In this document: positions 1 through 64,000 of the stretch, one piece after another | How the letters are laid out: each line of letters begins with the position of its first letter | Position numbering within the stretch: position 1 is the first letter of the stretch | DNA from: Gimesia maris | Lineage (GTDB): Bacteria > Planctomycetota > Planctomycetia > Planctomycetales > Planctomycetaceae | NCBI RefSeq assembly: GCF_008298035.1 | Contig: NZ_CP042910.1 | Coordinates: 4,107,001 to 4,171,000 of the forward strand | Reading direction: 5' to 3' | DNA length: 64,000 bases | Position numbers and translations under genes: made by a program | The notes under the pieces: generated by a model | What the model was told of the DNA's origin: nothing | Databases searched by the model: none | The model's input: only the letters and a program-made list of their open reading frames with translations

Positions 1-474
1 TCTCCGTACGTTGTCAGTGTTCTCAAAGTTATGGTGAGGCAATAACTTGCATCAAGCCGTGGAGTTTAAAAGCTGACTGAACAATACACAACGGTTCCAG
101 CACTTCTTTTTAAAATTCTTATCCCATTTGCTCTGCAAAATTCCTACAATCTAGTAGAGAAAGCGGACATACTTGCGATAATGGCATTATTCCAATCCCG
201 GCAGGAACACAGGATTCTCTGGTTTAACTGTGATTTCCACTCTCCCGGCTGGAGATTTTTAGATTTGTCAGGCTCGGAAACCTTATATTTACTCCCTGTT
301 TTGTGTAAGGTTTCTGATCACGTTTTCTAATCTGGCATTTCATGTGGTCATGAGTCCAGAAGAACCATGCCACTTCCAGCGTGTCATTGGGGAACACGCC
401 GGTTTCCGTCCGCTTTCAAAGCCTGTTTTCCCCCTGTCATTGCCTATTACGAGTTGAACGAAATAAAGAAAAAG
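1..474. other. Upstream region of leuC, no gene seen
   Basis: This stretch precedes the leucine genes. I see no convincing coding region, tRNA or T-box-like leader, and no run of leucine codons that would mark a classical leader peptide. It presumably holds the leuCD promoter, but I could not pick a clear -35/-10 pair. A purine-rich stretch just before position 475 can serve as the leuC ribosome binding site. Confidence 0.5.
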
Positions 475-1896
475 ATGAGTAACACAAAAAATCTGTTCGA
501 TAAAGTCTGGGACTTACACTGCGTCAAAACTCTCGAATCCGGACAGGATCAGCTGCTGATCGGCTTACACCTGATCCATGAAGTCACCAGCCCGCAGGCA
601 TTTGAAATGCTGCGTGATCGGGGACTGAAAGTGCTGTTCCCCGAACGCACGATCGCCACCGTGGACCATATCGTCCCGACACAGAACCAGGCACGTCCCT
701 TTGCAGACCTGCTGGCGGAAGAAATGATGTCCGCCATCGAAAAAAACTGCATTGAGTTTGGCGTCACGCTACTGGATGTTGATGATATCCGGCAGGGAAT
801 CGTACATGTTGTCGGCCCTGAGCAGGGGCTCACGCAGCCCGGCATGACGATTGTCTGTGGTGACAGTCACACCAGTACCCACGGTGCCTTCGGTTCGATT
901 GCACTGGGAATCGGAACCAGCCAGGTTGCACACGTGCTGGCCACGCAGACCATGGCACTGGGACGCCCGAAAGTCCGCCAGGTCGTCGTGAATGGCGAAC
1001 TCGGTCCGGGCGTGACCGCCAAAGACGTGACGCTGTACATCATCCGCAAACTGGGTGTCCAGGGAGGCGTGGGTTACGCTTACGAATATGCAGGTGAAGT
1101 TTTCGACCGCATGTCAATGGAAGAACGGATGACAGTCTGCAACATGAGCATCGAAGGGGGAGCCCGCTGCGGATACATCAACCCAGACCAGACAACTGTC
1201 GACTACTTGAAAGGCCGCCCGTTTGCCCCGCAGGGAGCCGCCTTTGACAAAGCTGCGGAATGGTGGCTCGACCTTGCTTCCGGTCCCGATGCACAATTCG
1301 ACGATGTCGTGGAATTTGACGCCGCTGACATCGAACCCACGGTCACCTGGGGCATCACTCCGGCGCAATCAGTCGGCGTCTCAGAAAATCTGGCTCCGAT
1401 TTCCAGCTATGCTCCCGATGAGCAGACACTGATCAAAGAAGCGTTCCGTTATATGGAACTGGAAGAAAACCAGCCGATTAAAGGCCAGAAAATCGATGTG
1501 GCCTTTATTGGTTCCTGTACGAATTCACGTATTTCTGACCTGCGTGAAGCAGCCAAAGTCGTCGAAGGGCGACATGTCGCCGAACATGTGCGGGCATTGG
1601 TTGTTCCGGGGTCACAGCTGGTCCGCAAACAGGCGATTGAAGAAGGCCTGGACAAAATCTTTTCCGATGCCGGTTTCGAATGGCGTGAAGCAGGCTGCTC
1701 AATGTGCCTGGCTATGAACCCCGATAAACTCGTTGGAAACGAATTGTGTGCTTCCTCCAGTAACCGGAATTTCAAGGGGCGTCAAGGCAGCCCCACCGGT
1801 CGTACCCTGTTAATGAGCCCGACCATGGTCGCTGCCGCTGCCATCAATGGCTGTGTCACTGATGTGCGGGAACTGCTCAGCCCGGCGACTGTCTGA
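475..1896 (+). CDS. leuC: 3-isopropylmalate dehydratase large subunit
   Basis: LeuC pairs with LeuD to isomerise 2-isopropylmalate to 3-isopropylmalate in cytosolic leucine synthesis, using a 4Fe-4S cluster. The cluster cysteines are visible in the SCTNSR motif and in GCSMC near the C-terminus, and [13 protein letters not shown] is the aconitase-family signature. The open frame extends upstream to 367, but family alignment begins at [13 protein letters not shown], so I place the start at ATG 475, preceded by an AAGAAAAAG purine stretch. That gives 473 residues, the usual LeuC size. leuD follows after 58 bases in the same direction, as expected for a two-gene operon. Identification is secure; only the start is a choice. 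Confidence 0.97.
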
Positions 1897-1954
1897 TTCA
1901 CCTTAAAATTTCACCGACAAAATAATCGATTGCATAAATCAAAAGAACAGAACC

Positions 1955-2545
1955 ATGAATAAAGTAGAAAATATCACTGGAACGGGAATTCCTCTTTTAC
2001 TGGACGATATCGACACGGACCGGATCATCCCGGCCCGTTTTTTACGTTGCGTCACATTCGAAGGCCTCGGCGAGCATGCGTTCGAAGACGACCGCATCCA
2101 GGACCCGGAACACCCCTTCGACAAACCTGAATACCAGGATGCGTCCATCCTGGTGGGTGGCCGTAATTTTGGGTGTGGTTCCTCTCGTGAACACGCACCG
2201 CAGTCGCTGATCCGCTGGGGCATCCAGGCAATCATAGCTGAATCTTACGCGGAAATCTTTTTCGGCAACTGTACTTCTCTCGGAGTGCCAGCCGTATGTA
2301 CCAGTCGACAGACCCTCGAAGCATTAGACAAAGCCATTAAACAGAATCCGAAGCAGGAAATTACGGTTGATCTGCAAACCATGAAAATCACCTGTGGTGA
2401 TCAGCAGTTTGACTGTACCCTGCCTGATAATGCACGCTCTGCCCTGATTTCAGGTACTTATGACTTTTTAGCTCAACTGCTGAAAAGTACTTCCGAAATC
2501 AAAGAACGGGCTGCTGACGTTCCTTACTTCACCTCATTTGCCTGA
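1955..2545 (+). CDS. leuD: 3-isopropylmalate dehydratase small subunit
   Basis: LeuD is the swivelling small subunit of isopropylmalate isomerase and contacts the substrate carboxylate. The sequence shows the family hallmarks: [13 protein letters not shown] near the N-terminus, [15 protein letters not shown], and a C-terminal region of the expected length. At 196 residues it matches the usual 190-210. It follows leuC directly and is followed by a strong hairpin at 2559-2590 that probably ends the transcript. The ribosome binding site is weak (AACAGAAC before the ATG), which suggests translation is helped by coupling to leuC. Confidence 0.96.
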
Positions 2546-2558
2546 GAATCGGACAGTC

Positions 2559-2590
2559 ACGTTCCCCTGTTACAACCCAGGGGAATGTGA
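2559..2590 (+). terminator. Hairpin downstream of leuD
   Basis: A 12-bp stem (CACGTTCCCCTG at 2559-2570 against CAGGGGAATGTG at 2579-2590, 11 of 12 pairs Watson-Crick) encloses an 8-base loop. It lies 13 bases after the leuD stop. No clear U-tract follows, so it may be a processing or Rho-assisted terminator. It covers the GTG at 2587 that would otherwise extend the apbE frame upstream. Confidence 0.6.
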
Positions 2591-2637
2591 ACTCCTCTCA
2601 TCAGGCAAACGTTGACTTAACATTCAAATGTGCTCCC

Positions 2638-3744
2638 ATGCCTGAGAATAAAACGAACAGTAATCGCCGCGATTTTCTGACAGGACGCATCCTGAAACAG
2701 ACGATTGAGAATGTCGGCAACAACCTGGGCGACTATCTCAACCAGGCGACTGAAGAATTCGCTGCTCCTTCAGGTGGCCCTACAATTCGTCTAAGCACGC
2801 GGGCGATGGCCACTGAATTCGCCATGGTTATGAACCCGGGCCCCAGCCAGCAGGTCATGCGTGCCTCAGATGCACTCGATCTGATCCATGAGTACGAACA
2901 ACTCATGACGGTCTACCGCAGCACCAGCGAGATGTCGCGGGTCAACGCCACAGCCGCGGAGGGACCTGTCACCATGGATGCCCGCCTGTTCGAGATTCTC
3001 GATCAGGCCCGTCAGATCTGCCTGGATACACAAGGGGGCTTTGATCCTTCCTCCGGACCACTCATCTCGTTGTGGCGTGAATGCAGACTGGCAGGACGTC
3101 TTCCCACACAGCAGGAAATTGACGCCTGCCTGCAGCATACCGGCATTGATCAGTTTCTGTTCGATCACGACGCGAAAACGATCCAGTACCAGTCTCCTGA
3201 AAATGAGCTGAATCTCGGAGGCATCGGCAAAGGTTATGCCCTGGATCTCGCGGGTCAGTTTCTGAAGTCAGAAGAGCAGGAAAACTGGCTGTTTTATGGT
3301 GGTTTCAGCAGTATTCTGGCCACAGGCACACACAATAAACTACCGGGCTGGCCTGTGGGCATCAAGAACCCGCTTTTCACCAGCCAGCGACTGGGCACCA
3401 TTCTGCTGCAGGATTGTGCCATGTCGACCAGCGGTTCTTCAGTACAGCATTTTCGACATCAAGGGCAGCGATACGGTCATATTCTCGACCCGCGTACGGG
3501 CTGGCCGGTCTCGGAACTACTGTCTGTAACGGTTATTGCACCTGATGCAGCCCTGGCGGACGCCCTTTCCACTGCTTTTTACGTAATCGGCATCGAAAAG
3601 GCTCTGGAGTATTGCGAGAACCATACCCAGGTCGGTACGATTTTAATTCCCCCCCCTGCCCAAGGCAGAAAACTCAGCCCGGTCATTCGTGGAATTCCGA
3701 ATGAGTTTCTGTTCCTGGATCGCGACCAATTGTTGTCACAATGA
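2638..3744 (+). CDS. apbE: FAD:protein FMN transferase (ApbE family)
   Basis: ApbE enzymes attach FMN from FAD to threonine residues of redox proteins such as Na+-translocating NQR or RNF subunits. The core signatures are visible: the RAMATEF segment, GFDPSSG, the GGIGKGYALD nucleotide-binding loop, GGFSSILATG, and HILDPRTG near the C-terminus. The N-terminus has NRRDFLTGR, a twin-arginine-like pair but without an obvious hydrophobic stretch, so export is uncertain. The frame can extend to GTG 2587, but that codon sits in the leuD hairpin, so I prefer ATG 2638; neither has a good ribosome binding site. With this start it is 368 residues, in the family range. Its target protein is not evident here. 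Confidence 0.9.
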   Translation: MPENKTNSNRRDFLTGRILKQTIENVGNNLGDYLNQATEEFAAPSGGPTIRLSTRAMATEFAMVMNPGPSQQVMRASDALDLIHEYEQLMTVYRSTSEMSRVNATAAEGPVTMDARLFEILDQARQICLDTQGGFDPSSGPLISLWRECRLAGRLPTQQEIDACLQHTGIDQFLFDHDAKTIQYQSPENELNLGGIGKGYALDLAGQFLKSEEQENWLFYGGFSSILATGTHNKLPGWPVGIKNPLFTSQRLGTILLQDCAMSTSGSSVQHFRHQGQRYGHILDPRTGWPVSELLSVTVIAPDAALADALSTAFYVIGIEKALEYCENHTQVGTILIPPPAQGRKLSPVIRGIPNEFLFLDRDQLLSQ

Positions 3745-4002
3745 TTTGTCGTTATAAAGGACTCTTTGAAGAACAGGTTCGTAAAACGCACGTTTCTTTG
3801 AGCACGACAAATCGTGATTGAGAGCGGTAAGACGAATGGACCTGAGTCATCTGGCTCAGGATTCATGTTCTTTCAGGAAGCATCAACGCCAGGGTACGAA
3901 CCACTGACGATCAATCCTTTTTTGGATTTGGTCATGTCAAATACAGTCAATCAGCATCTGGTTTAAGAAATTGAAATCCCCTGATAAAAAGAGGGTTCAC
4001 GA

Positions 4003-5244
4003 GTGCAAGATTTAAAGAGAATCACAGGCATTGCGATCCTGTTCATCGTCGTATTACGTCTCAGTATAGGCTGGCAACTGCTTTACGAAGGCCTCTGGAA
4101 GATTGACACCCTCAGTTCCAATCGCCCCTGGACAGCCGCCGGTTACCTTAATAATGCCAAAGGACCGTTTCGGGATCATTTCCGCAACATGACTGGTGAC
4201 CCGAATGACCTGAACTGGCTCGACGCAGACAAGGTCAAAGCCAAGTGGCTGGGTTGGGAACAGCGCTTCCTGAACCACTACCCCAACCTGACCGATGCCC
4301 AGAAATCCCGGCTGCACCAGATGGTGAGTGGCAGTGATTATTTCGCCGCTGAACTGAGTGCGCTGCCTCCCGGAGTCAAATTCAACGGCAGTCTCGGAGA
4401 AGTGATCGAGTATGACCCCAAACGCCAACGCCTGATTGTGAATGGGGAAAAACACCTCACACCAGCTGAAAAACAGCGGCTGCAGAAAATGGTACCCGTC
4501 AAAAAAGGTCCCAATGGCAAACTGACAGGCGGAACAGCTCTCGATCGTGAATACTTCGATGCTGTAGAAAAAGTCTATGCACGTTCTTCGCGACTCAGTT
4601 ATATCGAGAAGATGCAGGCATCCCTGCGAGGCAATCCGGAACTGGCGGGACAGATTGACGTCGAACAGGAAGGCACCATCGACGGGAAACGCGTCGGAAA
4701 AATTGAACAGTATAAAATCGCCCTGGATCGCTATGAACAGCGACTCGCCAAAGCCGACCAGGATTTCAAGGTGGATCACCTCAATAAAATCTGGTCGGAA
4801 ATCCAGAGCATGAAAGCAAGCCTGGTGAATCCCATTCGGGCCATGGAAGACGAAATGGAATCGGAAGCCAGCAAACTGCTTACGCCAGAACAACTGGCAG
4901 CAGGTCCGGTCCCCCTCGAAAATACGCAAATCCACCGCGTCAACATGATGACCATCTACAGTCTGACAATACTGGGAGTTCTGCTCCTGATCGGATTTGG
5001 TACCCGGATCGCAGCGCTTGCTTCAGCAGGAATGCTGCTTTCATTCTATCTGGTTATGCCTCCCTGGCCGGGAGTTCCTCCGGTCCCGGGACCTGAACAC
5101 AGTTTTATTATTAATAAGAATCTGATTGAAGTACTGGCTCTACTGGCGATCGCCGCGTTACCCACGGGAACCTGGTTCGGCATTGATGGTCTGGTTTACC
5201 GTTTTTTCCATAGCCGAAAAAACAAGACAAACAAAACCAACTGA
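4003..5244 (+). CDS. DoxX-like membrane protein with large soluble insert
   Basis: The protein starts at a GTG with GAGGG seven bases upstream. One hydrophobic segment lies at residues ~5-25, then ~280 mostly hydrophilic residues rich in charged helical stretches, and then three hydrophobic segments (~310-335, ~340-350, ~370-390). The first segment with its LYEGLWKID motif and the final segments fit a DoxX/MauE-type four-helix membrane protein whose first loop has been replaced by a long insert. Planctomycetes commonly carry such extended DoxX proteins. Function is unknown; DoxX relatives are linked to quinone or thiol redox. It is 124 bases ahead of the oxidoreductase gene, and co-function with it is only inference. 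Confidence 0.7.
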   Translation: MQDLKRITGIAILFIVVLRLSIGWQLLYEGLWKIDTLSSNRPWTAAGYLNNAKGPFRDHFRNMTGDPNDLNWLDADKVKAKWLGWEQRFLNHYPNLTDAQKSRLHQMVSGSDYFAAELSALPPGVKFNGSLGEVIEYDPKRQRLIVNGEKHLTPAEKQRLQKMVPVKKGPNGKLTGGTALDREYFDAVEKVYARSSRLSYIEKMQASLRGNPELAGQIDVEQEGTIDGKRVGKIEQYKIALDRYEQRLAKADQDFKVDHLNKIWSEIQSMKASLVNPIRAMEDEMESEASKLLTPEQLAAGPVPLENTQIHRVNMMTIYSLTILGVLLLIGFGTRIAALASAGMLLSFYLVMPPWPGVPPVPGPEHSFIINKNLIEVLALLAIAALPTGTWFGIDGLVYRFFHSRKNKTNKTN

Positions 5245-5296
5245 TTCAGTACATTTTACGTAAGAAATGAAGGTACATCTAACAAACGCCTCGTTT

Positions 5297-5312
5297 CCAG
5301 CCTATAATTAAC
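5297..5312 (+). promoter_or_regulatory. Possible promoter of the Tat oxidoreductase gene
   Basis: A perfect TATAAT hexamer lies at 5303-5308, about 60 bases ahead of the ATG at 5369. I could not find a good -35 at 16-18 bases, so this is a weak prediction based on the -10 alone. Confidence 0.25.
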
Positions 5313-5368
5313 TAAATATCACTCCCTACGGATCACAGCTACGCAATGCGTACCAGGAGAATATCAAG

Positions 5369-6916
5369 ATGAATCTGACTCCCGAACAGGAACAAATCGG
5401 AAAAGATAACTTCAACGAAGCGGTTGCTTTTACCCGTCGTGACTTCCTCACGACGGCAGCGGCAGCGGGTACCGGATTAGGCGCTGCCTATTTTGGTTAC
5501 GAAGAGCTCAAAGGCAAACCGGTCAAAGTCGGTTTCATCGGGACAGGTGATGAAGGCAGCGTGCTGATTACGCAGCATCCACCCGAATACATGGAAATCG
5601 TCGCCATAGCAGACCTGCGTCCTTCCAACCGCAAAAAAGCGTTTCACGGTCACGGCAATGAACACCGCGTCGGACTGATTAATAAGCTCGGTGCAGAAAA
5701 AGCATCCAAGATCAAACAGTACGATGATCATAATAAACTGATCGCCGCGAAAAATGAGCTGGGTCTGGAAGCAGTTGTGATTGCAGTCCCTCTCAGCCAG
5801 CATGCTCCCATCGCCATGGCAGCGCTCGACGCCGGGCTGCATGTGCTCTCTGAAAAACTGATGGCTCACAACATCACTGAATGCAAACAGCTCATCAAGA
5901 AAGCAAAAGAGAAAAACCTGCTGCTCGCTGTAGGGCATCAACGCCATTACAGCGTGCTGTATGACAATGCAAATCAACTTGTAAAAACCGGTATCCTCGG
6001 CGATATTCGACATATCCGCGCCCAGTGGCACCGCAATAACAGCTTCCCCGGCAGAGACAGCTGGCGGAAAAATGTTCCCAAAGAAGACCAAGAGGCGCTC
6101 GCCCAGACAGTCAAAGAGTATGGCTACGATAACATGGACGAACTTATCAACTGGCGCCTGTACAACAAAACGGGCGGTGGACTGATGGCCGAACTGGGAA
6201 GCCACCAGTTGGATGCCTGCAGCATCTTCCTGGGCAAAGTTCACCCATTGGCAGTACAGGGATATGGTGGCAAAAACTTCTACGGAGTCAAAGGAATCGG
6301 TTCCAAAGACAAACAGGAAGACGATCGAGAGATCGACGACCATGTGTATGTCACTATTGAATTCCCGGGACCACACTATGACCCCGAAACCAATCCCCGC
6401 GATATCTGTATCGTGACCTACTCCTCAATCAACACCAACCGCTGGGAACCGTACGGCGAAACCGTGCTCGGCAGTCGCGGCACCCTGATCATGAAGACAG
6501 AAAAAGAAGCTCTGCTCTTCAAGGAGGCCAGCCCCTCTACCGGTGGTGGTGGCCCCGACCAGCGTCTGTGGGTCATCAAATCCAGCGATGGAAGTGGACC
6601 GGTTCTGGATGCCTATGAAACGACTGCTCCCTCTGCAGCTGCTTCAGACACAACCAAAGCCATGGGAGATGAAATCAGCCGAGGATACACCGAAGAAATG
6701 GAACATTTCTGCCACTGTATCCGAACGGACAACCACAGCGAGCCTAAAGATGGCGGCCTGAAATGTAATGGAACCGTCGCGATGGCCGATGCCATCATGG
6801 CATTGACATCCAACCTGGCCATGAAACATAAGGTTCGCATTGAATTCAAGCCCGAATGGTTTGATCCCGATAATCCGGCCACACCCGAAGCAGATTTTGC
6901 TGACAAACTGGCCTGA
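5369..6916 (+). CDS. Tat-exported Gfo/Idh/MocA family oxidoreductase
   Basis: This is an NAD(P)-dependent oxidoreductase of the Gfo/Idh/MocA superfamily, of the long planctomycete type. The N-terminus carries a twin-arginine signal ([12 protein letters not shown], residues ~18-35) and the Rossmann motif GFIGTGDEG follows near residue 53. An EKLMA motif near residue ~165 is the EKP-like catalytic segment, with [10 protein letters not shown] further on as the usual substrate-side His/Asp motif. The start has AGGAGA eight bases upstream. At 515 residues it is longer than cytosolic relatives, in line with exported forms. The substrate cannot be read from sequence; a sugar or inositol derivative is usual. 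A terminator follows at 6961. Confidence 0.88.
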
Positions 6917-6960
6917 TCGCAGTCTATTGAATTCAGACTCAATTTCGATCATGATTCCAC

Positions 6961-6992
6961 AATGCCGAGGAATAAACTCCTCGGCATTGTTT
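6961..6992 (+). terminator. Rho-independent terminator after the oxidoreductase gene
   Basis: A perfect 11-bp stem (AATGCCGAGGA at 6961-6971, TCCTCGGCATT at 6978-6988) with a 6-base loop is followed by GTTTCTTT. It lies 44 bases after the stop codon and separates this unit from the MFS gene. Confidence 0.8.
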
Positions 6993-7033
6993 CTTTATAA
7001 ATAGTCATCGCATCCACTGCAAAGGGGAACCAC

Positions 7034-8332
7034 GTGTCGGAAGGACGCAAGGCAGGCCTGTTTCTCATTTTCGTAACGGTCTTCATCGATCTGCTGGGAT
7101 TTGGGATCGTATTACCGTTACTGCCTCGCTACGGCGAACATTTTGAAGCAGGTGGCACCACACTCGGACTGTTGATGGCATCCTTTTCTGCCATGCAGTT
7201 TCTGTTTGCTCCCGTCTGGGGACGGATTTCCGACCGTGTGGGACGCCGCCCGATCTTAATTCTGGGCCTGCTCGGATCCACCTTTTTTTACGGCATGTTC
7301 GGATTTGCAACTTCACTGGGCAAAACCGGTATGTTCCTGGGAATAGATGCCCTTTCCTGGTTATTCATCACCCGGATCGGTGCCGGAATCGCAGGCGCAA
7401 CGATCCCCACCGCGCAGGCTTATATCGCAGACATCACCGGCCCGAAAGAACGCGGCAAGGGAATGGCACTGATTGGAGCTGCCTTCGGAATCGGGTTCAC
7501 GTTCGGCCCCCTGATTGGTGCTGCCTTTGTTTCCGCAGAGACAGGTGCCACCCCCAGCGCAGCGCCAGGCTATGTCGCCTGTGTTCTCTCAGGAATGGCT
7601 GCCCTGCTCTCCATTTTCATTCTGCCTGAATCCCTGACGAAAAAAACAACCGATTCTCTCGCCAGACGTCATCACTGGTTCGATATCACCAGTTTTCGAC
7701 ATGCTTTGACACAACCGCGTATCGGACTGATTCTGCTGGCGATCTTTCTGACGACCTTCGCGTTTGCCCAGTTTGAATCCACGCTCTCCCTGCTGACTCA
7801 GGAACTCGGATTCGCTGCCCGCAGCAACTTTTTCATCTTTGCCTACATCGGTTTTATCTTAACACTCAGCCAGGGGTTTCTGGTCAGACGACTGATTCCC
7901 AGGCTGGGTGAATATCGCATGGGATTATTTGGAATCGTTCTGATGGTTATCGGCCTGCTGCTGATTGGCGTTGCCGGCAATTCCGGGTCCTACACAATGC
8001 TGTATGCCGTACTCCCGATTTCTGTGATTGGGTTTTCCGCGACAACCCCTTCCCTGCAGTCGCTGCTCTCACTGAATACTTCCGATGCAGAACAGGGTGG
8101 AATCCTCGGGGTCGGCCAGAGTATCTCTGCCCTCGCACGGATTCTCGGCCCCCTCGCAGGCATCATTCTGTTTAAGGGAACTAAAGGAGATCTGATCACA
8201 GGCAGCATTACTGCCCCCTACTGGGTAGGAGCCGGAATCATGCTGCTCGGCCTGATTCTGATGACCATCTTAAAATCTGGCTCGACTGATACGGAATCAG
8301 AGCCCGAAATCTCATCCCCGGCTGAAACTTAA
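7034..8332 (+). CDS. MFS transporter, TetA-like drug-efflux type
   Basis: This is a 432-residue major facilitator superfamily protein with about twelve hydrophobic segments in two halves. The loop after the second helix carries GRISDRVGRRP, the conserved MFS motif A, and the first helix has FIDLLGFGIVLPLLP, typical of the TetA/TCR39-like drug:H+ antiporter branch. It starts at GTG 7034 with AAGGGG seven bases upstream. It stands alone between a terminator and the DUF1573 gene, with no adjacent regulator. The exported compound is unknown; tetracycline should not be assumed from family resemblance alone. Confidence 0.88.
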   Translation: MSEGRKAGLFLIFVTVFIDLLGFGIVLPLLPRYGEHFEAGGTTLGLLMASFSAMQFLFAPVWGRISDRVGRRPILILGLLGSTFFYGMFGFATSLGKTGMFLGIDALSWLFITRIGAGIAGATIPTAQAYIADITGPKERGKGMALIGAAFGIGFTFGPLIGAAFVSAETGATPSAAPGYVACVLSGMAALLSIFILPESLTKKTTDSLARRHHWFDITSFRHALTQPRIGLILLAIFLTTFAFAQFESTLSLLTQELGFAARSNFFIFAYIGFILTLSQGFLVRRLIPRLGEYRMGLFGIVLMVIGLLLIGVAGNSGSYTMLYAVLPISVIGFSATTPSLQSLLSLNTSDAEQGGILGVGQSISALARILGPLAGIILFKGTKGDLITGSITAPYWVGAGIMLLGLILMTILKSGSTDTESEPEISSPAET

Positions 8333-8467
8333 AGGCAGGCCAGTCTCACTGTGGTCCTGCTAACACTCACAAAACCCGGTCTTGTCCCGTTTTTCAGTTT
8401 GTGTTAATGATATGCACAGTTTTAGCCTTTAAATGACAAGATAGACACTCTTACGGGCACGGATGCC

Positions 8468-9277
8468 ATGCGCAATAATCTCTTCAAATCAAAATGGAAT
8501 CGCAGTATTCTGCTGGCATTAGCTGTTTCCCCTTTTATTACGGCCAGTTTCGCGCACTGGTCCGGTTCACGGGTTCAGGAGTCACTGGCTGCAGAAGAAA
8601 AACCGGCTCTGGCATTTGAAACCTACATGGTCAATACCGGCATGGTGAAAGAGACCACACGGGTTGTCGGCGCCCGTTTCCGTTTTAAAAACCTGAGTGA
8701 GCATAAGGTGACTGTCACGGAACTCGTCCCCAGTTGTGGATGCCTCAAACCACGCCTTGAGAAAAAAGTCTATGAGCCGAATGAAACGGGTGAATTCCAG
8801 TTGAAAATGGAAACCGCCAGTGAATCCCCTGGACAGAAAGAATACTTCGTTGACTTCAAATACGAAGACACGCAGGAACGCTCCACACGCCTGACATTCA
8901 AACTGGAATTGCCGACCCGCAGACTGGTCGTAAAACCCAAAGCACTGGTAATCTACCAATTCACACCCGGGAGAACTATCCATCCGCTGACCGTTTCCGA
9001 CTACCGGGGCGGTCAGGATTTCGAAATCATCAGTGTCGAGAGCACTTCGAAATTTGCAAAAGTAAAACTGGCAGAACGGGAGCTGGATAAAGGGGTCACT
9101 TCACAGAAACTGGAAGTCATCGTCGAAAACCTGGTGCCCCCCGGAAAGCATAACGGGATGATCGTCATCAAAACCAATGACCCTGATTTCCCGGAACTCT
9201 ATGTCCCAATGATCATCCAGGGGCCCGACCGGAAAACAGCCCAAAACCTGCTGCCAGGTTCACCTAACGCCAATTAA
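8468..9277 (+). CDS. DUF1573 protein, exported
   Basis: The protein has an N-terminal hydrophobic signal segment (residues ~13-30) and then a DUF1573 Ig-like fold, marked by the characteristic PSCGCLKPR motif around residue 95. The DUF1573 family is abundant in planctomycetes and Bacteroidetes, is thought to be periplasmic or surface located, and has no established function. A second Ig-like half follows, ending with NDPDFPEL, another common motif in these proteins. Length is 269 residues. It has no obvious operon partner: the next gene is 165 bases away. Confidence 0.8.
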   Translation: MRNNLFKSKWNRSILLALAVSPFITASFAHWSGSRVQESLAAEEKPALAFETYMVNTGMVKETTRVVGARFRFKNLSEHKVTVTELVPSCGCLKPRLEKKVYEPNETGEFQLKMETASESPGQKEYFVDFKYEDTQERSTRLTFKLELPTRRLVVKPKALVIYQFTPGRTIHPLTVSDYRGGQDFEIISVESTSKFAKVKLAERELDKGVTSQKLEVIVENLVPPGKHNGMIVIKTNDPDFPELYVPMIIQGPDRKTAQNLLPGSPNAN

Positions 9278-9442
9278 GCCAGGTGTTTCCATTCTTTCCT
9301 CGAAATGTGAATAATTTTCTCTCTTTTTGAGATTTTCTATACATTTTTTGTACGGAAAGCGTGTTTCAGCCCCACTATTTATGGGTAGAGAAACCATGTT
9401 TTGCGGTTTTCCCCACGTTCCTCTTTTCTTCAATGGTGCTGT

Positions 9443-11821
9443 ATGCGTTTGACACTCCGAACTCTGATTGCTTATCTCGACGATGTCCTTGAACCATCTC
9501 AAATCAAAGAGATCGGCAAGAAACTGGAAGAAAGCAGCTACGCATCTTCCCTGGTTGAACGAATTAAAGATGTGATGCGCAGACGCCGTCTGACTGCACC
9601 TGAAGTCGAAGGTCCCGGCTCAAACCCTGATCCGAATACGGTTGCAGAATATCTGGATAATACACTCACACCGGAAAGTGTTGCCGATGTAGAAAAAATC
9701 TGTCTGAATTCGGATGTGAATCTTGTGGAAGTTGCCGCCACGCATCAGATTTTAACACTCGTTCTGGGTGAGCCCGCCACCATCAATCCGGATACCAGAG
9801 ATCGCATTTATGCCCTGGGGCCAGTTCCTGCCGGTGCGCAGCCAGAGACTGCTGATGCAATGGCCGCGCCCCAGTCGTCCACTGCTTCTCCAGAGACAGC
9901 CACACAACATCCCTCCGCAGCCCCTTTGCGAAACCCTGCACCAGCCAAACAGCAGCCGACGCCGGCAGAAGAACCCGAGCCGTTCTCTTCACGCATACCC
10001 GATTACCTGAAAACGAAACCACTCTGGAAACGAGTGACACCATATTTTCTGATACTCGCGGCAGTCGTCGTCTGGGCAGGCCTGTTCTTCAGTGATGAGG
10101 CGCTCTTCCCGAATCTGTTCTCAAGAGGCGACAATTCAACTGACATGGCCAGTAATACCGTCGAAAACCCGGAAGTGGATCTGGGGCCCTCTGCAGCCAT
10201 CAGTCAGCCCAAAACGTCTTCTGAATCAAATTCTGCTGCTGCTCCCGCTACAAAAAATGAAGTAGAAGAGGAGCCGGCCGTTTCAACTTCAGAGAATAAA
10301 GAACCAGCGGGTGAAACAGTAGCAATGAACACGAAGCCTCCGGCTTTTGATCCGCCTCCACCGGCCGACGCTGAAACAGCATCTACATCCAGTTCGGTCC
10401 CGGCAACGCCTCCATTAACGAAAGCTTTACCAATCCCGGCTACTCCGGAACCACCGTCACAAACAACAAAAACTGAACCACCTCAGCCCACTGCGACTGA
10501 CGGTAAAACAGTTGCCTTGAATACCGCCAACAGTAAGCCAGCAGCACCAGCACCACCCAAGATTGAAATGGCCGACGCTGCCGAACAGGCGCCGGCAGCA
10601 CAGATCGAATCGGAAGACGGCTTCTTCCTGGCACAGGTCGACAAAAAACACGAACTGGCAGATAAAAACGACTGGGTCATCCTGTCCAAGGTCAGCCCCA
10701 TTCAAGGGGGGGCCACGATTGCTTCTCCCGAGCCATTTACAGCTAGAATCAATATTCCCGAAGCACTCTGCAAAGTTGTACTCCTCCCTGGAACAACGGT
10801 CACTTACACAGGCAAAAATAAAGCGGCTGACATGGGCTTCCAGATTCAGGAAGGTCGCATCCGCATTGAAGCATCCCGTGGCCTGAACGATGCCAGAGAC
10901 GCAGCTGGCCCGATACTGTCGATCAAGGTAAACGACGAACTCTGGCGTGTTGATCTGGTCACCAGAGACAGTGTGTGTGGAATTGAAATCGTTCCAGTTC
11001 AACCCCATAAACCAGGACAGATTCCCGATGCAGATAATTACACAGGCATCCTGTATGTATATTCTGGCATGATTCGTTTTTCTGACGGAAAGGGAAAAGT
11101 CCAGACAATCGACGCAGGACACTGGATGTCTCTGTCAGCCAGGGATCGGGCCCAAGGATTGATCAACCCCTCTGACCGCCCCAAACCACTGCGCGTACCA
11201 CACTGGGTTGAACCTGACTACAAAGATAACTCTTATCTTGCACGTCGTTTAATCGCCGCTTTCGCCAAAGAATTGAAAGATGGTCAGCTTGTTTCACTCA
11301 CCATGCCTGCAATCACCAAGGATTTGAAACCCAACTTATCTGACCTGGCGACCAGGTCACTGGCATTGACGAACCGCTATCAGGAACTGGTGAAAGTACT
11401 CAATGAAGTCGATCACCATGAATCTCGTATTGCCGCCATTAATGGCATCCGCAACTGGCTGCTGCGTGATCCGGAAAATGGCAAACGCCTGACCGAGTCA
11501 CTGCAAAATCAGTTCTCCCCGCAGATGGCTGAAATTATGGAACGCCTGCTGTGGGGATTCCAGCAGGAAGATGCACAAGACCGATTTATCTCGGGACGAC
11601 TTGTAGAATGGCTGGAGAACGACAATGTCACCGTTCGCGAGTTGGCCTTTAATTACATCAACGAGTTAACAGGACGCTCTGTCGATTACTCCGCAATCGC
11701 GACACCGACACAAAGACGGGCCACGGCACGACGCTGGTTCACCCATATTGAAAAACATGGTTCCTTAGTCGATCCGCAGGATAGCAGTCCGGCTTCCCCA
11801 GGCAAACCAGTCCTCCCATAG
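9443..11821 (+). CDS. Membrane-anchored FecR-like protein with Pro/Ala-rich linker
   Basis: The N-terminus (residues ~1-120) contains two repeats of a TLxAYLDDxLEP-type module common in planctomycete anti-sigma-like proteins. A single transmembrane helix follows at about residues 205-222. A Pro/Ala/Thr-rich linker spans ~240-385, then a FecR-like beta domain (~410-580), and a helical, HEAT-like C-terminus. I place the start at ATG 9443, where the conserved module begins, rather than at 9401. The layout suggests a sensor or structural protein with its C-terminal half in the periplasm or paryphoplasm. No ECF sigma gene is adjacent, so a regulatory role is only a guess. A hairpin follows at 11859. 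Confidence 0.65.
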   Translation: MRLTLRTLIAYLDDVLEPSQIKEIGKKLEESSYASSLVERIKDVMRRRRLTAPEVEGPGSNPDPNTVAEYLDNTLTPESVADVEKICLNSDVNLVEVAATHQILTLVLGEPATINPDTRDRIYALGPVPAGAQPETADAMAAPQSSTASPETATQHPSAAPLRNPAPAKQQPTPAEEPEPFSSRIPDYLKTKPLWKRVTPYFLILAAVVVWAGLFFSDEALFPNLFSRGDNSTDMASNTVENPEVDLGPSAAISQPKTSSESNSAAAPATKNEVEEEPAVSTSENKEPAGETVAMNTKPPAFDPPPPADAETASTSSSVPATPPLTKALPIPATPEPPSQTTKTEPPQPTATDGKTVALNTANSKPAAPAPPKIEMADAAEQAPAAQIESEDGFFLAQVDKKHELADKNDWVILSKVSPIQGGATIASPEPFTARINIPEALCKVVLLPGTTVTYTGKNKAADMGFQIQEGRIRIEASRGLNDARDAAGPILSIKVNDELWRVDLVTRDSVCGIEIVPVQPHKPGQIPDADNYTGILYVYSGMIRFSDGKGKVQTIDAGHWMSLSARDRAQGLINPSDRPKPLRVPHWVEPDYKDNSYLARRLIAAFAKELKDGQLVSLTMPAITKDLKPNLSDLATRSLALTNRYQELVKVLNEVDHHESRIAAINGIRNWLLRDPENGKRLTESLQNQFSPQMAEIMERLLWGFQQEDAQDRFISGRLVEWLENDNVTVRELAFNYINELTGRSVDYSAIATPTQRRATARRWFTHIEKHGSLVDPQDSSPASPGKPVLP

Positions 11822-11858
11822 TATTAACGGGAGTTACTGCCTGCAGTACTACAGATTC

Positions 11859-11897
11859 TCCCTGTTGAAAATGTTCTATCTTCATTTTCAACAGGGA
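11859..11897 (+). terminator. Strong hairpin after the FecR-like gene
   Basis: A perfect 15-bp stem (TCCCTGTTGAAAATG at 11859-11873 with its complement at 11883-11897) has a 9-base loop. It lies 37 bases past the stop codon. There is no immediate U-tract, but T-rich sequence follows 14 bases later. The rest of 11822-12129 shows nothing else that I can identify. Confidence 0.65.
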
Positions 11898-12129
11898 CTT
11901 GTGTTCTGATATTTTTCCAGTCGACATTGTTTTTTTTAAGCGGATTTTAAAAAACTCCTCTTGCTGCAATTTTCGCAGACTGCTATCTTCCTCACACTTC
12001 TCTCCCAGTCATTTCCTGATTGATTTTCAATCCTTGAAATCTAATTCCCCCTGTCTAAACCATTTTCCGACAGCATGAAATTCAGAATAGGACTCTGAAC
12101 CATGCTTACAAACGATGGAGCTGTGCACG

Positions 12130-13149
12130 ATGCACTTGACCCGGATCAACTTTTCGTTAATCGGCAATCTGACCATTCTTCTTTCACTGGGAATCTTCAC
12201 GCTTTCCGGCTGTAATACGATGCATGGTGTCGCCAGTAATGAAATGGGGAATGGTTACTACCAACGGGGCGAATATGCCAAAGCCCGTGAATCATTCACA
12301 CGTGCGATTGCAGATAATCCCGGCAACCCTGACTACGTCCATAATCTGGCGGTCGTCATGGAGAAAGAAGGGAACCTGGCAGGTGCCGAACAGACTTACC
12401 AGAACGCACTGCGGCTCGACCCTTCTCACCAGCCGTCACACCACGGTCTGGCCGAGTTGATGATCAGTCAGGGACGCCAGCAGGAAGCCGTTCAACATAT
12501 CACTGCCTGGCGGGATACTCAGCCCTACATTGCCGAATCACACCTGGAAATGGCCTGGCTGCTGGAACAGTCGGGGGATATCAATGGTGCAGAACAGTCC
12601 CTCAAAGCAGCAGCAAATGTAGACCCGAACCATCCCAAAGTGTTAGCTCACCTGGGACAGGTCTATCAGCAGACTGGACGCTCGGAAGAGGCAATCGCCA
12701 TGTATGAGCAATCACTCTACTCAGAATGGTATCAGCCTCAGGTGCAATCCCGAATCGCTTCCATCAAAAAGCCTTATGACACAACCAGTTCACAGGATCG
12801 GATCGTAGCAAAGGGCTGGGAACACGGCCCCATGGGTAACGGAAGCCTCTTGCGTTACCGGACACGTACCGCAAATGCAAATTACACGCACCCCCTCCCC
12901 ACTTATATGACAGGTGGTACGACAAGTACGGTCGCCATGATGAATGCAGGTCAGATGAGCCAGGCAGGCGGATTTTCCGAACAGGTTGTCACCTCGCAGC
13001 CGATGCTGGTTGCCCCGGGAATGACCGGACAGCCTATCCAGATGGGAACCCCCTACATGACTGCCTCTCCGGAACCAGTCAATGTTGATCCGGCTCATTT
13101 CCCGACCGAACCAGCCACAGCAGGCACGCCGATTATTCAACCCTACTAA
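12130..13149 (+). CDS. TPR-repeat lipoprotein
   Basis: The protein has a lipoprotein signal with an LSGC lipobox at about residues 25-28, then roughly five tetratricopeptide repeats (residues ~38-210), each with the usual G-Y and A-L-P spacing, and a low-complexity Gly/Thr/Met/Pro-rich C-terminal third. TPR lipoproteins act as scaffolds in envelope complexes, and in related bacteria sit with pilus or secretion genes, but none are nearby. I choose ATG 12130, which has GGAG nine bases upstream, over ATG 12115. Its specific partner cannot be deduced. Confidence 0.8.
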   Translation: MHLTRINFSLIGNLTILLSLGIFTLSGCNTMHGVASNEMGNGYYQRGEYAKARESFTRAIADNPGNPDYVHNLAVVMEKEGNLAGAEQTYQNALRLDPSHQPSHHGLAELMISQGRQQEAVQHITAWRDTQPYIAESHLEMAWLLEQSGDINGAEQSLKAAANVDPNHPKVLAHLGQVYQQTGRSEEAIAMYEQSLYSEWYQPQVQSRIASIKKPYDTTSSQDRIVAKGWEHGPMGNGSLLRYRTRTANANYTHPLPTYMTGGTTSTVAMMNAGQMSQAGGFSEQVVTSQPMLVAPGMTGQPIQMGTPYMTASPEPVNVDPAHFPTEPATAGTPIIQPY

Positions 13150-13159
13150 AGGCATCACA

Positions 13160-13241
13160 TTTAACCGTAGCCCTCCCGATCTATGATACTCGATCCAAAT
13201 GGATCTGAAGATGCTACAATAAAACACGCGACTGTCTAAAA
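13160..13241. repeat. Palindromic dispersed repeat, decayed copy
   Basis: This segment matches 55476-55560 over about 83 bases with roughly three quarters identity and one single-base gap, both ending in GTCTAAAA. Inverted ends are visible (TTAACCGTAGC near the start, GCTACAATAA around 13213) but less perfect than in the 55.5-kb copy. It lies just after the TPR gene and about 100 bases ahead of the tRNA. It looks like a small MITE- or REP-like element. Confidence 0.6.
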
Positions 13242-13346
13242 TCATGGTCGAATCATCGAAAACAGTTCATCCTGTTCACAATCTCTGCTTACAAAGCCCC
13301 CGGCTGCGTTGACCCATCAAAGACTCATGGTAGAATAAACGTCCCG

Positions 13347-13420
13347 CGGGATGTGGCTCAGCCTGGTAGAGCGCTGCGTTCGGGACGCAGAGGTCGCAAG
13401 TTCAAATCTTGTCATCCCGA
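13347..13420 (+). tRNA. tRNA-Pro (anticodon CGG)
   Basis: A full cloverleaf can be folded by eye. The acceptor stem pairs CGGGATG (13347-13353) with CATCCCG (13413-13419), with discriminator A at 13420. The D-loop has GCCTGGTAGAGC, the anticodon stem CTGCG/CGCAG encloses the loop TTCGGGA with anticodon CGG, and the T-arm contains GTTCAAAT. CCA is not encoded. Its position at the edge of a long accessory region fits use as an integration site, although I found no second copy of its 3' end. Confidence 0.95.
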
Positions 13421-13491
13421 CTTACGCTAATTTATTACCTAAAAAAGACTTGTGAGTTTTAATAATCTCCTGTTTTTAACGAATTTTCCCC

Positions 13492-13512
13492 GGTGATACC
13501 CTTGGTGATACC
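13492..13512. repeat. Two direct GGTGATACC copies
   Basis: GGTGATACC occurs at 13492-13500 and again at 13504-13512, a 12-base period, about 70 bases after the tRNA-Pro. It might be an arm-type recombinase site of the element that entered here, or chance. Confidence 0.3.
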
Positions 13513-13616
13513 TTTTTTGCGTTAAAACAGGTAGCCTCGCTCAATTTTCCCACCATTATTTTGCTCATTTTCAGTACCTGAATTCAATTCAAATTTCAGG
13601 TCTAAACACCCGCTAG

Positions 13617-13835
13617 GCCATCCGCAAAGTCGAAGCCTACCTCCAACCCGTGTTTGCCGAAGTTCCCGGTGATCCCACCCAGCGTCATCCGCAAGCCTAT
13701 ACAACCCGCAAAGCGGTCGACCAGATCCGGGAACTGCACCAGCAGGGTGCCTCTGTGCGTGAGATATCAGAAGCCACCGGGAAATCACGGATGACCGTTC
13801 ATCGTCATTTGAATCAATTTAACGGGTCTGAATAG
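13617..13835 (+). pseudogene. Recombinase C-terminal remnant with HTH
   Basis: An open frame begins right after an in-frame TAG at 13614-13616 and encodes about 72 residues. The last 45 form a clear resolvase-type helix-turn-helix (TRKAVDQIRELHQQGASVRE, then ISEATGKSRMTVHRHL). There is no catalytic domain and no good start codon, so this is most likely the broken end of a serine recombinase or integrase. It lies about 200 bases downstream of the tRNA-Pro, where an integrase gene is commonly found. A small standalone DNA-binding protein from GTG 13650 is the alternative. Confidence 0.5.
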
Positions 13836-13955
13836 ATACAGTTAATTTACTTCTACCGACAGGAAGTGCTTTCCCTGCAGGTCAGATCAGTTTAGGATCG
13901 CGAAACAGAATTTGAAAGGTTGCGCTTTGCAGTCTGCTACAATTAGTAAAAGAGA

Positions 13956-13991
13956 AACCAGCCATCAATCGATTACCATTGATGGCTGGTT
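13956..13991. repeat. 14-bp-stem palindrome, first copy
   Basis: AACCAGCCATCAAT at 13956-13969 pairs perfectly with ATTGATGGCTGGTT at 13978-13991. An almost identical stem occurs at 56471-56509. It sits about 40 bases beyond the end of the DUF5131 gene on the minus strand, so it could act as that gene's terminator, but it lacks a U-tract. Confidence 0.6.
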
Positions 13992-14031
13992 ATGATCAGA
14001 ACTCTCACAAGATCCGCGTGCCATCGAGCAG

Positions 14032-14793
14032 TTACTTGCCGGAACAACTCAAGAAGTTGACATTACAGGATTGCGGGTAACTCTGCCTGACCGCTCCCTC
14101 AATCAGCCCATCGGTCTCAATCTGGTTTCCGCGGTAATATTGTTTATGAAACAACGGGACACCGGCGGCATCACATTCATCTCTGATGGAACGCACCCAT
14201 TTAAAGTCCATCGGGGTCCGTTTCTCCCGATGTGCCTGCTCACATCCGGTAATGATCCAGTCCAGCTTTGCAATCGCTTTCTCAAACCGGACGGGACCGA
14301 GTAATGGCTCGGCAGAAACAAATCGAACCAGGGCAGGTATTTGAGAAAGCGTCTGAACTCGCTTCAAATTCTTCTGCAGTTCAACCGTTACTCCTAACCA
14401 CACATTGGGGTAACCTGCTCCCCAGTCAGCAGGCAATCGATCTCTGATCATTTCCGGACGCTTCGTCAGAATCAGCCAGTCTAAAGCATCACAGCTTCGA
14501 ATGACATCCCATGCCGCGGGTCGCCAGTCATCCGCATCCGGATGGAAAAAGTCGGAAAGCGAACAGGTAAATACTTTATGAACTTCCCCCGCGTTCTTAG
14601 TCTTTCGATTCCATTTTTGAGGATTGCTCCAGGTAGCCTGTTTGGTACGAATCGGTCCAGCAAAGGGATTGGCAACTCCGGAGCGACGTAACACACGCCC
14701 AATGTAACAGTGTTGGCAACCTTCAGAGACTTTGTGACATGCCTTCCAGGGATTCCAGGTGTGATCAGTCCAGCCAATTTTTGAATTTTCCAT
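14032..14793 (-). CDS. DUF5131 (phage Gp37/Gp68-like) protein
   Basis: The N-terminus reads KIGWTDHTWNPWKACHK followed by VSEGCQHCY, the characteristic start of the DUF5131 family, also annotated as phage Gp37/Gp68. The cysteine cluster C-x7-C-x2-C resembles a radical-SAM-type iron-sulfur site. A further family motif, ILTKRPE, lies near residue 115, and SAEPLLG near 165. Members are found in phages, plasmids and defence islands, sometimes with a TcmP partner, which I do not see here. The biochemical role is unknown. Length (253 residues) is normal. It appears to be a single-gene unit between the recombinase remnant and the ISL3 element. Confidence 0.85.
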   Translation of the reverse strand: MENSKIGWTDHTWNPWKACHKVSEGCQHCYIGRVLRRSGVANPFAGPIRTKQATWSNPQKWNRKTKNAGEVHKVFTCSLSDFFHPDADDWRPAAWDVIRSCDALDWLILTKRPEMIRDRLPADWGAGYPNVWLGVTVELQKNLKRVQTLSQIPALVRFVSAEPLLGPVRFEKAIAKLDWIITGCEQAHREKRTPMDFKWVRSIRDECDAAGVPLFHKQYYRGNQIETDGLIEGAVRQSYPQSCNVNFLSCSGK

Positions 14794-15457
14794 GTCTCTC
14801 TACTTTCAACAGATATTTCGTGCTTGAACAGAAATGGCAACAAACCAAGTCAGTTGCCAGGGGGTACAGGAACCTCTTTTCAGAGAGAATCAAGGTGAAG
14901 TAAGAGGTAAGCAAACGGTATCAGATCGTTTGCGCTGGAAGCCTTAAAACAGGTCTTTCCAGAAACGCCTCGCTTCTGATTCAGAAAGTGGCGTAGGGAG
15001 TGAGTAACCAGAGAGTAAATCTGGAGCCGAGTCGAATTGAGCTCAATTCGTAGCAAAAGATTTCGACTTCAGACAGATCACAATCCACAACTTGCTGCAC
15101 TGATTATTTAAGCAACGTTGGGAAGTCATATCTGTTCACAAAAGGTCGAATCTTCGTATCATTTGGTTGTAAGAGTGGCGAACTCTGCTGTGAGTTCCGG
15201 TTCAATCGTTCATTTCCCACCGGAGAGCAATCTGGTTCGCTCGAGATACGAAATTTTATTTGTATGTCGTTAACTTAGGATACGCTGTCTACCTGAGGAC
15301 TTCCATAATATTTATTCTATTTTCCAAAATATAAAAGAAATTGAAATGACCGCCTGATGTCTGACACGAATGAATTCTGATCAGAACTTGATTCTAACGA
15401 CAAAGCCAGGGCATACTTCAAGAATTTTTCGAAATGCTGATTATTAAATGTCTTCGA
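14794..15457. other. Non-coding gap before the insertion sequence
   Basis: I see no supported gene or RNA here. The end near 14794 presumably holds the promoter of the DUF5131 gene. The AT-rich part near 15240-15460 is the target of the ISL3 insertion, and the sequence resumes after 17247, also without coding signal. Confidence 0.5.
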
Positions 15458-15465
15458 ATTTGAGT
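15458..15465. repeat. Target-site duplication, left (ATTTGAGT)
   Basis: ATTTGAGT directly precedes the left end of the insertion sequence and is repeated exactly at 17240-17247 after the right end. Eight bases is the known duplication length for the ISL3 family. Confidence 0.9.
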
Positions 15466-17239
15466 GGAGATTGGCGTGTAAAGCGGGTTCTCCCGCACTT
15501 TTGATGATATGACAGGCTGATAATCTGTATAATTCAGAGGTTTGTTCCTGAATAACGGAGTATAAAGGATGCCTGATTTCATAGTGTTTCCGAAAATCCA
15601 CGGCTTGAAGATCCAACGGATGGTCCAGGATGAAAATCGATTTCAGATCTATCTTCGAGCGGTGAATTCCAGGGCTTGTTGCCCTGAATGCCAAAAAGAA
15701 TCGGACCGTGTCCATAGTCGATACACGCGTTCGCCAAGTGACCTTCCCTGCTTTAGTCAAAAGACACAGCTCATTCTCCAGGTCCGTCGCTTCGTCTGTA
15801 TTAATCAAACCTGTAAACGTAAAATCTTTACCGAACGTCTCACTGATTTGATTCAGCCTCATGCAAGAACAACCATTCGGCTTTCTAAGATCCAGCAACA
15901 GATAGGGTTACTGCTGGGGGGAGAACCAGGAAAACAGCTCTCCAGTTTTTTAGGAATGCCCTGTAGTGCGGATACTCTCCTGAGACGAATTCGTACCGGT
16001 TCCCGATCGGATTATTCACCCGTTCGCGTATTGGGCGTGGATGACTGGGCATTACGGCGAGGACAACGTTATGGAACGATTTTGTGTGACTTGGAGATAC
16101 GTCAGGTCATTGATTTGCTTCCAGATCGTACTTCAGGTTCTCTGGCAGACTGGCTGGTTTCCCATCCCGGTGTGGAAATCATAAGCCGTGACCGTGGGGG
16201 AGAATATGCCAAAGGAGCGTCTCAAGGCGCACCGCAGGCGATTCAGGTCGTAGACCGTTGGCATTTGCTGAAAAACGCCCGTGAAACTTTACAGAAAGTC
16301 ATTGACCGGCACCAGAAACAGGTTCGTGAGAGTGTCAAGCTGCTTGCCGAGCGAGAATCTAAGTTATCCTCTAATGCGTTACATGATTCTAATCCACTCA
16401 ACAATTCTTCCACGATTCCCAACACTGACAATAACAGTCGCAAGAAAAAACAGATAATGTATGAGCAGATTTGTGAACTGCATCAAAGTGGCATGTCCAT
16501 ACGTAAAATGGCCTGTCAGCTTCGAGTCGGTCGGAGAACTGTGAGACGCTATTTACGCACTGACGCATTTCCAGAACGGGCAACACGATCCGGGACAAGT
16601 TGTCTTGATCCTCATCTGGATGAATTGAAATCCATGTGGGATGCAGGCGTGACCACGGCAACCGTCTTATGGAGACGGTTGAAAGAGCTGGGCTTCGACG
16701 GTTCTTACTCTATCGTGAATCGAAAGGTTGCATTCTGGAGAAAGAAACTGCAGATTTCGGGAGATGGAAAAAGCATACTACACAATGCGCTGCCGGTGTC
16801 ACAGCCCTCTTCAATGTGTCTTTCATGGTTACTTTGGAAACCCATTGATGAACTGGCGCGTAACGAGAAAAAACTGGTGAAGGAGCTTTTGCAGACACCA
16901 ATGATTTTTCAAGCCACACAACTGATCCATGAATTTCACACATTCATTCAGCAGCAAGACAGTGCCGGCTGGGATAATTGGTTGGAACGGGCCTGTTCTG
17001 AAAATGCTCCCATTGATATTCGTCGTTTCGGAAAGAGTTTAAAACGAGATGAAGAGGCTGTAAAAGCAGCGATGAAGTCAATATGGAGTAATGGCCAAGT
17101 GGAAGGTCAGGTCAATCGTTTGAAAATGGTCAAACGACAGATGTACGGTCGGGCAAGTTTTGATTTACTGCGAGCCCGGTTCCTGAATAATGCATGATCA
17201 TCAAAAGTGCGGGAGAACCCGCTTTGCACGCCAATCTCC
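15466..17239 (+). mobile_element. Complete ISL3-family insertion sequence
   Basis: The element is 1774 bases. Its terminal inverted repeats are 43 bases with one mismatch (15466-15508 and 17197-17239), beginning GGAGATTGGCGTG and including GCGGGTTCTCCCGCAC. Exact 8-base ATTTGAGT duplications flank it. One intact transposase fills it and its stop codon touches the right repeat. The near-perfect ends and duplication imply a recent insertion, and it does not interrupt a recognisable gene. Confidence 0.95.
15569..17197 (+). CDS. ISL3 family transposase
   Basis: This is a 542-residue DDE transposase. The N-terminal zinc finger is visible (CCPEC around residue 35 and a C-x4-C pair near 75), then a short helical DNA-binding part. 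The DDE core begins at VLGVDDWALRRGQRYG (~residue 155), with the second Asp in VDRWHLLKN (~228). The ISL3 C-terminal signature is SNGQVEGQVNRLKMVKRQMY, which supplies the Glu. Between them is an extra helix-turn-helix insert (SGMSIRKMACQLRVGRRTVR), common in the longer ISL3 members. The reading frame is intact, so the element may be active. Confidence 0.95.
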   Translation: MPDFIVFPKIHGLKIQRMVQDENRFQIYLRAVNSRACCPECQKESDRVHSRYTRSPSDLPCFSQKTQLILQVRRFVCINQTCKRKIFTERLTDLIQPHARTTIRLSKIQQQIGLLLGGEPGKQLSSFLGMPCSADTLLRRIRTGSRSDYSPVRVLGVDDWALRRGQRYGTILCDLEIRQVIDLLPDRTSGSLADWLVSHPGVEIISRDRGGEYAKGASQGAPQAIQVVDRWHLLKNARETLQKVIDRHQKQVRESVKLLAERESKLSSNALHDSNPLNNSSTIPNTDNNSRKKKQIMYEQICELHQSGMSIRKMACQLRVGRRTVRRYLRTDAFPERATRSGTSCLDPHLDELKSMWDAGVTTATVLWRRLKELGFDGSYSIVNRKVAFWRKKLQISGDGKSILHNALPVSQPSSMCLSWLLWKPIDELARNEKKLVKELLQTPMIFQATQLIHEFHTFIQQQDSAGWDNWLERACSENAPIDIRRFGKSLKRDEEAVKAAMKSIWSNGQVEGQVNRLKMVKRQMYGRASFDLLRARFLNNA

Positions 17240-17247
17240 ATTTGAGT
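17240..17247. repeat. Target-site duplication, right (ATTTGAGT)
   Basis: Exact copy of 15458-15465, directly after the right inverted repeat of the ISL3 element. Confidence 0.9.
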
Positions 17248-17372
17248 AATGGGATTATTTTTGCATGGCTGACCATATCTGTAATTCACTTAATACTTCC
17301 AGTTCAATCAATTGATAACAATTAAAAAATGCCATCAATGTTCTCACACAGAATGGTCACTCAAGGATATTT

Positions 17373-17540
17373 TCAGCCGTCGCGATGGGTCTGATTCTTC
17401 TTAAAGTTCTCAGGCTGCCCAAAAATTTCCTTGTAGACCTCGTCCCGGTCGATCGGCGGGTAGCCGTTGTCTGCCAGATGTATATCGAGGGTCACGTGGA
17501 TCTCGTAGTTACCAGTAAATGCTCTCTTGCCCGCGTTGCC
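17373..17540 (-). pseudogene. C-terminal tail resembling a type I restriction subunit (HsdR)
   Basis: About 55 codons at the extreme 3' end of the minus-strand cluster read TGNYEIHVTLDIHLADNGYP followed by RDEVYKEIFGQ and ENFKKNQ. From memory, NGYPP-x-RDEVY-x-EIF-x-Q-x-ENFKK is the usual end of one HsdR-type branch. No upstream body of such a protein is present, because the frame instead merges with the end of the UvrD gene at about 17492-17540. I read this as a remnant left by a deletion. It might instead be the end of another nuclease/helicase that I do not recognise. Confidence 0.4.
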
Positions 17541-19558
17541 GCGACATATCGTTCGCAGCGGTGGCGGATTTCTGCTTGATCGAGTTGGTTCATTGGGTCG
17601 TCTTTCTGGGCGCAAGCCATGGCTACAGCTCGAAATTCGAGTCCTTTGATGCGTTTCATGGTCCCCACACGGATGCCGGCTTCGTCTGACCCGGGGTCTT
17701 CTTCGCGAGGCTTGAGCTCGAAGGTAGCAATACCGGCTGACGACAGTGCTGTGACGATTTTTGGCTTACGCGGCGTTACGCAGATTTCATGCGTTGCGAG
17801 TCCATAATCTGCCATCAACATTTGAACCCAGGCGACGATCGCCTCAGCTTCTGCCTTTTCTGTTTTACACTTCTCGACCATCGGTTCAGGGCCTTTAAAG
17901 ACCGAGTGGTCGCCGACAGTTGTTACAATTCCACCATCGAGATCGTCAATCTCCAGGCCTTTCAGGATCCCTTGAGCAAACTTGCGAATCTGCTCACTGG
18001 TGCGATAGTTGATCTTCAGTCGTCGTGAGCGCCCCCGGATATCGATCCCGGCGCGGCTCATCGGAATCTTCGTGCGATAGATTCGCTGATGACCGTCACC
18101 CACCGTGCAAAGCGGGTCGGGCGTTCCTTCATCAATCGGACTGATAGCTCGAATCAGACGAAGGGCTTCCAAGCTAAAGTCCTGAACTTCGTCGACAAGT
18201 ACGTGGGCGTATCGTGCGAAGTTGCCCTGCAGGACTGCCAAACGGGCTTCGTGAATGGCTCCCTCAAACGTCAACAGGTTTCGTTTCTTGAGCCCTCGTT
18301 GAAATGCCCGGAAGACAGGCCATGCCGCCTTGCGTTGCTTCCGACTGATCCTTGGTCGACCGGATCGAACGGTGCCGAGATAGGTTTCTTCGGCGTCGAT
18401 ACCGTTGGGGTCGATGACCAGCTCATACTCCAGCTGCATTTCCTCTTTGGAAAGTGGCAGTTCATCCGAATAGCTTAGCCACACTTCGTCCCAAATCTGG
18501 GCCAGTTCTTCATCCTCCGCGATTCGTCCCTTCCAACCTGCTCGATTGCAAATGGTTCGAGCCAGAGCATGCAAATTGGTCACTTCGATGCGTCCTGCGA
18601 CATCCGGAGCAAGACGTTGCATATGATGCTTGATGGTCACCGAGAGATTGGTGGTGAATGTGGTTACGAGGATTCTCGCGGACTCGTCCTCAAGCTGGCG
18701 AGCCAGATACACAGCACGATGCATGAGGGCGACTGTCTTCCCAGTGCCCGCGGAACCGGTGATGTTCATCGGCCCCTTCGTCTTCCACTTGACGATCTTT
18801 CGTTGATAGGGGTGAAGGAAGATCCGCCATTCTTCCAACGTGCCTTCCAGGATCTGCTTCAGTTCCTCTTCGCCTGCGACCAGAACCAGATCGAAGTTCG
18901 GAGTCTCCTGAATCTTTGTGAAGTCGCCGGGACTTTCGGGAGCGACCTCAGCCGGTCCAGCAACAACACCGAGCATCTCGTCGATTGCCTGCTGCAGCGT
19001 CATACCAGCCGCCAGCCCAAACAACACGTCACGACAGTCAGGAGGTAAATACGCACTCAGCGCTTCCAGGCCATCGTCACTACGGATCGACTTTACTGCC
19101 GGTACGAGAGGCTTGGGCACACCTGCCTCAAATAAATCATTATCTGACAGGCGAGCAAGAGGGTATTCAGGGATGCTTGGCTGAGTCGGCACCGCTTCCT
19201 GGACGACAGATTGAACTTCCTCGGCATCGAATACCTGAAAAACACCAGTCATCCCATGGACTTCAAACCGTTTATTCTTTGCCCAGTCGTAGGCCTTGTC
19301 GTGGGCATCGATGTGAACCAACAAGTAGGTGTCGCCCTTTTCGGGAGCAATCACAATTGCTCGGTACCCGTCGGGAAGTTTCTTCACGCCACGGACCTTC
19401 GGATCCAACATCGTGCCCGGAAGTGGATGCAGACCGATCGCTGGTGATTGCGGGTCGTGCTGAAACTCTTCGATCAGCTCGGAGACTCGCTTCTGCACCT
19501 TGCTCGGGAGCTTACTAAAGGACTTCAATATATTTCGGTGGACCATCAATTTGGCCAT
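17492..19558 (-). CDS. RelE-like/UvrD superfamily 1 helicase fusion
   Basis: The first ~110 residues have the pattern of a RelE/ParE toxin fold (LPSKVQKRVSELIEEFQHDP, then GVKKLPDGYRAIV and LLVHIDAHDKAYDWA). A UvrD/Rep helicase follows: Walker A GSAGTGKT near residue 268, VDEVQDF (motif II) near 456, QRIY and the NYRTSEQIR segment, KGLEF, and VAATRARE (motif VI) near 676. I place the start at ATG 19558, with AGGAG seven bases upstream and two bases after the stop of the DUF1998 helicase. The protein ends only a dozen residues after motif VI, shorter than usual, and its end overlaps the HsdR-like tail, suggesting a clipped C-terminus. Such fusions occur in defence loci. Confidence 0.8.
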   Translation of the reverse strand: MAKLMVHRNILKSFSKLPSKVQKRVSELIEEFQHDPQSPAIGLHPLPGTMLDPKVRGVKKLPDGYRAIVIAPEKGDTYLLVHIDAHDKAYDWAKNKRFEVHGMTGVFQVFDAEEVQSVVQEAVPTQPSIPEYPLARLSDNDLFEAGVPKPLVPAVKSIRSDDGLEALSAYLPPDCRDVLFGLAAGMTLQQAIDEMLGVVAGPAEVAPESPGDFTKIQETPNFDLVLVAGEEELKQILEGTLEEWRIFLHPYQRKIVKWKTKGPMNITGSAGTGKTVALMHRAVYLARQLEDESARILVTTFTTNLSVTIKHHMQRLAPDVAGRIEVTNLHALARTICNRAGWKGRIAEDEELAQIWDEVWLSYSDELPLSKEEMQLEYELVIDPNGIDAEETYLGTVRSGRPRISRKQRKAAWPVFRAFQRGLKKRNLLTFEGAIHEARLAVLQGNFARYAHVLVDEVQDFSLEALRLIRAISPIDEGTPDPLCTVGDGHQRIYRTKIPMSRAGIDIRGRSRRLKINYRTSEQIRKFAQGILKGLEIDDLDGGIVTTVGDHSVFKGPEPMVEKCKTEKAEAEAIVAWVQMLMADYGLATHEICVTPRKPKIVTALSSAGIATFELKPREEDPGSDEAGIRVGTMKRIKGLEFRAVAMACAQKDDPMNQLDQAEIRHRCERYVAATRAREHLLVTTRST

Positions 19559-19560
19559 AG

Positions 19561-22500
19561 TCAAGCTCCTGAGATTCCTTTGGCGATCAAATCGATCAAG
19601 TGTGCGATACCTTTCGCTTGCAGATCATCCGGTGTCACGACCTTCCAGCCCTGGTCTTGCCATGCCGATGCAAAATCAGCCTGGCCTCCGGCTAGAAGTG
19701 CGACTGGTGGTGAACAATTCGGCCAGGCCAACTCGGCAAACGCGTCGTCTTCAATCTGCTCGTTGAAGTATTCTACTTTCGGTAGCGCCGCAGGTAACGG
19801 CAAAGCGGCAGCCGCCAACTCCTGCACATATGGCTGCAGGCTCGGAAGAATATCTTCCATGACTGGCTGCCAGTCATCCGAGACCGCCTCCACTGCTTCG
19901 AGCGGTATTTCGGGAGCCGTGGTTTCGCTTTCCGAAGCAGCCCAGAACCGGAAGTTCTCACTGAACTGGTACAAGTTCAGACAGGCCAGGAACCGCCTCC
20001 ATCGCTCACTGAAATCGCTACCTGTTGTCTCGGTTTCACTGTCGCCAAGTCGCGCGAGCGTGATGACTTGGTTTTGCCGGTTGCTGACGGCATCACCGAC
20101 CGTGATGTAACTCACCAGGTCCTGATTCAAGCTGGCCCTATCGTTGTAAACCCATTCTCCATTTTCCTGAGTTGCAACCTTGGGAAGTGCTGCACCGGGG
20201 CGCCATGTGCTCAGTGCCGCACGAAGTTCCTGGGCGTTGACTGTCCGTTGGCCCGCCAACATCTGCAGCGGAAAATACGATGCAAACGTCGCCAGTTGAG
20301 CCCAACCGGGAGCATGCGGTGCTGCGATGAATGCTTTGAGCTGAACCAGCCCATTGCAAATCATCTTCCTGGCATCCGGGATGATCTTGCCCTGTCCCTT
20401 TGCCGCGTTCGCGTACTGCTGAAGCATCTGGGCGACCGGTGTGTGGCACACCATCACGTGATCAGCGTATTCAGGATTGAGATCGTCCCAAGTGACGCTC
20501 CAGACGTGATACTTTCCACTCTCCAGAATGGAACGCCGCTTGTTCAGGTCGTCCGCGAGACGATTGACGGGGTGGCAGTGGTACTGAAAGCCATCGGTGA
20601 AGATCGCGACCGGCTTGATGCGATCATCATCCGATCTCAGAACGAAGTCGGGCTGTGATTGAACGGAGACACCCTGGGCGGAACCGAGCGTCGGCTGCAA
20701 TTCCAATTCCCAAAGTCGTTCGACACCGGGCAGCGAGAAACGGAAGCCCTGGTTGCCACGGATAATCGTTTGTTCCCAATTGCCGTTCTGCTGTTCGACG
20801 AATGACTCCAAAAGGTCAACAAACTTCTTCTCCAGCATGCTGCCAAACAGAGAGTTCGGTTTGATGGCTGCGAGGGCCTTTTGCGGCACTCGTTTCTCAC
20901 CTGCGGCAATCAACTTGTTCAGCAGCGTGATTCCTCGCTCGCGGCTGATCGTGTCGGACTTGTATTGCAGGTGATAAGTGCGAATGCAGCGATAGCATCC
21001 ATCGGTGTCCTGTCGATCGGGATCCTGCCGCATTTGGCGACAGACACATGTCTCCAAAGTGTTCCGCGCCAAACGCAACACTTGCATGATGCCCTCGCCA
21101 TCGCGGTTTTGGCCGTCCTTCTCCTGATAGAGCGTCTTCAGGTAACCCGTTCCTCCTGGAACGCCGTCCAGCAGCATGACGTAATACCGTTTCATTCCGG
21201 TAGCCGGGTCCGGCATGATCTGCGGAGACACATTCAGGTGTGCCGGGTTCCCTTCAAATCGCAGCCGCAGTCCCAGGTGAACACAAGCAGTCAGCGTGTC
21301 GATGTCATCATCGTCCGCGATCGGGAGCAACAGGCGGATCGCTTCCGATTTCAGTTCACGGTACAGGTAGACTGGTTCCCAGTTATACGGAAGTTCGTTT
21401 CGTCCTTCCTGTCGACGTTTGTCATTCGCCCGTCGGCGTGAACAACTACGACGATGCCGAATATCGTCCAGTGATGTTCCCGGCGTAACGACAATGCCGC
21501 AGTCTCGGCAAACGCGGAAACCGTCCTCAGGAGCTTCTTGATCGACGCCAAACGGAACGATTCCCTGTTCGCCCTGATATCCGACGTTGACTTCTCGCAT
21601 GATCACCGATGAACGGTACTCAATACCGAAAGGCAATCCATCATCACCAACGGCACCAGCCGGTGTGTCCTGAGTCAGGTCAAAGCTGCGAATGGTTTGG
21701 TAATACTCGCGATTCCGCTCATCGCTGCGGTCGCCAGACAGACTGTCGTAATGCTCCATATACGACAAAGCTTGCGAGCGAGAAAACTCGATGAACTTCC
21801 GGTGCTGGCCCTGATCCAGTTGACTGTCTGAATCACCGTCATGTCCGCACTGTGGGCAGGCAGGTTGGGCTTCGGGTTTGTCCAAATCATCCTTGGGCCG
21901 CATATGACCACAGGCACCGCAAATGGCCCAGGTGAAGATCAGCGGATCCTGTGGGTTACCGATCGCAATCTGTTGAATGTCGAAAACGCGGCTATGCGTG
22001 TAGAAGTGATTGGCCGGTGCCAGTTCTTTCAAGGCCACACCTGCTGGCCGAGTGACCTCGATCGGTTTGTGCTCCTGATCGGACTTGCGATGTTTGTTGT
22101 AGATCGCACCGTAGAAGCGGACGCCACGTTCCGGAAACGCATAGTTGGGAAGCAGGCCGTTATCGGTCAGGATCTCAAGCGCCGTGGTTCTGCTCAGGCT
22201 CATCAATCGCCCCTGCAGGATCCGTAGTTCCTGCTCGATCTCCAGACGTGCTTCCTTCTCTTCCTCGTCCAGCTTGGCGAGCTGATCACGAAGTCTTTTG
22301 CGGGCGTTCTCCAGATCGCGAGTCATTCGCTCGAATTCACCGGTCGCCAGGTGCATTCGTTGCAACAACAGATCGGACGATGTTTCGGTGACAAATCGCT
22401 CGCGAGTATCGGATTGCACGTCGTTGTGAAAACGTTTCAGGAACAGGCCGCGGAGGTCGGCCTCGTTCTTCGTAATCCACCGCAGCATCCTTGGGATGTT

Positions 22501-25500
22501 GCCCTCAGGCTTTGCCATGTCCTCGACCAACTGCTTACCCGACTTCGGCAACTCAGTCAGTTCGCCGATTTTGGTGGCGGAATCGAACCCGTACGCAAGA
22601 TATTGGCGAACCAGCACCGCGGACGCATCCAGCCAGCAACCGGGAGGATCCACTTTGCCTCGCAGCATCTCCGACGGGCGACCATAGAAGAACAAGTCGT
22701 GGGGACGTTGATTGACCACCGAAACAATCAGTGCTGTTCCCGTTGACCGGCCAGCCCGCCCAATGCGTTGCAGATAGCTGGCTGTGCTCGGGGGGATCGA
22801 GCACAGCATCGTGCTCGACAAGTCACCGATGTCGATCCCCATTTCCAACGTGCTGGTGCAGGTCAGGACATTGGGATCGTCGGTGTGTTTGGTCCTCGAA
22901 AAATCAAGCTCGAGCTTTTCACGATCCTCGGTGGCCAACAAACCGGTATGTTCGCTGGCAACGACACGCCGGAGTGCCCCTTTCCGGTAACGATCCTGAT
23001 AGTATTCCTGCCGAGGTGAGTAATCTCCCTCCGCGTAACGACCTTTCTGTGAGTAATACTCCCAGCTTGGCGCGTCTTTCCAGTACTCGGCTTCAGCGGC
23101 AGGACGAATCACGGCCTTCCCGCTCTCGCTGCAAATTAGATTGACCCGGTCCGAAGTCAGGATCGCGGCGTGGGCCGAGACAGCGTAGAAGTTCTTGGTT
23201 CCATCCTGATGCATCCGTGTGAACAACCCGGCCTGTGTACCGCACGTCAGCAAAGCCGCGATCAGATCCAACAGGCTGGTTTCGTCTGCGTTCGGCTTTC
23301 CAAGCGAACGTCTTGCCCAAACCAGTTGCCAGGGCGGTCGACCGCCCTTTTTGGTGGGTGCGAGAACGAAATCGTGAGTCCGCTGAGATTGCGTCACCAT
23401 CAGGTGCGGCTTGTAATGTCCGTCCCCGGGGTAGGTTTCTCGTCCTGGTAGAGTGCGTCCGAACGGGTATTTTCCCCAGAAGTTGTTCTTGGCGAAGCTG
23501 TCCAGAAACGGATGTGCAATAGCACCGCGAATGCGAGCCCGATGCAGGAAGCCGTAGATCCAGAGCTTGATCGCCTTGTCCGACAGATCCGCCAGTGCTG
23601 GATCAATTCCGGGAATTCGTTCCCGAAGGTTCTTCAAAGTCGATTCGATCCGCTGATCATCCCAGGCGATACAGGAACTACCGGCAGGCTCCATTGTGCG
23701 ACCGTGAGTCTGCATCAGGCCGAATTCACTGGTCACTTCCCAGGTCAGCCGAAGATCAATCTCATCTCGCAAACGCTTGGGTGGATCGGATGCCGATGCG
23801 TTGTCTCGATAGTTGACGAAATCGGAATACTCATGCAAATCCGGCGGTAACAGCGAAGCCATCGCCTCGCGAATGCTTCCTCGCCAACCAGGACGCTGCT
23901 GTGACCACCAATCCAACAAAGCTGGTCCCGCGTCACTCAAGCGGATCCCACTGTCGCCAGCGTCATCAATAACATGCTGAAGTGCGGTGCGGAACGTGAA
24001 CTGGTATGTCCGGGATGAAAAGAATCCGGCACGGTGCGAAGCGTCCTGCACGCTATCGGTAAACGCGAGCAGTTTTGGGTCATTGTTCAGTACCGAACCA
24101 AATAGCTCGTCGATTGCCACGCTGGACAACGTCGCCGATTGGCTACCGATGAAGAACACACCATCTTTTGATTGGCAGTTGGGGCATCCCTGATCACCGA
24201 CGGTGACTTGCTTATTATCTTGCCGCGTCTCGTGATTGACTTTGACCTTGAAACGCTTGGGATCGTTTGTCAGCGGGCAAGGACCATCCTCCAGTCTCAG
24301 CACAAGGCTTTTGGGGCACATGTACCACTGTTTGAAACCGAACTCTTGTTGGGACAGGTTTTCAGCTGGCGTTTCCTCTCCTTCTGGTTGAGGGGCGTCA
24401 CTGAGTCCTTCCCTGTCCGGCGAGATCACGATGATGTTCGGATTCCGCATTCCCTTGAATCCGAACCAGCCGCGGTAGATTTTGGACGGCTCGGCATCAA
24501 GCTGAAAGCCACTGACGCCTTTCGCGCCAATCTGAGTCTCGGTGTTCGGATCGGCCAGTCCTACCCAGCCTGATTCTCCGCATTCGCTGCAATGAAAGAC
24601 CGGCAGGCTGGGGAATTCCTGGGTCGGTTCATCCAGCCAGCTGAACACCGGTTTGTCGTGCACCAGTCGCCCCAGGCGGCGCAGTTCGCGAATCCACAGC
24701 TGGACCTGAGTCGGCACCAGCGGAAATGCATGACCGCTGCGGACCTCTTTGGCCTGGGCAACCAGAGCGAAGAACGAGGCGCAGATGAAACCGCGGTCGG
24801 TCGTTTTCGGGTAGTCGTTGAAGCCCAGTTCTTCACGAGCCAGTAGTTCGACTAGGTTTTGCCAGGTGAGCGGACCTGAGCCGTCGGTTTCCGACTTTTC
24901 AAAGATGTTCAGAAGATACTTGAACAGCATACGACCCTTCAGCCAGCCGCCCAGTTGTACGGACCACTCTTCGACCGCCTCCAGAGTCGCCTTTTCCTCA
25001 TCGCTCAGCTTGTGATCGTCTTTCGAGAACAGATGATGGGGGATGTCGGGTCCGGCATACTTCGGTCCGCCCCACAACACCGATTGCCGCAGGGAGTACT
25101 TCAATGCGTCTTCATCTTCCAGTGGTTGGCAACCAGTTGGATTCGGTAGTGTCACATCCTCCGGATCCAGCACGACCATCTCTTCCACGGTGACCCTGTC
25201 TTCACCAATCACCGCTTCGGTGTTGATCTCTTCTTCAAACAATGTACTGGCGAACTTGGCGAGTCGATCACTGCCGGTTTCCCTGGCATCGACGCTGCCG
25301 TCGGCCTTCTTGTTCGTGCTGTCCTTGGCTGGTTCACGATCGTCCAGCGTGGCACTGGTTCCAACGACACACAGATCGCCCTTGGCAATGTCGAGTCGTT
25401 CTTTCAGTCTACGGATCAAACACGCGACGTCGGCCCCTTGAGCTCCGTCATAGGTGTGCAGTTCGTCCAGCACCAGATACTTGAGCACTCCGGCATCATT

Positions 25501-25923
25501 GAATCTCCATAGCCGCTGGTCTTGTGGACGCAGCAGCAGGTAGTCGAGCATCTTATAGTTGGTCAGCAGGATGTCGGGCGGATTTTCCTGTTGAGCTTCG
25601 TGATTGCTGATGCCGTGAGCTTCGCCCATTGCTTTCGTTCCGCTCCCGGCCGAAGCACCCGGATCCGATGGATCATAGCGTCCGGTGTAATTACCAACGC
25701 GGATGCCTGCCTGCTTAAGTTCGGGTGTTCGCCAGATGACTTTCGCGAAGCGTTTCTCTTGGTCAGCGGCCAGAGCGTTCATCGGATACAGGATGATCGC
25801 CTTAATCCCCTTCTGACCTTCTTTGCGAGCACGCAGGCAGTGATCAAGAATCGGAAACAGGAAGCATTCGGTCTTACCGCTGCCGGTACCTGAAGTCGGG
25901 GTCAGGGATCGCCGACGGGTCAA
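19561..25923 (-). CDS. Giant DUF1998 helicase with C-terminal nuclease-like domain, 5' truncated
   Basis: The frame opens almost at Walker A (SGTGSGKTE within the first 25 residues), whereas relatives carry about 100 or more residues before it. The rest is complete: a DELHTY box near 155, the C-terminal helicase lobe with MGIDIGDLSS and QRIGRAGRS near 1030, and DUF1998 with GGTGYL and a four-cysteine MZB site (CVCRQ, CYRC) near 1600-1650. A region with PDFVLRSDDD, FTDGFQYHCH, DLNKRR and VWSVTWDDL near 1755-1820 looks like a Vsr-like PD-(D/E)XK nuclease. There is no convincing start codon for the listed beginning. It probably translocates on DNA in a DISARM-related complex, but the truncation suggests a damaged gene. 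Confidence 0.8.
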   Translation of the reverse strand: MTRRRSLTPTSGTGSGKTECFLFPILDHCLRARKEGQKGIKAIILYPMNALAADQEKRFAKVIWRTPELKQAGIRVGNYTGRYDPSDPGASAGSGTKAMGEAHGISNHEAQQENPPDILLTNYKMLDYLLLRPQDQRLWRFNDAGVLKYLVLDELHTYDGAQGADVACLIRRLKERLDIAKGDLCVVGTSATLDDREPAKDSTNKKADGSVDARETGSDRLAKFASTLFEEEINTEAVIGEDRVTVEEMVVLDPEDVTLPNPTGCQPLEDEDALKYSLRQSVLWGGPKYAGPDIPHHLFSKDDHKLSDEEKATLEAVEEWSVQLGGWLKGRMLFKYLLNIFEKSETDGSGPLTWQNLVELLAREELGFNDYPKTTDRGFICASFFALVAQAKEVRSGHAFPLVPTQVQLWIRELRRLGRLVHDKPVFSWLDEPTQEFPSLPVFHCSECGESGWVGLADPNTETQIGAKGVSGFQLDAEPSKIYRGWFGFKGMRNPNIIVISPDREGLSDAPQPEGEETPAENLSQQEFGFKQWYMCPKSLVLRLEDGPCPLTNDPKRFKVKVNHETRQDNKQVTVGDQGCPNCQSKDGVFFIGSQSATLSSVAIDELFGSVLNNDPKLLAFTDSVQDASHRAGFFSSRTYQFTFRTALQHVIDDAGDSGIRLSDAGPALLDWWSQQRPGWRGSIREAMASLLPPDLHEYSDFVNYRDNASASDPPKRLRDEIDLRLTWEVTSEFGLMQTHGRTMEPAGSSCIAWDDQRIESTLKNLRERIPGIDPALADLSDKAIKLWIYGFLHRARIRGAIAHPFLDSFAKNNFWGKYPFGRTLPGRETYPGDGHYKPHLMVTQSQRTHDFVLAPTKKGGRPPWQLVWARRSLGKPNADETSLLDLIAALLTCGTQAGLFTRMHQDGTKNFYAVSAHAAILTSDRVNLICSESGKAVIRPAAEAEYWKDAPSWEYYSQKGRYAEGDYSPRQEYYQDRYRKGALRRVVASEHTGLLATEDREKLELDFSRTKHTDDPNVLTCTSTLEMGIDIGDLSSTMLCSIPPSTASYLQRIGRAGRSTGTALIVSVVNQRPHDLFFYGRPSEMLRGKVDPPGCWLDASAVLVRQYLAYGFDSATKIGELTELPKSGKQLVEDMAKPEGNIPRMLRWITKNEADLRGLFLKRFHNDVQSDTRERFVTETSSDLLLQRMHLATGEFERMTRDLENARKRLRDQLAKLDEEEKEARLEIEQELRILQGRLMSLSRTTALEILTDNGLLPNYAFPERGVRFYGAIYNKHRKSDQEHKPIEVTRPAGVALKELAPANHFYTHSRVFDIQQIAIGNPQDPLIFTWAICGACGHMRPKDDLDKPEAQPACPQCGHDGDSDSQLDQGQHRKFIEFSRSQALSYMEHYDSLSGDRSDERNREYYQTIRSFDLTQDTPAGAVGDDGLPFGIEYRSSVIMREVNVGYQGEQGIVPFGVDQEAPEDGFRVCRDCGIVVTPGTSLDDIRHRRSCSRRRANDKRRQEGRNELPYNWEPVYLYRELKSEAIRLLLPIADDDDIDTLTACVHLGLRLRFEGNPAHLNVSPQIMPDPATGMKRYYVMLLDGVPGGTGYLKTLYQEKDGQNRDGEGIMQVLRLARNTLETCVCRQMRQDPDRQDTDGCYRCIRTYHLQYKSDTISRERGITLLNKLIAAGEKRVPQKALAAIKPNSLFGSMLEKKFVDLLESFVEQQNGNWEQTIIRGNQGFRFSLPGVERLWELELQPTLGSAQGVSVQSQPDFVLRSDDDRIKPVAIFTDGFQYHCHPVNRLADDLNKRRSILESGKYHVWSVTWDDLNPEYADHVMVCHTPVAQMLQQYANAAKGQGKIIPDARKMICNGLVQLKAFIAAPHAPGWAQLATFASYFPLQMLAGQRTVNAQELRAALSTWRPGAALPKVATQENGEWVYNDRASLNQDLVSYITVGDAVSNRQNQVITLARLGDSETETTGSDFSERWRRFLACLNLYQFSENFRFWAASESETTAPEIPLEAVEAVSDDWQPVMEDILPSLQPYVQELAAAALPLPAALPKVEYFNEQIEDDAFAELAWPNCSPPVALLAGGQADFASAWQDQGWKVVTPDDLQAKGIAHLIDLIAKGISGA

Positions 25924-26809
25924 GCAGCGAAATCAACCGCCCAAATGTTTCCCGTTTGCCGTTGTGCGGAGTGGCGGTGGTCAGCAGTATCGAGTCTGTG
26001 CGGCGTGACAGCAATCGAGCCAGTCGGTAGGCAAGGTGTCTTTCGGGAACGCTTGCCCCGGCGACGTTGTGGGCTTCATCGATGACAACACAGTCCCAAC
26101 GGGTGTTTTCCAAGAAGTGCCGATAACTGCCCACGTTCTTCAGCGTGTCGATACTGATAATGACACGTTGGTAGACTTCAAAGGGGTTCTTATTCGCTGG
26201 GATTCGCAGCCGCAGTTTGGCGATACCGGCAGAGTCGAGTCGCACCAGTGGAAATCCGAAGCGATTCCAGAGCTCGGACTGAAACTGAGTCAGCATCGAC
26301 TTCTTGGCGAGAACCAAAACGCGATTCGCCCGACCACGTCGCATCAACTCGGAAAGGACCATCCCGACCTGAATCGTCTTGCCAAGCCCGACGGCATCAG
26401 CGAGTAACAGTCGCGGTCGAAGTTGACGTAGAGCCCATTCAACCGTCTGGATCTGGAACTTCATCGGCTTAAAGACGCCCATGCCTTCCAAATCCGGCTC
26501 AACGCCTGTCGCGGGCATCTGTCGGAGCTGAGCTTCCAGAAAAAGTTTCGCCATCCGATAACCGCTGGACTGATCCTGAACCAATTGTGTATTCCGAGGA
26601 TCAACCGGCTCAATGGTGTCGAGTTGTGTTAAAAAGATAGCCTCATGACCACGAACAAGATCATCCGCACCCACGCAGTGAACTGCATAGTTCTGGTGAT
26701 TGTGGTCAGAGGGATCCACTCGGGTGACAAGCCATTCTGCATCTCGACATAGAACGCGCATGCCCGGTGTGGGAGCTCCCATATTAGGCATCGTCATAGT
26801 CATCCACAT
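25874..26809 (-). pseudogene. drmD: DrmD-like SNF2 helicase, 3' truncated
   Basis: The 311 residues match the N-terminal part of DISARM-type DrmD as I remember it: PGMRVLCRDAEWLVTRVD, then a YAVHCVG and AIFLTQLD region, the SNF2 Walker A DAVGLGKTIQ near 145, LVLAKKSMLTQF, ISIDTLK, the DEAH box VIDEAHNVAG near 245, and TTATPHNGK (motif III) near 285. It breaks off right after LLDPSAIPDP and runs into a short foreign tail, so the second RecA lobe is missing (DrmD is usually around 1000 residues). The last 50 bases overlap, in another frame, the Walker A of the next gene. The start is ambiguous among several near-consecutive ATGs. Confidence 0.8.
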
Positions 26810-27200
26810 TTAGGCAAAGGTCGTCAAGTCTGGCGAATCGAAGACAGGCATTCAGAACTTCAGCATCGTCCTCAAAACCAATCGGTGAACTGAAATCCGG
26901 CTCATCATCATCACTATGAAAGAAATAACAAAATGCACCTGATAACCAGTTTTGAACGTTGGCTGGTAGGGTATCCCAGTCTTTAATTACCTGTTCAATC
27001 ACCTCCACGATAGCAGTTGCCAACCGGAGATTAACGATTGCATTTTGGGCATGCACTTTCTGAGTAAGTACTAGATGCTGTCGGGCGGAAACCAATAATT
27101 CATCCACAGCTAAGCCAGATACCTGATCTATCAAACTCGCCAGGCGGTCATACTGTTCATGTGAAAGTCCGGAAGGAAACATGCCAAGTTGCTTATTCAT
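26784..27200 (-). CDS. Small acidic protein upstream of drmD
   Basis: A 138-residue protein with a helical first half and a conserved-looking motif LPANVQNWLSGAFCYFF followed by an acidic DDDEPD, SPIGFEDDAEV and a C-terminal DDYDDA. I remember similar small proteins beside SNF2 helicases in DISARM-like loci, and the SP-GFEDD-E pattern recalls DUF1232/YkvA, but I cannot assign a function. It overlaps the drmD frame by 26 bases, implying translational coupling. It begins the GC-rich transcription unit and is preceded by a 280-base AT-rich gap. Confidence 0.6.
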   Translation of the reverse strand: MNKQLGMFPSGLSHEQYDRLASLIDQVSGLAVDELLVSARQHLVLTQKVHAQNAIVNLRLATAIVEVIEQVIKDWDTLPANVQNWLSGAFCYFFHSDDDEPDFSSPIGFEDDAEVLNACLRFARLDDLCLNVDDYDDA

Positions 27201-27484
27201 TGTAAGATGCCCTGCCCTCTCCCTTATGATAGAAATCCCAAAACACTGCTTTGCAGCAAAGGATTTGAAGCAGTTAATATTTTTAAATCGTGAACAATCG
27301 AGCTAAGTTATTTTTGTACAGAACAGAACTTGTTTCTCTGACTCTAACCTACCATTTGACAATTCAATATTCAACAACATGAACCACCTAAATATAAATA
27401 ATATATAGACTTAAGAATATCCACTTTGTAATTTGAAATAATATACACAGTAAGGAAATGTGCCAAACTCTTGATGGAACACTC
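27201..27484. other. AT-rich gap between the two defence units
   Basis: This gap has no gene. It is strongly AT-rich and separates the DISARM-like unit from the sigma-54-linked unit, so it should carry the promoter of the 27200 gene. A TGGCAC at 27464-27469 (minus strand) resembles a sigma-54 -24 box, but no -12 GC follows, so I do not call it. Confidence 0.5.
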
Positions 27485-30400
27485 CTACTCTACACCAGCC
27501 ACATAAATCGGCACTTCGTGATCATACTGCCTAACATTAAACTGCCTGCTGATTATCGAGTTAGCCTGTTTCTCAGGTGAATCATGAAAAGAGAATGGGA
27601 TCTGACTTTCACTCTCAGCGAAGCCCATCCCCTGATCCAGAGTAATCACAGCAAGTCGATCACCCGGCCACTTGATTCTCATTGTTCTGGCATGTGCCAG
27701 CTTGTTCTTACGCAATAGCCTCACAGAAGATTTCGCAACATGATTGAACACATGTTTGAGAGTGCTTTCCTGAGCACGTTCATTCTGCCAGTTATGATGG
27801 AGACACCGACCAGTAACAGGATGATTATCAACCTTCATGGTCTGAATAGAGAGCTTACTACTGCCATGACTCCCAGCTAACAGCTCCTTCAGCACTTCGT
27901 ACAGTAGTCTGACAGCCAATGGAGATACGAGATAACGGTCTGAGTACTCTACAGTTAAAGGTGGGCCATCATTCATTGCCTCAGTTATCCAGGGAGCAAC
28001 CTTTTGGATCTGTCCCCAAAAAGCAACACCGAGATTTTCAACCTCACCGTTGAGTTCTCCACCAGCTTTATATATTTGACATTGATTGGGTTTCTGTGAT
28101 TCGATCAGACTAAGAGACAGTTTTCTCCCTTCCTGAAATTGCGAGTCATTTTTGAGGACTGTATTATGCGATTCCCGATTATGTGATTCCCGGACTGAGG
28201 GTGATTTTGGATGGCCGATGCCCCACCGGTTCCCAGCCTCCAACACGCTTGGTTCAAATACGGCCCATTCGACATAGCGACCTGCAGAACAGACTTCTGC
28301 CGCTCTGTACCCGTTCTCAACCCGACACATAGAATCTGGCATTTCTATGAGCTCAATTTCATTTGTTTCTGCGATTCGAGTTAAAGCGTGAAGTGTCGAC
28401 CAAGGTAACTGATTGCAAATAGAACTTGGAACAATAATTGAAATATGAGCCCCCTGCTTAGATAATGAAAGCTTCGCCAAATGACGATACAGACTCCAAT
28501 CTGACAAATCCCATGCATCATGCTGACCATTCAGATATACACAAATCTGGCTCAGACCAGGTCTTTTAGACTCTGCCATGATCCCTTCAACAATACATCC
28601 TGATTCGTATCGGGTAGCAGTGCCAAAGCACTGATAAGAGTCAGGGACTTTGATAGCATTCATCAAATCATCATCCAGCCAGCTCAGCAATGCATTTCGG
28701 TCGAGCTCATCCGCGCTACGTTGTGTATCGAAATCCAGTAAGCAAAAATGACACGCTGAATCGCAGTCACAAGAATTCAGATTCTCTCTGACTCGATTAA
28801 GAAGTCCCTCAAAGGAGTGCGGTATCGCAGCAACATACCCTGCCCCCCCTGCAGCTGCATCATACAGAAACACATCACGATAATTGACTCCGTCTTCAAT
28901 CGAACTTTGGACTGCCCAACCAATTTCCCGAGACTCTACCCCCAGATGTTCAGCCAGACTGGTCCTTAAAGCGATAGCCAGCGAAGTCGCAACGCTCGTT
29001 GTCATCAGTCTGCGTTCTCTATGGGGATGCTGTAATCGAATTTGCACAACATCAGTTAGATCTTCACCACCGAGCCAAAGATTTCGTTGAATCGCAAACG
29101 CACGATCGCTCCCACTACAGATATGCGTATTTTCATTTTTCCGTCCTGTTCTTAAGCGTTCATGGTTCCCGGAGACATCAAACGGTATCGCAGCACCTTC
29201 TCCTGCGTCACCTGTTTCTGATGCTGCTCTTCCACACTCCAGACAGACTGCATAGCCATATTCTGTTGCCCCTTTACTATGGTGAAATACTCTGCCATCT
29301 GAAGAGTAGCGAATTTGTCCTGTCTCCGGGTTAGAAAGGGAAACCCAGGGGCTTTCACATGTCACACGCGGATCAGTGGGAGGAACAAATGTTCGAACTT
29401 CATCTTCTGAATTCGGTCCCCGACGAATATCGACAGCAAACCCTGAAGGCTGGATGTACTTTTTATTCACGATTTCATTGGAACCGCAATGGCATGTCTC
29501 CTGTCGTTGAGTTGAAGTCGCAAAAGAACCACATGACTGACACCACCACACCCAGCGAAGTGCCTGAATTTCTTTCACAGCAGAATCATTTGGCGGAATC
29601 TGCCAGTTTAATGTCAGCCCAGCTGACTGGTAGGAAAGTCCATCAATCACGACTCGATTGCCGGGAGCGTATTCCCTGATTGCCACATCCAATTCCCTTG
29701 AAGGATAGCTCCTGTACTGAAATTGATTATCTTCCCGCCCCTGTGAATCAGCATTAAGATGTGATTGTCTTTCTGATTCTATAGATTCAACACTGGTATT
29801 AACAAATGGTAAAACATGTAGGGGAAAACCATGTGATGGCAAAAAGCCGCCACCGACTAATTCACGCAACAGATATTCTTCTTCATGCCGTCGCAACTGA
29901 CGCAGAACGGCTGCCTGCTCCGATCCAATTTGCTCGTTCTGCTCCGGCGCACCTCCCACAATCTCCAGTTGTTCCCAAAGTGATTCGCGTTGCTGTGACC
30001 AGCGTGTGGAAATCTCTTGAATCATTCTACTGGAATGATCGAGAATGCGTCGTACAGAGTCTGATTGTAGTAAGGTTCGCGCCTGCAGCCTTTCGATCCC
30101 CCTCACGATCTGCTCGCATGATTCAGCGGTTTCCTCCAGCCACGATGCAAACCTGTGACAACGAGAAGGAAGCTCTTGCTCAGGTAGAAAGAACCATTTA
30201 CACTCCAGCTTTGTGGCGTTATCTGACTCGGCAGCAATAAAACTGCCCAGTAATAACGCATTAATATGCCTTTGGACAATCCTGTCACTATTCAAGGACA
30301 CAGTCGGAACATGGATAGGAGTTGTAAAAGGCCACAGAGGATTTCGAAAAACAGCCTGACCATGTGGCAATTCTCGACATAATGTCAGCGTCGATGCTCT

Positions 30401-33400
30401 GGTGATCCCTCGACGTCCCGCCCGACCGGCCCGTTGCAACCAGTTTGCCGGTCCTGGAGGCGCGTTATTCATAGCAACAGAAGTTAAGCCGCCAATGTCG
30501 ATGCCCATTTCCATGGTGGTCGAGCAGCTCAGTAAATTAGTCATTCCCTTCCTAAATCGTTTTTCCAGAAACTGCAGACGTGATTTTGAAAGTTGTCCAG
30601 AATGCTCGGCAGTCTCAAAGTAAGGAGAGAGAAATACAATTCGATCATTGAACTGAGACCAGACACCCGCGTTTCTTGCTGCCTGAGTAACCGAATCTGT
30701 TGCCAGCCAGTCAGACACCTCATCTGGTGAGACGGTATGGCCATCTTTACGCGAAAATGGAAATGGTAGGGTTGGCATTACGACTTCAGCAGCCAGACCG
30801 AATGTAGCAAGTGACCGACGATCATGGTAGGGAGAGATTCCTCCGATGCATGCATCCAGGAACCGTCTTGTTACCGGACACAGATACCCAGAGGTAGCGA
30901 TCCGAATTTCGCTCTTGTTAAAGTTTAGCTGGTACCCTTCGGTGGTTTGATTGAAAATATCAGACATCGTCAGCTGCCGCCAGGCTGCGCGCAAAATAAC
31001 ATCAATCAAAGTTTTATCATGATCATTTTCGAGATTAAGTCCGAGTACCAGCTGAAGCAGCATCATAATCCGAGAGGCACGCCCCCTGTTACGTCGCACA
31101 CTCGGCCACCTCACCTGTAATCTGGAGATAATATCCTGATCTGGTGGTACCAACTCACGTTGCCTGAAACGCACACCAATCCAGCGCAGGTAGTCACGGC
31201 GAATCTCCGAACAGTAATTAGTCCGAACCAGATAGTCCACGCACAGTTTCAGAAATACACACCATTCGGATTTTCCGCGTCTCCGTGAGAGCCATTCTTC
31301 TGGTGGATCACATGCTTCAATCGCAGGGAACCAAATACTGGCCAGCCCCAAAGTTTCTAAGGAATTCTTACGACGTGGCCTGGATAAAAATTCGCGAAAT
31401 AGAAACATCTCTGCCAGTTCGTTCGGTTCATGAATCGCACTCAGATAACGCTGCCTTGTTGATTCCCGTATAAAGAATTCAACTGCAGGTTCTTTAGCCA
31501 ATGCACTGGAAAGATCAGACCAGGCGATAGTTGCTTGGGGAGTATCCTGTTGAGACTTTAACTGGTTCAACTTCTGGAGTTTCTCCTGATAAAGTTGCTG
31601 CAGTTCTGGACTCGTGCTTGCTACCTTCTCAAGACTGGCAACAGTTCCTTCAAGCCTGATAAGCTCAGCAGAATCAACCGATTTAGCCAGTGACCACAAT
31701 TTGTGATAAATAAAGCTCCGAACATAATTGATTTCCGACTCCCGTTGCATCCGGACTGCAAACCTTGCAGTCCCCTGTCGAGAATCTGTGAATGAAATCA
31801 TTTGCCTGCCCTCGAAGGGCTTCTTTTTTGTCTGATCCTGATGGACTGGTGCATGTGACAACAAAATCGGTATTGATACACCGAGATAAAATGGGCCTCC
31901 CAGTCGAATGGTACTGAACTGCTGCCAGCGATCGCTATCCCTTCCCCCACATGCCACACAACGAAGGCTACCAGTATCGGGCTCTGGCAATGCAAATAGA
32001 AAACTGGCCGTCCGGGCATCATCGTCAGCTAGCTTCCCGGTTTGAGTGTCATAGGGCACTGGACCGGTCATCAGATCGTTTGGAGCTCTACTACATAACA
32101 GTTGTTTGGCTGTTGATCCCGCAGGTGAAACCGATACTGCATCTAGTTCTTGAGCTTCATCTTCGAGGGATGGTTCATCATTTAATTCGATTTCGAAATC
32201 ATCCGACTCGGTTTCATCGTTCCATGGATTTGCGAACAACTGGTTTTCGTCTCCCTCATGAGCCCCCAGGTACACTTCTCCACAGTCATTGCATAATAAG
32301 ACATCAAATACCAGCGAATTGCAGTGCTGACATACTTTGCGATGATCGAAATAAACTGCCCCAAAAGGCCAGGAGTCATCAGCGAGTTCATCACTCCGAC
32401 CTTCACATTCCGGATTACAACAGGCCCAGACTCCCGGTGTCGTCCGCAGAAAATAATGACCACGAAGCGGCAAAAGCGTCGAAGAAGAATTCTTTTTTGC
32501 AGGAGATTCAGAACAGGCATCAAGTATCTGCAAAGTAAAGTCAGGATCATTCTCAATATTGAGTTCAGCCGATACCTGCGGGAGTGTTAGTGCTTTTTTA
32601 CCGAGGGTATTCCGTAATCCCCGAACTTCTGCTGATGCCGCTAATCTTGACCATCGGGCTTCATAATTATCCAAGGACTTCAACTCTTCCATGGTAGGCA
32701 GGGGAAGCTTTGCTTCTGGTACTTCCAGAGTCGGAGTAATTCGACGCCCCCCTATCACATTCACTTGGGAAACATCAATACCTGCGAGGTCTGCTAGATA
32801 TTTCTGTAACTGATTTTTTGCCTTTTCATTGCCAGATCCTCCAATCGTTGCCGACGTAGCTACAAACCGTACATTTTGCGGATCCGTATTAAACGCATTC
32901 ATCACTCGCCGTAATAATAATGAAATTTCAGCAGCATTTGATCCCAGATAAGTATGAGCTTCATCGAGAACAATCCAGCGGAGTTTGCCCTCCGACTTGT
33001 CAATGATGGGACGATCCTGACTTCTAACCAACATATACTCCAGCATGGTCGCATTCGTCACCAGAATTGGTGGTGGTGAATCCCACAGGTTCTTTCTTGA
33101 AAGAACCTGCTCCGGTCGCGCGCTTTGATCGGCGGAATTACAGGAAGTCGGCGTCGCACCGTTGTACAGACAATACCTTACCCCGCCTTTGAGACCAGCT
33201 GTCCAGGCAGAGAGTCGTTCCTGCTGGGAATTAATAAGAGCATTCAGAGGATAGAGAAATAATGCACGAACCCCCACCAGCTGTTTCTTGCGAGTGGCTT
33301 CCCATTCTCTCACCAGGTCATCCAGGATCGGTATCAGAAAACATTCTGTTTTACCACTGGCCGTACCGGTACTTACAATCACAGAGCGTGCGGGATTCTC

Positions 33401-33739
33401 TTTCAATGCCTGCCATGCTGCAATCTGATGTTTATAAGGCCGTTCCGTCCTCGGGAAGCGGCGTTCGGCGTGATCTTTCGGTGGGGCATCAAGCAAATTA
33501 ATCAACGTCGGATGAAGGAAATCGATATCACTGAGTATATCCGCGTTTTTTTCATATTCGAAAAGTGATTCGAATACAGGTTGACTCAGCAAACTCGCAT
33601 CTTTACCAGGCAGTGCCTCAAAGTTTCTTAACAGGAACTGCCGTAAGGCATCATTTGATGGATTTTTATCACTGATCGTGGCACGAGCCGTCTGCTCTCT
33701 GAGTCTCGTCATTAGGGATAAAAAATAACTGTCACTCAT
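27485..33739 (-). CDS. Giant DEAD/DEAH helicase with DUF1998
   Basis: A 2084-residue superfamily 2 helicase. An N-terminal domain precedes Walker A STGTASGKTE near residue 126; DEAHTYLGSN follows near 260 and SATIGG near 297. A cysteine-rich zinc-ribbon region (CCNPEC, CQHC, CNDCG) lies around 440-490, and the second helicase lobe with MGIDIGGLTS and QRAGRAGRRG near 1080. DUF1998 has DAAAGGAGYV near 1630 and an MZB-like cluster CDCDSACHFC near 1660. About 400 further residues of unknown fold end the protein. The start is ATG 33739, which overlaps the upstream stop as ATGA and has AAGG seven bases ahead. It looks intact, is the likely effector of the sigma-54-controlled unit, and is much more AT-rich than the 19561-25923 helicase. 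Confidence 0.88.
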   Translation of the reverse strand: MSDSYFLSLMTRLREQTARATISDKNPSNDALRQFLLRNFEALPGKDASLLSQPVFESLFEYEKNADILSDIDFLHPTLINLLDAPPKDHAERRFPRTERPYKHQIAAWQALKENPARSVIVSTGTASGKTECFLIPILDDLVREWEATRKKQLVGVRALFLYPLNALINSQQERLSAWTAGLKGGVRYCLYNGATPTSCNSADQSARPEQVLSRKNLWDSPPPILVTNATMLEYMLVRSQDRPIIDKSEGKLRWIVLDEAHTYLGSNAAEISLLLRRVMNAFNTDPQNVRFVATSATIGGSGNEKAKNQLQKYLADLAGIDVSQVNVIGGRRITPTLEVPEAKLPLPTMEELKSLDNYEARWSRLAASAEVRGLRNTLGKKALTLPQVSAELNIENDPDFTLQILDACSESPAKKNSSSTLLPLRGHYFLRTTPGVWACCNPECEGRSDELADDSWPFGAVYFDHRKVCQHCNSLVFDVLLCNDCGEVYLGAHEGDENQLFANPWNDETESDDFEIELNDEPSLEDEAQELDAVSVSPAGSTAKQLLCSRAPNDLMTGPVPYDTQTGKLADDDARTASFLFALPEPDTGSLRCVACGGRDSDRWQQFSTIRLGGPFYLGVSIPILLSHAPVHQDQTKKKPFEGRQMISFTDSRQGTARFAVRMQRESEINYVRSFIYHKLWSLAKSVDSAELIRLEGTVASLEKVASTSPELQQLYQEKLQKLNQLKSQQDTPQATIAWSDLSSALAKEPAVEFFIRESTRQRYLSAIHEPNELAEMFLFREFLSRPRRKNSLETLGLASIWFPAIEACDPPEEWLSRRRGKSEWCVFLKLCVDYLVRTNYCSEIRRDYLRWIGVRFRQRELVPPDQDIISRLQVRWPSVRRNRGRASRIMMLLQLVLGLNLENDHDKTLIDVILRAAWRQLTMSDIFNQTTEGYQLNFNKSEIRIATSGYLCPVTRRFLDACIGGISPYHDRRSLATFGLAAEVVMPTLPFPFSRKDGHTVSPDEVSDWLATDSVTQAARNAGVWSQFNDRIVFLSPYFETAEHSGQLSKSRLQFLEKRFRKGMTNLLSCSTTMEMGIDIGGLTSVAMNNAPPGPANWLQRAGRAGRRGITRASTLTLCRELPHGQAVFRNPLWPFTTPIHVPTVSLNSDRIVQRHINALLLGSFIAAESDNATKLECKWFFLPEQELPSRCHRFASWLEETAESCEQIVRGIERLQARTLLQSDSVRRILDHSSRMIQEISTRWSQQRESLWEQLEIVGGAPEQNEQIGSEQAAVLRQLRRHEEEYLLRELVGGGFLPSHGFPLHVLPFVNTSVESIESERQSHLNADSQGREDNQFQYRSYPSRELDVAIREYAPGNRVVIDGLSYQSAGLTLNWQIPPNDSAVKEIQALRWVWWCQSCGSFATSTQRQETCHCGSNEIVNKKYIQPSGFAVDIRRGPNSEDEVRTFVPPTDPRVTCESPWVSLSNPETGQIRYSSDGRVFHHSKGATEYGYAVCLECGRAASETGDAGEGAAIPFDVSGNHERLRTGRKNENTHICSGSDRAFAIQRNLWLGGEDLTDVVQIRLQHPHRERRLMTTSVATSLAIALRTSLAEHLGVESREIGWAVQSSIEDGVNYRDVFLYDAAAGGAGYVAAIPHSFEGLLNRVRENLNSCDCDSACHFCLLDFDTQRSADELDRNALLSWLDDDLMNAIKVPDSYQCFGTATRYESGCIVEGIMAESKRPGLSQICVYLNGQHDAWDLSDWSLYRHLAKLSLSKQGAHISIIVPSSICNQLPWSTLHALTRIAETNEIELIEMPDSMCRVENGYRAAEVCSAGRYVEWAVFEPSVLEAGNRWGIGHPKSPSVRESHNRESHNTVLKNDSQFQEGRKLSLSLIESQKPNQCQIYKAGGELNGEVENLGVAFWGQIQKVAPWITEAMNDGPPLTVEYSDRYLVSPLAVRLLYEVLKELLAGSHGSSKLSIQTMKVDNHPVTGRCLHHNWQNERAQESTLKHVFNHVAKSSVRLLRKNKLAHARTMRIKWPGDRLAVITLDQGMGFAESESQIPFSFHDSPEKQANSIISRQFNVRQYDHEVPIYVAGVE

Positions 33740-36700
33740 ACCTCTACCTTTTCTTCCATTACAAAACATCTGTGATTTTGTGTAAGTCGACGCCCCGCTA
33801 GAATCTGCATCGCGATCACATTCGCCCGATCAAACCAGACTGGATCAACACTGCGAAGCTCTTTCAGTTTCATGATGATGAGTGGGGGTAACGGAAAATC
33901 ATGAACTGAATATGCTGCAGCGATGGCAGGCGCATTCAGGACTTCCCATTGATTAGAATGTCCATCACTAATTTCTATATCTGAAATAACCCCCCTGACT
34001 CGCTCTGGAATCCGCAAGTCCACTTGTGGCCAAACAGTTCGCGTATCATATAAATCATGGTCAGCAATAAGTCGACTACGTTCCTGCTGCAGTCGCTCCA
34101 GCAACGAGTCTTGTTCATTCACCATCAAGTCCTTTATATTTATATTTTGCGGAGGGATTTTGAAACCTGATATATGCAAACATGAATTGATACAGACACC
34201 CCCACCCCAGCGCAGAGCAAGATCCTGAGAAAAGCCCTCTATTTTACTTTCGATAATCTGGCTAGACATATCTGCTTCAAGTGAATCTAGCTGCTGAAGC
34301 AGTAGTTCGACATGACACCTCAGTGCAGTCACCCATGATCGAACTGGCACTGTTGCCCAGAGAAACGGTAATTCTTCAAGTCGCTGCCATAGCCAGGAAA
34401 GTCGATGCATTCGGATCGCCAGCATGGCTGTCGCATCAGAGTTCCTGATAAGACTCGAAATAGCCTCATATGTAGTAAGAGGGAGACGTTGATTTGATTT
34501 TATCAGTGAATCAATCCGTGCCCAACCAGGATGACCTGAGTCACAAGCAATTCTGTTTACGAAGGCTTCCCACTCAAATCTGCGAACATCGTGACTTAAT
34601 GTGTTTAATGCCGTGTCAAACTGATCCGAAGGTTCTGCATCTTCCACTCGTATCGGATCAATTAAATTAAGATTTACCGAAACTCTGAGTGGTCTGAGAC
34701 AACGAAATTCATTGATCCAGGCTACCACCAGATAAATCCCCGTCCCCAGCATTTCATGAGATAACTTCCACTTCGCCTCTCCAATTCTTTGAACGGCAGC
34801 TGTTTCTATGACCGCATCAGGTTGCCCCAGTGGTGAGACATCAATCCGAATATCTTCTCCAGAAATCCGAAGATCTTGCAATGTCTGTTCACTCACAAAA
34901 ACCTCTGTGCAATCTGGTTGAGTCCCTGTTTCTGAGTAATCATTTGGCTCTTTCTCGAGCCAGCCTGGATAACGCGCAACTTTAAAAGAAAACAGGTCGA
35001 TTGAGGATGGTGGACGTTCAAGCCGTATCTCAACGCTTCCATCTGGATCATCTGATTGTGCTAGGATCCCCTGAATGATTTCCTGTACCGATGAGAGTGC
35101 AAACTCTTGCGTGCCAGTATTTCTGAACTCTGTAGGTTTACCTAAGAAGCGATGTCGGGATCGTTCTATGAGGATTAAATCCTGACTCTTAGGAGTGAGG
35201 ATGCGTAAAAATAGACCATCGAGCTGATCCATGGGAATCGGAAGGTTTTTTGAAATGGCCAAACCAGCAGCGTTAACGATATATATGCCATCTGTTGGAC
35301 ATGTCGCCTGTAAATATGACCGCACGCCGTTATGAAAATGAATCGAGATCGGAATTGTTACTGGCCGATCGCTCCCTGAGCATAACGTAACATGCAGTTG
35401 GGTGACTGACTTCTGACTCTCGACTTGCGTTTCTACACCTGAAATCTCACCTGGAAACACAGCAGCCATGCCAAGATTTTTTAATTCAATTGTCCCTTTG
35501 TTATTACGCCTTGGACGGATTCGATAACTGAAGCCATCAGGTAGAAGCGTTAAACGGGTCTGAAAAATCGTTTCATGATTCCGCACTGCCCGCAAAGAGA
35601 CATCTCCGACGCAATTCGAGGAAAGATTCTGCCAGGTATTACCTGTCCCTTTCCATTCGATCATGTGTTGGGGAACATCCGAGACAGTTCCCGAGCTATT
35701 GACCGGATACTCTATAATCTCAGGTATTCCATACCAAAAGCTTGATCCGTTCGGCCCCAACGTTCCACCACGCCCCCTCAATTTAAAAATAGATGTCGCC
35801 TCTTCTTCTGCCCTTGAACAAATCCGAACATCATTCCCATCCTGACACAGACACAACTCTCCACTCAATCTCATAACGATCCGATTATCATCCGAATTCG
35901 AGTCAATCAGAACTTCCATTTCAGGCGAACCGACCCATGTGACTCCTGGAGGAATCGCTACAAGCACAGTCGAATATCGCGTCTTTACTGAGCCAACTCC
36001 GATCAGTTCAGCTGGATCCGCATCAGAAAACACCCATGGCGATTCAGGAAGTGCTTCACCACCAGGTACGACAATAGATGAAACTTGACGGTTGCCAGCA
36101 GTCACCACCAGTCGAATCGTCCCGTCAGCATCACTTCCGGTCAGTGGAGTAGATGAGATACTGGTAATGACATAAGAATCATCAATAGAACGTTTAGCGA
36201 TAGTCCCCACTCTCACTTGCTGTGTATCACTCTGTAAATACAGGGTCATTCTAGGCTGAAGTTCTTTAGCTGAAGACAATTCAAGCCATCGCCAGAGGTC
36301 CTCTTCATTGATCACTGATTCATAGTTCAAGTCACGAGAAATCAGTATTGATTGATCTTGCATAGTCAGGAAAGTGGTTACAGAGAATCCTTCAGATGGC
36401 AATGCACGGGCTACTTCCTGATCCAGCAGCCCTAAAATCAGGTCCATCGCATCTGAATCGTCAATTCGTAACGGGATTGAATCACGCCAACCGGATAGAT
36501 TTTGATCAAGATATTCCTGTCGCCCCTGCCCATTCTCTTCGACTGCCTTCGAACTCCGTCTCAGGTTTGCTACACAATCAACAATACGACAGGTTAATGT
36601 CTGAACACCGCTATTGTTCAGAGTCTTGGGCAGCAAAAATGCGTACTCCTCAAACACACCGTTGATAGGCTCCTGCGGATAGCGCTCGTGATGTTGTAAC

Positions 36701-37170
36701 ATCTTTTTCAGAAATCGTCTCAAAGGAGCGACATGGTTTCGTAATGTCTTCAGCGGCAACCCCCCTTGACATGCCAGGGTTACGAGATATTGCGTAGCAA
36801 TCTCGGTTTCGACAAGAGGCACTTTCCACCAATTGAGCCCTGCCGCAGTTGTATGACGCACACTATTGTTTCGAAATGATTTTTTTGTTGAACCTTTGAG
36901 ACCAAGGCCATCATCTAGAATAATATCCCAGCTCCATGGCCCCTGATCGTGATTCCGACGAAACCACTCTGCCCCAAACAGACAGAAGGCAGCCTGTTGC
37001 TCCTTTTTTCTTAACTCTGGATTAACCTGCAATGCGTCTTTTAACGCTGCCTGCAGCATTAAAAGCTCCTCTTGAGTCACTTTATAAGCGTACAATGGAT
37101 GCTTATCTACAGGATCGAGGCCAGACCGCTCTATTATATGGTCTAGAATATTCTGAATTTGGCTCGCCAA
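33736..37170 (-). CDS. Large protein of unknown function, STY4851/ECs_5259-like
   Basis: No enzyme motif is evident. The N-terminal ~250 residues include HPLYAYKVTQEEL, an AFCLFGAEWFRR block, GPWSWDIILDD, LACQGGLPLK and AFLLPKTLNN. From memory this spacing matches the uncharacterised STY4851/ECs_5259 family, which accompanies large helicases. The rest is long and beta-rich, with no Walker or nuclease signature. The open frame reaches TTG 37296, inside the sigma-54 promoter. ATG 37266 would lie only about 3 bases after the predicted transcript start, so I choose TTG 37170, which has GAGGA seven bases upstream, giving about 1144 residues. It is coupled to the helicase by ATGA. Confidence 0.7.
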   Translation of the reverse strand: MASQIQNILDHIIERSGLDPVDKHPLYAYKVTQEELLMLQAALKDALQVNPELRKKEQQAAFCLFGAEWFRRNHDQGPWSWDIILDDGLGLKGSTKKSFRNNSVRHTTAAGLNWWKVPLVETEIATQYLVTLACQGGLPLKTLRNHVAPLRRFLKKMLQHHERYPQEPINGVFEEYAFLLPKTLNNSGVQTLTCRIVDCVANLRRSSKAVEENGQGRQEYLDQNLSGWRDSIPLRIDDSDAMDLILGLLDQEVARALPSEGFSVTTFLTMQDQSILISRDLNYESVINEEDLWRWLELSSAKELQPRMTLYLQSDTQQVRVGTIAKRSIDDSYVITSISSTPLTGSDADGTIRLVVTAGNRQVSSIVVPGGEALPESPWVFSDADPAELIGVGSVKTRYSTVLVAIPPGVTWVGSPEMEVLIDSNSDDNRIVMRLSGELCLCQDGNDVRICSRAEEEATSIFKLRGRGGTLGPNGSSFWYGIPEIIEYPVNSSGTVSDVPQHMIEWKGTGNTWQNLSSNCVGDVSLRAVRNHETIFQTRLTLLPDGFSYRIRPRRNNKGTIELKNLGMAAVFPGEISGVETQVESQKSVTQLHVTLCSGSDRPVTIPISIHFHNGVRSYLQATCPTDGIYIVNAAGLAISKNLPIPMDQLDGLFLRILTPKSQDLILIERSRHRFLGKPTEFRNTGTQEFALSSVQEIIQGILAQSDDPDGSVEIRLERPPSSIDLFSFKVARYPGWLEKEPNDYSETGTQPDCTEVFVSEQTLQDLRISGEDIRIDVSPLGQPDAVIETAAVQRIGEAKWKLSHEMLGTGIYLVVAWINEFRCLRPLRVSVNLNLIDPIRVEDAEPSDQFDTALNTLSHDVRRFEWEAFVNRIACDSGHPGWARIDSLIKSNQRLPLTTYEAISSLIRNSDATAMLAIRMHRLSWLWQRLEELPFLWATVPVRSWVTALRCHVELLLQQLDSLEADMSSQIIESKIEGFSQDLALRWGGGVCINSCLHISGFKIPPQNINIKDLMVNEQDSLLERLQQERSRLIADHDLYDTRTVWPQVDLRIPERVRGVISDIEISDGHSNQWEVLNAPAIAAAYSVHDFPLPPLIIMKLKELRSVDPVWFDRANVIAMQILAGRRLTQNHRCFVMEEKVEV

Positions 37171-37279
37171 GATGCTTTCCTCTGTTGCAAAGAAGATTTC
37201 ACTTAATAACGCTGACTGATCAGAAAACCTGGAAGAAGCTTCGCAAGTATTAAATTTCTGTTGCATGCTGAATATCAAA

Positions 37280-37296
37280 AGCAAGAAGCATGCCAA
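37280..37296 (-). promoter_or_regulatory. Sigma-54 promoter of the helicase operon
   Basis: Read on the minus strand, 37296-37280 is TTGGCATGCTTCTTGCT. It fits the -24/-12 consensus YTGGCACG-N4-TTGCW at every strongly conserved position (TGGCA, then TTGC at exact spacing), differing only at the less conserved C. It begins 8 bases after the stop codon of the CARF/sigma-54 activator. Predicted +1 is about 37269, giving a leader of about 99 bases to the TTG start at 37170. Confidence 0.8.
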
Positions 37297-37304
37297 GAAT
37301 CATC

Positions 37305-38927
37305 TCACTCTGATTTGGCCCTGCTTTCATTCGCTGTTTTTTGTGATACCCCCAGCCGCTTGAGCTGCGCATCGAGTGTCTGATAACTACCCATTCCCAG
37401 CAGGCGGGCTGCTTTTGCCTTTACTCCATGCGCCTCATCCATAGCACGTTGTAAGTACCTACAATGGATTTCATTCAGATGTTCCTCCAGGTCAAAGCCG
37501 TCTCCCAGCGGACGATCCAAGATCGAGTTCCGGCCATTTTTAGTCCCAGGAAAATCAGCTATGGAAGCAGCCAGTTCCTTTTTTCCAATCTCTGTTCCCT
37601 CGGACAGAATCGCGGCCTGCATCAGGGCGTTATATAGCTGCCGCACATTCCCCGGCCAGGGCTGGGATTTCACAAATGAAATTGCGGAACCAGAAAGGGA
37701 TTTGTGTTGATACCCCGGTTCTTCCGCGGCGAACTGCCGATTAAGCATGCCCAGTAATCGCTCTGCGATTTTGGGAATATCAGACTTTCGGTCCCGCAGC
37801 GGGGGTAAGTTAATGGAGATTGCGGCCAGGCGAAAATAAAGGTCTTCCCGAAATTCGCCGGCTTCCATCGCCGAAAACAGGTCTTTGTTAGTGGCAGCTA
37901 TGATCCGGACGTCCACGGTGCGTTCATCATTCTCTCCCAGGCGGCAGACCCGCCGCACAGAAGCCCCTTTTCCCGTGACAGGTTGCAGTACCCGCAGCAG
38001 TTTGGCCTGTGTTTCCAGATCACACTCCCCGATTTCATCCAGGAACAGCGTTCCTCCATCAGCAGCCTCGAACAAACCTGCCCTGGCCTGTTCCGCCCCT
38101 GTAAAGGCCCCTTTGCAATGACCGAACAGTTCGGATTCGAGCAGACTCTTGGAAAGTGCCGCACAATTGACAGTTTTAAGTTCCTGATGGCGACGCTGAC
38201 TTGCCTTGTGAATCGCCTGGGCGAACATCTCTTTACCGGTTCCGCTTTCTCCTACCAGGAGAACTGAAACATTGCGGATTGCAGCACGTTGGGCGCGTCC
38301 CACTGCTTCCCGGATCGCCCGGCTGTCACCGGCAATATCTTCAAAACCTTCGATCTCTGCGGGAGCCCGGGAAGCCAGGTGCTGCAGATGCGCGTCCGGA
38401 TTGCGAAGCACTTCGGGAAGTACATCAATCAGATCAAAGGGGATATCAGTCGCCCAGACACGCCCGTCACGCGCTGTTTCATAGAATGTGGCAGGATAGC
38501 GGGTTTTCCCCAGCAGAAGTAACACCGCGGACATGGCCGGCGTCCCTGGACTCAAGTGCAGACAAAGCTCGGTCTCCGACCAGTCCCTGGACTGTTTGAT
38601 CTCTGCCAGTTCCCGGTCGACGATCTCAAATATTCTGGCATAATCGGTCGGTTGATGCAGTTCGACGGGGATCCAGTTGACAGAGGTGCCCAGCCACTGC
38701 TGATACCATTTGTTCCACTGCCGGTCATAGGTACTCAGCAGCCGGATTTCATCAAAGCCCTGTGCCTGGATGAGCGTTTTCGTAGGGCCCAAATCACCGG
38801 GCTCAGCAGGTGCTCCCTTGAGCTGATCCTGTATTATTTTCTGCCGTGCAGGAGACGCGGCGGTCGCCAGTGCTCTGAAGTCACTGTGGCCGATCCATTG
38901 AACCAGGATACGTCTCTTTGCTGCCAT
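37305..38927 (-). CDS. CARF-domain sigma-54 transcriptional activator (RtcR-like)
   Basis: Residues ~1-160 form a CARF-type Rossmann domain: [10 protein letters not shown] at the first strand, FDEIRLLST, and the ligand-side motif [11 protein letters not shown] near residue 127. The AAA+ activator domain follows, with Walker A GESGTGKE near 229, GAFTGA (sigma-54 contact loop) near 274, LDEIGE near 297 and [10 protein letters not shown]-type elements. A FIS-like helix-turn-helix ([10 protein letters not shown]) ends the protein. RtcR, the known relative, controls rtcBA RNA repair and senses RNA ends or nucleotides through CARF. No rtc genes are near. I place the start at ATG 38927; the ribosome binding site is weak, and the frame extends to 39011. 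A sigma-54 promoter lies directly downstream. Confidence 0.88.
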
Positions 38928-38951
38928 ATCTTTGCTGTCCGTCACTGATGC

Positions 38952-38969
38952 ATTTGTGGAATCACAAAT
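38952..38969. promoter_or_regulatory. Perfect palindrome at the regulator's transcript start
   Basis: ATTTGTG-GAAT-CACAAAT is a perfect 7-4-7 inverted repeat, 24 bases ahead of the regulator ATG and around the predicted +1 (~38966). It could be an operator for autoregulation. Confidence 0.5.
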
Positions 38970-38972
38970 TTG

Positions 38973-39001
38973 ATTGTACAGAGAGTGTACAAAAATCGCA
39001 A
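38973..39001 (-). promoter_or_regulatory. Sigma-70-type promoter of the CARF/sigma-54 regulator
   Basis: On the minus strand, TTGCGA (39001-38996) and TACAAT (38978-38973) are separated by 17 bases. Predicted +1 is about 38966, roughly 39 bases ahead of the ATG at 38927. The -10 box is inside the TGTACA palindrome, so a bound protein would block it. Confidence 0.55.
38974..38992. promoter_or_regulatory. Perfect palindrome overlapping the -10 box
   Basis: TTGTACA-GAGAG-TGTACAA is a perfect 7-5-7 inverted repeat overlapping the predicted -10 of the regulator promoter, 4 bases from the neighbouring palindrome. Arrangement and position are typical of a repressor or autoregulator site. Confidence 0.5.
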
Positions 39002-39295
39002 ACCAACTCACTTCAATCCAACCGAGAAAACATCTGGCCGTGTCTGACTGATAACAAAGAGACTCTCGGAATCCATTTTTATCATTCTGGCATCAGAAGT
39101 GCATCTGGAACCAGAGTTACACAGAATCTTGAATTTAATACAGCCTTTTCACAAGAGGCGCTCTCCGGCCTTCCTTGAGGCGACCTACGTCAGGGGTATT
39201 GATTGTATTCCCTGTTGAGGTTGAGTAGTTTGAGATCTCAGAGAACAACCTTGTTCAGATCCTGATCTGAGTAAATTATCAGAATAGACAAAAAC

Positions 39296-39511
39296 ATGTT
39301 CGACCCCGATGACCTGATCAACTTCGAACTCTGCTTTCCGGGATCACTGACCGGAGAAACAGAGCTCGAATGCCCCTACTGCCGCGTACTATTGACCGTC
39401 CCCGTCAACGATCCAATGGGGGAAGATAGCTTTGCCTGCTGTGAGTGTAGCGGCGTATTTGATGTGAACTGGGCCGAAGGCAGCGTGAAATACCAGCGAC
39501 CGACTGAGTAA
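39296..39511 (+). CDS. Small zinc-ribbon protein
   Basis: A 71-residue protein with two cysteine pairs, CPYC and CCEC, about 20 residues apart, forming a plausible single zinc ribbon. It has no transmembrane segment. It lies 21 bases ahead of the SbcD/YhaO-like gene in the same direction, so it is likely co-transcribed. Its role is unknown; it may simply precede the nuclease pair as a small conserved companion. Divergent from the CARF/sigma-54 regulator. Confidence 0.7.
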   Translation: MFDPDDLINFELCFPGSLTGETELECPYCRVLLTVPVNDPMGEDSFACCECSGVFDVNWAEGSVKYQRPTE

Positions 39512-39532
39512 ACCCCAAGAAAGTACAACCAA

Positions 39533-40786
39533 ATGTTTCGATTTATCCACGCCGCCGACATCCACCTCGACAGTCCACTCAAAGGACTGGAACAATACGA
39601 GGGAGCTCCTGTCGAGATCATCCGCACCGCCCCTCGTGAGGCGCTCGTCAATCTTGTAGATTTGGCCATTGACGAAAGCGTCGCCTTCGTCCTGATTGCG
39701 GGGGACCTTTACGATGGAGACTGGCGGGATTTTAACACAGGCCTGTTTTTCATACGTCAGGCACAGCGGCTCCGTGATGCCGGGATTCCCCTCTACCTGA
39801 TCTCCGGGAATCATGATGCCGCCAACCGGATCACCCGCAGCCTGCAGTTGCCGGAAAACGTCACCTTTTTTTCTCCCACCCAGGCAGAGACAAAACTGAT
39901 CCCGGAACTGGATGTCGCCATCCACGGTCAGAGTTTTGCGACCGCAGCGGTTTACGATAACCTCGCACAGAACTACCCGGCAGCCCACTCCGGCTGTTTC
40001 AATATCGGAGTGTTGCACACCTGCGCCACCGGGAGTGAAGGTCATGAACGATATGCCCCCTGTACCCTGGAAGACCTCAAGATACACAACTATGACTACT
40101 GGGCACTGGGACATATCCATAAACGGGAAATCCTGTGCGAAGATCCTTTAATTGCGTTTTCCGGGAACATCCAGGGACGTCACATCCGCGAGACCGGCCC
40201 CAAGGGCTGCCTGTTGGTTACCGTGGACGATGAGCGACGTCTTCGCACGGAATTCCGTGCCCTGGATATCTTACGGTGGGAACGGGCAATCGTTGACCTT
40301 GATGGTGCCCGTTCCCTTGAAGAGGCACTGGAGCGGGTCTCGACCACGATGGAAACCCTGTTTGGCCAGGCGGAAGGCAGAACCCTGGCACTCCGGATCG
40401 ATCTCCAGGGGGCTTGCCCTGCTCACAACGAACTGCTCGCCCGGCGGCATCAGCTGATTGCCGAGATCCGCGTACGTGCCCTGGATGTCGGTGGGGGTGA
40501 GATCTGGATTGAAAAAATCAAAATCAACACGTCTGATCCTGCATCCGGCAACACGGAAATCTCTGACGATGCTCTGGGAGAAATCCACCAGGTATTCGCT
40601 CAGGTCAAAGCCAACCCGTTGCTGCTGGCAGAACTAGGTTGTGATTTCAGTAAGCTGAACCAGAAACTGCCTGCCAACGTCAGGAATTCGGCACTCCGGC
40701 TGAACGATCAGGCATGGCTGAATGAACTGCTCACGGAAGCAGAATCGGTGTTAATGAGCCGACTCACAGGAAGGGGAGACCAGTAA
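39533..40786 (+). CDS. SbcD/YhaO-like metallophosphoesterase nuclease
   Basis: A calcineurin-like metallophosphoesterase of the Mre11/SbcD superfamily. The motifs are in order: HAADIHLDSP (motif I) at the N-terminus, IAGDLYDGD (II), SGNHDAA (III), and the ALGHIHK metal site near residue 190. With 417 residues it fits the YhaO branch rather than classical SbcD. It ends with TAATG, overlapping the next gene by one base, so the two products are made together and should form a nuclease-ATPase complex acting on DNA ends. Start ATG 39533. Confidence 0.9.
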   Translation: MFRFIHAADIHLDSPLKGLEQYEGAPVEIIRTAPREALVNLVDLAIDESVAFVLIAGDLYDGDWRDFNTGLFFIRQAQRLRDAGIPLYLISGNHDAANRITRSLQLPENVTFFSPTQAETKLIPELDVAIHGQSFATAAVYDNLAQNYPAAHSGCFNIGVLHTCATGSEGHERYAPCTLEDLKIHNYDYWALGHIHKREILCEDPLIAFSGNIQGRHIRETGPKGCLLVTVDDERRLRTEFRALDILRWERAIVDLDGARSLEEALERVSTTMETLFGQAEGRTLALRIDLQGACPAHNELLARRHQLIAEIRVRALDVGGGEIWIEKIKINTSDPASGNTEISDDALGEIHQVFAQVKANPLLLAELGCDFSKLNQKLPANVRNSALRLNDQAWLNELLTEAESVLMSRLTGRGDQ

Positions 40787-43700
40787 TGAAATTTCTGAAA
40801 CTGGATCTGCGTGCCTTTGGCCCGTTCACAGATCAATGCCTGGACCTGTCCCAACCAGCCCAGGGACTGCATCTGATTTATGGTCCCAACGAAGCAGGCA
40901 AGAGTTCGACCCTGCGTGCCATCACGGATTTCTTATTTGAAATCCCCGGCCGCTCCAATGATAACTTCATCCATCAATACAGCAAATTACGGATTGGAGC
41001 CGAACTGGAGGGCAGCGAAGGTCAACGACTGCAGATCATCCGCCGCAAAGGTAATCAGAAGACTCTACGGTGTGAAGACGATCAGAATCCGGTTGATGAA
41101 TCCCTGCTCCAGGCATTCCTCGGAAACATCGACCGCACGCTGTTTGAGTTGATGTTCGGTATCGATCACGCACGATTACGCCAAGGGGGAGCCCAGATCC
41201 TCGCAGGCGAGGGAGAAATCGGGAAACTGCTGTTCGCCGCGGGGGCTGGAGTTGCCAATCTTCAGGATGTGCAGTCCACGCTCACCCAGGAGACCGAACA
41301 GTTACTCAAACCCACGGGCCGCAGCGGCTACATCGCTGAAAGTGCCAATCAACTTCGGGATTTGCAGAATTCCGTCAAAGAATCCCAGGTACCACTGGAA
41401 TCATGGAAGAAACATGACGAAGCCCTCCAGACAGCCAGAGCACAGCAGGGACGGTGTGATCAGGCTATACGCGAGAAACAGAGTGAATTCAATCGCCTCT
41501 CCCGGATCAGGAATACGATCCCTATCGTGGGACGCTGGAAACAGGCGCAAGCGGAATGGGAAGCCGTCCGGCAGGTCCCCCTGCTGGATCAGGTATTTTC
41601 CGAAACGTACCGTCAAACCATCATCGATTTCGAAACAGCGCGGCAGCAGCAAGCGAATCTCGCAGAACGTCACCAGCAGATTCTGGCAAAATTGAAGCTG
41701 ACCGTGGTCCCAGAACAAATCATCCAGGAAGCAACGGCGATCGAAACGGCCCGCAACGAACTGGGCAGTTACCTGAAAGCCAAAGCGGATTTACCTCGCC
41801 TGACCACGGCACGAAACTTAGCAGAGAATGATGTGCATGAACTGCTGCAGAAACTGGGGCGTCCTCCTGAATTGTCGGAGATTGAAAGCCTGAGGTTGAC
41901 TTCGGACAAGACCATTCTCATCCAGACTCTGGGCACGCAGAAAGAGGGGGTAGTCGAACGGGAGCGATCTACCCTGAGGGAAAGCGAACGCATCAACCTT
42001 GAACGGTCGCAGATCGTTGAAAAACTCCAGTCACTTCAGGATTTACCCGATTACCGACTGCTGCAGCAGAAACTCAAATTGATCCAGCAGCAGGGGGATC
42101 TGGAGAAGCTCCTGCAGACATCGCAAAGCGAACTGCGGGAACTCGAACAAGAAGCGGAAGTCCGGTTACAGCAACTTCCCCTCTGGAAGGGAGCGTTTGC
42201 TGAAATTGAACTGCTGGCGGTCCCTTCCTCGACCACCGTTGATCAATTTGCCGAGGAATTCCGGGAACAGGAACGTCAGCTGGGATCGCTCCAGCAGAAT
42301 TTACAGCAGCAGCGCCAGGATCAGGAGTCCATTGAAACCCGGCTGGAACAACTGGAACTGGGGCAAAGCGTCCCCACTGACGCAGAACTGACTGAAAAAC
42401 GCCAGCTCCGCGAGCAAGGCTGGCAGCTGGTCCTGGATGCCTGGCAGAAAAATGAGGAGGATGCTGCGGCTCAGGCAGAATTCCTGGACCAGTTCCCCGG
42501 CAAGGACCACCTGTCCAAAGCCTACCATCAAAGCGTGGAACATGCGGACCAGGTTGCCGACCAGCTGCGTTCTGATGCCGATCGCGTTGCCACCAAGGCC
42601 CAGTTACTGCAACAACGCGAGCGGAATCTAGCAGGGGAAGCCACATTACTGGAAGAGATCGCAGAGCTGCAGCAGCGACAACAGGCAAGCGAAGAACGCT
42701 GGCAGGAACTCTGGACCGGTCTGCAAATCAACCCTCGCTCTCCCAAGGAGATGAGTGACTGGTTGCGTCAGCAGGAAGCATGCTGCGTTCTGTCGAAAGA
42801 GATTCGTCTGAAACGCTCTGCCATCGATGAACAAATCCAGACAGTCGCCACATCCCGAACAGAGCTCACCACAGTCCTGACAGAGACAGAACCTGATTTG
42901 AAGTGTGAGCAGCGGTCGCTCAAAGAGCTGCTGGAGATTGCCGATGAGCGCTGTCAGCATTACCAGAAACTGGAAAACCAGCGGGAACAATACGAGGAGG
43001 AACGGGACTCACTGCAAAAACAGCTGTGCGATTCCCTGTCCCAGGCCAGCCAGGCACAGGATGAGCTGCAAACATGGAAGTCCAACTGGGAAAAGGCCGT
43101 GCAGGAAATCGGGCTGGATGCCGAAGCGTTACCCGCCCAGGCGAATCAGGTTCTTGCTGACATCAATGACTTAATGAGCAAATTTCAGAAGGTGGAACAG
43201 TTGCGAATCCGGATTGATGATATCCAGCGTGAAGCGGAGGAATTTTCACTGCGAACCCGAGAGTTGATCCAGCGTATAGACCCGGAGCTGGAATCCCTGC
43301 CCCTTTCTGAAGCCGTCAATAAACTGGATGGTGAGCTGAAGGCAGCGCGTCTGACCGAGGAAAAGCAGACCGGTCTGCTACAGCAGGAACGGGAACTTGA
43401 GCATGAATGTGAAGAGGCCAGGAGCTCACTCTCCCGCCTGAACACAGCCCTGACGGAAATGTGTCGCCAGGCCGGCTGTGATAACCATAAGAACTTGTCA
43501 CAGGCCGTCGAGCAATCTCAAAAACGGCAACAGCTGGAACAGACGAGCCGTGCTCTGCAGGAACAAATCCTGCTGCAGAGCAGTGGCAGCGTCTTCGAAG
43601 AATTCCTGGCTGAGGTAGAGCTGGAAGCCAAGGAAGCAGACACTCTTCCCCCGCGGATGGCAGAACTGGAAAACGATCTGAACCAGCTGAACCAGGAACG

Positions 43701-44325
43701 AGATGTACTGATCGGGCAGATTGTGAGCGAGACCAGCGAGCTGGCCAAAATCGATGGCAGTGCCCAGGCTGCAGAAAAAGCGGCCGAATGCGAAAGCGTG
43801 ACTGCCCGCCTGGAAGAACAGGTGCATGATTATGTAGTCCTGAAGCTAGCCTCAAGCCTGCTCAACGAAGGCATCGATCGGTACCGACAGAAAAATGAAG
43901 GACCGGTCCTGAAGCGGGCCAGTGAAATCTTCTGCGAAATTACAATGAACGCTTACCAGGGGCTGAAAGTCGATTTTGACGAGAAGGCTCAACCGGTCCT
44001 GGCCGCGGTGCGCAACAACGATTTAATCCAAGTGATACAAATGAGCGACGGCACCTGCGACCAGCTCTATCTGGCACTCAGGCTGGCCAGCCTGGAAACC
44101 TGGCTGGAACATCATGAGCCCCTTCCCCTGATTGTCGATGATATCCTGCTGAATTTTGATGACGAACGTGCCGTTGCCACCCTTAAGGTTCTCTCTGATC
44201 TCGCCCGGCAGACCCAGGTCCTGTTTTTCACGCATCACGCACACCTGGTCAAAATCGCTGAAGAAAACCTGTCTGACGAGAATCTGCACGTGACCAATCT
44301 CCACGAACTGACTTTCACCGGCTGA
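40786..44325 (+). CDS. SbcC/YhaN-like coiled-coil ATPase
   Basis: A 1179-residue SMC/Rad50-like ATPase partner of the preceding nuclease. The N-terminal lobe has Walker A GPNEAGKSS near residue 35, and the C-terminal lobe has Walker B LPLIVDDILLNFDDE near 1115 and a FFTHH segment. Nearly everything between is predicted coiled coil, rich in Q, E and L heptads. The AAA_27 (YhaN) style of the first 200 residues (FGIDHARLR, ILAGEGEIG) favours YhaN over true SbcC. It probably clamps or tethers DNA for end processing. A small CTGACAG/CTGTCAG hairpin overlaps its stop. Confidence 0.9.
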   Translation: MKFLKLDLRAFGPFTDQCLDLSQPAQGLHLIYGPNEAGKSSTLRAITDFLFEIPGRSNDNFIHQYSKLRIGAELEGSEGQRLQIIRRKGNQKTLRCEDDQNPVDESLLQAFLGNIDRTLFELMFGIDHARLRQGGAQILAGEGEIGKLLFAAGAGVANLQDVQSTLTQETEQLLKPTGRSGYIAESANQLRDLQNSVKESQVPLESWKKHDEALQTARAQQGRCDQAIREKQSEFNRLSRIRNTIPIVGRWKQAQAEWEAVRQVPLLDQVFSETYRQTIIDFETARQQQANLAERHQQILAKLKLTVVPEQIIQEATAIETARNELGSYLKAKADLPRLTTARNLAENDVHELLQKLGRPPELSEIESLRLTSDKTILIQTLGTQKEGVVERERSTLRESERINLERSQIVEKLQSLQDLPDYRLLQQKLKLIQQQGDLEKLLQTSQSELRELEQEAEVRLQQLPLWKGAFAEIELLAVPSSTTVDQFAEEFREQERQLGSLQQNLQQQRQDQESIETRLEQLELGQSVPTDAELTEKRQLREQGWQLVLDAWQKNEEDAAAQAEFLDQFPGKDHLSKAYHQSVEHADQVADQLRSDADRVATKAQLLQQRERNLAGEATLLEEIAELQQRQQASEERWQELWTGLQINPRSPKEMSDWLRQQEACCVLSKEIRLKRSAIDEQIQTVATSRTELTTVLTETEPDLKCEQRSLKELLEIADERCQHYQKLENQREQYEEERDSLQKQLCDSLSQASQAQDELQTWKSNWEKAVQEIGLDAEALPAQANQVLADINDLMSKFQKVEQLRIRIDDIQREAEEFSLRTRELIQRIDPELESLPLSEAVNKLDGELKAARLTEEKQTGLLQQERELEHECEEARSSLSRLNTALTEMCRQAGCDNHKNLSQAVEQSQKRQQLEQTSRALQEQILLQSSGSVFEEFLAEVELEAKEADTLPPRMAELENDLNQLNQERDVLIGQIVSETSELAKIDGSAQAAEKAAECESVTARLEEQVHDYVVLKLASSLLNEGIDRYRQKNEGPVLKRASEIFCEITMNAYQGLKVDFDEKAQPVLAAVRNNDLIQVIQMSDGTCDQLYLALRLASLETWLEHHEPLPLIVDDILLNFDDERAVATLKVLSDLARQTQVLFFTHHAHLVKIAEENLSDENLHVTNLHELTFTG

Positions 44326-44385
44326 CAGATCACAGGAAAGCTGTCAGAACATCCTATACAGAAACTTGGAAAGTAATATCCCAAC

Positions 44386-45117
44386 ATGAAAACTGTCGTC
44401 TGGAATACCCAATGGGCAGTCCCCGGTTCGAAACGGGGACTGCTACTTTCCGAACTGATCCAGCAGCAACAACCGGAGCTGATCTGCCTGACCGAAGCCC
44501 AGGCGGGCCTGCTCCCGCGTGACGGACATGTGATCGAGTCCTCCCCCGACTATGGTTATCCCATCAAACCGGGGCGACGCAAAGTGATCCTGTGGAGCAA
44601 ACACCCTTGGAATGAAGTTTCACAGCATGAGCAGCTGAATTTTCCCTTGGGGCGCATCGTCAGCGGGATTACCCGGGGAGTCCGCATGCTGGGGGTCTGC
44701 ATCCCCTGGAATGCCGCCCATGTCAGCTCGGGACGCAAAGACCGCAAGAACTGGGAAGACCACCTGCTCTACCTGGATGCCTTACAACAGCTCCTGACCG
44801 AACTGGATCAGCAGGTTCCTCTGGCCATCACTGGTGATTTCAACCAGCGTCTGCCGCGCTCGCGTCAGCCTAAGTATGCTTACGAAAAAATGAATGCAGT
44901 CCTTTCCCTTGGTCTGACAGTCCATACGTCAGGCAACCTGGGCCCTGAGGGAGCACAACTCATCGACCACATGGCAACAACTTCAGATCTGCAGTTTAAT
45001 GGTTTGACCGTTTTGGATCGTGTTTCAACCGAGGGCGTCAGGCTGTCTGATCACTTTGGGGTCGCCGGTTGCCTTCAACAGCAGTCACTTGAAATGGGGG
45101 CAGGCACACCATCATGA
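44386..45117 (+). CDS. Endonuclease/exonuclease/phosphatase family protein
   Basis: A 243-residue EEP (DNase I-like) phosphodiesterase. The visible motifs are WNTQWA at the N-terminus, CLTEAQ with the metal-binding Glu near 37, ITGDFNQ (Asp/Asn pair) near 150, and LSDHFGV (Asp-His pair) near 225. The substrate is unknown but is probably a nucleic acid or nucleotide phosphodiester. Its last bases overlap the next gene (ATGA), so it is made together with the PD-(D/E)XK-like protein, and it lies 60 bases after the SbcC-like gene. Confidence 0.85.
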   Translation: MKTVVWNTQWAVPGSKRGLLLSELIQQQQPELICLTEAQAGLLPRDGHVIESSPDYGYPIKPGRRKVILWSKHPWNEVSQHEQLNFPLGRIVSGITRGVRMLGVCIPWNAAHVSSGRKDRKNWEDHLLYLDALQQLLTELDQQVPLAITGDFNQRLPRSRQPKYAYEKMNAVLSLGLTVHTSGNLGPEGAQLIDHMATTSDLQFNGLTVLDRVSTEGVRLSDHFGVAGCLQQQSLEMGAGTPS

Positions 45118-45719
45118 ATCCAATGGGTCCCCTCAATGTCAGCCTGAAATCCGGTACAGAACCTTTCCACTGTGACGGACAGGCCTTACCGCGAACATTA
45201 CTTAATTTCTGGCAGTGGACCAGTTCCGACCTGGTCAATAACGCACTCCGCGGGGTTCTGGCAGAATACCTCGTGGCCACCGCCCTCGGTTGTGATCAGC
45301 AACCCCGACAGGAATGGGATGCTTACGATCTGGTAACAGCAGAGGGAGTCACAGTAGAAGTCAAATCCGCCGCCTATATACAAAGCTGGTCCCAACAGGA
45401 CTACTCAACCATTCAGTTTTCCATCAAACCCAGCCTGGGTTGGAATGCCACCAATAACACTTACTCCCCCCAGTCGAAACGACAGGCTGACATCTATGTA
45501 TTTTGTGTATTAAAACACAAGGATAAAGCCAGTGTCGATCCATTGAATGTGTCACAATGGGATTTCTACATTATACAAACCAGCGAATTGAATGACCGAC
45601 TGGGCCGGCAGTCAACGCTTGGTTTATCAAGCCTGTTAAAACTAAACCCGATCCAGGCCAGTTACGAAACCATCTATAGTGAGATTCTGGAACGCATGTC
45701 AGATCAAAAAGAACTATAG
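45114..45719 (+). CDS. PD-(D/E)XK nuclease-like protein
   Basis: A 201-residue protein with the order of a PD-(D/E)XK site: a helix with RGVLAEYLVA (Glu), WDAYDLVTAEGVTVEVKSAA carrying the Asp and the E-V-K triad (residues ~63-82), then a strand with DIYVFCVL. I do not recognise a named family. It overlaps the EEP gene (ATGA) and precedes mcrB by 74 bases, so it may be an accessory nuclease of the McrBC unit or partner of the EEP protein. It could be catalytically active, as the triad is intact. Confidence 0.65.
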   Translation: MNPMGPLNVSLKSGTEPFHCDGQALPRTLLNFWQWTSSDLVNNALRGVLAEYLVATALGCDQQPRQEWDAYDLVTAEGVTVEVKSAAYIQSWSQQDYSTIQFSIKPSLGWNATNNTYSPQSKRQADIYVFCVLKHKDKASVDPLNVSQWDFYIIQTSELNDRLGRQSTLGLSSLLKLNPIQASYETIYSEILERMSDQKEL

Positions 45720-45793
45720 TAGACTTGCTCCTGCTCCGACCTTTTTCACCAACCAAATCCTGATACATCTTGAACATTGATAGAAGTAAATTC

Positions 45794-48391
45794 ATGAATC
45801 AGCCCCACGATCCTTCACAAGATCTCAAAGAGTCAGAAGTAATACAAGATGCTGCAGTGCCAAGACCCGCGCACAGACAGGCATGGATTTTCCAGGCAAA
45901 CCCGAAATATTATGATATCGTCGAAGCACTAAAGCATCTTGATCATTTCTGCTGGTCGGTCAATCAACACAAAAATAAGATTCGTGAGGGAGATCAAGTC
46001 TATCTCTGGGTTTCAGGTAAGCAAGCGGGAATCATCGCACAAGGAACTGTCTTATCAGATCCACAACTAATGAAAGAACCACCCGAAGAGCTGAAATTCC
46101 ACCAGGTAAATCAGAAACCTACCGAAGAACTGCGGGTCATGCTCCATATCGAAGAGCGTTTCAACCAGCCAATCTCACGTTCTGACCTGCTCAATGACCC
46201 AGAGCTACAATCACTGACCATCCTAAAGTCAGCACAAATGACAAACTATCCATTGACCCCAGAAGAAGCAGCGGCTTTAGAGACTAGATGTCAGCAGTCC
46301 CTGGATTTCCCTGCTAAGAGTCAACTGCAGGCTGCTTACAACAACTTTCGCAAAGATCCGGCCGAACAGTTGAGGGTCCGGATTCGCAGACACAGGGCTG
46401 AACAGCTTCGGAAACTACTTCCTCAGGGAGAGACCATGTCCCTGGAGCAATTCAATTGGGATATCTGGAATATCGAATCCCAGACACTGCTGGACGGGAA
46501 GGACATCACCGGACAAATCTTTTCCGATCAGCAATTCACGCCTGAGTTCATTGCTGAGGTCCACTCCGCTCTGGATTCAGATAAGCTGGAGTTACATGGG
46601 ATTTATCTCTGGCGTTCAGGCAGTAAAGTCTTCGCATCGAGCCTGAAAAACCTGAGCGATGCCGAAAAACTGAATCGTGTAAAAACAGCACTACGAATCC
46701 TGAATTCCACTGAGCTGTCCTCCATGGAAAAGGCGCAACAGATCCAGACGGTCCCCGGATTTGGAAGCAACTGGGCAACCGGCCTGACGATGCTGTATCA
46801 TCCCCAAGAATTCGCCATCTGGAATGCTCAGTCAACAGGAGCCCTCAAGAAGCTGGGCTATGACTGTCAGGATCTTGCCACCTTTCAGTCCTCGATCTGC
46901 CAGTTACGAAAGGAAGTCGGAGCGAGCGATTTCCTGGAACTGGACTGGTTTCTCTACCTGGTCAATCAAAACATAATCCAAATCAACCAGACAGATCAGA
47001 CATTCACCCTCGAACCCGGTAAACGATATTGGGCTATCGCGCTGGGGGAGGGATCGAGGATATGGAAAGAGTGCTATCAGCAGGGCATGATTGCAATCGG
47101 TTGGGATGAACTTGGCGATTACAGCCAGTACAAGACAAAGGAAGATTTTTCCAAAGCAATTAGTGAGTACCGCGATGATGGTACGACTCCAACAAACGAT
47201 TCCTATGCTTGTTTTCAGTTTGTGCATGAAATGAAACCGGGAGATTATGTTCTCTCCAAAAAAGGAAGAACTGAACTACTGGGCTTTGGTGTCATTGAGT
47301 CTGATTACATCTTTTCCCCTGAGCGTGCAGAATACAAAAGTATTCGAAAAGTGCGTTGGCTGAAAGAAGGCAACTGGGCACTGCCGGGAAACCCCAAATG
47401 GCCAGTCAAAACCCTGACTGATATTACCGACTATCCGCGATTCATGAATTTTGTACTGCCAATAATTTCACGTCATAAAGATGAGGCCGTCTCGATTGCC
47501 ATCGATGAGACTCCTCCATACACGCTCAACATTGCATTGGATGGAGTTTTTTTGTCAGAGGAACGTTTTAAAAATATCCTGAGTTCCATGGCCAGGAAAA
47601 AGAATGTCATCCTGCAGGGTCCACCGGGAGTCGGGAAAACGTATATTGCAAAGCGACTGGCCTACTCCCTGCTCGGTTACAAGGACGAATCCAAAGTCGA
47701 AATGGTGCAGTTTCATCAATCCTATTCCTACGAGGATTTCATCCAGGGATACCGTCCTAAAGAAACGGGTGGTTTCCAGCGTCAGGACGGCATCTTCCAT
47801 CAATTCTGCGGAAAAGCCGCTGCCGATGAATCAGAAAACTACGTTTTCATCATTGATGAAATCAACCGAGGCAACCTCAGCAAGATCTTTGGGGAACTGT
47901 TGATGCTGATCGAAGCGGACAAACGAGGTTCCGAATTCTCAATCCCTCTGACCTATGCGAAAGACCAGAGCGAACGTTTTTTCATCCCCCAGAATCTGCA
48001 TATCATAGGGATGATGAATACGGCTGATCGTTCACTGTCCATGGTAGACTATGCCCTGCGTCGGCGTTTTACCTTTATTGACCTCCAGCCTGAATTTGAA
48101 ACCGCGTCATTCCGGCATTTTATGGAGAAGAACGAAGTCGAGAGCCAGATAATTGACCTGCTGGTCAATCGCATGCATCAACTAAACGGTAAGATCCGTG
48201 CAGAAAAAACCAACCTGGGCCCCGGTTTTGAAGTCGGGCATAGCTTTTTCTGTCCTCAAGGAACAGAAGACGAACTGGGAATGGACTGGTACCGTTCGAT
48301 CATCCGTACTGAAATCGCCCCATTATTACGCGAGTACTGGTTTGATGATCTGGACCAGGCAGAAGCACAGATTTCGGATCTGCTCCAATGA
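45794..48391 (+). CDS. mcrB: McrB-like GTPase with two EVE-type domains
   Basis: McrB is the GTP-driven AAA+ motor of a modification-dependent restriction enzyme. The AAA part is at residues ~590-800: Walker A GPPGVGKTY near 610, the FHQSYSYEDFIQGYRP segment, IIDEINRGNLSK near 687, and MMNTADRSLS near 742. Before it are an EVE/PUA-like domain (~20-130, WIFQANPKYYDI then VYLWVSGKQAG), a helical region (~190-390, with TVPGFGSNWATG), and a second EVE-like domain (~405-540, YWAIALGEG then KPGDYVLSKKG). The usual McrB has a single DNA-recognition domain. The start is ATG 45794; an in-frame TTG lies 24 bases upstream. mcrC follows with ATGA. Confidence 0.88.
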   Translation: MNQPHDPSQDLKESEVIQDAAVPRPAHRQAWIFQANPKYYDIVEALKHLDHFCWSVNQHKNKIREGDQVYLWVSGKQAGIIAQGTVLSDPQLMKEPPEELKFHQVNQKPTEELRVMLHIEERFNQPISRSDLLNDPELQSLTILKSAQMTNYPLTPEEAAALETRCQQSLDFPAKSQLQAAYNNFRKDPAEQLRVRIRRHRAEQLRKLLPQGETMSLEQFNWDIWNIESQTLLDGKDITGQIFSDQQFTPEFIAEVHSALDSDKLELHGIYLWRSGSKVFASSLKNLSDAEKLNRVKTALRILNSTELSSMEKAQQIQTVPGFGSNWATGLTMLYHPQEFAIWNAQSTGALKKLGYDCQDLATFQSSICQLRKEVGASDFLELDWFLYLVNQNIIQINQTDQTFTLEPGKRYWAIALGEGSRIWKECYQQGMIAIGWDELGDYSQYKTKEDFSKAISEYRDDGTTPTNDSYACFQFVHEMKPGDYVLSKKGRTELLGFGVIESDYIFSPERAEYKSIRKVRWLKEGNWALPGNPKWPVKTLTDITDYPRFMNFVLPIISRHKDEAVSIAIDETPPYTLNIALDGVFLSEERFKNILSSMARKKNVILQGPPGVGKTYIAKRLAYSLLGYKDESKVEMVQFHQSYSYEDFIQGYRPKETGGFQRQDGIFHQFCGKAAADESENYVFIIDEINRGNLSKIFGELLMLIEADKRGSEFSIPLTYAKDQSERFFIPQNLHIIGMMNTADRSLSMVDYALRRRFTFIDLQPEFETASFRHFMEKNEVESQIIDLLVNRMHQLNGKIRAEKTNLGPGFEVGHSFFCPQGTEDELGMDWYRSIIRTEIAPLLREYWFDDLDQAEAQISDLLQ

Positions 48392-49476
48392 CGATTCCTA
48401 TCCAAAATATCTACTATCTGCTCTGTTATGCCTGGGACAAACTTCAGGAGGGGCAGATCGTCTCGGTCTCGCCTGAGGATTGCCAGACGACTGCGGAATT
48501 GTTTGCCCGGGTCCTGGATTCAGGCGTCACCCACCTTCTGAAACGGGGACTCGACCGGAATTATATTTCCGAAGAGATTGAGACCAGCAGCCTGCGTGGC
48601 AAATTTGATATCACAACGACGATCAAACAGAACCTGCTCCGCAAAAGCCGGGTTCATTGTGTGGTTGATTCTTTCAGCTACGACGTACCCCACAACCGCA
48701 TCATTAAAGCCACACTTCGCAATCTACTGCGCTGCCGGGAACTGGATCGGGACCAGCGCGATCGCCTGTTGCGTCTCTACCGGCGTCTGCATGATGTGAG
48801 TGATATCAAACTCACTCCCAAAGATTTCAACAACGTGCAACTACACCGCAATAACGCATGGTACGGCTTTCTGCTGCAGGTCTGTCGCCTGATTTATGAC
48901 AATCTCCTGATCAACGAAGAAACCGGCGATTCACAATTTCGGGATTTTTTGCGGGATGAACGACAGATGGCCCGCCTGTTTGAAAATTTCGTGTTCAATT
49001 TTTATCGCAAGGAGCAATCGGTATTCAAAGTCAAAAGTGAACTGCTTACCTGGCAGGGCGTTGACGCCACGCCCGAGGATCAACAGTTTCTGCCCCGCAT
49101 GCGAACCGATGTCTCACTGGACTCCTCTACTCGTAAAATTGTGCTGGATGCCAAATACTACAAGGACAGTTTACAGAGCTTCCACGGGAACTCATCTGTG
49201 CATTCCGAAAACCTTTATCAACTGTTTGCATATCTGAAAAATTTTTATCTGAAAAATATCCAAAATGGTGATTCCCGTCCGATCGAAGGAATACTGCTCT
49301 ATCCCACGACGGGACAATCTCTATCGCTCAACTATGAAATTCACGGCCATTCCATCCGCATTGTAACCCTGAATCTGAATACCAGTTGGAAGGAGATCCG
49401 CCAGCAGCTCTTGAACATTCTGGAACCGAATCCCCTGAGCCTTACTCTACCCGTCTTGGAGAATCCGGAACATTAA
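48388..49476 (+). CDS. mcrC: McrC-like nuclease subunit
   Basis: McrC is the nuclease that McrB activates. The 362 residues begin PIQNIYYLLCYAWD, a hallmark of the family, followed by LRGKFDI and a VPHNRIIKATL segment. The PD-(D/E)XK site is near residue 245-258 (MRTDVSLD, then VLDAKYY). The sequence appears complete. It overlaps mcrB by four bases, so the two are made in fixed proportion. With two EVE domains in McrB, the pair should recognise modified DNA, but which base cannot be told. Confidence 0.9.
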   Translation: MTIPIQNIYYLLCYAWDKLQEGQIVSVSPEDCQTTAELFARVLDSGVTHLLKRGLDRNYISEEIETSSLRGKFDITTTIKQNLLRKSRVHCVVDSFSYDVPHNRIIKATLRNLLRCRELDRDQRDRLLRLYRRLHDVSDIKLTPKDFNNVQLHRNNAWYGFLLQVCRLIYDNLLINEETGDSQFRDFLRDERQMARLFENFVFNFYRKEQSVFKVKSELLTWQGVDATPEDQQFLPRMRTDVSLDSSTRKIVLDAKYYKDSLQSFHGNSSVHSENLYQLFAYLKNFYLKNIQNGDSRPIEGILLYPTTGQSLSLNYEIHGHSIRIVTLNLNTSWKEIRQQLLNILEPNPLSLTLPVLENPEH

Positions 49477-49621
49477 ACCTGAGAATGTCCTCTTATCTGA
49501 CAAACTCGCTGATCCGATGCGCGATAGGAAATCGATTCATAGGGTATGTTTTCAATCAACTGCTCAATGGATTCGATAAAACGACTTCCCTACTGATTGT
49601 TAAATCCATCGATTTTTCCAT

Positions 49622-50314
49622 TTAAGGTAAAAGCTGAATCGCCGTCTCTGCAATAACAGGCCATACCTTTTTATGCTGGAAATAGATCGCCGCCAGGTCA
49701 TGTGTATCCCCTCCCCGGGTGTAGAGCTTGCCTCCGATGTCAATGCAGAGCTGTGGCATCATATCCTTCAACAGGAACCAATAGCGATAGGCAGGGTCCA
49801 ACTCTCCCTTAACCAGTCTTTTGAGGTAATCTGAATTTTTCAATGTTGGGAAACAATTGAACCACGCATCCTGCCTCCCACAACCAAATCCTGATGAGTC
49901 CAGGAATCCATTTCGGCATTCCCAGTTGTCCAGCCGCCCCGTTGCGTGTGTTAGAAACTCACAGATAAATCGAAACGCGATCGTTGATGGTGTCGATGGA
50001 GGGAGCTTCTGCGGAACATCATCCCCTATGGACTGGCATAACTCATCCAGAAAGACTCCCGGATCAACGGCCATACGCTCTGACCAGTCCGGCCAGACTC
50101 CTGGAGTACATCCATATGATAAGTGAAGGCTCCCCTCTCGATTGATACTGAGAGCTGAGGAGAAACCTGCTTCCAGTTCAATGAGGCTGAGGCAGTCATA
50201 CTGCCCGCCACCGGGGTGTGTCTCAATCAGGAAAAAACGATCCGGAAATCGTCTCCAAAACTCGGTTATCAGCCGCCAGGAAAGGATTTCCTGTAATTGT
50301 CTGCCTGAATTCAT
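49622..50314 (-). CDS. Possible TY-Chap family peptide chaperone
   Basis: A 230-residue protein. The segment FFLIETHPGGGQYDCLSLIE near residues 27-46 resembles what I remember of the TY-Chap (YopN/CesT/YbjN-like) chaperone families, which Aravind and colleagues linked to conflict systems. The rest alternates short strands and helices, with no catalytic signature. It is convergent with mcrC and shares direction with the RecB/UPF1 gene, from which it is separated by 243 bases. Identification rests on one motif, so it may be another small planctomycete family. Confidence 0.4.
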   Translation of the reverse strand: MNSGRQLQEILSWRLITEFWRRFPDRFFLIETHPGGGQYDCLSLIELEAGFSSALSINREGSLHLSYGCTPGVWPDWSERMAVDPGVFLDELCQSIGDDVPQKLPPSTPSTIAFRFICEFLTHATGRLDNWECRNGFLDSSGFGCGRQDAWFNCFPTLKNSDYLKRLVKGELDPAYRYWFLLKDMMPQLCIDIGGKLYTRGGDTHDLAAIYFQHKKVWPVIAETAIQLLP

Positions 50315-50557
50315 CTAAGTGGGTTCCTTTTGATCTGCGCACTGACCTGCCCCGTTCCAGATGCCGACAACATCGACGGCGACCAGTGTCAGCACCAGTA
50401 AGACTTCCTGTAGTAACTCTACTTGCGTGCCATCGGCAGTTACTGATGCCAATTGATCAGCCGCTCCCTGAATTCTTTAACTACACCTGGCTCTTCCGCA
50501 ACCCAGTTTTCATCTTTCCCCTCGTTGGCACACTCAGGAAATAGCGTTAATCTGATT
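50315..50557. other. Gap between two minus-strand genes
   Basis: This stretch, downstream of the RecB/UPF1 gene and upstream of the 50314 gene, shows no supported coding region or clear hairpin. Confidence 0.4.
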
Positions 50558-53500
50558 TCAGCGGGCTTCATCCAACAGTCGGCAAAACAGGTTCACACAC
50601 TCGATTTCCCGCGTGGAATTGACCGAGGTATGTGCAATCGCCGGATCTCCTACAATGATTGCCAGGCTTTTTGCCCTGGAAACAGCAACATTCAGCCGGT
50701 TTTTATTGAGGACGAACTCCAACCCGCGACTGCCATACTCCCCTGCACTGCAGCACATCGAGACAATCACCACCGGTGCTTCCTGTCCCTGAAATTTATC
50801 CACCGACCCCACGCGGGCTCCCTCAGGCAAGCGGTCACGCAATTTTCGCACCTGCATGTTGTAAGGGGCAACATACAGAATATCTTCGATCTGAAGTGTC
50901 CCCAGCAGGCTCTGGTCCTCTCCAGTGTGCTGGCACGCCAGTAACTCCCGCGTCAACTCCACAATCCGCTCGACCTCTTCATCACTGGCCTGCGTATTGC
51001 CAGTATGTTCTACCGGAGAAAACAGAACCCCCGCCTGTCTGTCTCCCAAATGTCCGGCCCATCCCGGACTTTTTATGATCCGGTGGGCGGTTCCGGGGTG
51101 AGATTTCAGATTCCCCTCATAGACCATCTGGGAAATGAATTCACAGACCCCGGGATGCATCCGCCAGGTCTGATCCAGAAAGATTCCCAGCTGATCAGGA
51201 ACGACGGCATGGTCCCTTAACAGATACTCCAGCAGTGACTGCCCGCTTTCTCCCGGGTGTACCCCCTGCGTCGGCTGACCGAGCTGCATCTGATCCCCGA
51301 TCAACACCAGATTCCGTGCGGATTGACACATCCCGGCCAGATTGGCAATCGAAACCTGTCCTGCTTCATCAATGAACAGATAATCCAGCCGTGACTCCAT
51401 TTCGGGTTGAGAGAACAGCCAGGCCGTGCCTCCAATCAGTCCCCCCTGGTAAACGTCGGCAGCTGCCGCGCCACTCTGAATATGCTGCAGTCCCGCATAT
51501 TTCTCAAACAGGGGTTCCTCATCTGATCCGCCGACTTTAATCCCCTCAAACACATCGCCCATCCGCTCACCACAGGCACTCATCACATTCAGGATGGCCT
51601 GATGGCTGTTGGAAGTGATCCCCACGTTTTTCCCATTCTGCAACAAATCGGTGATAATATGCGACGCAGTATAGGTTTTCCCGGCTCCCGGGGGTCCCTG
51701 AATGCAGAGTGTTGAGTCTTCCATCTCGCGAACCACTTCCAGGCAGTTTTCGAGTAAGTCCGCCTCACTGTTGAGGACACTTAATTTCCTGTATCCGGGG
51801 TAATTCCCCAATTGAGGAGGCTGCCGGAGCAGGAATTTGTGAAAAGCCCCTGGAATGTCTCGGCTCTCTGACCAGCGTTCAGCCAGCCGCCCAATGGCAC
51901 TCTCAATTGCTCCGGGGCTGACAAATTCATCAGGGATCAGCGACAGTCGCTCGGGCATGGCTGCGTCTGGCAACTGGTTTACCTTGGCCGCAGAAATCTT
52001 GAGTACCACACTCCCCTCAGAATCAAATTCATGAATCTCGACGCGGGTACTCAGATCATGCGAGAAAAATGCTTTTTTGCCGGCAGCCAGCTTCGTATCC
52101 TGCTGGGGGTCGAATTCGTAGCGATAACCTCGAGAACGCTTGATTGTCACCGGCGGCTCACCTGTCAGGGTCAGGCCCCCCAGGCAATCCAGTTCCTCGA
52201 TCAGCTCCAGCTCCGATTTGTCAGCCCTGTCAAACATCGCCCACCAGACCGGTTTGGCCTCCCGCCGATGAAATTCCAACAGGTACGCCAGCATCTCCTG
52301 AACCTGCCAGTGATCCTGTTGCTCTGCCCGTTCCTTATCTGTTTCAGGTATCTCATCTTTGAGCTGTCGGGCTAACTGCTGACGTTCCAAAACATCCTGA
52401 TTCTGGGGTGGGGGCTCTGCCTGTGCAGGATCATTCGCCGGGCGGGAACCATTGGTACCGGGGACATAATCCACTCCCTGTTCACGCTGACGATCCCACA
52501 GCCAGGCCGCCAGTTCATAGGTCGATACACAGTCTTCTTCGTTGTAATCCCGAATCTGCTTGAGGAGGGGTGACTGCCGCCAGTCGGGTGATTCCCCCCG
52601 CTCCAGCCAGTTGGCATAGAACACTATAGATCCCACCGCATCCTGCACATCCCCTGCCCGTTTCTCCTTGTAGAGTTTTTCCACTGTCTTCAGACTGTAA
52701 TTGCGTGCCCCCAGTAACAGCCCTTTCCGAACTACCTGATACAGGTCGACCAGGACTCCCTGCCGCAGTAACTGGTCGACTTCTTCTTCCCGCGTCGCGT
52801 AGCGGCTCATCAGGCGTTTCAGGGCCGACTGTTCATAAGGGGCATAATGATAGACGTGCATGGCGGGATCTGCCTGCCAGCGCTGATAAACCCAGTCAAT
52901 AAACGCTTCGAAGGAACGCCGCTCTTCCCGCTCATTATGAGCCCACCAGTCATGGAATACGGGTTGCCCATCTGCCAGGGTCACTGCCCCCAGCAGATAT
53001 TCCAGGCCTCCATCGACCAGTGAATACCCCTCAATATCAAAATACACATCTCCCGTTGAGGGAGGCGGCAGCATGGTCAGCCCGGAACCAGGGTTCAGCG
53101 GGTCGGGACGCAGGATACGATAGGTTGGCTGAATAACAGCCCCCTCCGGCGCCGACTCCTCATTCTGGCGGGTCATGACCTGTAATGCAGCCTGTTCGAC
53201 CAGACGCAAGCGAATTTCCTCGCTCAGTTTCGGAACGTGCTGGTCTGTCGCCTGCGCCAGTTCTGCAACGGTTTGAATACCGGCTGCATTCAACTTCTTG
53301 ATCTGGCCCTTGGAAATACCGGCCACCTGAAACAGATGATCGTGTTCCAGCAGAATCTGTTCTGCATGGGACTGCCAGTCAAAATGATCAGCCCGGGGGT
53401 CAGGATACGGAGGTGCCGTCTCGGCATCAAATTCGTCCATCTGACGCAGAAAGGCCTGTTTGAGTCTCAGGTAATAGTAATAATAATCATCTGTCCGAAA

Positions 53501-54022
53501 CCGTTTTTGCTCACCATTCCCAAGTACCACCTGCATCCACTCAGGCCGGGTTCCCTGCAGGGCTTCCAGCATTTCGGAATAGCAGCACAGCTGAATCAAA
53601 AAATAGGGTTTGACCTTGCGGGCCAGTTTGGTATCCCAGACTTCGTACAGCGAGCCAGCATCAGCACTGCGTACCAGGAAATCGGTCATACCACGAAAAG
53701 GCGCTGATTCCAGTGTCCCCTGATAGATGATTTCACGCTGTTGCTGCATCGCCTGAAGTGTGGCCTGGCAGTCCCCGCGATCGACGCGGGGAATTTCACA
53801 GACATCCCGACCATCTGCTTTAAGACCGGCAAGAAATTTTGCCTCATACTGATTACCGGCATCGGTAATCAGCCGCCCCTCTTCACTCATTTCGTCAGGT
53901 GTCACTCTCTCGGGTTGTTCCAGGCGCATACGCTGCATCCAGCTGGCGTAGGGAGACTCCATGAATCGTATCAGGTCGGAGGGTGAGTAAAAAAGCTGAC
54001 GGGAGTCGGGATCACGAAACAT
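50558..54022 (-). CDS. RecB-like nuclease fused to UPF1-type helicase (TM0106 family)
   Basis: A 1154-residue protein. The N-terminus is a TM0106-type RecB/Cas4-like nuclease (YSPSDLIRFMESPYASWMQR, then EVWDTKLARKVKP near 130 with the Asp and Lys of the active site). A RNase H-like segment follows (YFDIEGYSL near 330, EDCVSTYELAAW near 500). The C-terminal third is a superfamily 1B helicase: Walker A GPPGAGKTYTA near 775, IDEAGQVSIA near 885, DKFQGQE and NVAVSRAK near 1110. I choose ATG 54022, where the family similarity begins, since the upstream frame overlaps the neighbouring gene. The domains imply unwinding and cleavage of nucleic acid. Confidence 0.88.
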   Translation of the reverse strand: MFRDPDSRQLFYSPSDLIRFMESPYASWMQRMRLEQPERVTPDEMSEEGRLITDAGNQYEAKFLAGLKADGRDVCEIPRVDRGDCQATLQAMQQQREIIYQGTLESAPFRGMTDFLVRSADAGSLYEVWDTKLARKVKPYFLIQLCCYSEMLEALQGTRPEWMQVVLGNGEQKRFRTDDYYYYYLRLKQAFLRQMDEFDAETAPPYPDPRADHFDWQSHAEQILLEHDHLFQVAGISKGQIKKLNAAGIQTVAELAQATDQHVPKLSEEIRLRLVEQAALQVMTRQNEESAPEGAVIQPTYRILRPDPLNPGSGLTMLPPPSTGDVYFDIEGYSLVDGGLEYLLGAVTLADGQPVFHDWWAHNEREERRSFEAFIDWVYQRWQADPAMHVYHYAPYEQSALKRLMSRYATREEEVDQLLRQGVLVDLYQVVRKGLLLGARNYSLKTVEKLYKEKRAGDVQDAVGSIVFYANWLERGESPDWRQSPLLKQIRDYNEEDCVSTYELAAWLWDRQREQGVDYVPGTNGSRPANDPAQAEPPPQNQDVLERQQLARQLKDEIPETDKERAEQQDHWQVQEMLAYLLEFHRREAKPVWWAMFDRADKSELELIEELDCLGGLTLTGEPPVTIKRSRGYRYEFDPQQDTKLAAGKKAFFSHDLSTRVEIHEFDSEGSVVLKISAAKVNQLPDAAMPERLSLIPDEFVSPGAIESAIGRLAERWSESRDIPGAFHKFLLRQPPQLGNYPGYRKLSVLNSEADLLENCLEVVREMEDSTLCIQGPPGAGKTYTASHIITDLLQNGKNVGITSNSHQAILNVMSACGERMGDVFEGIKVGGSDEEPLFEKYAGLQHIQSGAAAADVYQGGLIGGTAWLFSQPEMESRLDYLFIDEAGQVSIANLAGMCQSARNLVLIGDQMQLGQPTQGVHPGESGQSLLEYLLRDHAVVPDQLGIFLDQTWRMHPGVCEFISQMVYEGNLKSHPGTAHRIIKSPGWAGHLGDRQAGVLFSPVEHTGNTQASDEEVERIVELTRELLACQHTGEDQSLLGTLQIEDILYVAPYNMQVRKLRDRLPEGARVGSVDKFQGQEAPVVIVSMCCSAGEYGSRGLEFVLNKNRLNVAVSRAKSLAIIVGDPAIAHTSVNSTREIECVNLFCRLLDEAR

Positions 54023-54110
54023 GCTGGACTTTCTATGTGGTGGGTGACGCCGGGAATCGGGCGTCATAATTAACGGACTGACAGCACAAGAGGGAATTCC
54101 ACATCTCTGA

Positions 54111-54791
54111 TCAGGATCTGGCCGGTTTGAGCGGAGGGTAACACAACAGTCCCCAGTCCCGGTCCGCTCCATGATCGGCAAAAACATGCAGCATGGCCGG
54201 CAGCAGGCAGTCCAGCAGCATGACACAGCGTTTCAGGGAGGTTCGGTTCAACTTCCCGCCGTAAGTGGCAGCTCCATGCACCAGTTGGCAGCGCAACAGG
54301 TAAACGCGCTCCAGGCAGCGTTCCAGGATCATGACCCAGCGCTGTTCCAGATACCAGGTCCGCGCATCAAACATCGACTTTTTGGACTGCCGGGCTCGTT
54401 TCAGGGAAGGTTCTTTCCAATAGAAATTGCTCAGGTACTCATCCTCCAGCAGAGTCATCACCAGCTGCTTATGCTCCTGCAGGGTCGCACTGATCACTTC
54501 TGACTGATCGAGATTCAGAACGACTTCACAAAAGCGTTTCCAGCACTCCCGATCACCACGGGGGTCGTTTCGGTCGGGATCCCATTGACCATAGAGAGCG
54601 TTAAAGGCAATCCACTGATTGATCAGAGCCTGATCCAGTTGCGTCGCCTCCATCAGCGACTGGGACTGGTCCAGCCAGCTGCAACAGCGATGAAAGCGGA
54701 TATTCGTGGGATGATCCGGCTGGTGATCCTGTAAACGTGTTTTATGGGGTTTCCACCGCCGGCGCAGATCTCTCACAGTCAGTTTGGTCAT
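54111..54791 (-). CDS. HEPN-like protein
   Basis: A 226-residue helical protein with a start at ATG 54791 and AAGGTGAG five to six bases upstream; the frame extends further, but the extension lacks such support. Near the C-terminus is LLRCQLVHGAATYGG, an R-x4-H motif (RCQLVH) typical of Apea/RiboL-like HEPN domains, whose members are often ribonucleases in defence and toxin systems. The FNALYGQWDPD segment near residue 60 is also seen in HEPN proteins. It lies 88 bases ahead of the RecB/UPF1 start in the same direction and probably shares its transcript. RNase activity is inference from the motif. Confidence 0.6.
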   Translation of the reverse strand: MTKLTVRDLRRRWKPHKTRLQDHQPDHPTNIRFHRCCSWLDQSQSLMEATQLDQALINQWIAFNALYGQWDPDRNDPRGDRECWKRFCEVVLNLDQSEVISATLQEHKQLVMTLLEDEYLSNFYWKEPSLKRARQSKKSMFDARTWYLEQRWVMILERCLERVYLLRCQLVHGAATYGGKLNRTSLKRCVMLLDCLLPAMLHVFADHGADRDWGLLCYPPLKPARS

Positions 54792-55027
54792 GGTAGGGCT
54801 CACCTTTGTCTCAACGTTCAACGTGACATGCATCCCTCCCTGATTCTTGTCTGGGCTCTGTGTGCCGCTGATCCGCCGCAGACTCTCTGAGAGCGGCAAT
54901 CTGACTCTCCCTGAACAGTTTCTTCCTGAATACAGCTCAGCGAGTGAAAACACTGGCAGGCATAATCTCATCATGACGCCTGCCCTTAAAAAACCCTACA
55001 CTACAGTACCCATGCCGTACACTGAAA

Positions 55028-55450
55028 TCAATCAAGCTTTTCTCGTGAGGCATCAACTTCAAGTCCATGTACCTGACCGTTCCCGCTTGCAGTTCGCGTA
55101 TGCCAGTATGCCCAGAGAATGAATACTCCCTGCAATGGGAGCCGCAGCAGGTGAATGATCGGAGGGGCCGGCAGGATCTCCTGATGCTGATAGAGATAAA
55201 TATTTGCGGGGAACACCGCAATCAACAAAATCATGATCCCCCATGCCGCCGGATGAGAAAACCGGGGAATCAGCAACAGTCCCCCCAGCAGAATCTCAAA
55301 GACACCGCTCACAAATACCAGTTCATCATGCAGAGGAAAGTATGGCGGCATGATCTTCAGAAAGAAACCAGGATTGACCAGGTGCATTGTGCCCGCTCCG
55401 ATCATGAACATTGCGAGCAGATACTTCGATATCAGTTTTAACGGAGGCAT
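55028..55450 (-). CDS. DoxX family membrane protein
   Basis: A 140-residue protein with four hydrophobic segments, beginning with YLLAMFMIGAGTMHLVNP, followed by FEILLGGLLLIP and a third and fourth segment. The layout matches short DoxX/DoxD-like integral membrane proteins. Substrate or partner is unknown; DoxX relatives often accompany redox enzymes, and the next gene upstream encodes a thioredoxin-fold DsbA/FrnE-type protein, in the same direction, 134 bases away with a palindromic repeat between them. Confidence 0.75.
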   Translation of the reverse strand: MPPLKLISKYLLAMFMIGAGTMHLVNPGFFLKIMPPYFPLHDELVFVSGVFEILLGGLLLIPRFSHPAAWGIMILLIAVFPANIYLYQHQEILPAPPIIHLLRLPLQGVFILWAYWHTRTASGNGQVHGLEVDASREKLD

Positions 55451-55478
55451 GACCAGATCTTTCTAAAGCGTATCGCAA

Positions 55479-55542
55479 TTAACCATAGCGTCTCTCGATC
55501 TATTATACTCGGTCCGAATGAACCTGGAGACGCTACAGTTAA
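55479..55542. repeat. 64-bp palindromic element, well-preserved copy
   Basis: The 16-base ends TTAACCATAGCGTCTC (55479-55494) and GAGACGCTACAGTTAA (55527-55542) are inverted repeats with 14 of 16 pairs. Similarity to 13160-13241 continues to about 55560 (GTCTAAAA). It has no coding capacity. It is probably a MITE-like or REP-like element, between the DoxX and FrnE-type genes. Confidence 0.65.
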
Positions 55543-55584
55543 ACTGGACACAGTCTAAAAGACAGGATGGGAATGCTTCCAGGG

Positions 55585-56220
55585 CTAAGTAGCAGCGATC
55601 TGCGTGAATGCAGCCAGGAATACCTCAGGGTGCTCTGCCCCTGAGATGGTTATTTTCCGGTCAATGATAAAACAGGGAACACTGTCAATCTGGTGTTGCT
55701 GAGACAGAATTTTGCCCTGGTCCATCGCATCCATGCCGTCATCAGACAACAGCAGGGCCTCTGCAGTCTGTGGATTCAGGCCTGCTTCAGACACGACTTG
55801 TATGAGCGTCTGGTGGTTGGCTATATCCTGACCCTCGACAAAATAGGCCTGAAACAGGGATTCAACAACTTGATCCTGGCAACCATGCTGCTCGGCCAAC
55901 CCAATGAGTCGGTGCGCGTCAACCGTATTGGGTGTTTTATCAATCGCGTCAAAATGGAAATGAATTCCTTCCGCTGCACCCACGGCGACCACCCTGGCAT
56001 CCAGTGCTTTTGAGCGCTCCCAGCTTCCAAACTTTCTCGTACGATACTCTTTGCGACTGATCCCGGCTTTTGGCATCAATGGATTGAGTTGAAAGGGATG
56101 CCAGCGCACCTGAATTTCATGTTGGTCATCCAGATCCCTGATTGCCTTTTCAAGTCGGCGTTTTCCAATATAGCACCAGGGGCAGATGACATCTGAAATC
56201 ACATCCACTGACAATTTCAT
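55585..56220 (-). CDS. DsbA family oxidoreductase (FrnE-like)
   Basis: A 211-residue thioredoxin-fold protein with the active-site motif CPWCYIGKRRLE near residue 14, characteristic of the FrnE/2-hydroxychromene isomerase-like DsbA branch, together with the cis-Pro region DSVPCFII near 185. No signal peptide, so it acts in the cytosol as a disulfide oxidoreductase or isomerase. I place the start at ATG 56220, with GAGAG about six bases upstream, rather than ATG 56232. Length is normal. Its connection with the downstream DoxX gene is only neighbourhood. Confidence 0.9.
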   Translation of the reverse strand: MKLSVDVISDVICPWCYIGKRRLEKAIRDLDDQHEIQVRWHPFQLNPLMPKAGISRKEYRTRKFGSWERSKALDARVVAVGAAEGIHFHFDAIDKTPNTVDAHRLIGLAEQHGCQDQVVESLFQAYFVEGQDIANHQTLIQVVSEAGLNPQTAEALLLSDDGMDAMDQGKILSQQHQIDSVPCFIIDRKITISGAEHPEVFLAAFTQIAAT

Positions 56221-56232
56221 TTGATCTCTCAC

Positions 56233-56470
56233 TGTTACTGGAGTAGACGAACTCGATTTCCCGGGGTGAATTCAGATGATCCGCAAAAAGCATCCCGCTA
56301 TGATATCGCAAAGTATCTATCACTGAAATGGACACTGGTATTTAACCTATTATCTTAGCTGGTCATGATAAAAAGTTGACGGGGACATCAATCCTGATAT
56401 TATAACCACAGTAGGCATCAGCCCCCCGACGAATGTCACCAGGAGCAGGCACCCAGGTGACGAAATGATT
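56233..56470. other. Intergenic region upstream of the FrnE-type gene
   Basis: This part of the gap up to the secreted-protein gene holds no gene I can support. It should contain the minus-strand promoter for the FrnE-type gene. Confidence 0.4.
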
Positions 56471-56509
56471 GACCAGCCATCAATTGAATTGATCGATTGA
56501 TGGCTGGTC
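56471..56509. repeat. 14-bp-stem palindrome, second copy
   Basis: GACCAGCCATCAAT at 56471-56484 pairs perfectly with ATTGATGGCTGGTC at 56496-56509. The stem matches the palindrome at 13956-13991 except for the outermost base pair. The remaining gap up to 56761 shows no supported gene. Confidence 0.6.
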
Positions 56510-56761
56510 TCATTTTCAGCAAACACCATCTTCTTGCAGCGTTCAAAACCTCTCTTTCAGACTGCGGTCTATGATACAGAATACGAAAATGAACGTTTTT
56601 CAGACCAACTTCGTGTAGTTTGGGCGGTGACAAATATCAGCCTTCATAAAATAGTATAATGACTGCATTCAAGGTATTATACGAGGTCATTGAAGGCAAT
56701 TCGGGGAATGCGGTCTGACATTCGATTAACCCGAAGTTAAAATCAACCTGGAGTAACAGTT

Positions 56762-57862
56762 ATGCGCAGTGTCGTTTTCATTTTATTACTTGCAACGCCA
56801 GCCTTAGCAGTCGGCAAAAATGCGCAGCCGTCTGACGAACAAATTCTGACGTGGTTAAAAGAACTGAAACCTTTACCGAAGGTCCATTACTCATTTCCCT
56901 TGGCGCTTAAGAACTTCTCCGATGAGTTACTATTCGAATACGCTCGGATATCACACGCGATCTCTTTGAGCGGCGAGTGGGGGACCAGCGAGCAGGTCGA
57001 CCGGGCGGTGAAAATCTGCAAACAAGTCAATGCTGACAAACCTAAGATCCCGGCATCGATCGCGGTCAATTACTCAGTCTGGCATCGCCATTTCGGGAAA
57101 GATCTGCCACCGACTGATACTGGTCCGACTCATCGAGCGGAACTTGAGAACCTGCTAAAGAAGATGGAATCGATGCGGGATGCGCTGACGGCTGCGAATC
57201 AAAAGTATGAGACTGACATTAAGCTGACGGCGGCCCTGTTCGACTCAGAACACTTTCACACACGTTCCGACAATGCTGAATGGAATAAAGCGATGACAGA
57301 AAAGTACAACGCTGCTTACGATATAGTCCAAAGGATTTTTCCCAAAGTCCAGATCGAATGGTACGCCCGTGGCGCCATTCACCCGGGCGCCTCGCCTACC
57401 GGATGGAGTACTGCATCTTACTTTGCTCTCGACGAGAAGGGAGAGAGTTTCGGTTGTCCACTGTATCAGGTGCCTGAGATCGGATACACGCGTGAAATTT
57501 TCCGCAGGACCGTTCAAAATGCAGAGAAGCATGGTTGTAACGAAGTCACACCGTGGATTGCACTAGCGTCTGGATACCGCCGACAAACGGACAAGTTTCA
57601 CGAATTTGTGCTGGATTGGAACTACGATCTGATTTATTCATGGCAACTTGGTGTCGAGATGAATCATCCGTGGTACGGCGTGCCAGAGCGTAGCGAACGC
57701 TTTGCTCCGTGGAACAAAGCGAAGATCGCCATTTTCTACCCCGCACCATTTGACTCCCGTGTTCCCCATTGGGGACAACATTTTGTGTCATACGTTCGCG
57801 GCGCTCAGATGGTTAAATTGTTGCCTGAAATACCAGAACCAAAAACTGAGACTGTTAAGTAG
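56762..57862 (+). CDS. Secreted protein of unknown function
   Basis: A 366-residue protein with a clear signal peptide (VVFILLLATPALAVG). The mature part contains Trp/Tyr/His-rich blocks such as WYARGAIHPGAS, TPWIALASGYRR and AIFYPAPFDSR, reminiscent of planctomycete proteins that may bind or cleave carbohydrate, but I recognise no catalytic family. It starts at ATG 56762, where GGAG lies 8-9 bases ahead, and the pectate lyase gene follows after 33 bases, so the two are probably an operon for polysaccharide use. Confidence 0.65.
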   Translation: MRSVVFILLLATPALAVGKNAQPSDEQILTWLKELKPLPKVHYSFPLALKNFSDELLFEYARISHAISLSGEWGTSEQVDRAVKICKQVNADKPKIPASIAVNYSVWHRHFGKDLPPTDTGPTHRAELENLLKKMESMRDALTAANQKYETDIKLTAALFDSEHFHTRSDNAEWNKAMTEKYNAAYDIVQRIFPKVQIEWYARGAIHPGASPTGWSTASYFALDEKGESFGCPLYQVPEIGYTREIFRRTVQNAEKHGCNEVTPWIALASGYRRQTDKFHEFVLDWNYDLIYSWQLGVEMNHPWYGVPERSERFAPWNKAKIAIFYPAPFDSRVPHWGQHFVSYVRGAQMVKLLPEIPEPKTETVK

Positions 57863-57895
57863 TTTGTACTGAGATGGATTTTGGAGATTGACTGA

Positions 57896-59209
57896 ATGAA
57901 GACCGGTTTTAAGATCATAACGATCATGTTCGTGTATTCGGCTGGTTTACTTCTCGCCGCAGACGCTGAAATCTCCGCGTTTCCTGAAGCCGAAGGATTC
58001 GGGAATCGATCCAAAGGGGGACGTGGCGGAAACGTACTATTTGTTACGAACCTCAATGATTCCGGTAAAGGAAGTCTTCGTTCGGCGATCGAATCGAAGG
58101 GACCTCGCACGATTCTGTTTCGGGTTTCAGGTTTGATCGAGTTAAAATCAAAGCTTAAAATCAGCGAGCCATTCGTGACTGTGGCTGGTCAAAGCGCGCC
58201 CGGAGATGGAATCTGTCTGAAGAATTTTGGTCTTGTGATTCAAACTCATGATGTCATCGTGCGATATCTGCGAATTCGTCCCGGTGACGAACCAGCCAAG
58301 GAGTTCGCAAAGCGGAAGAAAGACTTCACTCCCGACGCGATCAGTATTAGTGCGCCGAGCCACGATGTGATCTTCGATCACTGTTCGGCCAGTTGGTCGA
58401 TCGATGAATGCTGTTCTGTGTCGGGTGAAGGAATCACTGACATCACCGTTCAATGGTGCATCATCAGTGAATCTCTTAACAATAGCGTTCACCCCAAAGG
58501 CGAGCATGGATATGGATCGTTACTGCGCTGCAACGGAAATCTGAGTTTTCATCACAATATCTACGCACATCACAAGTCGCGAAGTCCGCGGCCCGGTACA
58601 TATGGCGATGGCAGTATTGTACTCGACTTCCGAAACAACGTGATTTACAACACGAAGGGCTATTCAGCTGCCGACCCCGTGCGAATGAATTATGTGGGAA
58701 ACTACATTAAACGCACAGGGTCTTCCGCGTTTCAAGTGGGAGGACCGACGACGAAGTTGTTTGTCAGCGGCAACGTCCTTGATGGTAATGCAAGTGCTAC
58801 GCGCGACAACTGGCGTCTGATCTCCGGCAAGAAGACCGACAGTCGTATGACCAATCCGTTCCCGGTCGCGAAGGTACAGACTGATTCTGCAGAGGAAGCG
58901 TTCAAACGGGTTCTCGCCCACTGTGGAGCCACGCTTCCAAAACGGGACTCTGTCGACACTCGTGTCATCGGTCAAATTCGTAACGGAACGGGTGAACTGG
59001 TCAACTCGCAGCGCGAGGTCGGTGGTTGGCCGAAGTTCAAATCAACAATGCCTCCGGTTGATACAGATCAGGACGGGCTACCGGACGACTGGGAACGCGA
59101 CCATGGTCTGAATCCCGCTGATCCGCGCGACCAGTCGCACGACAAAGACGACAACGGCTACACCAACCTCGAAGAGTACCTGAATTCGCCTAATCACGTT
59201 CGCAAATAA
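57896..59209 (+). CDS. Secreted pectate lyase-like protein
   Basis: A 437-residue protein with an N-terminal signal (IITIMFVYSAGLLLAADAEI). The body is a parallel beta-helix: GSLRSAI, RVSGLIELKSKLKI, VRYLRIRPGDE, and DHCSASWSIDECCSV near residue 165, typical of planctomycete pectate lyases. The C-terminus has an EF-hand/thrombospondin type-3-like calcium motif (DTDQDGLPDDWE, then DDNGYTNLEEYLN). It presumably cleaves pectin or a related polyuronate outside the cell or in the periplasm. It follows the 56762 gene closely and is likely co-transcribed with it. Confidence 0.85.
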   Translation: MKTGFKIITIMFVYSAGLLLAADAEISAFPEAEGFGNRSKGGRGGNVLFVTNLNDSGKGSLRSAIESKGPRTILFRVSGLIELKSKLKISEPFVTVAGQSAPGDGICLKNFGLVIQTHDVIVRYLRIRPGDEPAKEFAKRKKDFTPDAISISAPSHDVIFDHCSASWSIDECCSVSGEGITDITVQWCIISESLNNSVHPKGEHGYGSLLRCNGNLSFHHNIYAHHKSRSPRPGTYGDGSIVLDFRNNVIYNTKGYSAADPVRMNYVGNYIKRTGSSAFQVGGPTTKLFVSGNVLDGNASATRDNWRLISGKKTDSRMTNPFPVAKVQTDSAEEAFKRVLAHCGATLPKRDSVDTRVIGQIRNGTGELVNSQREVGGWPKFKSTMPPVDTDQDGLPDDWERDHGLNPADPRDQSHDKDDNGYTNLEEYLNSPNHVRK

Positions 59210-59664
59210 CGTCAAAATGACTCAGCGATGCATGACCTGACACAGAACCGGGCCTCTGTTGACACGCAACGTGATGCCGTACTTGACCACCGTTGCCGCC
59301 AGTATCTTTTTCGTCGAATATTGAACAACAGCTAAAGGAATCCGAGAAGCGCGTGGTCGCCGAATCCAGTCCAGAATAGAACGAGAAAAGCGACTCGCCG
59401 TATCGGGCAACAGGCTCGTAGGTTAAAAACTCAGCCACTCATATTTACAAAACTTTCCGGCATTTGAAAAACTTCTGGTTCTCCCATCTCGGTCGCTTTT
59501 GCAATCCGATCAACTCATACGTATTCCGGTACTTGCCTTAATACCACCGTTAAACGGTTTCGCGCTACTTAGATCTGACATGAAACTGATCCATGCCAGT
59601 CCGAAAGCTCATTTTTATCTGCGAAACTCGTCATATGCAGGACAGTATTTCATAACGAACGGGC
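59210..59664. other. Non-coding gap, possibly decayed
   Basis: Short frames occur on both strands but none has a recognisable motif, a good start or a ribosome binding site. The gap lies between the pectate lyase and the insertion-sequence remnant and may be decayed mobile sequence. Confidence 0.4.
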
Positions 59665-60326
59665 GTGTTGAAAAAGTCTTTTTGAAATAAACGGTTCAAC
59701 GGGTGATTGATCTTGATCTGCGGAGCGGTTTGGCGGTATGAGCAGGCTTGCTTTGTTGTCCAATCTCCCTGTTTTCGATCATGGAGACGCTGATGCAAGG
59801 ATTGCATGTCTTTGAGCCCCGAACCAGGACGGTCATTGATCTGGAATCGTTCATCCCAGAAGACCACTTGCTCCGGCAGGTTAACAGCTTTATCGAACCG
59901 GCATTCATCCGCAAACTGACCACATCTTGCTATGCAGAGGGACGAGGTCGCCCTTCCATTGATCCGGTCGTCTACTTTCGAATGGTACTGGTGGCGTATC
60001 TCTACGGCATTGATTCGGACAGACGTCTGTGTGAGGAAGTCCACTTCAATCTCGCCTATCGCTGGTTTTGTCGACTCTCTCTGGAAGATGATGTGCCGGA
60101 CCATTCGTCGTTCAGTCGAATCCGAGACCGGTATGGAGAAGAGATTTACGAGCAGGTCTTTCATGAGATTGTGAAACTTTGCCAGCAATACGGCTTGGTG
60201 AGAGAGTCCTGTAGCGTAATGACCGACGCCACATTGATCGCGGCGGATGCAGCCCTTGATTCCCTGGTCCACAATGAGCCCCAACAAGCACTCCAGGAGG
60301 CTGAAGCACTTATCAGTGAGTCGTGA
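59665..60326 (+). mobile_element. Truncated IS1182-like element
   Basis: GTGTTGAAAAAGTC at about 59665 resembles the left end of IS1182-type elements, and the transposase begins about 115 bases later. The element is cut off at 60326, after which the sequence belongs to the neighbouring minus-strand gene. No right end was found. Confidence 0.55.
59781..60326 (+). pseudogene. IS1182-like transposase, N-terminal part
   Basis: The 181 residues start at ATG 59781 and match the N-terminus of IS1182/IS5-group transposases with a DUF772 domain: DLESFIPEDHLLRQV, RGRPSIDPVVYFRM, YLYGIDSDRRL, and PDHSSFSRIRDRYG. The first catalytic Asp region (VMTDATLIAADAALDSL) is present; the remaining half, carrying the other acidic residues, is missing. 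A stop codon follows the junction at 60326, so the protein cannot work. Its end lies 38 bases from the end of the convergent pRiA4b-like gene. Confidence 0.85.
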
Positions 60327-60363
60327 TAAGCCGCGCCAGAGCAACATGTTACCTTCAGGCTCA

Positions 60364-61644
60364 TCACATCATTCTCCAGTCTGGTAGCCCCTTCTTCATA
60401 TCCCTGGTTGCTCGTTTGGGATCGAACTTGTCTGGCTCAAATGAACCGCCCCATTCCATGAACTCTTCATGTTGTTCGTGCTTCGGGTCGGCCAGTGCTT
60501 CCAGATAATCCGCATAGCCCCAGACCCCGCCAATGTCTTCAGGAGGGCAGGCTTGTTCGCCTTCCAGACAGAGTGGGGACTTCCTGCTCTTCTCCAGGGG
60601 AAGACGGCCTTCGAATAAGACTTCATGTTCCCAGCCATCTCCAAAGTCGTATTCGTATTTGAAGGAAAAACGCTTCTTTGTCTTAGGAAGAATTTGACTG
60701 AGAATCGTAGCCGTCGAGTCGAAGCAATGAAAATTTCCGAAACCATCGTCCAGGAGATCAGGATCACCGTACCGTTCCCCTTTGATCTCGAACTGATGCA
60801 GGTGCGAGTTGGTCCAGCCCATTGCGGTCTGGATGTGCTCGTGCAGTTGATCGAGTGTGCAATCCTGAACCTGAATCCGCCTCCAGATCGCTGGTTCGAA
60901 TCCGAGCAACGTAATCTTGAACTGATAGAGAAGATCAGGGTTCGCCTTCAGCCTGGGCTGCAACTCTATATCCACCAACTGTCCAGCCCTCGCCATGATT
61001 CCCTCTTTAATCTGATCCATCAGGTGGCTGGCAACCAGTAGCAATGCCATCTGTTTCTGCGTCTCACCATCCACAAGGTCCTCCGCCAGGGACAGCATCA
61101 TACTGGCTACTTCCGCTACAGTGAGAGGCTTCTCCTTCATCAGCTTGTTCTTGATGCGTTTCGACAGGCCGGGAATCAGCAGCAGAACATCTCGCTGCCC
61201 CGTTTCCAGACAGAAGTTTTCGAGCGGCTTTGTTTTGATGCGAAGTTGTTCGGCAGCCACAAGTGTCGCCCCTGCAAAATTAGCGATCTGCACTGCCTGA
61301 TCGGAAATCATCCTTATCTTGTGTGCATCCTCTATTTTCAAAATCGGTGGAGGCTCTTCATCAATATACGTGTCGAGTAAGTGCTGAATCTTCTTGAATA
61401 TAATGTCGAGTTTCTTTTGCTGCTTCCTGTCTTTGCAGTTGTTGAACTCGGCAGCAAAGTAGCTGCCGAAGTCGCACAGGTCGTCGAGAGTCATCATCAC
61501 CGGTTTGCCGGTTGGTGTTTCCCGAATGATCTGCTCGTAATCCTGGTCGAGGCACAGCAGGTCGTCGAGGATCAACTTCCGCTCGGCAGCGGTCAGTTTG
61601 AGTGGGATTTTCTCGCCGGGTTGAATCTGTTTTTGGGTGAGCAT
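60364..61644 (-). CDS. pRiA4b ORF-3-like protein with N-terminal extension
   Basis: The C-terminal ~190 residues are a plasmid pRiA4b ORF-3-like domain (PF07929): LYQFKITLLGFEPAIWRRI, LDQLHEHIQTAMGW, HLHQFEI, and FKYEYDFGDGWEHEV. The ~225-residue N-terminal part is helical and of unknown fold. ATG 61644 has AAGGA six bases upstream and is preferred over ATG 61689. Members occur on plasmids and in mobile regions; their molecular role is not established. It converges with the IS1182 remnant. Confidence 0.85.
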   Translation of the reverse strand: MLTQKQIQPGEKIPLKLTAAERKLILDDLLCLDQDYEQIIRETPTGKPVMMTLDDLCDFGSYFAAEFNNCKDRKQQKKLDIIFKKIQHLLDTYIDEEPPPILKIEDAHKIRMISDQAVQIANFAGATLVAAEQLRIKTKPLENFCLETGQRDVLLLIPGLSKRIKNKLMKEKPLTVAEVASMMLSLAEDLVDGETQKQMALLLVASHLMDQIKEGIMARAGQLVDIELQPRLKANPDLLYQFKITLLGFEPAIWRRIQVQDCTLDQLHEHIQTAMGWTNSHLHQFEIKGERYGDPDLLDDGFGNFHCFDSTATILSQILPKTKKRFSFKYEYDFGDGWEHEVLFEGRLPLEKSRKSPLCLEGEQACPPEDIGGVWGYADYLEALADPKHEQHEEFMEWGGSFEPDKFDPKRATRDMKKGLPDWRMM

Positions 61645-61827
61645 AATAGATTCCTTGTGGTTATCGAAGTTCGATTCTATCAATTTCAAGTAGTTGCCGC
61701 CAGATTCCCCGAGAGGTTGCTACCTGTTTTGTTTTCGTTCTATAAATGCTAAATTCAGCCCCAAAATGCGGCATATGAGGTGAGTCCTCTGGCATATCTC
61801 TCAGCGACTCCCACTTTCAGTCAATTC

Positions 61828-61874
61828 AGCCCGCTGAAGACCCATTACAACCGATCTTCAGCGGGCTGTTTTCG
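61828..61874 (+). terminator. Strong terminator-like hairpin upstream of the DUF1257 gene
   Basis: A 13-bp perfect stem (AGCCCGCTGAAGA at 61828-61840, TCTTCAGCGGGCT at 61855-61867) is followed by GTTTTCG. On the plus strand it points toward the DUF1257 gene only 60 bases away, with no plus-strand gene just before it. That makes it a candidate attenuator or a barrier insulating the following operon. Confidence 0.6.
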
Positions 61875-61933
61875 TTTCAGGTCCCGAACTGATTCTTCCC
61901 CTTATATTTCCCTTACTAGAGGAGACCACCAGC

Positions 61934-62302
61934 ATGTCACACATCGTGCAGATTCAAACCGAAATCCGTGATCCCGTCGCGATCCGCGCCGCCTGTGAGC
62001 GGCTTGAATTGCCAGCACCTGTCTTTGGAGAAAACCAACTTTTCAGCAGCAAAGCCACCGGCTGGGCCGTGCAACTGCCTGACTGGAGGTACCCCGTCGT
62101 CTGCGATGTCAACACTGCTAGGTTGGCCTTCGATAACTTCGAAGGCCGCTGGGGAGCGCGACAAGAACTGGATCGCTTCCTGCAGAGTTACGCCGTCGAA
62201 AAAACCAAGCTGGTCGCGAGAAAACAGGGCCACTCTGTACTAGAACAGCCACTGGAAGACGGTTCCATCAAACTCACCATCCAGGCAGGAGCAGCCCTAT
62301 GA
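61934..62302 (+). CDS. DUF1257 protein (Ycf35-like)
   Basis: A 122-residue protein beginning MSHIVQIQTEIRDPVAIRAA, which is characteristic of DUF1257/Ycf35. The body has VCDVNTARLAFDNFEGRWG and a Lys-rich helical end. It starts at ATG 61934 with AGAGGAG upstream. It overlaps the DUF2997 gene by four bases (ATGA). The same trio (DUF1257, DUF2997, AAA) recurs in cyanobacteria and planctomycetes. Function unknown. Confidence 0.88.
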   Translation: MSHIVQIQTEIRDPVAIRAACERLELPAPVFGENQLFSSKATGWAVQLPDWRYPVVCDVNTARLAFDNFEGRWGARQELDRFLQSYAVEKTKLVARKQGHSVLEQPLEDGSIKLTIQAGAAL

Positions 62303-62493
62303 ATCAGACGATCGAAATCATCATCACCGCTGACGGACAGACCCGCGTCGAAACCAAAGGCTTTACCGGCAGTGACTGTCGTATCGCCAGTCGATTCCTG
62401 GAACAGGCCCTGGGCCAGACTACTTCAGAAATACTCAAACCGGAATTCTACCTGAGTGCTTCAGAAGAAGAGCACGTACAGGAAGGCCTTTGA
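62299..62493 (+). CDS. DUF2997 protein
   Basis: A 64-residue protein: TIEIIITADGQTRVETKGFT, then GSDCRIASRFLEQALG and a glutamate-rich end. This is the DUF2997 pattern. It is translated from an ATGA overlap with DUF1257 and precedes the AAA gene by 42 bases. It has no assigned function but is usually found with these neighbours. Confidence 0.85.
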   Translation: MNQTIEIIITADGQTRVETKGFTGSDCRIASRFLEQALGQTTSEILKPEFYLSASEEEHVQEGL

Positions 62494-62535
62494 GTTGGTT
62501 CCTATCTACCGATCCTCTTTTACAGGAGACAAATT

Positions 62536-64000
62536 ATGACACTCACCAGTACTTTTTCAGAATACGTCCGGGCCTGCTTTACCGGCATCTGGATCGAAAG
62601 CCACGAACACCAGGAAGCACTGGCTGACCTGGCTCTACTCTGCCGCCAGGAAGACTGGCGTCTGGTCAGCTGGGATATAAACCAGGGCTTGCAACTCGCG
62701 GAAGAAACCACCGAGGCCGGGAACACGGATCCCCTGGCCGCCATCAAAGCCGTCAACGGACTGGCGACGCCGGAAGGAACGGCGATCCTGGTACTCCAGA
62801 ATTTTCATCGTTTCATCCAGTCCACCGAAATCATGCAGGCCCTGGCGCAGCAGATCCTCTCCGGAAAACAGAACCGGACCTTTATCGTGGTACTCTCCCC
62901 CCTGGTTGCCATCCCCGCCGAACTCGAAAAACTGTTTGTCGTCCTGGAACACGAACTCCCGGATCGACGTCAGCTGACTGAGATCGCGCAAGATATTGCC
63001 ACGGAACCAGGGGAACTGCCAGAAGGGGCTGAACTGGAAACCATCCTGGATGCAGCCAGCGGATTGAGCCGCTTTGAAGCAGAGGGGGCGTTTTCGCTGT
63101 CACTGGTACGGCAGGGAAAGATCACTCCCACCGCGATCTGGGAACTGAAAACCCAGACCCTCAAAAAATCAGGTCTGCTGACACTACACCGTGGTGCAGA
63201 GTCTTTCGACAGCCTGGGAGGACTGACCTCTCTCAAAGAGTTTACGACACGAATCCTGCAGCCCCATGCTCGTGGCCTGCAATCGCGGGGAATCCTGTTA
63301 CTCTCCCCTCCCGGCTGTGGAAAATCCCAGTTCTGTAAAACCCTGGGAAATGAAGTCGGTCGCCCGGTCCTGATTCTGGATGTCGGTGCTCTGATGGGTT
63401 CCCTCGTCGGCGAATCCGAGAAACGCACACGGCAGGCGCTGCAGATCGTGGACGCCATGGCTCCCTGTGTATTAATGATCGACGAAATCGAAAAAGCGTT
63501 CGCCGGTGTGGGATCTTCTGGCCAGAGCGACAGCGGTGTCTCGGCCCGCATGTTTGGTTCTTTCCTCTCATGGCTCAATGATCATACGTCAGATGTGTTC
63601 GTTGTAGCGACCAGCAACGATGTTACGAAATTACCACCTGAATTCAGTCGTAGCGAACGCTTTGATGGTATCTTCTTCCTGGACCTGCCAGGCCAGGAGC
63701 AGAAGAATCAGATCTGGTCTCAGTACATTGGGCTGTTCGGTCTCAACCCGGATCAGGCACGTCCCGAAGATACCGACTGGACAGGGGCCGAGATCCGCAG
63801 TTGCTGCCGACTGGCGGGATTGCTGGATGTCTCTCTGCTCGATGCACGACAAAATGTGGTTCCAGTCGCCGTAACTGCTGCTGAGTCGGTAACACGTTTA
63901 CGACAGTGGGCCAATGGTCGCTGCCTGGATGCCGATCGGCCTGGTATATTTCACTGGGAAAATCCCAGACCAAAATCCCGTCGAAGCCTCAAACACCTGG
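62536..64000 (+). CDS. Ycf46-like AAA ATPase, 3' end beyond the window
   Basis: The open frame runs off the window after 488 codons. It starts at ATG 62536 with AGGAG seven bases upstream. The N-terminal ~230 residues have the Ycf46-type non-AAA domain with ATEPGELPEGAELETILDAA. The AAA part begins near 250: Walker A SPPGCGKSQFCK near 257, LMGSLVGESEKRTRQAL, Walker B VLMIDEIEKAF near 317, ATSNDVTKLPPEFSR and ERFDGIFFLD. It should be a cytosolic AAA ATPase working with the DUF1257/DUF2997 proteins; substrates are unknown. Confidence 0.9.
   Translation, partial: MTLTSTFSEYVRACFTGIWIESHEHQEALADLALLCRQEDWRLVSWDINQGLQLAEETTEAGNTDPLAAIKAVNGLATPEGTAILVLQNFHRFIQSTEIMQALAQQILSGKQNRTFIVVLSPLVAIPAELEKLFVVLEHELPDRRQLTEIAQDIATEPGELPEGAELETILDAASGLSRFEAEGAFSLSLVRQGKITPTAIWELKTQTLKKSGLLTLHRGAESFDSLGGLTSLKEFTTRILQPHARGLQSRGILLLSPPGCGKSQFCKTLGNEVGRPVLILDVGALMGSLVGESEKRTRQALQIVDAMAPCVLMIDEIEKAFAGVGSSGQSDSGVSARMFGSFLSWLNDHTSDVFVVATSNDVTKLPPEFSRSERFDGIFFLDLPGQEQKNQIWSQYIGLFGLNPDQARPEDTDWTGAEIRSCCRLAGLLDVSLLDARQNVVPVAVTAAESVTRLRQWANGRCLDADRPGIFHWENPRPKSRRSLKHL

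Follow-up and report, generated by a model that had tools for sequence, protein, structure and literature searches.

CARF-NtrC-type proteins encoded beside restriction-modification genes were predicted in 2014 to be sigma-54 activators of the genes downstream of them (PMC4012209). In 2024, RtcR-like activators were described at the head of superoperons of CoCoNuT, type I RM and Druantia III genes. In the accessible part of that paper, the activator is located at the 5' end of co-directional defence genes, sometimes Druantia type III, and is proposed to be an on-switch (PMC11090510). Activation is a prediction there, and the same part reports neither a promoter nor a dyad nor a leaderless start. 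RtcR of E. coli and Salmonella is also a CARF-AAA+-HTH activator beside a strong sigma-54 promoter, that of rtcBA. The E. coli rtcR gene is divergent from rtcBA, unlike the co-directional layout described in this report, and no ACAA-N6-TTGT pair is found ahead of it. The Druantia type III systems of E. coli and Klebsiella have two full-length genes in the same order as the locus presented here. They are often found beside Zorya II, and no CARF activator was present at the loci examined. A further likeness exists to PspF, a sigma-54 activator that governs the stress operon psp and whose binding sites overlap the promoter of its own gene. PspF is not known to carry a CARF domain, and the psp operon is divergent.

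The present locus occupies the minus strand of a 64-kb stretch of DNA (the window). The intact activator gene (37305–38927) encodes 540 residues from an ATG at 38927. PADLOC assigns the protein to RtcR_PspF2 (CARF_AAA_HTH; E 2e-155, 516 bits), and Pfam detects Sigma54_activat (E 2e-63) and HTH_8, a Fis-type HTH. The AAA+ domain carries Walker A and GAFTGA. For a model of the N-terminal domain (pLDDT 88), the top matches are all CARF proteins (Csm6, the ring nuclease Sis0811, Card1, Can2 and Cam1); the modelled sensor domain matches the CARF fold. The activator was rejected as RtcR proper, since it reaches 308 bits against the cut-off of 650 of the NCBIfam RtcR equivalog and has no rtcA or rtcB neighbours. 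RtcB is encoded elsewhere in the genome, and a search of the genome for RtcA gave no match. In Salmonella, RtcA helps to produce the ligand of RtcR (PMC7790460). By analogy with RtcR, the ligand of the activator may be RNA with a 2',3'-cyclic phosphate end (PMC7790460). Because the genome has no RtcA and the CARF domains are distant from that of RtcR, cyclic oligoadenylates or other molecules are considered as alternatives that may serve as ligand.

Two co-directional genes follow. The first encodes DruH of Druantia type III (33736–37266, minus strand; YjiT/STY4851 family), identified by PADLOC as DruH3 (E 3e-65) and by NCBIfam NF038336 (431 bits, cut-off 150). The second encodes DruE (27485–33739, minus strand; PADLOC DruE3, E 0, residues 12–2090), a YprA-family helicase with the Pfam domains DEAD, Helicase_C and MZB. 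The reading frame of DruE extends to 33769 and its likely start at 33739 overlaps the DruH stop. Both genes are full length and adjacent, and by sequence they are a complete Druantia type III system. Compared to the CoCoNuT superoperons, the operon contains neither CoCoNuT nor type I RM genes and DruH follows the activator directly.

The first-pass annotation had placed a sigma-54 promoter between the two units, downstream of a sigma-54 activator with GAFTGA. Re-reading of the DNA confirmed the sequence, coordinates, strand and spacing of the site and its distance from the stop codon, and Walker A, GAFTGA and HTH are all present in the activator upstream. The site, TTGGCATGCTTCTTGCT (37296–37280, minus strand), has GG at 37294–37293 and GC at 37282–37281, separated by 10 nt, and fits TGGCAyr-N4-TTGCw. 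Its first base is 8 nt from the activator stop, which ends at 37305. Every 17-mer on both strands of the window (~128,000 positions) was scored with a weight matrix (consensus YTGGCACGnnnnTTGCW), whose approximate weights follow a published compilation. TTGGCATGCTTCTTGCT is the top site of the window with 19.2 bits, and the runner-up has 12.4 bits. As a positive control, the known rtcBA promoter of E. coli scores 20.2 bits by the same method. The strict pattern TGGCAYGNNNNTTGCW matches once in the window, with 0.05 matches expected from shuffles, and seven times in the whole genome (7.8 Mb) compared to two matches of the reversed pattern. A single sigma-54 gene, rpoN (PF04552, E 4e-61), is present in the genome. 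With the C of GC taken as -12, sigma-54 geometry predicts the transcription start (+1) at 37269 on the minus strand.

Conservation of the site was inspected in related loci. From 84,980 species genomes, 291 CARF-domain relatives were obtained and the best 80 of these were kept. The family-profile search was dominated by other sigma-54 activators; full-length matches alone were used. Together with the window, 66 loci from this set encode an intact activator that is followed by 150 nt or more of sequence. They represent one activator family and were selected because they resemble the window and its relatives. In the range from -20 to +150 nt around the activator stop, a sigma-54 site of at least 9 bits is present in 56 of the 66 loci but at only 29 of 1194 control gene ends in the same loci. 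At a threshold of 13 bits, the corresponding numbers are 37 of 66 and 5 of 1194. The reverse strand of the same stretch gave one site in 66 loci at 9 bits and none at 13 bits. After removal of activators that are more than 70% identical, the site is found in 32 of 41 loci (Fisher p ~3e-38). It is retained in 16 of 21 representatives at 60% identity and in 7 of 8 at 50%, where few independent lineages are left, phylogenetic dependence being treated through these thresholds alone. The loci cover Planctomycetota, Myxococcota, Pseudomonadota, Desulfobacterota, Acidobacteriota and others, and plasmid-borne relatives carry the site as well. The GG is invariant in the loci with a site, and the -12 dinucleotide is GC in 46 of them and GA in nine (mostly Myxococcota). 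As the sites were picked by score, the argument rests on the control rates and not on these GG and GC counts. Conservation of GG and GC in related loci had been named in the first-pass annotation as the point on which its promoter would stand or fall, and the site is indeed kept. At the level of sequence, the assignment of a real sigma-54 promoter between the activator gene and the Druantia III operon holds.

Several loci vary in detail. In at least nine, the -24 element overlaps the stop codon of the activator (TAATGGCAC, TGATGGCAC). TTGA replaces TTGC at the same -12 position in L077, L078, L079, L094, L098, L100, L103, L104 and L111 (mostly Myxococcota). Two loci of another activator subfamily (L011 and L014) have their sigma-54 sites ~98 nt past the stop. 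There, a leader and a Shine-Dalgarno sequence precede a small protein that appears nuclease-like (SNase) by eye, and the arrangement is not leaderless. No recognisable sigma-54 site was found in 10 of the 66 activator loci, including L095. This locus is the sole other one among the 66 with Druantia genes alongside the activator. Its Druantia III genes (3406–12411) are on the opposite strand and convergent with the CARF sigma-54 activator.

The first-pass annotation read the DNA as a wiring of sensor, promoter and effectors. The order of activator and promoter stands and recurs across many loci. The idea itself was published in 2014 and 2024 and is therefore not new, and two elements had been overlooked, a conserved dyad ahead of the activator gene and an in-frame ATG at about +4.

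The dyad ACAATCAAATTTGT (ACAA-N6-TTGT; 38964–38977, minus strand) is located 50 nt before the activator start and is a candidate operator or UAS. A degenerate second dyad, ACAAATGCATCAGT (38944–38957, minus strand), has two mismatches and is 20 bp from the first. A sigma-70 consensus scan of the minus strand gave the -10-like hexamer TACAAT (38973–38978), which is overlapped by the dyad, and a weak -35-like hexamer TTGCGA (38996–39001). This possible activator promoter agrees with 9 of 12 consensus positions, and the number of such matches is not above chance. In 10 of 66 loci (the window and nine relatives), TACAAT is found at a distance of 15–75 nt ahead of the activator start. Due to the overlap of dyad and TACAAT, occupancy of the dyad could affect transcription of the activator gene itself.

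Among the inverted repeats shared by the loci, a single non-coding word stood out, ACAA-N6-TTGT, which was found within 300 nt ahead of the activator gene in 23 of 55 loci (at most five in shuffles). Of 65 loci, 49 carry the dyad with up to one mismatch in the interval 10–80 nt upstream of the activator start, compared to 11 of 1327 control gene starts. It forms 42 pairs, spaced by 20 bp (34 pairs) or 21 bp (8 pairs), which is about two helix turns. The dyad is kept in 14 of 21 representatives at 60% identity and in 5 of 8 at 50%. A clear dyad is absent from the plasmid relatives. The arrangement has the pattern of an enhancer-binding-protein site and could represent an enhancer, an autorepression site or both. 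Probably, the dyad is the operator of the activator. Sigma-54 enhancers are usually 80–200 bp upstream of the promoter, a distance that is typical and not strictly defining. In the window, ~1.7 kb separate the dyad from the sigma-54 promoter. Conserved dyads were found solely before the activator gene, and exact copies near the promoter occur in just 2 of 66 loci, both ~390 nt off. Perhaps the dyad also works as an enhancer over the ~1.7 kb. For an operator beside the promoter, the dyad search gave no candidate, although a weaker or different site may be present nearby. The words found there (300 nt upstream, 180 nt downstream) encode conserved protein motifs; they coincide with the coding sequence of the HTH and of the HsdR motif NFEFL and were therefore not counted as signals.

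The second overlooked element is an ATG at predicted +4 (37264–37266, minus strand), which is in frame with DruH, recurs in relatives and is a candidate leaderless start. It would change the expected start of DruH, lengthening the protein by 32 residues ahead of the usual N-terminus. For the comparison with related loci, an ATG was counted if it opens a frame of at least 100 codons, with positions again derived from the C of the GC element as -12. An in-frame effector ATG at +2 to +6 is present in 30 of the 56 loci with a site and in 25 of 1194 controls. The adjacent five-base bins hold none or one. With plasmid loci included, 32 such ATGs were counted, of which 23 occupy +3 or +4. Regardless of frame, 34 loci have an ATG at +2 to +6 and 30 of these are in frame, compared to 25 of 83 in controls, where about one third is expected. 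Dereplication leaves 16 loci with an ATG in this range, and in 13 of them it is in frame (p 1e-4). The signal is concentrated in HsdR loci (26 of 41). In-frame ATGs remain in 6 of 21 representatives at 60% identity and in 2 of 8 at 50%, and with so few lineages independence is less secure for this feature than for the other two. The remaining six strict matches to the sigma-54 pattern in the genome show no ATG close to the start, and neither does E. coli rtcB (ATG at +29). In leaderless mRNAs, the start codon is at most ~5 nt from the 5' end. According to a review (PMC9031893), 70S ribosomes translate such mRNAs, beginning at an AUG that is at the 5' end or close to it. Because the in-frame ATG recurs at the predicted 5' end, the effector mRNA is probably leaderless or nearly so.

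The genes following the activator differ among relatives. HsdR, the type I restriction subunit (one cluster, identified by Pfam), is among the next genes in 41 of 66 loci. Other cargo comprises HsdM, VWA proteins, AAA_15/DUF3696 proteins, and TPR and kinase proteins. In plasmid loci, VWA-phosphatase-kinase sets come after the activator; on Rhodoferax and Polaromonas plasmids (L124 and L125), it heads a TerY-P-like VWA-PP2C-kinase set with no restriction gene. Among 81 loci (the best 80 of 291 and the window), DruH is directly next to the activator in the window alone. Thus, the conserved unit is the activator-promoter pair and not the junction with DruH. A plasmid of Pseudomonas luteola (NZ_CP044084) encodes the activator, HsdRMS and DruH-DruE, in this order and all co-directional, as reported for the CoCoNuT superoperons (PMC11090510). 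No such activator was found upstream of DruH in 14 further loci from three groups (Planctomycetota, Gammaproteobacteria and Myxococcota). Judging from the prevalence of HsdR, the single DruH of the window and the other DruH loci without activator, the switch usually controls restriction genes and takes Druantia III as cargo only occasionally. The activator-promoter module appears to be a portable on-switch that serves restriction as well as defence genes.

It is likely that the activator, the dyads of its own gene, the sigma-54 promoter and a leaderless or short-leader druHE mRNA form a self-contained inducible defence switch. The activator would be produced in small amounts from a promoter of its own and would be bound to the paired ACAA-N6-TTGT dyads, probably limiting its own synthesis. 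Its CARF domain would bind a nucleotide that signals infection or RNA damage. Ligand binding would lead to assembly of the AAA+ ring and to opening of the sigma-54 polymerase waiting at 37296–37280. The resulting transcript from near 37269 would encode DruH and DruE with the AUG almost at its 5' end. The sequence features, the domains and their conservation were observed directly. From these we infer that the activator binds the dyads, that the dyads act as enhancer and operator and that the operon is inducible, as well as the nature of the ligand, the position of the start site and translation without a leader.

A real sigma-54 promoter could also drive druHE with a normal leader, translation starting at TTG 37170–37168 and the ATG at +4 being unused, perhaps as a relic of an ancestral restriction-gene junction. 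This reading is possible but somewhat unlikely. It agrees with a good Shine-Dalgarno-like sequence, AGAGGAAAG (37175–37183, minus strand), 8 nt ahead of the TTG, with the alignments of the DruH family profiles and of a homologue of 30% identity, which begin at about this codon, and with several other loci that have a second in-frame start, some with a Shine-Dalgarno sequence. The recurrence of the in-frame ATG at +2 to +6 and its frame bias over the controls argue against a start at the TTG only. Improbable is an activator that targets other sites or itself, with druHE expressed mostly by read-through from the activator promoter or from another promoter and the site being minor or a vestigial remnant of an ancestral type I restriction cassette. 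The nearest relatives of the activator mostly precede type I R genes, and in none of ~18 other DruH loci is an activator directly before the gene, so Druantia III normally works without one. The site of the window, on the other hand, is among the best-scoring of the 66 and not decayed.

A chance match without function is barely credible. The site is a single 17-mer and the genome holds a few further strict matches, but the low expectation per window and the filling of the same place in 56 of 66 loci, highly significant even after dereplication, are at odds with coincidence. On the grounds of shuffles, matrix ranking and conservation, a chance origin was rejected.

The activator of the window is of the same kind, and follows the same predicted logic, as the proteins described in 2014 (PMC4012209). 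That prediction was made from gene neighbourhood alone, and here the promoter and a candidate operator are located. Control of defence genes by CARF/sigma-54 is thus a published prediction, and the exact promoter, the dyad and the start placement are the new part. In a limited literature search, no earlier account came up of where the promoter is located, of the tandem dyad or of how the start codon is placed. The neighbourhood prediction thereby becomes a set of exact DNA parts (operator pair, promoter and start codon) common to dozens of loci. With Druantia III replacing a type I restriction enzyme, the switch appears able to take new cargo. A more general proposal, at present rather doubtful, is a widespread class of defence switches in which the operator of the activator gene doubles as an enhancer across the 1.6-kb gene and activation yields a leaderless effector mRNA. 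Leaderless mRNAs can initiate without Shine-Dalgarno contact, and for this reason synthesis of the defence proteins could continue even in a cell whose RNAs had been cleaved by phage or toxin RNases. Should the expression prove to be leaderless, there would be a way to keep restriction genes, whose mistimed expression is dangerous, off until a damage signal arrives and to have them translated while ordinary initiation fails. The RNase damage survived by such an mRNA would be the very damage that an RtcR-like CARF domain would sense. This link between leaderless translation and RNA damage is speculation.

Further defence-like genes are present in the window. A McrBC pair, with an EVE domain in the McrB-like protein, is located at 45770–49476 (plus strand), and an SbcD-like protein and an AAA_27 (SbcC-like) protein are encoded upstream of it (39533–44325, plus strand). 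Membership of the locus in the RtcR-CoCoNuT superoperons was rejected, as the McrBC genes are ~7 kb away and on the other strand. Behind Druantia III, a second helicase operon (17492–27200, minus strand) encodes a 138-aa protein, an SNF2 fragment (311 aa), a YprA-family helicase (2120 aa) and a GajB-like UvrD. In composition it recalls ARMADA, which includes the components ArmA, ArmC and ArmD (PMC12458937). The SNF2 gene ends and the YprA gene starts at the Walker A motif of the latter, with an out-of-frame junction near 25880–25890, as if an internal deletion had removed ArmB together with the remaining part of ArmA and the beginning of ArmC.
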